From a virus: a stretch of DNA of 33,622 nt. Shown piece by piece: positions 1 through 33,622 of this stretch. The notes beneath the pieces are model-generated. The model searched no databases, had not been told where the DNA came from, and saw nothing but the letters and a program-made list of their open reading frames with translations. Positions within the stretch are counted from its first letter, which is position 1, and every line of letters begins with the position of its first letter. The translations under genes and the position numbers were made by a program. Where the stretch lies: IMG/VR virus record IMGVR_UViG_3300013131_000133, positions 1 to 33,622 of that record, one strand, 5' to 3'.

Positions 1-95
1 AGGAGAGCCTCAACCCCGTCCACGTTCAGATTGATCGAATCCGCCTCAATCCTTACATCGTCAATCTTATGATAAATTTCTTTTACGCTAGGCAT
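1..95 (-). CDS. Partial hypothetical protein, cut by the window edge
   Basis: An ATG at 95 on the minus strand opens a frame that runs without a stop to the left edge (31 codons seen), beginning MPSVKEIYHKIDD. It starts 3 bp after the stop of the 80-aa gene, as expected for the next gene of the capsid operon. The ribosome-binding site is only a weak GGGGTTGG. Too little remains to assign a family. Confidence 0.5.
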   Translation of the reverse strand, partial: MPSVKEIYHKIDDVRIEADSINLNVDGVEAL

Positions 96-98
96 AAA

Positions 99-341
99 TT
101 ACCAACCCCAGATTTGTTTGATTTTGTTCTTGGAGTATCTACGGCTGCGTAGTCTCCCCTTTTCTTCGGCTTGCTTGTAAAATCGTTTAGCCCCCTGCTC
201 CGTGGTGCTCGGATCAGGATGGCCCTTGAAAACATAAGGAGCGGCCATGCGTCTCCGCATGGGACCCTTGTCCCTGTCGGCCACCGAGCGGATCTCTTGG
301 ACCAGCTCCCCCTTGTCAGTCTCGTAGAGATAGATGGGCAT
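99..341 (-). CDS. Small basic phage protein, 80 aa
   Basis: This short protein starts MPIYLYETDKGEL and ends in a basic stretch (RLRSRRYSKNKIKQIWGW). The MPxYxYE start resembles the first strand of FmdB-like zinc-ribbon proteins, but there are no cysteines, so a zinc ribbon is excluded. It lies three bases after the previous gene's stop, two genes downstream of the major capsid gene, in a position where phages often carry head-completion or unknown small proteins. The ATG at 341 has only a weak Shine-Dalgarno. Function is unknown. Confidence 0.65.
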   Translation of the reverse strand: MPIYLYETDKGELVQEIRSVADRDKGPMRRRMAAPYVFKGHPDPSTTEQGAKRFYKQAEEKGRLRSRRYSKNKIKQIWGW

Positions 342-344
342 AGG

Positions 345-581
345 TCATCCCATGTAGCCCATCTGTTCGTCCATCTGCATGGCGGCGTTGCGAGCGTCTT
401 CCTCTGTATACTGTTCTTCCTTGTCCTCGGCTGGCGTGAACGTCTCTAGGCATACAAGGGCCATGTCGCCCTCCATCCCCTCGATGTATCCGCCCATTGT
501 GAACCTGTTGCCGATCTCGGAATCCTCCGGAAGCTTTGCCATGGGAACCTTGGCTATGATCTTTCCTTCTTTTTTTTCCAT
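345..581 (-). CDS. Small acidic protein downstream of capsid, 78 aa
   Basis: Start chosen at the ATG at 581 because AAAGGA lies just upstream; the open frame continues upstream to 671 but would run through the hairpin that follows the capsid gene. The protein is acidic and methionine-rich in its C-terminal third (AAMQMDEQMGYMG), with a likely beta-rich centre. No family is recognised. Its place directly after the major capsid gene would fit a head decoration or head-completion role, but that is inference from position only. Confidence 0.65.
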   Translation of the reverse strand: MEKKEGKIIAKVPMAKLPEDSEIGNRFTMGGYIEGMEGDMALVCLETFTPAEDKEEQYTEEDARNAAMQMDEQMGYMG

Positions 582-607
582 ATTTTCCTTTCGCGGAATA
601 GGGAGCT

Positions 608-633
608 GGGAGGGGGGATTGCTCCCCCCTCCC
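608..633 (-). terminator. Strong GC hairpin after the capsid gene
   Basis: Arms GGGAGGGGGG (608-617) and CCCCCCTCCC (624-633) pair perfectly over 10 bp around a 6-base loop. It lies between the capsid stop (675) and the start of the 78-aa gene (581). No T-run follows on the minus strand, so it may be a partial terminator, attenuator or mRNA 3'-end stabiliser that sets high capsid expression apart from the downstream genes. Confidence 0.5.
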
Positions 634-674
634 GCCTGTTCACCAACCACGATGATCAGACTCCCACCCACTAC

Positions 675-1682
675 TTAGGAGGCAGCGGTAAAGCGGCTCT
701 TCGACTTGACCACGACGGCCCGCTTGGAGTTCATTAGCTTTGCAGCATAATAAGCTTTATAACCAGCTTTGACCGTTTGGTTAAGGATGTCCGATTTATC
801 GGCCTGAGTCAGTACGGTGACCTTCGGGCTGAAGGGGGAATCTCCGGAGAGCTTCACCACGCCGAACGCATTCTCACCCAGCACGATAGTGCTGTAGATC
901 GAACCAGCGGCGGAGTAGGTCCCCTCGGTAGTTCCCTCAATCCACGGATTCGTGTGCTCGATGATACGGAGACCGTAAAAAGTCCCCAGCTCACCAGCGT
1001 ACAGCGAACCCACGCCGCTCGTCGGGTTACGATAGACCGAGTTTAAGAAGTCGGTATCGCGGAACAGGTCGCGCGCCACCTGAGGCGGCACGAGAGCCGT
1101 GAACTTCCCGTTGAGGGGGTTGGATTTGTTGGCCTTAAGTTCCGTGGATGCATCAAGCAGATCCTCGGCATCAATGAAGGCGGCGGACGCGGCTGCGGCA
1201 TCGACCGCAGCGAAGTTCGCCAAACCCTGTGCGTAACGCTTTTTGGTGCTGTTGCCAGCAACGTCCGTTCCAGAGATCAGTTCTGCGCGGCTAAGATTGT
1301 CGGCTTTCAAGGCCGCATCTTCGCCTAGCAATTTTACGCCCTCTTGCAAAACGTTGAAGAGGCTCAGGTTCGACAATAAGTCGGACACATTGAGGGCTTC
1401 GCCGTATTGCGTGAGACTCACCTCAACGCTGTTGAGGCCGAGCTCGCGGAACGTGCTGATCGGGGTTCCTTCGGTTAAAGTCTGCACCTCGGACGCATCC
1501 GCCGTGCCGTTGAACTGAAAGAATTTTACGGTCTTTGAACCGAGATTCTTCGGCAGGTCAACCTGCTGGGCGAGCGTGTTGAGACGCAGGGTTTCACTAA
1601 TACGATCAATCAACTGCTTCGACAGAACGGGCTGAAAATAATTCCCGAGCGAAGCAGGATTGGTCAGTTTCATCTGTGCCAT
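675..1682 (-). CDS. Major capsid protein, N4-gp56 family
   Basis: A 335-aa protein with the layout of the N4-gp56 family of HK97-fold major capsid proteins: an N-terminal helical segment (LSKQLIDRISETLRLN), the conserved LTEGT followed by a short loop (about residues 68-73), a TQYGEALNVSDL motif (about 91-102), a long helix with the GEDAALKADN core, an ISGTD turn, and a C-terminal domain with LYAGELGTFYGLRIIE and ENAFGVVKLSG. Length is near the family norm. It assembles the icosahedral shell. The upstream scaffold-like gene ends 6 bp before; AGGAG lies 11 bases before the ATG. A strong hairpin follows the stop codon. Family assignment is from motif pattern, not a database search. Confidence 0.9.
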   Translation of the reverse strand: MAQMKLTNPASLGNYFQPVLSKQLIDRISETLRLNTLAQQVDLPKNLGSKTVKFFQFNGTADASEVQTLTEGTPISTFRELGLNSVEVSLTQYGEALNVSDLLSNLSLFNVLQEGVKLLGEDAALKADNLSRAELISGTDVAGNSTKKRYAQGLANFAAVDAAAASAAFIDAEDLLDASTELKANKSNPLNGKFTALVPPQVARDLFRDTDFLNSVYRNPTSGVGSLYAGELGTFYGLRIIEHTNPWIEGTTEGTYSAAGSIYSTIVLGENAFGVVKLSGDSPFSPKVTVLTQADKSDILNQTVKAGYKAYYAAKLMNSKRAVVVKSKSRFTAAS

Positions 1683-1688
1683 GATTCG

Positions 1689-2750
1689 TTATACTCCTGC
1701 GAGAACGGATTCTGATTCAGACAGCATCTTCTTCAGGAATGATTCCTGTTCCTTGTAATCCATATCCTCAAACTCCTTTTTGCCCTTGGCGGGCTTGGAG
1801 CCTGTGGACGACCCAAGGCTGAGCTTCTTCTTCAGCTCCTCGTTCTCTTTTTTAATGGTGACGATCTCCTCTTGGAGAGAGGCCGCAGACTCCGCCGCAA
1901 TCTTCATCTTGGCGATCTGCGTTCCATAAACCAATCCGTGCGGGCTTTTGGCAAAGAAGTCCTTTAGCTCCGCATCCTGATTGTTGATGATCTCCGTCAG
2001 GGCCTTGTAGAGGGTGCTTTCCTGATTCTTTAGGTCCGGATTGTCCTCCAACAAACGCCTTGCGTTGGTGGCCCTGACTTCGTTCTGCTCCTTGGTCAAA
2101 CGCTCGTCGCGCTCGGCCTTGAGCTTCTGGGCCCTCTCGATCTGGTCGGCCATCCTGCGGGCTTCCTTGGCAACCTCATCCTTGCCTTCCTGTTCCCAGT
2201 CGCGCGCATAGCGGCGCAAGTCTTCGGGAGAGCTGCTCATGTCGGGGGCCACGCTTTTGATGGCCTCCTCCTCGGCTTTCTCCTTGGCAAGTTTCAGTTC
2301 CTCGGACTGCTTGCGAACCGCCGTCTTTTCTTCCTCGAGCTTCTTCCAGCTCTCGGCAAGACGCGCCTGATCCTTGGCAAGCCTTCCCTCAATCTTGGCT
2401 TCCTTCGTGTCCGCCACCTGCTCTTTCGCGGGTTCTGCGGCCTCCCCTTTGGGGGAAATGTCACCTGTTTCTTTGGCCTCCGCTTCCTTCGCGACAGGCG
2501 AAGGCTGGTTGGCCTCTTGCTTTTGCTCGGACTCGACTGCACTCGACTTCCCATCGGCGGGCAATGGGTCGGAATCCGCCTTGGCTTCCTCCTTCGGCGC
2601 GGGCTCGGGGGACGCGCTGCGGGATAGCGGCTTTAAGCCGTCCATCTCGCGGAGCATATCCACAAGCTGTGCCTCGGTGATGTCGCCCTCAGTTTCGGGT
2701 GCTGGTGAAACGTCCGGTTTCACCTCGTTGGTTTCGGCTGTCGTTGCCAT
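1689..2750 (-). CDS. Probable capsid scaffolding protein
   Basis: A 353-aa highly charged protein directly upstream of the capsid gene, the usual place for a scaffold. The first about 110 residues are disordered, rich in Pro, Glu, Ala and Ser; residues about 120-240 are a long Lys/Glu coiled coil (KLAKEKAEEEAIKS, then a stretch of RRMADQIERAQKLKAERDERL); a second coiled coil (QEEIVTIKKENEELKKKLSL) is followed by a Lys-rich segment and a short C-terminal helix (KEQESFLKKMLSESESV). A basic C-terminal helix is where many scaffolds bind the shell protein. No protease domain is seen. Function is inferred from position and composition. Confidence 0.75.
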   Translation of the reverse strand: MATTAETNEVKPDVSPAPETEGDITEAQLVDMLREMDGLKPLSRSASPEPAPKEEAKADSDPLPADGKSSAVESEQKQEANQPSPVAKEAEAKETGDISPKGEAAEPAKEQVADTKEAKIEGRLAKDQARLAESWKKLEEEKTAVRKQSEELKLAKEKAEEEAIKSVAPDMSSSPEDLRRYARDWEQEGKDEVAKEARRMADQIERAQKLKAERDERLTKEQNEVRATNARRLLEDNPDLKNQESTLYKALTEIINNQDAELKDFFAKSPHGLVYGTQIAKMKIAAESAASLQEEIVTIKKENEELKKKLSLGSSTGSKPAKGKKEFEDMDYKEQESFLKKMLSESESVLAGV

Positions 2751-2779
2751 AGGGTTATCGGGTTATCCCTCCCGTGTTG

Positions 2780-3133
2780 TTAAGGGCTATACCTTTCAAA
2801 TAAGGAAGACACGCCCTCAACGTCTCCCTTCAGGGAAATTTCATCGTCAATCTTTTCGGCTTTCATCCACTCAATCACAGCGAGTGCCTCACGAAAGCCA
2901 ACGACCCTGCCAGCATCGTGAGCAGAACCGCCTGTAGTGCAGGCTGCGATAGCGCGCCGCTCAATGGTTTGACCCAGCAAAATCCAAAGTTTCCTGCCAG
3001 ACGGAGAGCCGAGAAATCGGGATAGCTCTCCGGAGTCCTCGGGTGTCCAATCGGGTACGCCTCCTGTTTTGACATGGCGATGCAGATCTAGTGCCAGCTT
3101 GAGTGCTTGCAACTTATTCCTGATCCAAGTCAC
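2780..3133 (-). CDS. Hypothetical protein between portal and scaffold, 117 aa
   Basis: The GTG at 3133 overlaps the portal stop codon (GTGA), which supports translational coupling and this start. The protein is mixed alpha/beta and soluble, with a basic N-terminal helix (RNKLQALKLALDLHRHVK), a SGRKLWILLG strand/helix, and a C-terminal helix VVGFREALAVIEWMKAEK. No catalytic motif is recognised. Small proteins at this place in N4-type capsid phages are widespread but mostly uncharacterised; a head-assembly role is possible. Confidence 0.65.
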   Translation of the reverse strand: MTWIRNKLQALKLALDLHRHVKTGGVPDWTPEDSGELSRFLGSPSGRKLWILLGQTIERRAIAACTTGGSAHDAGRVVGFREALAVIEWMKAEKIDDEISLKGDVEGVSSLFERYSP

Positions 3134-4959
3134 ATGGCCCCCATGGTGGTGGAGTTACCTTGGGCAAGCTGGGCTTCCTTCTGCTTGGCGAGCTCGCGGA
3201 TCTGTTTGCGAAGGGCCCGCTCCGTGTTCTTGTCCCGAAGGCCAAGGTACTGGAGGTGGGCTTCCAGATGCTGCGCGTAGAGCTGCTGGGCCTGAGGCAA
3301 TCCCCCGCCCATCTGCTCGAGCTGTTGGATGCGGTTGAGCAGGACCTGAATGTGGACGAGGTGGTCGTCGGAAGCGTCCACGGATGCGGGCACGCCCTGC
3401 TCCATGACCAGATTCTCCATCGACTGCTCCTCGCCCTGCGAAAGCTGGCGGGTGGCGGGATCAAGCACCAGCTTGGTAGCCAAGGAAGGATCATCGGTCT
3501 CAAGGACCGAGCGAACCAGACCGACTTGGTCAACAATTTGGTTACCCTGAAAGAGCTGCATCCGCGCCACCGCCTTTTGAAACTGAACCGCCTTGTTCAC
3601 CCCGTCCGCGCTGCCGCTGGGCATCACGTCGTAGTGATCCCCGATGGCATGTTCCGGTAGCGACCTGTAGCTGTTGGCATAAAGATAATTAAGTTCCTTG
3701 CGGGCGAACTGGCAAAGGACCGCGTACGCCTGCCTGTAAACCCTGCCGAGGCTCAGCCTGAAAATCCGCGCCCGCAAATCCGTGCTCTGGCCCATCATGG
3801 CCCCGATCTGGGAAACCTCGGTGGCCGTGCGGGCGTTCTTGGAGTTCTGCTGCTGGACCAGACCAAAGTCGGGCATGGAGGTCAGATACTCCGCAATCAT
3901 GCGCTGGTTGATCATTTCCTGATCGAAGCTGATCGGCGGCTGCGGCATGGGAACCGGAGCCACGCCCACGGGCAGGATGGTGGCGGGACCAAAGCGAAGA
4001 TTGTTGGTGTTGGGAATGTCCTGCTCGCAACGGAAGAGCGGGCGATTGTAAAGGGTCATCGCGTCCGCTTTTTCGTTAAGCAGTTTGCAAAGGAAAGCCT
4101 CAAACGGCGCAACCATCTCGCAGATCCCGCGACTGGAATAGATCCCCTTGTCCTTGATCTCGGTGAAGAACGAGACAAACGGAACCTCCCCATGCTTGTA
4201 GGGAAGTTCAAAGGACGGGCGAATATCGTGCTCAGGTGCAACGGGCGAGAACGTGTGGACCATGATCTTGCCGTCAGCCGTCCGCTCATACACCTCCCAC
4301 ACGACCACCTGATCGGACTCCGTCCCTACGGTGATTCCCTCGCGGCGGAACTTGGTGTCCTCGAAAGTGGTGGCGCGCGCGCCCTCAGACTCCCTGCCCT
4401 TGATCTTGGGCAGGATCTCCTGATCGTAGAGATCGTTGGCGCGGTAGGCATCCATGCTCATTTGCATGACGTGGCAGATGCGCTCCACCTTGGAGAGGTC
4501 GGTGGTGTAGTAGGGTAAAATGATGTTGATCGGATCGATGGCATCGAAGTGGACGGTCTTCTTGTCCTGATTCCAACTGATCTTCAGATAGCCCAACCCC
4601 TGCGTCAGGGTGTGGTCGATGGAGGTCAGCACCTCCTGCTCAAAGTTGGAACGCTGCTTGATCTGGTGATCGAACCAGATGCTCATCTGGCGAGCCAAAG
4701 CCTCGTCGGCTTGGTCGTTGATCGGGATGAAGGTGGCGGCAAGTTCGTTGCCGTAGACCTGCTGGAAATAAAAGGGCTTGAGCTTGTTGATCAGCGAGTC
4801 GGCCAGCGGGTAGTGGAGGTCGGCCTGCCAAGGAAGTTTCTTCTTTCGGCGAAGCCCGCCATGCCGCATCTCATACCAAAGACGCTGCCGCTCCTCCCAC
4901 GAGGTGCGGGCCCTCACGTCCTCCATCAGTAATCGGTATAGTTCGTCGCGTTCCTTCAT
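3130..4959 (-). CDS. Portal protein (head-tail connector)
   Basis: A 609-aa protein of the long podovirus portal type. It opens with a helical N-terminus (ERDELYRLLMEDVRART, then EERQRLWYEMRHGG), has the conserved early block with LHYPLADSLINKLKPFYF, a central beta-rich wing domain (VVVWEVYERTADGKIMVH), an IYSSRGICEMVAPFEAFLCK stem helix region, and a Gln-rich coiled C-terminus (residues about 540-600) typical of portal barrel extensions. It would form the dodecameric ring at one capsid vertex through which DNA enters and leaves. GAGGAGG is placed well before the ATG, and the start overlaps the upstream lipoprotein stop (ATGA). The C-terminus overlaps the next gene by four bases. Confidence 0.85.
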   Translation of the reverse strand: MKERDELYRLLMEDVRARTSWEERQRLWYEMRHGGLRRKKKLPWQADLHYPLADSLINKLKPFYFQQVYGNELAATFIPINDQADEALARQMSIWFDHQIKQRSNFEQEVLTSIDHTLTQGLGYLKISWNQDKKTVHFDAIDPINIILPYYTTDLSKVERICHVMQMSMDAYRANDLYDQEILPKIKGRESEGARATTFEDTKFRREGITVGTESDQVVVWEVYERTADGKIMVHTFSPVAPEHDIRPSFELPYKHGEVPFVSFFTEIKDKGIYSSRGICEMVAPFEAFLCKLLNEKADAMTLYNRPLFRCEQDIPNTNNLRFGPATILPVGVAPVPMPQPPISFDQEMINQRMIAEYLTSMPDFGLVQQQNSKNARTATEVSQIGAMMGQSTDLRARIFRLSLGRVYRQAYAVLCQFARKELNYLYANSYRSLPEHAIGDHYDVMPSGSADGVNKAVQFQKAVARMQLFQGNQIVDQVGLVRSVLETDDPSLATKLVLDPATRQLSQGEEQSMENLVMEQGVPASVDASDDHLVHIQVLLNRIQQLEQMGGGLPQAQQLYAQHLEAHLQYLGLRDKNTERALRKQIRELAKQKEAQLAQGNSTTMGAM

Positions 4960-5183
4960 CGGCCCCTCCTCACTTCAAACTCAAGATCGTTGACCGTGTG
5001 CAGGGCCTCGCGGGCCCAGCGTTTGACATCTTCATTTGAGGAACGGACCTGCTCATATTCGGGCATTGTCATCAGTCGGCTAGTGTTGCCGCTCGTCCTC
5101 GCCACGGGCTGCGTTGTCGCGCATCCACCAAGGCTTAGGACCAAGATCCCGATCAATGGAATCGCGATTCTTGCGCCACTCAC
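4956..5183 (-). CDS. Small lipoprotein, candidate outer spanin (Rz1-like)
   Basis: From a GTG at 5183 this frame encodes 75 residues: a short start, a hydrophobic core (IAIPLIGILVLS) and a lipobox LSLGGC, so the mature chain would begin at Cys with CATTQPVART and be anchored in the outer membrane. The rest is a charged helix (YEQVRSSNEDVKRWAREA). The first 104 bases overlap the 62-aa gene in another frame, the way Rz1 is nested in Rz in lambda-like phages. Its stop overlaps the portal start (ATGA). Unlike classical Rz1 it is not proline-rich. The open frame extends further upstream to 5294, but that would bury the signal peptide. An unrelated entry-exclusion lipoprotein is an alternative. Confidence 0.6.
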   Translation of the reverse strand: MSGARIAIPLIGILVLSLGGCATTQPVARTSGNTSRLMTMPEYEQVRSSNEDVKRWAREALHTVNDLEFEVRRGR

Positions 5184-5268
5184 CTCGTGCGTGGGAATCG
5201 TCGAGCTCGTTTCTGCTGGGGAAAAACCCGAGAAGTCGCGACAAAATTTCAAGGATGGCTCGGAGCAT
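5080..5268 (-). CDS. 62-aa protein with hydrophobic N-terminus, partner of nested lipoprotein
   Basis: ATG at 5268, four bases after the stop of the preceding gene, in line with the tight packing of this operon. The N-terminal 16 residues (MLRAILEILSRLLGFF) are hydrophobic and amphipathic, shorter than a usual transmembrane helix; the rest is strongly charged (SHARGEWRKNRDSIDRDLG) with a KPWWMRD motif. The lipoprotein frame begins inside it. The pair recalls an inner/outer spanin gene pair, but this member is small and lacks a long coiled coil, so the assignment is tentative. Confidence 0.5.
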   Translation of the reverse strand: MLRAILEILSRLLGFFPSRNELDDSHARGEWRKNRDSIDRDLGPKPWWMRDNAARGEDERQH

Positions 5269-5272
5269 TGCA

Positions 5273-5509
5273 TCACCAAGATTTGCACGCCCAATAACCC
5301 GCGCTCATTTTGTCCTTTTTTTCGGAGCAGTTGTGGCGGGCTCGGAAGCTGGCCTTTCGTTCCGCAATGTGTTTTTTAATTTTCATGTTCGGGTCACCGA
5401 ACCGGACAATCTTTTCCTGCCCTCCCGAGCAAGCCTTCACGACGAACTTCTTGGGACCATCGGGAGTGCGCTGGGGCCTGTTGCAGGCCATCCGGTCCTT
5501 GTCCACCAT
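5273..5509 (-). CDS. Conserved small phage protein with RFGDPNM and SFRARHNC motifs
   Basis: 78 aa, basic, with a sequence pattern recognisable from many phage and some large-virus small proteins: KFVV near the N-terminus, VRFGDPNMKIKKH in the middle, then ERKASFRARHNCSEKKDK and a C-terminal GYWACKSW. Three cysteines and a histidine could bind a metal. Its function is, as far as I know, not established; it is often found near packaging and portal genes, as here. The start is the ATG at 5509, which overlaps the stop of the 54-aa gene (TGATG), so the two are probably translated together. Confidence 0.8.
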   Translation of the reverse strand: MVDKDRMACNRPQRTPDGPKKFVVKACSGGQEKIVRFGDPNMKIKKHIAERKASFRARHNCSEKKDKMSAGYWACKSW

Positions 5510-5673
5510 CAATACGCTCCCAGCTTAAACTTCCGTTTGGCAGCGGCGTTGTCCACGAGATTGGGATAGGGACGGCCAGCGGATCGGGCCTTGTCCTTGG
5601 CATACTCCTTGGCCTTCGCGGAAAGCGGGGCGGAGGATTTGTTGGGATTTTTTTTGTCCCAAAACTGCTTCAT
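5509..5673 (-). CDS. 54-aa basic protein with AGRPYPNLVDN motif
   Basis: A short gene that could easily be missed. From ATG 5673 it encodes MKQFWDKKNPNKSS, a Lys/Ala helix (SAKAKEYAKDKARSAGR), then the PYPNLVDNAAAKRKF block that recurs in small phage proteins beside terminase and portal genes. Starts inside the stop of the holin-like gene (ATGA) and ends inside the start of the next (TGATG). The overlaps on both sides, plus the recognisable motif, make it more credible than the longer alternative frames here. Function unknown; a nucleic-acid-binding role would suit its charge. Confidence 0.75.
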   Translation of the reverse strand: MKQFWDKKNPNKSSAPLSAKAKEYAKDKARSAGRPYPNLVDNAAAKRKFKLGAY

Positions 5674-5840
5674 TTGATATGAAGCCCCAAGCTCTTGAGA
5701 AAATTAACCGCGCGCTCGAGCCAGACGTTGTCGGTCTCGGTGGGCGTGAGTTTGACAATCACGCGTGCGGCAATCACCAAGCCGCCCACAGCGGCCACGA
5801 TTTCCGTCCAGTTCTGCGTCACCCAATTCCATACATTCAT
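5670..5840 (-). CDS. Holin-like single-span membrane protein, 56 aa
   Basis: ATG 5840 is preceded by GGAGG at good spacing and lies three bases after the terminase stop. The protein begins MNVWNWVTQNWTE, followed by one hydrophobic segment (IVAAVGGLVIAARVIVK, about residues 14-30), the motif LTPTETDN and an amphipathic C-terminal helix (WLERAVNFLKSLG). This N-out/short-TM/charged-tail plan with VVKLTPT is common in small membrane proteins encoded next to phage terminases and annotated as holins. A holin would form inner-membrane lesions that release the lysozyme encoded at 24287-25006. Membrane location is clear; the holin role is inferred. Confidence 0.7.
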   Translation of the reverse strand: MNVWNWVTQNWTEIVAAVGGLVIAARVIVKLTPTETDNVWLERAVNFLKSLGLHIK

Positions 5841-5843
5841 TAT

Positions 5844-7271
5844 TTAGCCTCCAGCGAAGATCCCCACGTCCTCAAAGAACTCCCGTTCCGCGACAACGTG
5901 TGGCAAGTACTCTTCGTTACTCTGCGATGTAATGTCGGTTTGAAACTCCGTCAACACCCCAGATATCGGAACGGCCCCGCACACCCCCGCCACCGCATCG
6001 GCTCGGTCCGGAGACGAGGCCCCGCGCTTCCGCATCTCGTCCTTGGGCTCCAGCCCGAGCCTACCGGATGAGTTGACCCGCACCCTCCTGCCGCAGAGCT
6101 GGGCATCCATCACGTCATCCTTGGGTAGAATGACCTGCTCCTTTTCGACTAGCCTTGCCAGCTCCCACCAGATCTCCGAGCCCCTGTTCATGTAGGATGG
6201 GTTGCGGGACTTGGCCCCGAAGTTGAAGCGGTGGATGTGCCACCCCTGCTCGCTCATGCGGTCATTCATGGGCTTGCCCAGTCCGCCATCGTCAGCCCAC
6301 ACGTTATCGGCCTTAACGCCCGCAGACTTCAGCTCGTTGATGGCGCGGCCAACGGTGGCCATGGTATTGGCACTCGACCAAGCTATCGGCTGCTGAACTT
6401 GATTCCCCCTGCGGATGGCTATCACGGTTTCGTCGCCCCCGCCTCCCCAGTCGATAAATGCGTAGGGCTGGCTGGTTAGGGGCTGGACATTGGCATCCCT
6501 GAGTTTCCTTAGTTTTTCCAGCGTCAGAACGGTGGAGCCGTCCCCCTCTGATATGAACTCGGAAAAGATCATGGACCGCACCAAGGGGTGATCCATGCCG
6601 TATTCGTCGATCTGGTCCTGAATCCAGTTGGTCTTGGACAGGTGATCGCAGTCGTAGGACGTGACGGAATGCTTTTCCCATTTGCTTTTGGGGCTCAGGA
6701 AAAGCTGGGCGAATCTTGAATCGATCCCTCCGGTGGAGCTCATTGCCAGCCACGCGGTGGGCTGACAACGCTCCGCTGCGTGCCATATCCCTTCTGGGAT
6801 AGACTTGGCTTCGTCGAATATCAGAAGGAGGTTTTCATTGTGCCAGCCCTCAAACTTGTTGGGCTCATCGGTGCTGAACCCAATCGCCCTAGATCCATTC
6901 GGGGCTATTAGGTCGGTGGAGTTTACGGCCCACCCATTCAGGACAGACCCCCATTGGTTGATCTGCTGCCATAGCTGATCGCGGACTTGTCTGTAAACAC
7001 CTGCCGTTGTAACGACTTGTGAGTTTGGAAATCTACTGCACCACCAGATCAGCACGGGAGCAGCCACATGGGAGGTCTTGCCGCTTCCGTTAGCCGCTTT
7101 GAGGCATACCCTCTTTTTGGTAGCTAGGTCATGGAGGACCTTCTTTTGCCAGTCGTAAAATGAGATCTTAAAAAAGTGGGAGCAGAAGGCCGAAGGATCG
7201 GTCTTAAACGCCGCTATAAGCTTAGGATCGAGGGCTTGCCCGCCTCCGGTCTGTCGTTTTGCTTGGGCCAT
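5844..7271 (-). CDS. terL: Terminase large subunit (packaging ATPase-nuclease)
   Basis: 475 aa with both enzymatic halves. The ATPase domain has a Walker A motif AANGSGKTS (residues 59-67) and a Walker B LLLIFDEAKS (148-157) with the catalytic Glu after the Asp, then a coupling MSSTGG segment. The RNase H-like nuclease domain has its first acidic strand AFIDWGGGGDET (271-282), a second at VWADDGG (324-330) and a C-terminal DVMDAQLCGRR with further acidic residues. It would cut concatemeric DNA and pump it through the portal. The start is the ATG at 7271, which lacks an obvious Shine-Dalgarno. The 128 bp between it and the 84-aa gene upstream hold no convincing gene. Confidence 0.92.
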   Translation of the reverse strand: MAQAKRQTGGGQALDPKLIAAFKTDPSAFCSHFFKISFYDWQKKVLHDLATKKRVCLKAANGSGKTSHVAAPVLIWWCSRFPNSQVVTTAGVYRQVRDQLWQQINQWGSVLNGWAVNSTDLIAPNGSRAIGFSTDEPNKFEGWHNENLLLIFDEAKSIPEGIWHAAERCQPTAWLAMSSTGGIDSRFAQLFLSPKSKWEKHSVTSYDCDHLSKTNWIQDQIDEYGMDHPLVRSMIFSEFISEGDGSTVLTLEKLRKLRDANVQPLTSQPYAFIDWGGGGDETVIAIRRGNQVQQPIAWSSANTMATVGRAINELKSAGVKADNVWADDGGLGKPMNDRMSEQGWHIHRFNFGAKSRNPSYMNRGSEIWWELARLVEKEQVILPKDDVMDAQLCGRRVRVNSSGRLGLEPKDEMRKRGASSPDRADAVAGVCGAVPISGVLTEFQTDITSQSNEEYLPHVVAEREFFEDVGIFAGG

Positions 7272-7399
7272 GGATCAGGATTAGGGCGGGCTACAGGGCG
7301 GTTTGAATTACAGTTTGGCTACAAATTGTGTGCTTCTGGAAAGAACGTCTCTGACGGGGAAATAAAACTGGTCTGCCATTGTATGGTTTTTGCATGGGA

Positions 7400-7654
7400 T
7401 CAGAGGTGCTTGTCCAATAAGCCCAGAACGCCCAGCCAGTTTTCCTTTGTCTTAAAGTAGATTTCCATGGTGGTTTCACCACCAGCACCGCCCCCGCTCT
7501 CGATCAGATAAACATCTATGCCGTAAAGGCTCGTGTCATCCTTATAGGTGTAGTACCCCTTAAAATCTATTTGGTTAAAACAGAACATCACAAAGCCGTC
7601 CACGTAGACTTTGATTCGGCCATTGTAGATCTTGAGGTCGTAGGTGTGCTTCAT
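7400..7654 (-). CDS. Hypothetical 84-aa beta-rich protein between terminase subunits
   Basis: ATG 7654 overlaps the stop of the TerS-like gene (ATGA). The protein is predicted beta-rich, with alternating hydrophobic and polar residues and many aromatics (YDLKIYNGRIKVYVDGFVMF and YYTYKDDTSLYGIDVYL), a Gly-rich turn (SGGGAGGET) and a final helix. It recalls a small jelly-roll or carbohydrate-binding fold, but no family is recognised. Codon use fits the neighbouring genes. Confidence 0.6.
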   Translation of the reverse strand: MKHTYDLKIYNGRIKVYVDGFVMFCFNQIDFKGYYTYKDDTSLYGIDVYLIESGGGAGGETTMEIYFKTKENWLGVLGLLDKHL

Positions 7655-8427
7655 GTTTGGGCGAAAGGATCGGATTCATTGGGGATGGGGGGTGGGACAG
7701 ATAGTGTCCGCGCCTTGCGGGAACGACTCTGACGGGGGGTCTTTTTAGGTGAAATTTTTTTAAGAAGGGGGGATACAGTTAGTGGCTGGGGGGAGGGGGG
7801 GGTGTGGCCCCCCTCTGGTTCATCGGATCGGGTCGTCGCCTTGCCCTCGTCGCCTATGTCAGTCGCCGCCCCAACCGGAACCGCTCTGACCTCTAGCGTG
7901 GTAGTGGATATAGCCATCTGGTCCTCTGTTGGTGAGGTGGTAGTGACTGTTGAATCGCTGGCCAACTGCGCGAGAATCGTTGAGCTGAGCGCGCCGCCCA
8001 TCGCCGATCCCATCGCGATCTCTCGGGCCCTGCTGAAGTACTCGGGCTGGCAACGCTCGAGCAACCAACCGGAGGCTTGCCACGTTCCTTTTTGCGATGC
8101 GTCTGTGATTCGTTTAAGGTGTGTTCTAACGAACGCCGCTCTCCCCGTCTCAGCCGCTTTCCCCCACTCCGGAATCTCCCTGATCCATTTATACAGCGCG
8201 GTCTCGCTAATGCTCAGCGCGTGCGCGGCGTGTTTGATTGGCATCCCGAGCTCCATGAGCTCGCGGAACGCGGCCAGCAACGCGGGCACGGGCCGCGCCA
8301 GCGTGCCGCACTCCGCGCGGGCCCTGATGCCCGCCTCGATCACCGCGCCCGCCGCGCCCCCAATATCAAGGGCATTCCCCCCGACTGACTTTGACTTGGG
8401 GTCGGCAACTATGGTCGGTTTCCCCAT
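7651..8427 (-). CDS. Probable terminase small subunit, HTH DNA-binding protein
   Basis: 258 aa from ATG 8427, which has GAGG upstream; the longer TTG start at 8466 has no ribosome-binding site. Residues about 45-140 hold a helix-turn-helix (GMPIKHAAHALSISETALYK) followed by WIREIPEWGKAAETG and a region ending in ASGWLLERCQPEYF, the pattern of small terminase / phage HTH proteins that recognise the packaging site. The last about 90 residues are low-complexity, rich in Ser, Thr, Pro and Lys, ending in a basic tail. First gene of the leftward packaging-capsid operon, next to the long control region. A transcription regulator is the main alternative. Confidence 0.7.
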   Translation of the reverse strand: MGKPTIVADPKSKSVGGNALDIGGAAGAVIEAGIRARAECGTLARPVPALLAAFRELMELGMPIKHAAHALSISETALYKWIREIPEWGKAAETGRAAFVRTHLKRITDASQKGTWQASGWLLERCQPEYFSRAREIAMGSAMGGALSSTILAQLASDSTVTTTSPTEDQMAISTTTLEVRAVPVGAATDIGDEGKATTRSDEPEGGHTPPSPQPLTVSPLLKKISPKKTPRQSRSRKARTLSVPPPIPNESDPFAQT

Positions 8428-8517
8428 GGGCGAGCCTCGATCTATCCCCGCCCCCTCCCTTGTCAAATTTTTGCGGTAAGATTGCGCGCGTCCGGTCCAG
8501 CGTTTCGCGCCACTCTC

Positions 8518-8589
8518 TTAATATATATATAATATAATATATATATAAGAATGTATTAAGAATGTAAGAATGTATTAAGAAAGAATGTA
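8518..8589. repeat. TA-rich tract with four iteron-like AAGAATGTA repeats
   Basis: Positions 8518-8546 are almost pure alternating T/A. They run into four copies of AAGAATGTA starting at 8547, 8558, 8566 and 8581; the longer unit AAGAATGTATTAAG occurs twice (8547-8560, 8566-8579). An easily melted tract beside direct repeats is the usual make-up of an iteron-type origin or an initiator binding array. No initiator gene is adjacent; the phage has its own DnaB-type helicase at 16731-18035. Confidence 0.55.
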
Positions 8590-8845
8590 GTAAAAAAAGA
8601 GTTTAACTTAGTAAGAAAGTTATGAGCCCCGCTTGACTTTCCCTCTGTTCGGGCGATAGTTCCCATAGGACATGAATTGTCCGATCCCCCTCAAGGGCTA
8701 AAACGGGGTAGTGTGGTTCGCCAAAACAATAAACGACAATGGCCCGTAATCGCGCGCAAATGGCCCTAGAACGCGTCTTACCCCCCTATCCGCTGTCCCT
8801 TATCTAGCGGCGTGTGGCAACGCGTACAAACGCGTTTAAATGCGA

Positions 8846-8860
8846 ATCCCCTCTGGGGAT
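8846..8860. repeat. Perfect inverted repeat ATCCCC-TCT-GGGGAT
   Basis: Six-base arms around a three-base loop in the control region upstream of the plus-strand operon. Candidate operator or small hairpin. Confidence 0.4.
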
Positions 8861-8874
8861 ATCAACGTACGAAA

Positions 8875-8892
8875 ACTTATAGGGGTATAAGT
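8875..8892. repeat. Perfect inverted repeat ACTTATA-GGGG-TATAAGT
   Basis: Seven-base arms around GGGG, about 100 bp before the first plus-strand gene. The dyad size suits a dimeric repressor; TATAAG within it could also serve as a -10 element, which would make it an operator over a promoter. No matching regulator can be named. Confidence 0.45.
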
Positions 8893-8960
8893 ATGCATAA
8901 TAACCTTCTTTGATCTTAAAATAAATGTTGGTGCGCGTTTTAACGTGTGCAAACTTGATT

Positions 8961-8982
8961 TAGTTGGTCCAACCCCCAACTA
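8961..8982 (+). promoter_or_regulatory. Leader hairpin just before the first plus-strand gene
   Basis: TAGTTGG (8961-8967) and CCAACTA (8976-8982) form a perfect 7-bp stem with an 8-base loop; a nested GTTGG/CCAAC alternative exists inside. It ends two bases before the AGGAGG ribosome-binding site of the 45-aa gene, so it could affect translation of the operon's first gene or stabilise the 5' end of the transcript. Confidence 0.4.
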
Positions 8983-8992
8983 CAGGAGGCAC

Positions 8993-9130
8993 ATGAACGA
9001 TACATTATACGCGGTCCACACCATCGTCTCCGCTTCATTCCTGACGTTGGCCACGCTCGGAGCGTGGTCTCTCGTCTGGCGCGAGGCGCGTAGCAAGCAC
9101 AATAACCAACACAAAAACAGGAGGCACTAA
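8993..9130 (+). CDS. 45-aa single-span membrane protein
   Basis: First gene of the rightward operon. ATG 8993 follows ACAGGAGGCAC, the ribosome-binding leader used through this operon. One hydrophobic segment (IVSASFLTLATLGAWSLVW, about residues 11-29) is followed by a short basic tail (REARSKHNNQHKNRRH), which by the positive-inside rule would lie in the cytoplasm. No family recognised. A membrane anchor or small toxin/holin-like role is possible but unsupported. Confidence 0.6.
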   Translation: MNDTLYAVHTIVSASFLTLATLGAWSLVWREARSKHNNQHKNRRH

Positions 9131-9142
9131 ACCATGAACAGC
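9091..9142 (+). repeat. Repeated operon leader, copy 1 (related copies 9355-9400 and 10251-10296)
   Basis: The stretch TAGCAAGCACAATAACCAAC, an A-rich run, then ACAGGAGGCACTAAACC and ATGAACAGC recurs before three successive genes: at 9091-9142, 9355-9400 and 10251-10296. The copies share AAGCA, ACCAAC, AGGAGGCAC and the first codons ATG AAC AGC. This goes beyond a plain Shine-Dalgarno match and points to a duplicated translation-start cassette. Confidence 0.65.
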
Positions 9143-9352
9143 ACCGAACGGAAACAATTCGAGGCAGACCTCTTCCACACTTGGCAGAGGCGAGCCACAG
9201 CCGCAGAGGCCGAGAACATCCGGCTAAGGAAGATCGTCCAGACCATCGCCCCAATCCTTGGCCAGCATCTTGATGAGACGCTGGCCAGACTGGAGCGGGA
9301 CGAGCGGCAACAGGCAAACCCCCATTGGTCGCACCGATTCCACAATCCGTGA
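9134..9352 (+). CDS. 72-aa coiled-coil protein
   Basis: ATG 9134 follows AGGAGGCACTAAACC. Almost wholly helical: FEADLFHTWQRRATAAEAEN, then IRLRKIVQTIAPILGQHLDE and TLARLERDERQQANP, with heptad-like spacing of Leu/Ile and Ala, so probably a coiled coil or helical hairpin. No transmembrane segment and no cysteines. Lies three bases after the membrane protein gene and before the helical partner of the MoxR-type ATPase; could be an adaptor for that module. No family recognised. Confidence 0.6.
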   Translation: MNSTERKQFEADLFHTWQRRATAAEAENIRLRKIVQTIAPILGQHLDETLARLERDERQQANPHWSHRFHNP

Positions 9353-9392
9353 GGCCAAGCAGACACACCAACCAAAACAGGAGGCACTAAAC

Positions 9393-10253
9393 ATGAACAG
9401 CAACAGCAACATCACCGACTCGGCGTTCATCGCCGATCTCACCGTCCGCTCCCCCGTCAGCGGCAGGTGTGATAACGATCTGACGGCTGAGGTGGAGGCG
9501 AAGCACAAGCTCAGCGGCGGTGGCCGTTGGGTGAAGGCGATCTACTCCAAGGAGCACCTCGCTGAGGTGCGGACGATCATCTACCGCATCCGCGAGAACT
9601 TCATCCGGTACTCGCTCCCGTGGCGCGTGGGTCAGTCGATCATCACGTCCACGGCGTACCCGCGATTCATCGCCGACCATAATCGGTTGGTGAACGAGGC
9701 GGAGAAAGCGTTCGACAAATTGCGCGACCAGTTCGACGCGATTCTGTCGGACGCGGCGCAGAGGTTGAACGGCACGTTCGACCGCTCCGACTATCCGGAT
9801 TCGGCGGACCAGTTCCGCTCGCAGTTCGGGGTCGAGCTCGAGTTGGACCCGCTCCCCTCACCGGACCGCTTGCCCGACGATCTCCGCGACAAGGCGGAGT
9901 TCGCGCTCGGCAAGCGCATCCGCGCGGCACGTTCGGCCCTCCTCGAGAGGCTGAGCGAGGCCCTGCGCGGCGTGGCCGAGGTGCTCGCTGACCGGAAGAA
10001 AATCTTCCGCAACAGCACCATCGAGGCCGCGCGTCAGGCCCTCGCGGACGCTGACGCTCTCAACGTGGGCAACGATCCCGACATTGCGCGTGCCGTGAGC
10101 AACGCGCGCCAGTCGCTGGATTCGTTCCTCGCCGAGGGCAAGGAGGACGAGCTCCGCCACGAGCCGCAGGTGCGGGTCACCGCCGCATCGGAGGCACTCA
10201 AGGCGGTTAACGCGTTCGAACAAATCGCGGCATCGATTGCCGCGAGTAAGTAG
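9393..10253 (+). CDS. Helical protein of the MoxR-vWA operon (DUF3150-like by context)
   Basis: 286 aa from ATG 9393, with AGGAGGCAC upstream; an upstream extension in the same frame overlaps the previous gene and is not needed. Mostly alpha-helical and charged. Features: a TIIYRIRENFIRYSLPW segment (about residues 62-78), a helical AFDKLRDQFDAILSDAAQRL (about 110-130), an FDRSDYPDSADQFRSQFGVE turn, and a DPLPSPDRLP loop before further helices. Proteins with the same YSLPW / LNG-F-ADYP / FPLP pattern accompany AAA+ ATPase and vWA genes in other phages and mobile elements; DUF3150 is the nearest named group I can offer, and it is tentative. Probably the substrate adaptor or third subunit of the complex formed by the next two gene products. 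Confidence 0.65.
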   Translation: MNSNSNITDSAFIADLTVRSPVSGRCDNDLTAEVEAKHKLSGGGRWVKAIYSKEHLAEVRTIIYRIRENFIRYSLPWRVGQSIITSTAYPRFIADHNRLVNEAEKAFDKLRDQFDAILSDAAQRLNGTFDRSDYPDSADQFRSQFGVELELDPLPSPDRLPDDLRDKAEFALGKRIRAARSALLERLSEALRGVAEVLADRKKIFRNSTIEAARQALADADALNVGNDPDIARAVSNARQSLDSFLAEGKEDELRHEPQVRVTAASEALKAVNAFEQIAASIAASK

Positions 10254-10286
10254 CAAGCACACTAACCAACATAGGAGGCACATAAA

Positions 10287-11345
10287 ATGAACAGCAAAAA
10301 CAAGACAACGGAATCCAGCAAAGCAAACAGCGTCTCGACGGCGCGCCTGACCAGCGTGCTCGCGGACGCATTCAAGTCCACGTTCTCCAAGCTACTCCTC
10401 GTGGGGTCGCCCGGAGTTGGCAAGACCGCGCTCGTGGTCTCCGCGTGGAAACAAATCTGCGAGAGCATCGGGGGCGACCCCGAGGTGATCGTCGAGAACA
10501 TCAGCACCGCCGCTCCGGAGGACCTTCGCGGTCTTCCGGTGGTGGTCAACGGGGAGGCCAAGTTCTCCCCGCTGACGTTCATCCGGAAGCTGACCACGGC
10601 CACCAAGCCGACCCTCTGCTTCCTCGATGATCTCGGGTGCGCGCCCACGTCAGTACAGGCGGCACTCCTGCACGTGATCCACGGCGGGCACACGGAGGCT
10701 GGCAAGATCAGTCCCCACGTCCGCTTCATCGGCGCGACGAATGATCGCACGCATCGGGCGGGAGTGGGCGGCATCATCGCCCCCCTCGCTGGCCGATTCA
10801 CGACGATCCTTAACGTGGTCCCCGATCCGGAGACGTGGAGCCTCTGGGCCCTCGGGGACGGCATCCCCGCCGAGGTGGTCAGCGCGGTGCGGTTCCGCCC
10901 CGAGCTCTTCAACTCGGAGGAAGTGCCCGCAGGGATCACCAAGTTCGCGTGCCCCCGTTCGTGGGAACACGCGGGTCGGCTCGTCGCGAGCGGCTCCAAG
11001 GGGCTCGAGCTCCTGACGGGCACGCTCGGGGAAGAGGCGGGCCTCTTTCTCCACGGGTTCCTCGGCGTGTTCGCCACGCTGAGCGGGCTACCGGAGAAGG
11101 TCCTGCTCGATCCCAAGACGGCCCCCGTTCCGGACAAGTACGAACAGCGGTGGGCGTTGGCTGGCGCGCTCGTCTCCAAGGCGAGCCCCTCCACGTTCCC
11201 GCAGATCAGCGTGTACTCGGAGCGGCTCGGGCCCGAGCTCGAGGCGTTCACGACCAAGGGCGCGATCACCAAGGACGCGAGCATCACCGCGAGCAAGGAC
11301 TTCATCAAGTGGTCCATCACTCGCGGCAAGGAAGTGCTCGGGTAA
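10287..11345 (+). CDS. MoxR/CobS-like AAA+ ATPase
   Basis: 352 aa. Walker A GSPGVGKTA (residues 40-48), Walker B TLCFLDDLG (109-117), sensor-1 FIGATNDR (147-154), and AGRF with a likely arginine finger at 170, in the order expected of the MoxR family (helix-2-insert AAA+ proteins). MoxR ATPases act as chaperones that remodel protein complexes and are nearly always paired with a vWA-domain protein, here the next gene. The second half is helical with no recognised extra domain. The Walker B reads DD rather than the commoner DE, so the catalytic acid is Asp117-region; this occurs in some MoxR relatives. Shares the operon leader (ATAGGAGGCACATAAA) and lies 33 bp after the helical partner gene. 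Confidence 0.88.
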   Translation: MNSKNKTTESSKANSVSTARLTSVLADAFKSTFSKLLLVGSPGVGKTALVVSAWKQICESIGGDPEVIVENISTAAPEDLRGLPVVVNGEAKFSPLTFIRKLTTATKPTLCFLDDLGCAPTSVQAALLHVIHGGHTEAGKISPHVRFIGATNDRTHRAGVGGIIAPLAGRFTTILNVVPDPETWSLWALGDGIPAEVVSAVRFRPELFNSEEVPAGITKFACPRSWEHAGRLVASGSKGLELLTGTLGEEAGLFLHGFLGVFATLSGLPEKVLLDPKTAPVPDKYEQRWALAGALVSKASPSTFPQISVYSERLGPELEAFTTKGAITKDASITASKDFIKWSITRGKEVLG

Positions 11346-11376
11346 TCCGACAACTCAACCGAAAGGAGGCACGACC

Positions 11377-12498
11377 ATGAACATCGACTTGAAAAAAATC
11401 AGCGGCAACCTGACGCGTTCGCGCGTCCGGTTGCAACTCGACCACCCGTTCTGGGCATCGATCTCGGGGCGGCTCGAGCACTCGATCTCCACGAGCGTGG
11501 AGACGGCGGCAACGGACGGCACGTGGGTCAAGTATAACCCCGACTTCCTCGCCAAGCTGAGCGTGCCCGAGACCACGTTCCTCATCGCCCACGAGGCGGG
11601 GCACGTGGCCCTCGGTCATCACCTCAGGTGCGGGGACCGCGATCCGGAGCTCTGGAACATCGCGTGTGACTACGCGGTGAACTGGCTCCTCCAGCAGGAC
11701 GGGTTCGTCCTGCCGCAGGGCGCGCTTATCGATCCGCAGTATAAGGACTGCTCGAGCGAGGCGATCTACGAGCGGATCAAGAACCAGCCCAACGCGCGCA
11801 AGCGTCCGTCGTTTGGCAAGGTGCAGACTCCGACCAAGGGGGACGGCCAGCCGTTGTCCCCCGCCGAGATCAAGGAGAAGGAGACCGAGCTCAAGGCGGC
11901 GGTCACCTCCGCCGAGACTGCCGCTCGGCTCGCGGGCAAGTTGCCCGCCGAGCTCGCGCGTCAACTCGCCGAGGCCCGCCGCCCGCGCATCCCGTGGACC
12001 GATATCCTCCGGACGCGCGTGGTCAGTCTCTCCCGCGAGGACTACAGCTACCGGAGACCTTCCCGCCGCTCGTCGGGCGAGATCGTGCTCCCGTGTCTGC
12101 GGACCGAGCGGCCCCCGAAAGTGGCGGTGCTCGTGGACACATCCGGTTCGGTATCCCAATCCGATCTGGATCAGGCACTCGCCGAGATCGGCGAGGCGGC
12201 GGCGATCACGCGGCTCCCCGTGGTGGTCGGCGCGGTGGACACTAGGTTCCACGGGTGGAGCGAGTACGAGGAAGGCGGCAAGGCCCCGCACTTGCGCGGC
12301 GGTGGCGGGACCGACTTCTCGGACGCGTTCGACTCGCTCGTCGAGGAGGAGGCATCCGATATCGGGCTCGTCGTGTTCATCACGGACGGGCTCACCAGCG
12401 GGTGGGGACGTTGCCCCGATCAGGACCTGATCTGGGTGATCTCCCCCTCCGATACCAGCATCAAGCCGCCGTTCGGCGAGGTGCTGTATCCCAACTGA
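11377..12498 (+). CDS. HExxH metallopeptidase fused to vWA domain (DUF2201-like)
   Basis: 373 aa in two parts. The N-terminal part has FLIAHEAGHVALGHHLR with HEAGH at residues 72-76, a zincin signature, followed by ELWNIACDYAVN, which is characteristic of the putative metallopeptidase domain of DUF2201 proteins. After a charged linker (about 150-205) comes a von Willebrand A domain with an intact MIDAS: DTSGS at 254-258, Thr312 in GGGTDFSDAF and Asp337 in FITDG. The fold would bind Mg2+ and a protein ligand. The preceding MoxR-like ATPase is its expected partner, so the pair probably recognises, unfolds or cleaves a protein target. Both active-site sets are complete. The gene follows AAGGAGGCACGACC. 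Confidence 0.88.
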   Translation: MNIDLKKISGNLTRSRVRLQLDHPFWASISGRLEHSISTSVETAATDGTWVKYNPDFLAKLSVPETTFLIAHEAGHVALGHHLRCGDRDPELWNIACDYAVNWLLQQDGFVLPQGALIDPQYKDCSSEAIYERIKNQPNARKRPSFGKVQTPTKGDGQPLSPAEIKEKETELKAAVTSAETAARLAGKLPAELARQLAEARRPRIPWTDILRTRVVSLSREDYSYRRPSRRSSGEIVLPCLRTERPPKVAVLVDTSGSVSQSDLDQALAEIGEAAAITRLPVVVGAVDTRFHGWSEYEEGGKAPHLRGGGGTDFSDAFDSLVEEEASDIGLVVFITDGLTSGWGRCPDQDLIWVISPSDTSIKPPFGEVLYPN

Positions 12499-12509
12499 AG
12501 GAGGCAACC

Positions 12510-12914
12510 ATGAACAAGTTCAAAAATAAACGCCCCACCACGGGGCTCCGGAGGGCCATCGATCACCTGATCTCCATCGGGTATCGGCCCATCAACCCTC
12601 AGCATCTCGAGAGCGTGCCGCTCTCCGAGTGGACGCGATTCGATCTCGCGTTCGGGGATGCGGCGGATATCCGGTGCAGAATCTACAGGCACGCGCGCTC
12701 CGAGAACTGGCACACCAAGTGGGTCAGCTTCAAGGCGCGGCGGTCCGGAGTGTGGAGCTCAAAGGCTCCAGACCTTTTGGTGATGAGCCCGCCGTCACCA
12801 CTAAAGGAGGCAACCACCAGCGATGACATCAAGTTCAAGTTCACCAGCGTCACGCCCTACTCGAAGTTAGAGCGGGCCCACGCGAAGACCTTGGCTTGGT
12901 ACATCTCACAATAA
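12510..12914 (+). CDS. Hypothetical 134-aa protein containing an embedded ribosome-binding leader
   Basis: ATG 12510 follows AAGGAGGCAACC. Basic and mixed alpha/beta (LRRAIDHLISIGYRPINPQH, WTRFDLAFGDAADIRCRIY, WVSFKARRSGVWSS), then a Pro/Ser linker (MSPPSPLKEATTSDD) and a helical tail (LERAHAKTLAWYISQ). The linker codons KEATT are encoded by AAGGAGGCAACCA (12804-12816), a 13-base exact copy of the leader at 12498-12510. This suggests an in-frame join of two formerly separate genes. No family recognised. Confidence 0.65.
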   Translation: MNKFKNKRPTTGLRRAIDHLISIGYRPINPQHLESVPLSEWTRFDLAFGDAADIRCRIYRHARSENWHTKWVSFKARRSGVWSSKAPDLLVMSPPSPLKEATTSDDIKFKFTSVTPYSKLERAHAKTLAWYISQ

Positions 12915-12926
12915 AGGAGGCAGACA

Positions 12927-13793
12927 ATGAGCGAACAACTACAACTGACATTGAAAAACCTGAAGAAGATTCTGCCGCGCGAGGCGTACGAACGTGTCGC
13001 GGCGGCGGACATTGCGTACCGACTCGGCGGCGTTGAGCACAACGTCGGCGAGTGGGATAAGCGCACCGAGGAATCCCAGTTTAAAAACTGGGTGAGCAAG
13101 GCGGGCGTGGAGCACGCCGAGAAGTTCGGACTGACCAAGCTGAAGGCGGAGTACTGGGAGTGCCACTCGGAGCTGGTCCCCCAAGATTTTTACGCGTTCA
13201 GGGTGGCACGCCACCACGACCAGCGCAATGGTCGCGGAAGGTTGTCCCACTTCTACTTCGACGCGCGCCCGCACAACTGGAGGGGGCTCGCGCTGGAGGC
13301 CCCGCTCCAATGCACCGAGCTGATCATTCCCAAGGCCAACATCCACTTGGCAGGTCCGGTGTGGGCCGAGGGATTGCACCAGCTAAAGCTTGCGTACGAT
13401 AAGTGGAGGTCCCATCCGGATCGCGAGCGGTGCAGGAAGCGGTCACTCGCCCGCAGGAAGTTCATCAAACGGATCGGCAACCGACTCACGGCGAGCTCCT
13501 TGGTGTTGGACTTCTTTAGGAATCAGGCATCGGAGGTGTCTGAGCTGACCAACTCGACGGCCAACTCGTTCAGCGTAGCCGACAAGTACCGCATCGGCGA
13601 GTTCAACCAAGTTAATTATGATGAGAGGGTGGAGAGGCTCACATTTGCAGAGCAGACTCGCGGCATCGAGGCGCGGCTTCACCTTCGACTCAACTTAAAA
13701 AAGAGTTATGATCGCAAGGTGTGGCGCGAGTTGTCCGCGCTCATCCGGAAGACTGGGCTACTCAACAACGGAAAGGAGGTAATCGGCAAATGA
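12927..13793 (+). CDS. Hypothetical 288-aa protein of the MoxR-vWA operon
   Basis: ATG 12927 follows AAAGGAGGCAGACA. A soluble, basic, mostly helical protein: N-terminal helices (LKNLKKILPREAYERVAAAD), a central part with AFRVARHHDQRNGRGRLSHF and FYFDARPHNWRG, and long C-terminal helices (HLRLNLKKSYDRKVWREL). Several His, Asp and Arg residues cluster in the middle, but no known catalytic motif is clear. It overlaps the next gene by four bases (ATGA). Position suggests it acts with, or is a target of, the MoxR-vWA pair; that is inference. Confidence 0.65.
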   Translation: MSEQLQLTLKNLKKILPREAYERVAAADIAYRLGGVEHNVGEWDKRTEESQFKNWVSKAGVEHAEKFGLTKLKAEYWECHSELVPQDFYAFRVARHHDQRNGRGRLSHFYFDARPHNWRGLALEAPLQCTELIIPKANIHLAGPVWAEGLHQLKLAYDKWRSHPDRERCRKRSLARRKFIKRIGNRLTASSLVLDFFRNQASEVSELTNSTANSFSVADKYRIGEFNQVNYDERVERLTFAEQTRGIEARLHLRLNLKKSYDRKVWRELSALIRKTGLLNNGKEVIGK

Positions 13794-14044
13794 TGTGGGA
13801 CGACAGCGACAGGATGGTCTGGTTCAAGACCGCCGTCATCGTGGTGCTGTTCGCGCTCGGCTTCGCGAACGCGCTACGGGCGGACGATCTGGACGACTCG
13901 GGTGGTATCTGGGCTGTCCGCGATCTGTCCGCAGGAACTGCTACCCAGTTCTACGCGGTGGATGCGGACGAGAGCGGAGGCATCTGGGCCATCCGGAATC
14001 TCTCCACGGGGGAGCCTACAAAGTTCCTCTGGATTGCGAGATAA
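13790..14044 (+). CDS. Small exported protein with two 25-residue repeats
   Basis: 84 aa from ATG 13790, coupled to the previous stop (ATGA) and preceded by AAGGAGGT. Residues 10-31 look like a signal peptide or membrane anchor (VWFKTAVIVVLFALGFANAL, then RAD, a plausible signal peptidase site). The exported part is two copies of one unit: residues 36-57 (SGGIWAVRDLSAGT...) and 61-82 (SGGIWAIRNLSTGE...), spaced 25 residues apart. The copies have diverged at DNA level, so the repeat is old and kept at protein level. Each unit would form a small beta hairpin. Last gene before the terminator. No family recognised. Confidence 0.7.
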   Translation: MMWDDSDRMVWFKTAVIVVLFALGFANALRADDLDDSGGIWAVRDLSAGTATQFYAVDADESGGIWAIRNLSTGEPTKFLWIAR

Positions 14045-14054
14045 TCAGAACAAG

Positions 14055-14087
14055 GGGCGGGCGGGAGCAATCCCGTCCGCCCTTTTT
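14055..14087 (+). terminator. Rho-independent terminator of the plus-strand operon
   Basis: Arms GGGCGGGCGGGA (14055-14066) and TCCCGTCCGCCC (14071-14082) pair over 12 bp with one G-T pair, loop GCAA, followed by TTTTT (14083-14087). It starts 11 bp after the last plus-strand stop and touches the 3' end of the convergent oxygenase gene. Confidence 0.85.
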
Positions 14088-14643
14088 ATTTCCAAGCGGG
14101 TCCGGTAAACCACGCGACCAAGGACCAACGCTCTCCCCACCACGGGGCCTTCGCTCTGTGCTTGAGGTAGCTCGGGAAGAGCGTGCCCGCGCCCTGCATC
14201 TTGGAGTTGTCCAGCCCTTGGTGATCGTAGCCGTCGAGCTGTAGCCCGCCCATCACGTACTCCCTCGGGGAGCTCAACTGCACCACGAGCGTGGCCTTCC
14301 TCGGCGAGCCCGAGTTCGTATCGAAGTGCCTCCTGAACCATTGGAGCGGGCGATACCGCAGGACCTGCAAACTTTCCATGCCCGCGATATCGGCTTGCAG
14401 GAACGCGTTGGCGTTGTCCATCGCCTTCCACATTTTATCCTTCAACCAATCCCATCTCCCGTCCCCCTCGTTCAGCCACCCGTAATCGCACGTTCTGGTC
14501 CACGAGCGGACGCGCTTGCCGCTCATGCTCAGGGTGGTCGCGGGCTCCATCCTATCCTTCGAAAGCGTACGCACTTTAATGCACTCGTCGGGGGACAGGA
14601 CGTGCGGCACGCAGATCCCAGCGAGCGGCCTTTGCTTGATCAT
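14086..14643 (-). CDS. 2-oxoglutarate/Fe(II)-dependent oxygenase (prolyl-4-hydroxylase-like)
   Basis: 185 aa from ATG 14643, which overlaps the upstream stop (ATGA) and has GAGGTGA before it; the frame extends upstream to 14763 in the previous gene. The fold shows an N-terminal ISQ-type start (LSPDECIKVRTL), then the double-stranded beta-helix core: RYRPLQWFRRHFDT with the iron ligands His106 and Asp108, VVQLSSPREYVMGGLQL, GTLFPSYLKHRA with the third ligand His162, and Arg172 in ERWSLVAWF as the 2-oxoglutarate anchor. Related enzymes in phages hydroxylate proteins or nucleic acids using O2 and 2-oxoglutarate; the substrate here is unknown. Last gene of the leftward early operon. Confidence 0.82.
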   Translation of the reverse strand: MIKQRPLAGICVPHVLSPDECIKVRTLSKDRMEPATTLSMSGKRVRSWTRTCDYGWLNEGDGRWDWLKDKMWKAMDNANAFLQADIAGMESLQVLRYRPLQWFRRHFDTNSGSPRKATLVVQLSSPREYVMGGLQLDGYDHQGLDNSKMQGAGTLFPSYLKHRAKAPWWGERWSLVAWFTGPAWK

Positions 14644-15134
14644 TCCAGCGTCACCTCGGCGGTGGCCGCTGGCAACTCCCGCCCCCGCTTCCCCGCAGCC
14701 TGAGAGACAACCCAAGGATAATCCTTCATGGTGAAATCCGAGATCGGGATCTCGATCATCCACTCCCGATCACTCGCACTTCCCGCCCTCACCTCCGCCC
14801 TCCCCCCGAAACTCACGCGGTATCCCGACTCCCCGACCCGTATCCACCCCCACTTATCGGTCCAGCCCACCACCAGAAACACGCCGCTGACAATTCGCTT
14901 TGCAAATAAAAGCGACTGCCATTTGCGGCTGCTGTAATGGAGGGTGGCATAGTGGTCGTGAGTGTTGTGCCGTTGTCGGCACTCGCAAGCGGACAGCTTA
15001 GTTCCCATCGGAACGAGGTAGTCGAACGGCCAGAACTGCGGGGTCTGAATCGGCTGGCCAGTTCCCATATCCTCCGCAAACAACCGGACAAGCTTCTCCT
15101 CGTCCGCGATGTTCTGCTTGGTCTCATACGCCAT
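14640..15134 (-). CDS. PDDEXK-like nuclease-fold protein, altered active site
   Basis: 164 aa from ATG 15134. The core pattern WPFDYLVP (Asp38), SACECRQRHN (Glu51-Cys-Arg53), HYATLHYSSRKWQSLLFAK and GVFLVVGWTDKWGWIRV resembles phage PDDEXK-fold proteins, in which a D...ExK motif is followed by a strand, a KW helix and a VVRWTD strand. Here the lysine of ExK is replaced by Arg, as in some family members and in inactive ones. The C-terminal part (WMIEIPISDFTM) is a short beta addition. Overlaps the upstream gene by 11 bp. Could be a nuclease, a modified-DNA reader or a dead relative. Confidence 0.5.
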   Translation of the reverse strand: MAYETKQNIADEEKLVRLFAEDMGTGQPIQTPQFWPFDYLVPMGTKLSACECRQRHNTHDHYATLHYSSRKWQSLLFAKRIVSGVFLVVGWTDKWGWIRVGESGYRVSFGGRAEVRAGSASDREWMIEIPISDFTMKDYPWVVSQAAGKRGRELPAATAEVTLE

Positions 15135-15411
15135 ACTTCTCGATGAACGCTGGCGTTCCCTCCCCCACCCACGCCCCTTGGATGTTGTAGCTGAACCACT
15201 CGATGGCATCCTCGGTGGGGTTCTCGGACCCGCTCTTCTTAAACTGGCGGGCGAGGATGCGGATCACCTCGACGGTGTCATAAACAATGAACGGGGGACG
15301 GCCATGCTGGCGGGCCACGCCGATCACCGCATCGTTGAATCCCTTCATCTTGATCAGGGTCTCGTCGGAGTGATCATCCTCCGGAGGTGTGGGATACTTC
15401 CCGTTCTTCAC
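15124..15411 (-). CDS. Conserved phage protein with GAWVGEGTP motif, 95 aa
   Basis: Contains the linear pattern FNDAVIGVARQHGRPPFIVY, then an acidic helix (EDAIEWFSYNIQGAWVGEGTP) that recurs in many unrelated phages as a short conserved protein of unknown function. The start is taken as GTG 15411, which gives a full-length protein but has no clear Shine-Dalgarno; an internal ATG (Met22) is the alternative. Acidic and probably alpha/beta. Confidence 0.75.
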   Translation of the reverse strand: MKNGKYPTPPEDDHSDETLIKMKGFNDAVIGVARQHGRPPFIVYDTVEVIRILARQFKKSGSENPTEDAIEWFSYNIQGAWVGEGTPAFIEKYGV

Positions 15412-15432
15412 TTGTGTCGCAATGTGTTGCTG

Positions 15433-16026
15433 TTACGCACGTTGGTCAAGGGTGAAGAGCATCGTTTCCCCCTCAGGTCCGGTGGTGAATCGCAGCTTGT
15501 AGCCGCGCTCCTCGATCCACCGGAAGATCTCGCCCTCGTTGGGATGCCCCCTCCATACCTCCACCGACAGGATGGTAGGCTGAGAGTGGAGGCCCGAGAG
15601 CACCGACCACTCCTGCCCCTCGTTGTCTAGGACGAGGCAGTCGATGGTCCCGTCATCAATCTCGCTGAACTTCATCACGTTCACTTCGATGTCCTCCGCG
15701 CTGACAGGCGTGGGGCTCCATGTGTTGGCTAGGTAAGACGATCCCATGTTCATCCGGAACTTGGCGCGCCCCGCCTGAGCCCCGATTGCCGCCCGCACCA
15801 GCTTGGCTTTGGGCATCCTGAGAGCCGCCATCTCGGCGAGATGGGGGTTGGGCTCAACCAAGACCATGCGGTCCGAGAGGTTGTGGTCATACACCTTCGG
15901 GGCTGCGGCGATGTCAAGCGGCCCGACTCCGCACTCGCAGAAGGTGCGGAACTTCTGGCCGCTGACTTGCATGAGATATGCAATGTCAAAATGCCAACGG
16001 ATGTGGCGGGCTTGCTGGATATTCAT
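15433..16026 (-). CDS. FkbM-type SAM-dependent methyltransferase
   Basis: 197 aa from ATG 16026, which overlaps the stop of the 36-aa membrane gene (ATGA); a GTG two codons upstream is possible. The Rossmann fold shows motif I TFCECGVGPLD (about residues 29-37), the acidic end of strand 2 MVLVEPNPHLAEM (55-66), an AAIGAQAG strand, the FkbM-like IDCLVLDNEGQEWSVLSGL and a following ILSVEVWRGHPNE, then a C-terminal YKLRFT. FkbM enzymes O-methylate sugars and other small molecules. Here the target could be a glycan on the virion or host surface; the glycosyltransferase at 23163-24290 would be a natural partner, by inference. Confidence 0.75.
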   Translation of the reverse strand: MNIQQARHIRWHFDIAYLMQVSGQKFRTFCECGVGPLDIAAAPKVYDHNLSDRMVLVEPNPHLAEMAALRMPKAKLVRAAIGAQAGRAKFRMNMGSSYLANTWSPTPVSAEDIEVNVMKFSEIDDGTIDCLVLDNEGQEWSVLSGLHSQPTILSVEVWRGHPNEGEIFRWIEERGYKLRFTTGPEGETMLFTLDQRA

Positions 16027-16133
16027 GTGCACTTCCCCAAGTTATGGAGCAGCCAGACCACTCCGGTGACTAGGTACATCCACCATGGCAACTGGAACTG
16101 GTGGATGAGGATGATGGCGATGAGCAGGGTCAT
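16023..16133 (-). CDS. 36-aa hydrophobic membrane peptide
   Basis: ATG 16133 follows AAAGGAAAACGAAC and overlaps the preceding stop; its own stop overlaps the methyltransferase start. Two short hydrophobic stretches (MTLLIAIILIHQFQ and WWMYLVTGVVWLLHNL) separated by LPW, so probably one kinked or two short membrane helices. No homology recognised. Confidence 0.6.
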   Translation of the reverse strand: MTLLIAIILIHQFQLPWWMYLVTGVVWLLHNLGKCT

Positions 16134-16516
16134 GTTCGTTTTCCTTTCTGAAGCCACGCAGGCTCGAAGTTCCGTTTCATGGCGTTGCTTACTGCCGTGT
16201 GGTGGCACTTGTATATGCGGGCGATCTGGCAGGGGGTCTTACCCTCAAGGGTGAGACGCTTCCATTGGGCCCACCTCTGCTTGACCACGTCCGTCTTGCG
16301 GACGGTGGCGGTGTCCAGCATCCTGAGGTCAATGGGGTCGGGGGCCTCGGTCCTGACGATCTCCCCAACGCAGGTGTCCACGCGCCAGTCCTTCATATCC
16401 TGAGAGATCTGAGCCATGTCCTTGCTGAGCTGGCGGGTCACTTCCTCAAGCAGCCCGATCCGCTCCTCCACCTTGTTCATCCTGTAGGCGATGATGGCCT
16501 TGAAGGTGTCCTTCAC
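16130..16516 (-). CDS. Coiled-coil protein with C-terminal helix-turn-helix, 128 aa
   Basis: GTG 16516 overlaps the upstream stop (GTGA); Met13 is an alternative start. N-terminal half is a coiled coil (MNKVEERIGLLEEVTRQLSK). The C-terminal half has LTLEGKTPCQIARIYKCHHT followed by AVSNAMKRNF, a clear helix-turn-helix of the kind found in DNA-binding and sigma-like proteins. Probably an oligomeric DNA-binding protein, either regulator or replication accessory, given that it lies in the helicase operon. Confidence 0.65.
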   Translation of the reverse strand: MKDTFKAIIAYRMNKVEERIGLLEEVTRQLSKDMAQISQDMKDWRVDTCVGEIVRTEAPDPIDLRMLDTATVRKTDVVKQRWAQWKRLTLEGKTPCQIARIYKCHHTAVSNAMKRNFEPAWLQKGKRT

Positions 16517-16734
16517 TTGGCCTTGCCCTTCTTCTTGAGATACTTCATCCCGTTCTCCAATGCCTTGATGAACCCATAGTTAAACAACTCCTGCTCATCC
16601 TTGAGGATGAGAGACCTGCCGTATTCGGTGATCTCCTTTGTTATTTTATCTGGGCACTTAATATCTAGCTCCACGTATTGAATGATTCTCTCCGACAGAA
16701 TCTCAATCGTGGGTAGTGGTTTATTCTTTTTCAT
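16513..16734 (-). CDS. Hypothetical 73-aa basic protein downstream of the helicase
   Basis: ATG 16734 follows AAGGAGGCAAA and overlaps the helicase stop (ATGA). The frame stays open far upstream inside the helicase gene, but that part is out of register with the helicase and is a shadow. Helical and Lys/Glu rich (IEILSERIIQYVELDIKCPD, LKDEQELFNYGFIKALENG, KYLKKKGKAK). No family recognised. Confidence 0.65.
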   Translation of the reverse strand: MKKNKPLPTIEILSERIIQYVELDIKCPDKITKEITEYGRSLILKDEQELFNYGFIKALENGMKYLKKKGKAK

Positions 16735-18035
16735 TTTGCCTCCTTGGTTAGTTCCTTGAATCGCTGCGTGTTTCCGTCGAAGACAAGAGGCACTCGCCCC
16801 GTCAACCCCGAGCGGCACTTGGCCACCCGAAGCGTCTTCACCTTCTGGTCCTCCTTGTTGGTGGTAAGAAGAAGCACTACGTCCGCGTCCTGCTCGATGT
16901 CCCCCGACTCGCGAATGTGATGGAGCCCAGCCTCCTCCTCTCCCGAGGCATCTCGGTTGAGTTGGGCGATGCCAATGACGACAATGTTGAGTTCCTTGGC
17001 GAGGGCCTTGAGCCCGTGGCTGACCGCCGCCACTTCCCTCCAGCGGTCCCGCTCCCTGCCATCGCTGTTCACCTTCCCGATGAGATCGACGCAAAGCATC
17101 TCCATCCCAAGTCTCCGCTTCCAACCGCGAGCCTTCGCCCGCAGGGCCCCGAGCCTCATCCTCGGTGGGGCATCCACAAAGAACGGAAGGTTCTGTAGCG
17201 TGGTGAGGGCGGCTCGGGCATCGGCCAAGTCCTTGTCGGTCAGCTTGCCCGCGTCCCTCATCTTCCACATTTGCGGTCCGCCAAGGTGGGCCACGCATCT
17301 CTGCGCCACCTCGGACGAGGTCATCTCCAACTCCACCAAGCACGTCACGTAACCGCGCGATGCCCAGTTCTCCTTCTCGTCGTCCCATTTATTGCGGGCC
17401 GCATGAAGCAGGAGTTGGCTGGCCAAGGCCGTCTTGCCCTCCCCAGTTCTTGCGGCGACCACGATCATCTGTCCGTTGCGGAACCCTCCGGTCAGCACGT
17501 CGAGCCCGCTGATCCCAGAGGAGATGCCGCTGAACAAGGTCTTGCGCTTGGCCGCTCGCTCCATGTCGGTGAGCAGTCCGCTCGCCGCATCGCCGATGGT
17601 CTTGATCTCGTCGTCGCCCTCGCACCCGAGGTCCCTGAGCTTGTGCTCGAGGCGGGATGCCACCTCCAGCGGCGGCTCTCCTGACTTGATCTCCTCCTCC
17701 GCCACGTTGCACGCGAAGACCACCTGCATCTTCTGGGCCCGCTCCGCCGCAGCCTTTACGCTCGACCTGAGCGAGAACACGGTGGGCGATAGCTTGGAGC
17801 TGAGGGTGGCCAGCCTGTCCTTCACCTCCTTGTCGGGGATGGAGAACGAGGCGGCAATGCTTGGCTCGCGGCCCGCCTCAAGATCGGCCACGGCTTTGGC
17901 GTAAAGGATCTTGCCCGAGCTTGATACGAACCAGTCTTCCCTCGCCGTCTCAAGGATCATCTCGCGCTCCTCGTTGCCGCCGTTAAACAGGGCGGCAAGG
18001 AGCTCGTCTTCTATGGGTACTATGTCTCCAAACAT
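16731..18035 (-). CDS. Replicative DNA helicase, DnaB-like
   Basis: 434 aa, the normal size for DnaB. N-terminal helical domain (about 1-110), linker, then a RecA-like motor: GFRNGQMIVVAARTGEGKTA with Walker A at about 195-203, LVELEMTSSEVAQR (motif H1a region with the catalytic Glu), MEMLCVDLIGKV (Walker B), VVIGIAQLNRDA with the sensor Gln, and the C-terminal IRESGDIEQDADVVLLL typical of DnaB. It forms the hexameric ring that unwinds DNA at the phage fork. Begins at ATG 18035, overlapping the 65-aa gene by 16 bp. No phage polymerase or primase lies in the window, so those are elsewhere in the genome or supplied by the host. Confidence 0.92.
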   Translation of the reverse strand: MFGDIVPIEDELLAALFNGGNEEREMILETAREDWFVSSSGKILYAKAVADLEAGREPSIAASFSIPDKEVKDRLATLSSKLSPTVFSLRSSVKAAAERAQKMQVVFACNVAEEEIKSGEPPLEVASRLEHKLRDLGCEGDDEIKTIGDAASGLLTDMERAAKRKTLFSGISSGISGLDVLTGGFRNGQMIVVAARTGEGKTALASQLLLHAARNKWDDEKENWASRGYVTCLVELEMTSSEVAQRCVAHLGGPQMWKMRDAGKLTDKDLADARAALTTLQNLPFFVDAPPRMRLGALRAKARGWKRRLGMEMLCVDLIGKVNSDGRERDRWREVAAVSHGLKALAKELNIVVIGIAQLNRDASGEEEAGLHHIRESGDIEQDADVVLLLTTNKEDQKVKTLRVAKCRSGLTGRVPLVFDGNTQRFKELTKEAK

Positions 18036-18217
18036 TTCTCTTTAATCTCCTTCCTCGCGCGCTTGAGGATGAGCAGCACGCTGTCCACTTTGTTGATGAT
18101 TGTCCTGATGCGGGCTTGGGTGGCGTGCTTGGCCTCCCTGCGGTCCTCGATCAGGTGGTCCCTCACCCCCTCCAGCATGTCGATCACCCAGCCCATCTCG
18201 TCGGCGGTGGGATTCAT
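18020..18217 (-). CDS. Hypothetical 65-aa helical protein upstream of the helicase
   Basis: ATG 18217 overlaps the stop of the 44-aa membrane gene (ATGA). Wholly helical, charged (EMGWVIDMLEGVRDHLIEDR, then ATQARIRTIINKVDSVLLIL). Its end overlaps the helicase start, so the two are coupled; a helicase-loading role is conceivable but nothing in the sequence shows it. Confidence 0.6.
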   Translation of the reverse strand: MNPTADEMGWVIDMLEGVRDHLIEDRREAKHATQARIRTIINKVDSVLLILKRARKEIKEKCLET

Positions 18218-18348
18218 CGCATCTTCTCAATGAACCACATGATGAACGCGTAAGCGGTGTTGAGCAGGGCCAGCCCGATAAAGGCCAGCCCCACCCAGAA
18301 CCCGAACAGAAGGGTGGTGACCAGCACGTCGATTATGATTTCGACCAT
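18214..18348 (-). CDS. 44-aa two-span membrane peptide
   Basis: ATG 18348 is preceded by AAGGAGGCAGC. Almost entirely hydrophobic (DVLVTTLLFGFWVGLAFIGL and ALLNTAYAFIMWFI) with acidic residues at the start and EKMR at the end, consistent with two membrane helices. Ends inside the start codon region of the next gene. Missed by length cut-offs. Unknown function. Confidence 0.6.
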   Translation of the reverse strand: MVEIIIDVLVTTLLFGFWVGLAFIGLALLNTAYAFIMWFIEKMR

Positions 18349-18548
18349 GCTGCCTCCTTCCGGTTGGGGAACCTCAGTCCCTCAATCCGTTCGGTCAGTC
18401 TGCGGATGTCGGTCTCCAGTAGCTTGACGCGCAACGCGAGTTCCTTGTACTCGCTGTCACGCCTCGCGCTTAAAAACTCTTCGGCAGTCGAGCTGGAACC
18501 AACCTGAATGGGAACGACACTTCGTTCCTTCTTTAAGCAAGTAGGCAT
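18333..18548 (-). CDS. Small coiled-coil protein, 71 aa
   Basis: ATG 18548 follows GGAGGACCTAT. After a polar N-terminus it has a regular coiled coil (YKELALRVKLLETDIRRLTE, then RIEGLRF). It overlaps the end of the GIY-YIG gene by 92 bp and the start of the membrane peptide by 16 bp. Possibly a small dimeric accessory factor. Confidence 0.55.
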   Translation of the reverse strand: MPTCLKKERSVVPIQVGSSSTAEEFLSARRDSEYKELALRVKLLETDIRRLTERIEGLRFPNRKEAAWSKS

Positions 18549-18909
18549 ATAGGTCCTCCATTTGTTTGCTGATTTCTGAATCGATGGAACGCTCCCTACG
18601 AAGGGGCTTGGTATAACTGAACCACTCCCGATGGGCGTGCTTCCAGTACCCCATCCTCATGCCCTCCTTGGCCATGAGCGACTCCATCCCCAACGCCCAT
18701 CTCCTCGGTGTGAAGAAGACGGGCGGGGCCTCCGGATACGGGGGCTTGGGATCGAGCCGCTTGGACCAAATGACATGAAGCGGGAACGGGCACGCGGTCT
18801 GAAGTGACTCCAGCCGATACCTCACGTTCTCAGTCACTCCCAGCTTGAGGAAGTTCGCCAGCCGCGTTCCGATCAGGTACAGGTGCAAGGGCTTGCTCAG
18901 CAAGTACAC
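18457..18909 (-). CDS. GIY-YIG superfamily protein (T5orf172/MUG113-like)
   Basis: The core LHLYLIGTRLANFLKLGVTE, followed by NVRYRLESLQTACPFPLHVI and then GMESLMAKEGMRMGYWKHAH with REWFSY, matches the plan of T5orf172/MUG113 GIY-YIG nucleases: strand, K(L/I)G(V/I)T, Arg helix, LQT-P, Glu, H-x3-EWF. The start is uncertain. I use GTG 18909 (150 aa), where the domain begins; the frame is open to a TTG at 18993 but that overlaps the 70-aa gene. Neither has a good ribosome-binding site. Probably a DNA endonuclease in recombination or host DNA attack; a C-terminal 40-residue extension is unassigned. Confidence 0.65.
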   Translation of the reverse strand: MYLLSKPLHLYLIGTRLANFLKLGVTENVRYRLESLQTACPFPLHVIWSKRLDPKPPYPEAPPVFFTPRRWALGMESLMAKEGMRMGYWKHAHREWFSYTKPLRRERSIDSEISKQMEDLYAYLLKEGTKCRSHSGWFQLDCRRVFKREA

Positions 18910-19042
18910 ATCCGCAGGAGCAGATGCCTTTGCCCGAGCATTTGTCGCGCACTCCCCTGAGAGCGTCTCGTAGTCGGCGGTTTTCACTTTCAAGATAGGT
19001 GACTGATTTGGTGAGCCATCTTACGTGGTCCCCTTGCTTCAC
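18830..19042 (-). CDS. 70-aa protein with coiled coil and Cys cluster
   Basis: GTG 19042 overlaps the stop of the next gene upstream (GTGA). A coiled coil (YLESENRRLRDALRGVRDK) leads into CSGKGICSCGCVLAEQAL, a four-Cys cluster that recurs in short phage proteins and may bind zinc. The tail after AEQAL overlaps the GIY-YIG reading frame and looks unstructured. Confidence 0.55.
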   Translation of the reverse strand: MKQGDHVRWLTKSVTYLESENRRLRDALRGVRDKCSGKGICSCGCVLAEQALAPVPDRNAAGELPQAGSD

Positions 19043-19311
19043 TCGCTAAGGGTCCCGCACTCGTCGCGCTTGGCGATGGCCATGGCGACGCGCACAAGAG
19101 CATTGACGAGGTGGTCATCTCCGTCCGCTGGCTTGTCCCCGCTTGCTTGAAGCTGGTAGGTCAGCAGATGGCGAGCCGCCAGTAGCACCTGCCGCTGGCT
19201 TGACTCGTTGTTGAACCACACGTTCTTGCCGTGGCTTTGTTCTCCGTCTTCCATCACCCTTCGGATTAGAAGAGCGCACTTGTTTCCTATCTCTGTGTAC
19301 GTTGGGATCAT
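19039..19311 (-). CDS. 90-aa helical protein, possibly nucleotide pyrophosphohydrolase-like
   Basis: Start set at ATG 19311, which has AAGGAGGAAGC. The pattern HGKNVWF-N-E--QRQVLL, AARHLLTYQL and DDHLVNALVRVAMAIAKRDE resembles small all-helical phage proteins of the dATP/dGTP pyrophosphohydrolase type (DUF5664-like), in which His, Arg and Asp residues bind metal and nucleotide. The resemblance is weak and from memory. Its start is overlapped by two other frames (see the entries at 19115-19561 and 19308-19826). Confidence 0.6.
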   Translation of the reverse strand: MIPTYTEIGNKCALLIRRVMEDGEQSHGKNVWFNNESSQRQVLLAARHLLTYQLQASGDKPADGDDHLVNALVRVAMAIAKRDECGTLSE

Positions 19312-19561
19312 GCTTCCTCCTTCCCCGACCAAACAGGAAGTCCTTCCTCCCGAAAGTAGCTATGCCCCTTGTGTTGAGCCACTTCTCGAGAAGCTTCCCG
19401 TCTTGTTGTGCCATCGCCCTTGTGTATCGAAGGTCGTCGGGATGACCCGCGATTGAGACGTTGGCGTTTTTCTCCATCTTTCGGTAGAACGTCCGACTTC
19501 TCAGGGGGCCGTACTCCTCGCTTTGGTTCGGAAAGCAATCTTCCGCAGACTCGTCGCACAT
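19115..19561 (-). CDS. Overlapping frame, 148 aa, probably coding in its first 83 codons
   Basis: ATG 19561 follows AAGGAGGAGT. The first part (MCDESAEDCFPNQSEEYGPL ... DDLRYTRAMAQQDGKLLEKW, LNTRGIATFGRKDFLF) looks like a natural protein and uses G/C-ending codons in roughly 70 percent of positions, as its neighbours do, while the nuclease frame read through the same DNA does so in well under half. After about 19311 the frame runs under the 90-aa gene and turns into Arg/Lys/Pro-rich shadow sequence. The real stop therefore seems lost, or a frameshift is present. No family recognised. Confidence 0.45.
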   Translation of the reverse strand: MCDESAEDCFPNQSEEYGPLRSRTFYRKMEKNANVSIAGHPDDLRYTRAMAQQDGKLLEKWLNTRGIATFGRKDFLFGRGRRKHDPNVHRDRKQVRSSNPKGDGRRRTKPRQERVVQQRVKPAAGATGGSPSADLPASSKRGQASGRR

Positions 19562-19826
19562 ACTCCTCCTTAACCAGAGAAGTTGGAAACTTGAGCATCC
19601 GCCATCCTAGCAACTGGGCGTAGTTCAATTTTTCCGCATCTGCTCCGAGCCTTCTTGAGTGGCGACCAAACACGAACTCTCCGCCATCCACCTCGAAGAA
19701 TATCTTTCTCTCCCTCCAAGCGAAGTCGGCCCTCCAACGCCGCTCTGGGCAGACGCGAACCTCCCGTTCGAGTCTCGGTCCCCCAGAGCTGCGCCAGAAG
19801 TCGTACCATTTGTCGGCCAGTTTCAG
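19308..19826 (-). CDS. PD-(D/E)XK nuclease (VRR-NUC/DUF559-like), probable CTG start
   Basis: A nuclease fold is clear in residues about 18-98: LEREVRVCPERRWRADFAW with Asp34, KIFFEVDGGEF with Glu45-Val-Asp47, FGRHSRRLGADAEKLNYAQL and LLGWRMLKF. This is the ADF ... ExD-G-x-GRH ... D-EK-N-A-LLGWR pattern of small phage VRR-NUC-like nucleases. No ATG or GTG lies before the domain; a CTG at 19826 overlaps the upstream stop (CTGA) with AGAGG just before it and gives MKLADKWYDFWRSS. The last about 80 residues are Arg/Gly/Ser-rich and read the same DNA as the 148-aa frame, with poor codon use, so the true C-terminus may be near 19520 and the stop lost. Confidence 0.55.
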   Translation of the reverse strand: MKLADKWYDFWRSSGGPRLEREVRVCPERRWRADFAWRERKIFFEVDGGEFVFGRHSRRLGADAEKLNYAQLLGWRMLKFPTSLVKEEYVRRVCGRLLSEPKRGVRPPEKSDVLPKDGEKRQRLNRGSSRRPSIHKGDGTTRREASREVAQHKGHSYFREEGLPVWSGKEEA

Positions 19827-20041
19827 AATGCCTCTTGGCTATGGTTGGGATTGTTGGGGCGATCATCCACCTTGAGTGAGATGAAGGGCCCGAACTTCCC
19901 GTCCCGCTGCCAGCCGCAGATCTTGACCTTGGTCTTGCCGCCATCGGTGCTGTACCAGCCGCGATGGGACGGGGCCTTGGGGTTTTCGGATTTGTTGACG
20001 TTAAGGATGGCGGTCCATCCGGTAGTGGTTGGTGTATTCAT
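19823..20041 (-). CDS. 72-aa beta-rich protein, DUF736-like pattern
   Basis: ATG 20041 follows AGAGGCAA and overlaps the exonuclease stop (ATGA). A NKSENPKAPSHRGWYS block leads to KVKICGWQRDGKFGPFISLK and VDD, the arrangement of small beta-barrel phage proteins (N-K---NPK-P---G ... -W-KDG--F-SLK) sometimes labelled DUF736. These may bind single-stranded nucleic acid. Sits directly after the exonuclease, which fits a recombination accessory. Confidence 0.6.
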   Translation of the reverse strand: MNTPTTTGWTAILNVNKSENPKAPSHRGWYSTDGGKTKVKICGWQRDGKFGPFISLKVDDRPNNPNHSQEAF

Positions 20042-20784
20042 TTGCCTCTTCCTGTCAGCTTCCCGAGACGAAGCAGGGTTTCGAAGATGTCCCACTCCTT
20101 GTGGAGTACGGACGCGGCGCGGCTCTCGATTTCCACGCCCTCTTCGTGTTTCTTCCCGACCCGCACCAAGTTGACCTTGGTGATCTTCAGGTCCGGAAAA
20201 CTCTCCTCGAACAAACCGCAGTACGCCTTGAGCTGGACCCAGTAGTTCAGCTTCTTCTTGATGGAGCCGCTCGTCTTCCAGTCGTAGAGCTCGAGCTCTC
20301 CGTCCTTGTTCGCGCACACCAGATCGATGGTCCCCCCGTACCCATGCCTATCGGACACAAGCTGCTTCTCCACCACGATGGGCGTGACGCGCTCAAGTTC
20401 CTCGGCCCACCAAGCGTCCCAATTACGAATCGCGTTCTTCACCTTCTCCGATTCCTCGGGGCTGCACTTGATTGACTCAGGCCCCTTGGTCCCCGATATC
20501 TTCCGGTGAGCGTGGTGGTGGAAGATTGTGCCTACCCGACCCGCCGAGTTACGCTCGAACTGCCACTCCTTCCCACTCCTTGTAACATACGCAACCCAAT
20601 TAAAAAGACCCTCGTCTATCAGCAATCCAGTATAAGTCGTTGTGCCGCTGACTTCTGTGCCGTCTTTCTTGCGGTAGACCTGATGATCCGCCTCCGTGTC
20701 CAAGGGCTCCGGACCTTTTAGGTCCGGAAGCCCGTGCTTGGCCAAAGCCTTCTTGAGTTTGGCCTTGATCACTTCGCCATCCAC
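20038..20784 (-). CDS. RecB/Cas4-like PD-(D/E)XK exonuclease
   Basis: 248 aa. Motifs of the lambda-exo/Cas4/RecB nuclease superfamily: RVGTIFHHHAH (His89-91, the upstream His motif), EKQLVSD, GYGGTIDLVC with Asp154, GELELYDWKTS with Asp168 and Lys170, and KLNYWVQLKAYC with the Gln-x3-Tyr motif at 184-188. It would resect double-stranded DNA ends to leave 3' tails for the annealing protein encoded just upstream, a Red-type recombination pair. Start taken as GTG 20784, 16 bp inside the ERF-like gene; GTG at 20772 is possible. Confidence 0.85.
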   Translation of the reverse strand: MDGEVIKAKLKKALAKHGLPDLKGPEPLDTEADHQVYRKKDGTEVSGTTTYTGLLIDEGLFNWVAYVTRSGKEWQFERNSAGRVGTIFHHHAHRKISGTKGPESIKCSPEESEKVKNAIRNWDAWWAEELERVTPIVVEKQLVSDRHGYGGTIDLVCANKDGELELYDWKTSGSIKKKLNYWVQLKAYCGLFEESFPDLKITKVNLVRVGKKHEEGVEIESRAASVLHKEWDIFETLLRLGKLTGRGK

Positions 20785-21362
20785 CTCTCCACCGCTGGCC
20801 TAAACTTCGCCAGCTTGTCGTGGATCTCGCGGATCGTGGCCTCAGGCAGCGTCCACACGTCCACCGCGTCCGCCACGTCCTTCTTCTTCGCACGCAAGAA
20901 CTCGATCACCTTGCCCTGATCAATGCCCTCAATGGCCTTGGTAATCTCGTCGAGCATCTCGCCGATGGTTGTTTCAGCGGATGGAAGGGTGACCACGTTG
21001 TCGGCCTTGGTTTCCTTTTCCGATAGCGGGGGTGCGTCCGCCCTGCGCTGGGCCTCCCGCACTTCCTCCAACGAGGCCACGCTTCGGTCCGAGGAAATGC
21101 CAGCCATGGCAAGGGCGCGCCCGACTGCCGAGGTTTCCGCATCCTCGATGGGGTTGGTCGCCTGAGCGCGTGCGCCCTGTAAGTCCAAACGAAAACTGGC
21201 AGTCCCGATATATCGTTTGCCGTCGAGCTTGATTCCGACTTGGATATATCCCCAGTTGTCGTTTACGTGATGAATCTTTGTTTCGATGATTTCAAACTCA
21301 CGTGTTGCGGCTGATTGTAATCTCTCTGCCACGGTCACGTAAGTTGATGGGTCCCATTTCAT
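20769..21362 (-). CDS. ERF-like single-strand annealing protein
   Basis: 197 aa from ATG 21362, preceded by AGGAGGCAC. The strongest sign is IEDAETSAVGRALAMAGIS at residues 72-90, the signature of ERF-family recombinases, preceded by GYIQVGIKLDGKRYIGTASF. A charged linker (about 100-130) joins a C-terminal helical domain with FLRAKKKDVADAVDVW and TIREIHDKLAKFRPAVERW. It would coat and anneal single strands for recombination-dependent replication. Followed by its exonuclease partner. Some proteins with this signature have been annotated as single-stranded DNA-binding proteins. Confidence 0.8.
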   Translation of the reverse strand: MKWDPSTYVTVAERLQSAATREFEIIETKIHHVNDNWGYIQVGIKLDGKRYIGTASFRLDLQGARAQATNPIEDAETSAVGRALAMAGISSDRSVASLEEVREAQRRADAPPLSEKETKADNVVTLPSAETTIGEMLDEITKAIEGIDQGKVIEFLRAKKKDVADAVDVWTLPEATIREIHDKLAKFRPAVERWMAK

Positions 21363-21392
21363 AATTGTGCCTCCTAGTTTTATTGGTTTATT

Positions 21393-21584
21393 TTATCCGG
21401 ACATCCGGACAAAAGTTGTCCTACCGTTTAGCGCGCGCTCCACGTCCACTCGGCGCACAAGCCTGCGATTTCCCGCGAGTCTCGGAATTTTATTGCGCCA
21501 GATCCACACGCGGGCGGAGTCTTTCTTAACGCGCAAGATGCTGGCTACTTCCTCTGAGGTTAGATACTTCTGGGTAGCCTGCAT
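21393..21584 (-). CDS. Excisionase-like HTH protein, 63 aa
   Basis: A winged-helix MerR/Xis-type protein: KYLTSEEVASILRVKKDSAR, VWIWRNKIPRLAGNRRLVRR, VDVERALNG. LTSEEVA-IL-V---- and RNKIP--R----R are typical of HTH_17/excisionase proteins. First gene of the leftward early operon, divergent from the ribbon-helix-helix gene and integrase. It could bend the att site for excision or act as an early regulator. Confidence 0.75.
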   Translation of the reverse strand: MQATQKYLTSEEVASILRVKKDSARVWIWRNKIPRLAGNRRLVRRVDVERALNGRTTFVRMSG

Positions 21585-21733
21585 TTGAAATGACTAGGGC
21601 TGGTGTAACGCCCTGTCACGCTCCAATACTGGTAGCCACGAGTTAGTACTTTTTCTCAAGTTACCGATAAGGTATTCTTATATGTACCAATGAGTACTTG
21701 CGCCTGTTACGCTAGGCTACGTAATGTTTTCAC
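21585..21733. promoter_or_regulatory. Divergent early control region with repeated TGTNACGC boxes
   Basis: 149 bp between the excisionase-like gene and the ribbon-helix-helix gene. TGTNACGC occurs three times on the plus strand (TGTAACGC 21604, TGTCACGC 21614, TGTTACGC 21705) and AGTACT twice (21645, 21693). These are candidate operators for the flanking HTH or RHH proteins. Promoter boxes are not clear; the A/T-rich middle (about 21650-21690) is the best place for them. Confidence 0.5.
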
Positions 21734-22012
21734 ATGAGCACAATCCATCGCAGGCCCCCGCAGACGCGCGACCCGAAGAAGCCGCTGGCGGCAAACATAG
21801 GATTCAGGGCCACCGCAGAGCTACGCAAGCAGCTACTGGACCTGTCCAACATGACGGGCTGGAGCTGCAATCATATCGTGGTGGACTTGGTACAGGCTGG
21901 ACTGGACCAGATCATGTATCCCGAGAGGCCCCTGCATAAGACTATTTTAATGGGCCGAACCTACTGTCAGTCGTTAAAGGAGGTCGCAGACCATGGCAAA
22001 AATAAAGGCTAG
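21734..22012 (+). CDS. Ribbon-helix-helix-like DNA-binding protein, 92 aa
   Basis: After a basic proline-rich N-terminus the stretch NIGFRATAELRKQLLDLSNM and TGWSCNHIVVDLVQAGLDQI has the strand-helix-turn-helix pattern of Arc/MetJ-type repressors (residues about 21-60): a hydrophobic/polar beta strand, a first helix ELRKQLLDL, a turn and a second helix HIVVDLVQAGL. The C-terminal 30 residues are of unknown role and overlap the integrase start by 20 bp. Likely regulates its own promoter and the divergent operon. Confidence 0.65.
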   Translation: MSTIHRRPPQTRDPKKPLAANIGFRATAELRKQLLDLSNMTGWSCNHIVVDLVQAGLDQIMYPERPLHKTILMGRTYCQSLKEVADHGKNKG

Positions 22013-22991
22013 ATCGGGCTTTTGGCATATCGGGATGATGCACAAGGGGGTGTATACCACCCGCACTACGGGCATTCGCGTGGCCTCTCGGACTCCGCCT
22101 CCCGAGGTTCTTTCCATCCGCAACGAGATCGAGGCGCGCCTAGCCGCCGAGAGGTTCGGGGTTTTTCATTTGCGCAAACAGCGCGTGGCAAAGAGTTTTG
22201 AGGAGTGGCTAAACACCGCCCGATGTTTATCCACGGCGGCTTGCAGGAAGAAGATGTATCGCCACCTGCTGGACGGGCTTGAGCAGAAGATGGTCCACGA
22301 GCTGACCATCGGGGAGGTGGAGGACAACGCCCGAAAGATGGCGCAGGTTAACCGGAGGAGCACCTGCCAGACAAATGTGAACGTGGCCAAGGCTTTTTGG
22401 AGCTGGTCCTCAAAGCGCGGCTACTGTCGCAAGGAGATGAATCCATTTGCCTCCGTCATGGACGTTATCAACCTGCCATCCGAGCCAGCCTATCCCAAGC
22501 GGGCCCTATCTTCCGAAGAGAGGATGAAGATACTTGGAACTCTCAAGGGCTCTCACCTTACTGCAGCCATGATCGGCTTCTATAGCGGAAGCAGAATGTC
22601 CGAATGCCTTGGCGTGGAGAAGTCGGACGCGGATCTCAATTCAAGCGTGATCACGATCACGGACGCTAAGTCCAAGAAGCGTGTGGCCAAGCCCCTCCAC
22701 TCGGACCTCAAGACCTACCTAGCGGGCATCAGCGACAAGGACTGGCCCAAGGGGAACAGCGGCGAGAGGGGCTTTTACTTCGCCTTTAAGGCCGCCGCCA
22801 AGGCCGCTGGCGTACCGGAGGCATCGCCCCATTGGATGCGTCACACACTGGCCTCCGAGCTACTGCACGCTGGGGTGGGATTGCGCGAGGCGGCTGAGAT
22901 CGTGGGCCATACGGCGGCGATCCATGCCAGCCACTACGTCCACGTCGATGCAAAGAGGTTGGTTGATAAAATCAACCTAGTGAAGCTGTGA
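21993..22991 (+). CDS. int: Tyrosine integrase
   Basis: 332 aa from ATG 21993, preceded by AAAGGAGGTC. Core-binding helical domain about 65-155; catalytic domain with Arg201 (GSRMSECLG), Lys at about 227-229 (DAKSKK), HWMRH at 280-284 with the second Arg, His306 in IVGHTA, and nucleophile Tyr315 in ASHYVHV. All catalytic residues are present, so it should be active. A tRNA 3'-end fragment lies 127 bp downstream, the typical attP arrangement, which marks the phage as temperate or recently so. The N-terminal 60 residues could be an arm-binding domain. Confidence 0.92.
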   Translation: MAKIKARSGFWHIGMMHKGVYTTRTTGIRVASRTPPPEVLSIRNEIEARLAAERFGVFHLRKQRVAKSFEEWLNTARCLSTAACRKKMYRHLLDGLEQKMVHELTIGEVEDNARKMAQVNRRSTCQTNVNVAKAFWSWSSKRGYCRKEMNPFASVMDVINLPSEPAYPKRALSSEERMKILGTLKGSHLTAAMIGFYSGSRMSECLGVEKSDADLNSSVITITDAKSKKRVAKPLHSDLKTYLAGISDKDWPKGNSGERGFYFAFKAAAKAAGVPEASPHWMRHTLASELLHAGVGLREAAEIVGHTAAIHASHYVHVDAKRLVDKINLVKL

Positions 22992-23001
22992 TCAAAAACG
23001 A

Positions 23002-23080
23002 CTGGTTTTTGTTTGGTGACGCACCCATTCGTGGAAACGCTTTGTAACTCTAGGAATCGGTTTCCAAACAAATAAACCAG
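23002..23080. repeat. Long inverted repeat and direct repeats between int and the tRNA fragment
   Basis: CTGGTTTTTGTTTGG (23002-23016) is matched in reverse complement by CCAAACAAATAAACCAG (23064-23080), differing only by a short insertion. The 9-mer TTGTAACTC occurs at 23042 and 23086. Such repeats beside attP are often integrase arm sites; the inverted repeat could also act as a weak terminator for int. Confidence 0.5.
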
Positions 23081-23117
23081 TTGGCTTGTAACTCGTAATT
23101 TTTCAAAACAGGGGAAA

Positions 23118-23141
23118 TGCGCCGTAGAGGACTCGAACCTC
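23118..23141 (-). other. attP core: 3' end of a tRNA gene
   Basis: On the minus strand the bases read as a tRNA 3' end: T-stem GAGG, T-loop TTCGAGT, CCTC, then a 7-base acceptor strand ACGGCGC and discriminator A. No matching 5' acceptor strand (GCGCCGT) lies upstream at tRNA distance, so it is a fragment, not a gene. This is the standard attP identity block of a tRNA-integrating phage; integration would rebuild the host tRNA. The tRNA species cannot be told without the anticodon arm. Confidence 0.75.
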
Positions 23142-23162
23142 AAGCGAGCACGTTGTTCGCGG

Positions 23163-24290
23163 TCAGGTGCTTACGGGTGTAGTGTTTGGTTGCCGCCTAC
23201 TGGCGCGTCTCCTGCCAAGTCTACTAACCCGCTCCACCTCCCTGATGATAGTATCAGGGTTGATTGAAGCCAGCTCATCACACACTCCGCTTTCGTTGCA
23301 TGGTCCTCCCTTCGGCCATGGCTCCCCGCATCCGGTGTGATGGCAGCATGGGGCCATCGGACAAACGCCTCTCCCCTTTATCACTTCGTTCGTAGCGTCT
23401 TTAATGAGTCTTATATGAGGCGGGAATGAGCCCCAAAGACTGACCACAGGGATGCCAAGCGCGGCCCCGAAGGCGTGCATGGATGAGTCGGGGGCAAGGA
23501 AGCAGTCGGACGTGGCGGCAATGGCTATCGAATCCTCCCACCGGAGGGGCTTGGTGGTGGCCCCAAGGTTTACGCACATCGGGAACCAAGAGTCTGAAAT
23601 GACCAAGCTCTTGGGCTCGGCAAGCAGCACGCATTGAATCTTTAAATCCATCAGACCCATGATCACCTTCGTCAGTAGCTGTGGCGGGTAGGTCCTGCTT
23701 GCGGCTGATGCCTTTACCTGAATGGCCACCCGATACTTACCCTCTCTGGGTATGGATTTCTCGGCCAGCTCAAGCCTTCCCTCGCCCAGCGTGTAGTCCA
23801 AGGAATGGTCCGCAACGCTGATACCAGCCGCTTGGGCGATCAGATCCACGGCATGGGTGTCGTGGCTGGCCTCCACCACCCCCTCAAGATTCAGTATGTG
23901 GTCACAATTTGTGACCGCCTCAACTGGCAATGGGTATGGCAATACCTCGTTTACGTGCGGATTGCGGGAGAGAAGCCAAGGGAATCTGCTCGAAGTAGCG
24001 TAGCTGATGCGGGAGTTTGGCAGCATACGCTTGAGCTCGCGTATTGTTGGCGTGCTGAATAGCACATCCCCAGCCCCGCCAGCACGAACGATCAGGATCT
24101 TCCAGTCCTTGTCGGGCTCGGCCAGCATCTCCTTGATATCCCACTTGGGTGAGGCCGTCTGCACTTCCACGTCCCCGCCAACGTGGCGGGCAATCGCGGG
24201 AACCCCTTGATTCTCGAACAAGTATCCCCTGCCAGCCTCAAGATTCATCGAGGCCCACTTGGCTGGCTTGCCCAGCCTGACCAGCTTCAC
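23163..24290 (-). CDS. Glycosyltransferase family 9 (ADP-heptosyltransferase-like)
   Basis: 375 aa. Central GT-B fold: KILIVRAGGAGDVLFSTPTI (the N-terminal loop of GT9), YATSSRFPWLLSRNPHVNEV, DHILNLEGV, a second domain with YRVAIQVKASAASRTYP, and the donor-site APDSSMHAFGAALGIPVVSL followed by WGSFPP. A Cys-rich CPMAPCCHHTGCGEPW segment near the C-terminus may bind metal. An N-terminal 60-residue beta domain precedes the fold. GTG 24290 overlaps the lysozyme stop (GTGA). Bacterial GT9 enzymes add heptose to LPS core; phage versions may glycosylate virion proteins or alter the host surface. Donor sugar is unknown. Confidence 0.82.
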   Translation of the reverse strand: MKLVRLGKPAKWASMNLEAGRGYLFENQGVPAIARHVGGDVEVQTASPKWDIKEMLAEPDKDWKILIVRAGGAGDVLFSTPTIRELKRMLPNSRISYATSSRFPWLLSRNPHVNEVLPYPLPVEAVTNCDHILNLEGVVEASHDTHAVDLIAQAAGISVADHSLDYTLGEGRLELAEKSIPREGKYRVAIQVKASAASRTYPPQLLTKVIMGLMDLKIQCVLLAEPKSLVISDSWFPMCVNLGATTKPLRWEDSIAIAATSDCFLAPDSSMHAFGAALGIPVVSLWGSFPPHIRLIKDATNEVIKGRGVCPMAPCCHHTGCGEPWPKGGPCNESGVCDELASINPDTIIREVERVSRLGRRRASRRQPNTTPVST

Positions 24291-25006
24291 GCTTCGAACA
24301 TGGCGGCTTCGTGATGCCGCCTCTTGCGGAGTCCCTCCAGCGTGTGCCAGCGGCTCATCGAGCGGATGAGTCTTGGAACGGGGGTGAGATTGTTGTTGGC
24401 GAGCGTGGCCACAATCGCGCGCATCTCGTCGCGTCTCCTGCCCTCCAATGACGTGCCACGATTAAAGGCGATGCTGGTGAGCGCGGCCCGCTGGCTCTGC
24501 GAGAGTGAGTTGAAGTTGGGCCAGAGCGCGCGGGAACGATCAATCCACTTGGGCAGCGTGCGCTCGACGAACTGGCGGACGGCCACCGAATAAGGGATGC
24601 GGACGCAGGATGCCAAGCCCTTGACGGCATCGGCCTCCGCGCCTTTCTTGCCAACGCATTTCTTTATGGCCTCCAAGTCCTGTTCGCTCACGTAGCCAGC
24701 CCAATCGCGGACCAGCTCAGGCTCCGTGACGTGGCCAACATCGTAGCCCACGCCAAAGGTGCAGCCGCTCGCATCGGTCTTGGGGCGGATGACGGAGATC
24801 AGGTTCTTGTTGTAGTAACCCTCGGTCCCGATCTCGTATCCAATGATTGCGTCCACGCCCTCGCGTCCGAGAACTTCGTAGGGCTTGGTCTTGGATGGGG
24901 GATCAAGCGGAATGGAGGATGGCTTAGGCTTGGTCGCCTCGGCCTTGGCTTCCGGTTGCGGGTCGTTGCGGGCAATCAGTCCTAGTGTTCGGGATATCCA
25001 GCTCAT
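24287..25006 (-). CDS. Lysozyme-like endolysin (GH24/pesticin type)
   Basis: 239 aa. A Pro/Lys-rich N-terminal 45 residues are probably a linker. The catalytic domain begins at VDAIIGYEIGTEG with Glu58 as likely acid, then GCTFGVGYDVGH (81-92) with Thr83 and Asp89 in the place of the GH24 D-x5-T region, and ends with LSQSQRAALTSIAFNRG, EMRAIVATL and GLRKRRHHEAAMF, a pattern shared by phage lysozymes and pesticin. It would cut the glycan chain between MurNAc and GlcNAc. There is no signal peptide, so it needs a holin; a candidate is at 5670-5840. Being beside virion genes, it could instead be a virion-associated lysozyme. Confidence 0.75.
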   Translation of the reverse strand: MSWISRTLGLIARNDPQPEAKAEATKPKPSSIPLDPPSKTKPYEVLGREGVDAIIGYEIGTEGYYNKNLISVIRPKTDASGCTFGVGYDVGHVTEPELVRDWAGYVSEQDLEAIKKCVGKKGAEADAVKGLASCVRIPYSVAVRQFVERTLPKWIDRSRALWPNFNSLSQSQRAALTSIAFNRGTSLEGRRRDEMRAIVATLANNNLTPVPRLIRSMSRWHTLEGLRKRRHHEAAMFEA

Positions 25007-25022
25007 AACTTACTGTAACACG

Positions 25023-28000
25023 TTACAACTTACCCGCGTCAAATCTTTTAACTTCGTTTAGGTACATACCCAGCACCTGTCGGTGGATGTCGTTCCTCTG
25101 CTTCTCAAGTTTCTCGGTGGCCGCTTGGTCCCCCCTGCTCCGCGCGGCTTTGAGCTCGGTGTTAATGTCCTTGAGATAGGTGTCGGCCTTGCGGAATGAC
25201 TGAACAACGGAGAGCTCCGGAGCATAGTTCTCTTTGACGTATTGTACCTGCTTTCCGTCCCTGTTCTTTTGGGCGATCTGAAGGTCATCGAACGCCATGA
25301 AGACTGAGCCACGGGCTTGGCTATACATCATCGCATCGTTGCTTGGTCCCACCTCTCCGTAGAATCTGCGGAAGATCGGGATCTTGTTGGGGTCAACCTC
25401 CTTGCCAACGCCCAGCCCAACGCCCGTACTCAGAAGCTGCGTGATTAGCCCATAGGGGCCACTAAAAACTGCATTGAACACATGGTCCAAGCTCTCGGGA
25501 GATAGAAGTCTGTCGGCCCCGAACTTGCCAAGCAGTCGCTCGGCCCCGCTGGGTCTGGCCTCCGTTCCTCCGGTCAATCTGGCAATGCCTTCGGAGGTGA
25601 ACTTGGCCAGCGGGTTGACGTTGGCCCAATGGCGGAAGGCATAGGGGGTTTGATTGGGATCGAACGACACGTCCTGCGGATAGATCGGGCGACCCGCAAA
25701 GTCCTTGTTAACCAGAATCTCGGTGAACGGCTGGAGAACTGTGGGGTAGATGGAGGTAATCAGGTCCTCACCACCTCCGGTGGGATTGAAGGCGTTGACC
25801 ACCGATCCCACCCAGCTCAGGCCAGCCGAGAGCGGGCTCTCGCCCTTGCCGCCAAAGTCCTTGGGCATTGCATCGGCAATCTTAACCCCGAGGTAGTAAA
25901 AAACATTCCAGCCGTAGGCCAGCGGCATCTTGAGGTAGTTGGCCGAGTACGGGAACGCCGCCAGAAGATTAACCGACTTCACGTACTCGGGCAGTTTATC
26001 CATGTCCTTCACGCCAGTCTTCTCATCCTCATCGTCCAATGCCCTCGAGACCATGCTCCACACAATCCCCGCCAGCACGAACGCTGCGGCGGTGGCTTTA
26101 CCCTGCGGGGTGCGGAGGCTCTCGAGCATTCTGGCGTTGCCTTGGATGGACGCGTTGAAGAACGCATACATCTTGTTGAGGAACTTGGCCTGTCCCTTCT
26201 TGGTAAAATTGGTGGTGAGATTGCGGGCGATGTTGGCCGAACGCTGCTCGCTCAGCCCCATCTCTCGCGCGGTCACGTACGCGCTCAGTCGGCTCGCGTT
26301 CTCGAGGGAGGCGTTGGCGTGATCCATCAGCTCAATATACCCGCCGACAAGCATTCTCGGGACTCTGGTCGCCAAACTCCCCGACACCATCCGGTTGATT
26401 CGCTTGGCATAATAGTTGGCATCCCGCAGGCCCATGAACACCATCCGCCCGCCAGCCCTGTTGAACTCGGCGTAGTAGTCCATCATGCGCTTGATCTTGG
26501 GGCTGACATTGACGGGCTCGCCGCGCTTGGTGGCTTTGTTCTCCGCAACCCAGATGGCCCTGATGGCCGTCGGGATCTTGGAAAGGTAGGCTTTCTGCTG
26601 CTTGGCCAGTTCCGTGCTGGCCAGATTGAATAACCCAGTCTGCGTGTCGCGGAAGATATTGGGGATCGGGAAGGCTGGGTTGTAGGTGGTCGCCATGGAG
26701 GCGATAAAGCGCGTGGCCCTGCCGACTGGGTCTAGCAGGAACAAGTCGGTCAGCCCACGCTTGAGATGGAAAGTGTTCTCCAGCTCGGGCTTCAGTATCC
26801 GCAGGTACTTGATCTCCCCGTTCTCTCGGAACTTGATGACGTTGTCGGATATCGGGGTCTCATCCCCACGGAACTCGGCCAGCGGCTCGATAAGCCCGTT
26901 GTCCGGAAAGTCCTTCACCATTCTGTTAAGGGCGAGCAATGATAGGTTCTTGTTGCCCAGCACCACCGCACGCTGTTGGCCCATGAACGTGAAGGCCAGC
27001 ATCTGGGAGGGCTTGGTGAATCGGCCCGTGGCCTCGCGGAGGGCTGGACCCAGCACCACGTCCTCGTCCTGCGCCAGCGAGACATAGTTGGGGTAGACGG
27101 CCTGAAGGGAGGAGCGGGATTCCTGTGAGATCATTCCCGACTTCTCGAGGAACGCCAGCTTGTTGCGGTTGAGGTCCTGCACCATGCGAGAGATTTCCTC
27201 GAACTTGGCCCGATTGGGGGCCAGCCGCTGGAGAATCTGCGCCGCCTCTTGGTCAGATATACCGGACCCGTTGTCCTTGTTCTTGGTCTTCTTGAGATAG
27301 GCGTTGCGCTCGGGGGCGTGCTTGGCGAGGAGGTACTCGCCCACCTCATCGATGTTCAGCTTATCCTTGCGGATCTTCTCGATGATCGCGTCCTGCTGGG
27401 AGAAGAGCTCCTCCATCATCGCGCCCTGTATCCCGTGCATATTCTGCTCAACGGTGTAGTAATCGGAACTCTCTGCCACCGTCCTGCCCTCGCGCCGCAT
27501 CCGGTCAAGGAAGTCGCGGAAGTCGGCGTTCATGTCGAACACCAGTCGGCGGGTCTTGAGGACGAACTCGTTCTTGGATGGCTCGGGCATCACGTAGCCC
27601 GCTGGGGTCATCGCGGCCTCGGTCCTGCCCGCGATCTGGTTCTCTACGGCTGGCGTATAATTGGACGGGACGAGGGCTTCGAGCTCACCGAGGTTGGCCG
27701 AGGTCTGGCCGCTGCCTCGGATGGAGAAAGGATCGGCTACTTCGCCTTCGGCTTTGGCGAGTCTGGTCCTTGCTTCGACGGCTCGCCCAGCAATTCTTTC
27801 AAGTACTCTCTGACTATCTCTACCCGCGAGGCTGGAGACAGGGATTCCGAGCGGCGTTTCGCCTCCTCTTGATAATTGTTCATTATCGATCCGAGCAAGG
27901 AGCCCAGCTCCTGCGTGTTGCTCGAGCTGTTGTCGGATTTCGGGGTCTTGGAGGGCGAGGTCATAAAACTCTGGGGTGGAATATACGTCTGTATCCGTAA

Positions 28001-31000
28001 GATCAAAGATCAATTCCTTGGGGGTCACCCCTCCGGTAGAGGAGTCCACTAGGGTCTTGAAGAAGGACCATACAGTCTCCTGCACTTCGGCGGGCTGGAG
28101 GCCCATGCGCTCTGCCACCCGCCTCACCTTGGCGGCGTGAGCGGCATAGCCAGACTTTGTCCCAAAAATGGCTTGGTCAACTCCACCGAACAGGGCCATC
28201 CAAGTGTCTAGGGTAACCGAGTAGAGGTTGCCTCCCGAGTTGTCGTAAAAGCTTTTAACCTTCCGAGAATCTTCCGACATATCCTTCGCAGTTAGGTGTC
28301 TGGCCACGTTTAAGTATCGAGATTCCAAGGCGGCAATGGGCCTAGCGATATTGTCGATGATCGTTTGGTAGTCGCTTGGACGGCCAGCTTTCTGCCAAAC
28401 ATCCCAAACCCTCAGGGCCATATCCAAGTTTTCCCTTACGGTCTGCCTTGGAGACGTGGCGGCAAGCACCCCGATAAACAGGTCGGCATCGTCCCCGAAG
28501 ATCTGGTTAAGGATCTTGGCCGCTCTGGCGTACCAGCCCTTCTTGATCATGCCCATGCGGGACGCAACTTCGTAATCGATATCCTGCGGGGCGGCGTTAA
28601 AGATCTCCTCGATCCTCGCTTGGGTGTCGGCGCGGAATTTCATTGTCCCAGCCTCACGCGCATCAATGTACGGTAGGATGTCTTTGAAGGATGATGGGCG
28701 ATAGCGGGGCTTGCTGCGGATTTCACCCGCCAGCCTCGGGGCTCCAGCCACGGCCATGTTGCGCTGGGCCAAGCTCTCCGTCTGCGGGCTTCCGGTAACC
28801 TCCATACCTCTTTGCCGCATGAATCTAAGCCCCACGTCTGTGCGGATAGTGCGGAAAGTATTGGCATCGAAGATGGCCTTCTGGCCCCCGCGCCTTGCGA
28901 GATCGAGTGCGTCCTGCGGATTGTCCGTGCGGTACGAGATGTCTAGGACCAGCTCCTTGGTGTCCTCATCCACCCATCCGCCGAGGAAAGCCTGAGGGTT
29001 TTCGCGGATAAGCTGACGGGTGCGGATGAGATAATCCCTTACGTCCTGCCCCACCTTCCTGTCGGACTGGCTGATATCCACCCTGAACTCCGTGTCCAAG
29101 CTGATGGCGGTGAAGTAGCCCCCGCTCTGGAGCTCAAGCGTGTCCGGATCGATGGTGAATCCGCCCCTGTTCTCCTTGATCTTCTGGCCCAAGTCGGCCC
29201 ACTTCTGCGCGCGCGGGGAATCTTCGGTGACGGAGTAAGCTCCGCGCATGGACTCCACCCTCTCCGTCCCGCCCTCACGAATCCCATACCTCGGACCAAG
29301 ATCCGCCCACGCCCTAAACGAGTTGGTCACGGCATCGCCCTTGCCGAGCGAGCTTCCCACTCTCTCGATGAACGACCTCACGCCCTCGGAGATCCTGCCG
29401 AACGTGGAGTTGGCGTTGCTCCTGCGGAGGGACCACGCCGCGTTCTCCGCCATCAGTCTTTCGGAGTAGTACTCGCGGAGTCCCAGCGTGTCCCAAGGCG
29501 CAATGGAGTCGGCCTGTAACTCGCCGCTGAGCACGCGAGGGCTGATCCCGTCACGCAGTCCACCCTTCTCGTTGAAGAGCGGTCCGGTTCTGCGGGACAC
29601 TTCCGCCGCCCTGAGCGTGGCCACCGCCCTCTTCACCGGAGTGGGCAAAGTGTCCCAATGGACGTGGCCCAGCTCGTGGGTCCATTCCTTCACCTGCTGT
29701 GGGAAGGACGCGATCTTGTCGCTTAGCCACACCAAGGCCCGCCTCGGGTTGTAGGAGCCCACGGCCCCGCTTGGCGTGCCCTCGGGGGCGGGCCCGCTGA
29801 TCACTTCCAGCTCCGCCGCCCCGCGCGGGGCCACACGCCTGAGCGAATTGATGAGCGTGTTGCCTCCCCTTGCTGCCTCCTGCTTTAGGGATGGGGTTAC
29901 TTGTCTGACTGACGCTTTGATGTAGGACTCGGGCAGCGGGGCCCTTACGCGCTGAGCCGTTTGGCGGCTTGGTGCTGGAGGAACCAGAGACCGCTGAGCC
30001 GCTGACAGCGTTTGCTGATTGGCTTGGGTCTGGGGAATGCTTGGCTCTGTTGGTGCTGGCGCGGTGAACGGCTCTGTTTGTGCGGCTGGCTCGGGCCGAT
30101 AGGCCATGTTGGAGTACCATGCTCCCTCGGGTCTGAATCCATAAGAACGGAAGTCCCTTTCCGCCACGCTCAGCGGGACCACGTCCCCCACTTTCGGCAT
30201 TCGCCTCGGGGGCTGGGTGGCGGTGGTCGCATCGGTGGCTTGCTGGCTGAGTCCAAGAAGGCTTTCCGGAATCCTAGAAATCTGCACGCCTTGCCCGTCC
30301 TCGGTGACTGTGCCGACGAGGAAGTCGGCTTGCCCATTGGACGGATCAATGACATTTAGCCTTGCCTCTTCGCCAGCCTGCAACTGCTGGGGCGGGGTTA
30401 TGACGCGCCCCGTTACGGGCTGCTCTTCGCTGACGATCTGGCGGGTCTCGCGGTCCATGCGGGGCACGACCTGAGTGCCCACGGGTACAGGAGTGCCCTC
30501 TCCTGTGGGTAGCTGGCGGGGCTCTGGCAATGCGAGATACTGCGTGTCCACCTTGGACTGGTCCTCCTGCACCGTAACGGTGAAGCGTTTCCCGTCCTCG
30601 TCTCGGTAGGTGGCCTTGGTCTGGTTCTTTCCGTCATCTCGGCTGGTGACGTTGAAGTTCTCGAGCCTTGCCGAAGAGGGGATGTTGGCCGCACGGGCAA
30701 GCGCATCGGGCTGGGCAGCGGCTTGTCTTGCCTGATTCTCCACACGCGTCTGGAGGACGCGGGCCTGATTCTCTGGGTCGGCCACCGCTCGGCCATAGCC
30801 GACTGCGCTTGTGGCGGTGGATGCAGTACCCCCGACGAGGCTTCCCACCAGATAGCTGTCAAGCACGCCGTCACTCAGCTTGCGGTTGGGATCAACGGAA
30901 AGAGTGTTAAGCAGTACTTGCTGGGCGGCTTCGGTTCCGCCGTCAACCTGACTGCCGATAGCTCCGTACGCCACCACGCGCTTGACGGCATCCATGACCG

Positions 31001-31739
31001 TCATGCCGCGATCAATCAGTCCATCCGGAAGCCCCCTAAACAATCCTTCAACCACAACCTTATCGCCCAAGAACTCGAGCGGCAGCGAGCTTGCGGTGTA
31101 TTTGAAGGCGTTTTGCTTGGCAGTATTCTCGTCGGCCCCGCTACGGATCTGGTCTTGATAGCCTTCCTCGAAGAGCTGACCAGCCCCAGCCAAGGCCATG
31201 GAAACATTGCCAAGTCCTCCGGTGGCGATTCCCAAGCCAGCCCCAACCACAACCTGCCCAAGGCCCTCAATGAATTGGCCACCCAAGGATTGCTCTACAT
31301 CGGGTCTTACTGGAATGGTTTCCCGAAGTTGTTGCGGTGTGTCGAGAACGCCGAACTGCTGCCTAAATCTGCTTTGCGATGGATCATAAACAGCCGCATC
31401 TGTCATGCGCTCCAAGCCCGTAAGCATCTGGGCTGTGGCAAGCGGAACGGATCTTGCGGCTATAGTCCCGTATCCACCCCCCTCCTGAGCGGCCCGAGGT
31501 TGCGGGGCCTGCTCAACGTCAAAAGGCTTAGTGGGATCAAACTCTCCTTCCGGAACGGAGCCGTCCGGATTTAATTCTGTGACCTGCTGGTCTTGCCGCC
31601 TGAAGAACAGGCTAGGGGCGCGCCGCTCGTCGGAAGTGGATACATTCTCCACCTCGTAAGGCGCGCTGGGATCGAAGCCCTCTTTCCGCTTCTCGGGCTC
31701 CTCGACCACTTCGAATGGCAGGGTCGGGTCGAAAGCCAT
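25023..31739 (-). CDS. Giant internal virion protein (large polyvalent protein, 2238 aa)
   Basis: One uninterrupted frame. N-terminus: three FDPT-xPFxV repeats (residues 3-11, 22-30, 67-75). About 150-195 is a Gly/Ala-rich hydrophobic stretch (VVVGAGLGIATGGLGNVSMA). HELGH at 688-692 (WTHELGHVHWD) is a zincin-type metallopeptidase motif. A conserved helical module lies near 1085-1230 (LAATSPRQTVRENLD, NLYSVTLDTWMALFGG). The last about 750 residues, with FPIPNIFRDTQTGLFN, LMDHANASLENASRLSAYV and a membrane-like AAAFVLAGIVWSMVSRAL near 1880, match the LPD38-type C-terminus of phage ejection proteins. It is probably injected with DNA and forms part of a channel through the host envelope. A second reading frame is embedded at 27737-27964. 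Confidence 0.85.
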   Translation of the reverse strand: MAFDPTLPFEVVEEPEKRKEGFDPSAPYEVENVSTSDERRAPSLFFRRQDQQVTELNPDGSVPEGEFDPTKPFDVEQAPQPRAAQEGGGYGTIAARSVPLATAQMLTGLERMTDAAVYDPSQSRFRQQFGVLDTPQQLRETIPVRPDVEQSLGGQFIEGLGQVVVGAGLGIATGGLGNVSMALAGAGQLFEEGYQDQIRSGADENTAKQNAFKYTASSLPLEFLGDKVVVEGLFRGLPDGLIDRGMTVMDAVKRVVAYGAIGSQVDGGTEAAQQVLLNTLSVDPNRKLSDGVLDSYLVGSLVGGTASTATSAVGYGRAVADPENQARVLQTRVENQARQAAAQPDALARAANIPSSARLENFNVTSRDDGKNQTKATYRDEDGKRFTVTVQEDQSKVDTQYLALPEPRQLPTGEGTPVPVGTQVVPRMDRETRQIVSEEQPVTGRVITPPQQLQAGEEARLNVIDPSNGQADFLVGTVTEDGQGVQISRIPESLLGLSQQATDATTATQPPRRMPKVGDVVPLSVAERDFRSYGFRPEGAWYSNMAYRPEPAAQTEPFTAPAPTEPSIPQTQANQQTLSAAQRSLVPPAPSRQTAQRVRAPLPESYIKASVRQVTPSLKQEAARGGNTLINSLRRVAPRGAAELEVISGPAPEGTPSGAVGSYNPRRALVWLSDKIASFPQQVKEWTHELGHVHWDTLPTPVKRAVATLRAAEVSRRTGPLFNEKGGLRDGISPRVLSGELQADSIAPWDTLGLREYYSERLMAENAAWSLRRSNANSTFGRISEGVRSFIERVGSSLGKGDAVTNSFRAWADLGPRYGIREGGTERVESMRGAYSVTEDSPRAQKWADLGQKIKENRGGFTIDPDTLELQSGGYFTAISLDTEFRVDISQSDRKVGQDVRDYLIRTRQLIRENPQAFLGGWVDEDTKELVLDISYRTDNPQDALDLARRGGQKAIFDANTFRTIRTDVGLRFMRQRGMEVTGSPQTESLAQRNMAVAGAPRLAGEIRSKPRYRPSSFKDILPYIDAREAGTMKFRADTQARIEEIFNAAPQDIDYEVASRMGMIKKGWYARAAKILNQIFGDDADLFIGVLAATSPRQTVRENLDMALRVWDVWQKAGRPSDYQTIIDNIARPIAALESRYLNVARHLTAKDMSEDSRKVKSFYDNSGGNLYSVTLDTWMALFGGVDQAIFGTKSGYAAHAAKVRRVAERMGLQPAEVQETVWSFFKTLVDSSTGGVTPKELIFDLTDTDVYSTPEFYDLALQDPEIRQQLEQHAGAGLLARIDNEQLSRGGETPLGIPVSSLAGRDSQRVLERIAGRAVEARTRLAKAEGEVADPFSIRGSGQTSANLGELEALVPSNYTPAVENQIAGRTEAAMTPAGYVMPEPSKNEFVLKTRRLVFDMNADFRDFLDRMRREGRTVAESSDYYTVEQNMHGIQGAMMEELFSQQDAIIEKIRKDKLNIDEVGEYLLAKHAPERNAYLKKTKNKDNGSGISDQEAAQILQRLAPNRAKFEEISRMVQDLNRNKLAFLEKSGMISQESRSSLQAVYPNYVSLAQDEDVVLGPALREATGRFTKPSQMLAFTFMGQQRAVVLGNKNLSLLALNRMVKDFPDNGLIEPLAEFRGDETPISDNVIKFRENGEIKYLRILKPELENTFHLKRGLTDLFLLDPVGRATRFIASMATTYNPAFPIPNIFRDTQTGLFNLASTELAKQQKAYLSKIPTAIRAIWVAENKATKRGEPVNVSPKIKRMMDYYAEFNRAGGRMVFMGLRDANYYAKRINRMVSGSLATRVPRMLVGGYIELMDHANASLENASRLSAYVTAREMGLSEQRSANIARNLTTNFTKKGQAKFLNKMYAFFNASIQGNARMLESLRTPQGKATAAAFVLAGIVWSMVSRALDDEDEKTGVKDMDKLPEYVKSVNLLAAFPYSANYLKMPLAYGWNVFYYLGVKIADAMPKDFGGKGESPLSAGLSWVGSVVNAFNPTGGGEDLITSIYPTVLQPFTEILVNKDFAGRPIYPQDVSFDPNQTPYAFRHWANVNPLAKFTSEGIARLTGGTEARPSGAERLLGKFGADRLLSPESLDHVFNAVFSGPYGLITQLLSTGVGLGVGKEVDPNKIPIFRRFYGEVGPSNDAMMYSQARGSVFMAFDDLQIAQKNRDGKQVQYVKENYAPELSVVQSFRKADTYLKDINTELKAARSRGDQAATEKLEKQRNDIHRQVLGMYLNEVKRFDAGKL
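27737..27964 (-). CDS. Embedded alternate-frame gene inside the giant virion gene, 75 aa
   Basis: From ATG 27964 this frame gives a hydrophilic protein: TSPSKTPKSDNSSSNTQELG, an NNYQEEAKRRSE segment, a well-formed amphipathic helix (SRVEIVREYLKELLGEPSK) and a Lys/Pro tail. By my hand count about three quarters of its codons end in G or C, as in neighbouring genes, while the giant gene's own frame over the same bases does so in only about two fifths and uses codons otherwise rare here (AGA, CGA, TTA, GTA). This suggests the embedded frame is, or recently was, under coding selection. The ribosome-binding site is weak. Confidence 0.4.
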   Translation of the reverse strand: MTSPSKTPKSDNSSSNTQELGSLLGSIMNNYQEEAKRRSESLSPASRVEIVREYLKELLGEPSKQGPDSPKPKAK

Positions 31740-31742
31740 GAC

Positions 31743-32594
31743 TTACTGGACTTCCGTTGGCGTTCCGTTGATTACTTTATATCTCTTCCCGCCCTGCCGA
31801 AGGATGGCCCCCTCGGGATAGGTGGGTTGTCTTGTGGTGATAAATGGGTTGGCAGATTGGGTGGCGGCGGTCTTTTGCCCGCCGAACAGCATCGAGGAAT
31901 CCACGGGTTGCTCTCCGGTGGAGGCTGGTGCGGCTCCGAACATCGACGTGTCATAGGATGAAAAGTTGATTGGCTCGGGCTGCGCGGCAGCAGCGGACGG
32001 CCTGCTAACGGAGGAGGGCAGCGGCATTCCTCCACCCCGTATAAATTGATCAGCCATGGATGCTGGAACCTCGTAGGTCACCTCATCCTCGTCACCGAAC
32101 TCCTGCCCCTTGCGCTTGGATTTTATCTTCACCAGAGGCTCGCTGGCCTGATCTTTTGGGGTGAGTCCGTTTAAAGCGTCAATCACATCCACGGACTTTT
32201 GTCTGGCCAGACCCGCGCTGATCATCTCGTAGGGCAGGATGGCTTTCCGCACGGCCATGGTTCGCTCAAGCGTGTCAATGCCCTCCGATAGCTGGTTGTA
32301 CTGGACGCGGGCCATCATCAGGGCCTCGGATGCGGCTGAGCTTGAACCAGCGGATTGCTCTAGCGATGGCAACTGCTTCTCAAGTCTGGCCATCTGCACC
32401 TTGTCCTGCGTAATTCTGGAGGCCATCTCCGAAACGTCATTGATCCCCTGCTCCACCCTTGAGCGCGCTTGGTTTCTCTCTGCATTCTCGGAGGCCGCAG
32501 CGGCCCTGCGGTTCCTCATGTCCTCAAGCTCCATGCGGGCCCTCTCTTTTCTGAGTTGAGCCTCAGGGGAAAAGTCAAAATTAAACATTGCCAT
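31743..32594 (-). CDS. Virion-associated coiled-coil protein, 283 aa
   Basis: ATG 32594 follows AAGGAGAAATCT. The N-terminal 100 residues are a long coiled coil (EAQLRKERARMELEDMRNRR, RVEQGINDVSEMASRITQDK, ARLEKQLPSLEQSAG). The middle has KIKSKRKGQEFGDEDEVTYE and the C-terminus is Pro/Ser/Ala-rich, ending with GAILRQGGKRYKVINGTPTE, a small beta motif often found at the end of phage structural proteins. Lies immediately upstream of the giant gene (stop at 31743, 3 bp gap), so probably an internal virion or ejection partner. Confidence 0.65.
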   Translation of the reverse strand: MAMFNFDFSPEAQLRKERARMELEDMRNRRAAAASENAERNQARSRVEQGINDVSEMASRITQDKVQMARLEKQLPSLEQSAGSSSAASEALMMARVQYNQLSEGIDTLERTMAVRKAILPYEMISAGLARQKSVDVIDALNGLTPKDQASEPLVKIKSKRKGQEFGDEDEVTYEVPASMADQFIRGGGMPLPSSVSRPSAAAAQPEPINFSSYDTSMFGAAPASTGEQPVDSSMLFGGQKTAATQSANPFITTRQPTYPEGAILRQGGKRYKVINGTPTEVQ

Positions 32595-32604
32595 AGATTT
32601 CTCC

Positions 32605-33579
32605 TTAGAATCCGAAGCTGAACATACGCATTGGATTCACCGCGCTGATCCATTGCAGCGGGGAATTAGCCTGAGCGTATTGCATTTGCGACGCGTAGGT
32701 ACGCGCGTTGTAGTCAAGCTGTGCGTTGTATTGGGATGTCTGGTTCCCGTAAACGCCGAGCGCAAACTGGGTCCCGACCTGACCAGCGTTAGGATTGATT
32801 CCCAGCCCTTGAGGAATGGGGGTTTGCATGAATGGAGCGGCCCCCTGCTGGAGGGACGACAAGCCGCCCGCTTGGGCCACGATTGGGTTCAGCCCCAAGT
32901 AGGACTGAACGTTGGCCATGCGCTGTTGCTGACGCTGAACGCCAGCACCGTAACGCGCGATGGCCTCCTGAGCAATCGGAGCCCCGCCATAGATGTTCCC
33001 ACGGGCCACCTGCGCTCCCCTGACTCCCTGAGTCACCAGCCTTTCCTCGGCTGGCGTGAGTTGCTGGCCAGCGGAAAGCTCTTCTGACAATGTTCTTCCA
33101 AGGTTTTCGCGGAGCGCATAACCGGAAGGGTCAAGTTCCTGTAGCTGGCGTTTGGCCTCACTAACGTACTCGCCAGCAAACTTCTTATTTAACGCAAGCT
33201 GGTTGGCCGCATTGATATCGGCCTCTTCCCTCTGGAACTTGGCAAATTCCCTTGCGATATCCACGTCCGACTTCCCCTTGAAGTCCACGTCAATCGCATC
33301 ATAGCCAGAAAGCGTTCCGTTACTGTTGTATCTGGGAACTTGGACAGTCCCAGCCCCGCCAAGTTTCGCCAGATTCTCGACCTGCTTACGGGCAGGGAGC
33401 GAACGGATGTCAGCCTCAACTGCGGCGGCATTGGCGGCGGCGTAGTTTGGCGGCTCAGGCGGAGGCGGAGGAGGAGGCGGGGAAGGTGGCGAGCCTCCGT
33501 ATCTAACGTTAGAAATCCAGAAAAGGCCCGTGAGTGAGTGGGCCTGCTTGGGGTGGGAAAGTCTCTGCTCTAGGAACAT
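32605..33579 (-). CDS. Virion-associated protein with polyproline segment, 324 aa
   Basis: ATG 33579 has GGAGGTACTAACAA. After a short N-terminus comes a run of prolines (about residues 31-44), then a helical Ala/Gln-rich region (KQVENLAKLGG, DIAREFAKFQREEADINAAN, KRQLQELDPSGYALRENLGR), an EERLVTQGVRGAQVARGN motif, and a Gly/Asn/Gln-rich C-terminus ending in FSFGF. Composition and context resemble internal or ejection proteins encoded before the giant protein in podoviruses. No enzyme motif seen. Confidence 0.65.
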   Translation of the reverse strand: MFLEQRLSHPKQAHSLTGLFWISNVRYGGSPPSPPPPPPPPEPPNYAAANAAAVEADIRSLPARKQVENLAKLGGAGTVQVPRYNSNGTLSGYDAIDVDFKGKSDVDIAREFAKFQREEADINAANQLALNKKFAGEYVSEAKRQLQELDPSGYALRENLGRTLSEELSAGQQLTPAEERLVTQGVRGAQVARGNIYGGAPIAQEAIARYGAGVQRQQQRMANVQSYLGLNPIVAQAGGLSSLQQGAAPFMQTPIPQGLGINPNAGQVGTQFALGVYGNQTSQYNAQLDYNARTYASQMQYAQANSPLQWISAVNPMRMFSFGF

Positions 33580-33622
33580 TTGTTAGTACCTCCATGTAAT
33601 TCAGTCCTGCCCTCTGACAAGG

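Follow-up and report, generated by a model that had tools for sequence, protein, structure and literature searches.

Background

Pairs of an AAA+ ATPase of the MoxR superclade and a partner with a vWA domain carrying a MIDAS motif are well represented by NorQ-NorD, CbbQ-CbbO and RavA-ViaA, whose clients are metabolic enzymes, and the substrate of a MoxR-vWA pair is often encoded by an adjacent gene. To our knowledge, the vWA partners of these three systems are devoid of a zincin domain and none of the systems includes a DUF3150 protein. Ternary MoxR-vWA conflict systems add to the ATPase and the vWA protein a dedicated third protein, which belongs to the VMAP, iSTAND, FtsH or beta-propeller type (PMC7159879).

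Among phages, the closest relatives are gp24 and gp25 of N4, which are core genes of the N4-like phages (Schitoviridae) and belong to the middle class (PMC4193335), and a jumbo-phage pair for which virion assembly with peptide processing was proposed in 2021, the analogue being the MoxR-vWA system of the Acidianus two-tailed virus (PMC7824862, in its part on this pair). No experiment on the function of N4 gp24/gp25 was found in the literature searched, which provided only their core status, their middle class and the 2021 prediction. The combination of ATPase and zincin-vWA protein is already known, as phrog_1297/phrog_1314, as N4 gp24/gp25 and as the jumbo-phage pair. A preliminary description of the locus treated here knew of no defined role for such a set in a phage; this has to be corrected for the pair, on account of the N4 genes and of the assembly role proposed in 2021.

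Organization of the locus

The window, a stretch of 33,622 nucleotides from position 1 of the viral record IMGVR_UViG_3300013131_000133, contains homologues of both members of the pair, closely linked and in a phage as in N4 and the jumbo phages, together with a third gene (Table 1). The three ORFs are present where the preliminary description placed them and are all co-oriented. They encode a DUF3150-like protein (D), an ATPase (M) and a zincin-vWA protein (V).

Table 1. Features of the three-gene locus and of the operon around it
Feature	Positions	Strand	Basis or remark
First copy of the repeated Shine-Dalgarno leader of the operon	8977..8992	+	Repeat families
Two small ORFs, operon head	8993..9352	+	Outside the conserved module
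DUF3150-like protein (D), 286 aa	9393..10253	+	Pfam matches of homologues and AF2 fold
AAA+ ATPase (M), MoxR superclade, 352 aa	10287..11345	+	PF07728; phrog_1297; N4 gp24-like
DUF2201 zincin-vWA protein (V), 373 aa	11377..12498	+	PF13203 and PF09967; phrog_1314; N4 gp25-like
HEAGHVALGH, zinc-binding helix of V (H72, E73, H76, further H81)	11590..11619	+	Invariant in 128/128 homologues
DTSGS, first MIDAS motif of the vWA domain of V (D254, S256, S258)	12136..12150	+	Invariant in 128/128 homologues
Three ORFs 3' of the trio, same operon	12510..14044	+	Outside the conserved module
Likely intrinsic terminator of the operon	14052..14085	+	15-bp stem, T-rich tail

Each gene is preceded by a strong Shine-Dalgarno sequence located inside a repeated A-rich leader (ACAGGAGGCACTAAAC and variants). 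The leader said to be shared by the three genes does precede them, but it is not particular to them, as repeat families D2-D4, D8 and D12 also lie 5' of other plus-strand genes, from 8993 to 13793. The stem of the likely terminator is the longest of five found, the total number of stems not being above that of shuffled sequences. The small ORFs at the operon head and those 3' of the trio, formerly suggested as adaptors or targets, had no relatives in about 200 other loci and were rejected as members of the module; Pfam and PHROGs searches yielded no convincing family matches for them.

The zincin-vWA protein

Profiles PF13203 (165.2 bits against a cut-off of 23.2, E = 3e-48) and PF09967 (54.7 bits against 26.4, E = 1e-14) together cover V, in which a zincin metallopeptidase domain (residues 11-232) is followed by a C-terminal vWA/MIDAS domain (249-370). 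The earlier reading of complete HEAGH zincin and DTSGS...T...D MIDAS motifs was confirmed: H72, E73, H76, H81, N94 and D98 are intact, as are D254-x-S256-x-S258, T312 and D337, and all of them are kept in 127-128 of 128 homologues. Given both Pfam domains in order and intact HExxH and MIDAS residues, the sequence identifies V as a DUF2201 zincin-vWA protein. Its motifs suggest that it would act as a protease, with H81 or D98 as candidates for the third zinc ligand. Structure comparison of the vWA domain reached Z scores of up to 12.8; the first Foldseek match of V was NorD of NorQD, which as a vWA protein partners an ATPase of the MoxR clade, and the list also included selecase, a mini-zincin. 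V matched 607 phage records. The label 'HNH endonuclease' given to this protein in phrog_1314 and in RefSeq records was rejected, no HNH Pfam match to V being obtained even at E = 1. The pair, a core gene set of N4-like phages, carries this wrong label in many public records.

The ATPase

M scored above the cut-off of PF07728 (AAA_5; 34.9 bits against 22) and matched phrog_1297 (E = 8e-41) as well as the 'N4 gp24-like protein' of LUZ7 (E = 2e-13). In a profile search midasin came first (E = 2.5e-38), with NorQ and CbbQ lower in the list. MoxR proper (PF07726, AAA_3) reached 11.6 bits against a cut-off of 27, and the protein was filed under the wider superclade only. Complete Walker A, Walker B and sensor motifs had been noted previously. 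Walker A (G40..GK46), sensor-1 N152, the arginine finger R170 and sensor-2 R224 are indeed present and kept in 106-115 of 115 homologues, but Walker B can be accepted only with a qualification, since it reads LDD instead of the usual DE. Its first D is conserved; the second acidic residue, D in the window, is E in 95 and D in 18 of the 115 homologues. Seventeen of these 18 DD variants come from three-gene loci, in a count that ignores relatedness. By its PF07728 match and its motifs, including this DD variant of Walker B, the ATPase belongs to the MoxR superclade.

The DUF3150-like protein

No usable match to D came from profile searches of Pfam, PHROGs, NCBIfam and PADLOC, so its identity was reached only through homologues and fold. 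D itself had no match to the PF11348 profile, hence its designation as DUF3150-like, whereas 8 of 19 homologues of D matched it (best E = 1.7e-9). Its AF2 model (pLDDT 94, pTM 0.87) was superimposable on a named phage DUF3150 protein with a TM score of 0.84. According to these intermediate sequences and the common predicted fold, D is a distant DUF3150 homologue. The preliminary description regarded the protein as helical, which is valid for the predicted C-terminal bundle but not for the small N-terminal part, modelled as beta. Some weak matches, one to a PHROG of Arc-like DNA-binding type (E = 0.0096) and others to PDB chains with coiled coils or helical bundles, were put down to effects of composition or common arrangement. 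The PDB matches fall mainly on the helical part (156-286) and fold novelty is therefore not claimed. A scan of viral contigs with D alone returned no relatives, and for this reason loci detected by way of V were used to assemble the family. PF11348 being too narrow for a genome survey, custom DUF3150 profiles were used. No paper on DUF3150 was found in the literature searched.

Linkage of the three genes

The ATPase and DUF2201 genes were linked in 77 of 81 viral loci. In an independent scan anchored on DUF3150, DUF2201 was found within a few kb in 35 of 38 loci; DUF3150 lay at the contig edge in the other three, so that DUF2201 was found wherever the flank was present. All 73 three-gene loci had their genes on the same strand, with a median span of 3.2 kb and the orders M-D-V (48 loci), M-V-D (19) and D-M-V (6). 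They were distributed over phages, conjugative plasmids and bacterial chromosomes. On the DUF2201 tree, gene order changed at least 5 times and DUF3150 presence at least 10 times, linkage being kept throughout, and in Acidicapsa 4-nt start-stop overlaps occur between all three genes. The idea of a conserved module including the third protein, which was declared beforehand to fail should the families not be linked in other phages, is borne out by these data. The link of the third protein to the pair appears to be undescribed so far, and by tying DUF3150 to the pair it provides a concrete candidate for a three-protein complex.

DUF3150-like genes were found almost exclusively beside the pair, while the pair often occurs without DUF3150. 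Two Acidobacteriota genomes are an exception: the AAA ATPase encoded near their DUF3150-like gene is a different and larger one, and no DUF2201 match was obtained in the vicinity. This asymmetry is what would be expected if D were the client that the pair matures, activates or cleaves, and clients of MoxR-vWA pairs are frequently encoded nearby. We nevertheless hold this unlikely: Pfam, homologue and structure searches found in D no known enzymatic domain that would need maturation, and the concentration of the Walker B DD variant in three-gene loci, relatedness being ignored, hints that DUF3150 affects the ATPase.

The patchy presence of DUF3150 lends itself to a further interpretation, in which the complex would capture a host protein and destroy or disable it, as an anti-host or counter-defence protease with D as target adaptor; the gains or losses of DUF3150 and the differing third proteins would then mirror different host targets. 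The occurrence of the module on phages and plasmids alike is in line with this, as is the presence, in phages with the pair alone, of further candidates for the third protein, one of them placed in the slot between the two genes. However, core status in N4-like phages (PMC4193335) would be unusual for a target-specific anti-host factor, and no convincing match to defence models was obtained with PADLOC, which makes this interpretation improbable. Like the ternary conflict systems, the window combines ATPase, vWA protein and a dedicated third protein, but this protein is DUF3150-like, the peptidase is fused to the vWA domain and the trio is carried by phages and plasmids (compare PMC7159879). 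Pfam and PADLOC scans detected in the trio neither VMAP, iSTAND, FtsH or beta-propeller domains nor effector domains.

Compared with N4, the ATPase and zincin-vWA genes are likewise adjacent or nearly so, in the middle or replication region, but N4-like records are without a detectable DUF3150-like protein. DUF3150-like matches occurred in 3 of 50,697 phage records, all of them cyanobacterial phages. Both domain architectures and their pairing are also those of the jumbo-phage pair, for which the corresponding part of PMC7824862 gives a virion-assembly role and no third partner, and the gene context of the window differs.

Genomic context

Terminase genes lie 5' of the module on the opposite strand in 25 of 25 loci; primase-helicase, DNA polymerase and exonuclease genes lie downstream. 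As the operon is oriented against the packaging genes and adjoins replication genes, early or middle timing can be assumed. The preliminary description suggested an anti-host or assembly machine, and the context of the module leans toward the replication phase.

A chaperone-protease of virion assembly, in which the pair folds and trims a structural protein and D serves as scaffold or chaperone or is itself a structural client, would correspond to the 2021 proposal. It is favored by roseophage RPP1, where some virion genes are near the gp24/gp25 homologues, and by jumbo phage PA5oct, whose ATPase bears the same 'ESI-MS/MS' note as its structural proteins. On the other hand, N4 gp24/gp25 are expressed as middle genes, and the LUZ7 pair (gp37/gp39) is absent from the LIT1/LUZ7 virion protein table, which lists genes 52 and above (PMC3715699). 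The opposite terminase, the replication neighbours and the complete trios on conjugative plasmids and chromosomes, with no visible virion genes beside them, argue against a purely virion-assembly role, and we consider such an assignment rather unlikely. The plasmid copies in particular argue that the published proposal (PMC7824862, as far as its account of the pair goes) is not the whole explanation.

A possible three-part protease

Our preferred explanation builds on what was observed, namely the family assignments, catalytic and metal-binding residues that are intact, and the close linkage of the genes in many unrelated replicons: the trio is somewhat more probably than otherwise a single ATP-driven protein-remodelling protease with a third subunit and a client of the replication phase. 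By analogy with NorQ-NorD, CbbQ-CbbO and RavA-ViaA, the ATPase would form a hexameric ring, and the MIDAS metal would allow the vWA domain to grip either a client or an adaptor. Energy from ATP hydrolysis would serve to pull on the client or rearrange it, and the zincin domain, which is joined to the vWA domain in one protein, could then cut it. For D we suggest the role of a dedicated third subunit: most probably it would deliver the client or gate the ATPase, as an adaptor or regulator, and it is less probable that D itself is the client. Compared with a virion protein, a target in the host or in the replication complex would better suit the copies on plasmids and chromosomes. The PA5oct note, which fits a virion link, was counted against this explanation, and so were the RPP1 virion genes, the pair-only phages and the two Acidobacteriota genomes.

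Many phages carry the pair without DUF3150, meaning that not every pair requires the third subunit. The same slot is taken in other phages by at least one further family, apparently unrelated to DUF3150; when the 225-aa and 234-aa proteins encoded by phages with the pair alone were compared with DUF3150 by profile, homology found no support. One member of the 225-aa set, L062, resembles an unrelated ORF. More tentatively, the trio could represent an undescribed class of three-part AAA+ proteases of mobile elements, in which a ring of the MoxR superclade works with a zincin-vWA cutter and the third subunit, which sets the target, can be exchanged. DUF3150 was the most widespread candidate third subunit among the loci examined.

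Linkage of the three genes

The three linked genes at 9393-12498, encoding a DUF3150-like protein (P0001), a MoxR-type ATPase (P0002) and a DUF2201 zincin-vWA protein (P0003), were confirmed in both coordinates and families. The preliminary description had proposed that they form a module. An ATPase gene was found near the P0003 homologue in 77 of 81 viral loci (80 fetched with P0003, plus the window). A separate scan with the DUF3150-like protein yielded 38 loci, 35 of which had a DUF2201 gene close by; in the remaining three, the DUF3150 gene lay at a contig edge. Over all loci, 73 carried the three genes, on the same strand in every case and within a median span of 3.2 kb. Their order varied: ATPase, DUF3150, DUF2201 in 48 loci, ATPase, DUF2201, DUF3150 in 19, and DUF3150, ATPase, DUF2201, as in the window, in six. 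On a quick DUF2201 tree, in which some rows are incomplete where contigs end, at least 10 changes in DUF3150 presence and at least five in gene order were counted. This persistence of linkage through repeated rearrangement provides good evidence that the three genes act jointly; judging from such comparisons, the observation was real and the module idea right.

Protein families

P0001 showed no direct family match in profile searches. DUF3150 (PF11348) was matched by eight of the 19 scanned family members, P0001 itself being among the 19 (best E 1.7e-9), and the AF2 model of P0001 (pLDDT 94, pTM 0.87) resembled a named phage DUF3150 protein with a TM-score of 0.84. Because the direct PF11348 profile test failed, the protein is named 'DUF3150-like' and not DUF3150 proper.

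P0002 is an AAA_5 ATPase (34.9 bits, cut-off 22) and belongs to phrog_1297 (E 8e-41 in a PHROG profile search). Since it scored under the PF07726 cut-off, 'MoxR superclade' is taken as the right width for its predicted affiliation. A PDB search with its profile returned midasin first, with NorQ and CbbQ lower among other AAA+ ATPases. At the second acidic position of Walker B, P0002 (D115) and 17 other loci had D, giving DD instead of DE, and 95 had E. Seventeen of the 18 DD ATPases came from three-gene loci (raw counts, kinship ignored), and the lone exception (locus L076) had a weak DUF3150-like match (E 0.014) just upstream.

By Pfam, P0003 is a DUF2201 protein that combines a zincin domain with a C-terminal, MIDAS-bearing vWA domain. 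Its AF2 model (pLDDT 88) had NorD of the NorQD complex as top Foldseek match (E 2e-3), and the vWA part aligned with integrin-type I domains (Z up to 12.8). H72, E73, H76, H81, N94, D98, D254, S256 and S258 were invariant across 128 DUF2201 homologues, and T312 and D337 were kept in 127, so that both the peptidase site and the metal-binding vWA site appear strongly constrained. H81 and D98 are both candidates for the third zinc ligand. In phrog_1314, as in many phage records of RefSeq (NC_071039, NC_020849, NC_013691 and others), this family is labelled 'HNH endonuclease' or 'homing endonuclease'. This identity was rejected for P0003, as an HNH domain was not detectable in the window protein, and the annotation seems to be an error that has spread between records.

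Distribution and variants

Among 50,697 phage records, 607 matched P0003 and 379 matched P0002; P0001-like proteins occurred in three, all phages of cyanobacteria. DUF3150-like proteins were also present in 44 plasmid records, mostly from Burkholderiaceae and relatives, and the two DUF3150-bearing plasmids examined were both typed conjugative. In genomes sampled evenly per group, without selection for the module, DUF3150-like genes were rare. They were found in two of 300 Burkholderiales genomes, both about 1 kb or less from DUF2201, and four of six strong loci in Acidobacteriota adjoined DUF2201. The other two (L209 and L210) had a larger AAA ATPase (501-527 aa) nearby and no clear DUF2201 gene, possibly a further variant. 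The trio genes of Acidicapsa overlap by 4 nt each. In one chromosomal region of this genus (L214, 7564-18076), genes for an SRAP protein and for two polymerases, one Y-family-like and one of DnaE type, lie near the trio; a second copy (L215) adjoins a Gp157-like phage protein.

Other proteins may occupy the third position. One pair-only phage clade, nested among phages with the ATPase, DUF3150, DUF2201 order on the DUF2201 tree, had another protein, about 225 aa long, between ATPase and DUF2201, where related phages have DUF3150 (L005, L008, L011, L021, L033, L042 and L061; 18-25% identity to the first member). In about 20 pair-only loci (e.g. L012, L014, L016, L020, L024, L026, L032, L035 and L039), the protein upstream of the ATPase is conserved and about 234 aa long. 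Profile comparison revealed no DUF3150 similarity in either protein, which would represent either unrelated replacements or extreme divergence.

Putative role

N4 gp24 and gp25 belong to the core gene set of the N4-like phages, with the annotations unknown/AAA ATPase and vWFA, and to the middle transcripts (PMC4193335; PMC2784036). A 2021 survey describes a MoxR-vWA pair with an N-terminal metallopeptidase in jumbo phages, and proposes virion assembly with peptide processing (PMC7824862). MoxR-vWA systems with a third protein are known from bacterial conflict (PMC7159879), but their third proteins differ from the DUF3150-like one. Neither DUF3150 nor PF13203 was mentioned in the literature searched, whose limited coverage makes this absence no proof. 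The pair was already known, and the identity and linkage of the third partner appear to be new.

Mechanistically, the trio would be an ATP-driven remodelling protease. A purely structural role would agree with the mass-spectrometry note borne by the PA5oct ATPase and with the virion genes near the pair in RPP1 (PMC4193335). However, terminase genes were upstream and on the opposite strand in all 25 loci where they were found, and primase-helicase, DNA polymerase and exonuclease genes lay downstream. This gene context, the middle class of the N4 pair, the published LIT1/LUZ7 virion table, in which the LUZ7 pair is not listed (PMC3715699), and the module copies on plasmids and chromosomes favour a role that is directed at the host or belongs to the replication phase, rather than a purely structural one.

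Genome context

The window is a virus record 33,622 bases long. Head and packaging genes occupy its left part on the minus strand, and the plus-strand operon is followed by a mainly minus-strand block with a 2OG oxygenase, a DnaB-like helicase, an exonuclease, the integrase and the large polyvalent-type protein. The phage is probably temperate, owing to its integrase.

Main features of the window
Feature	Position	Strand	Remark
Major head protein	675-1682	-	
Portal	3130-4959	-	
Terminase large	5844-7271	-	
Terminase small	7651-8466	-	
Operon holding P0001, P0002 and P0003	8993-14044	+	Preceded by AT-rich gap
Likely terminator, 15-bp stem	14052-14085		3' of the plus-strand operon
Integrase	21993-22991	+	Within the minus-strand block
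Large polyvalent-type protein (2238 aa)	25023-31739		LPD38 and partial DarB-like PHROG match

The leader said to be shared by the trio corresponds to a repeated ribosome-binding region: each gene of the operon has a strong Shine-Dalgarno sequence within a repeated A-rich leader, which also serves the flanking genes. The latter can no longer be counted as module members. In about 200 other loci, no ORF was related to the two small genes 5' or the three genes 3' of the trio. All five were missing from the nearest sister phages (L002-L004), which retain the trio together with the terminase, 2OG-Fe(II) oxygenase, helicase and exonuclease neighbours, the latter to the extent covered by the contigs.

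Directly after the terminator (14086-16032), the 2OG-Fe(II) oxygenase is accompanied by an ORF resembling PDDEXK nucleases and by an FkbM-type methyltransferase. An AT-rich stretch at 8520-8640, which lies between the terminase genes and the operon, contains AAGAATGTATTAAGAA three times, near variants included, and is a possible origin or control region.
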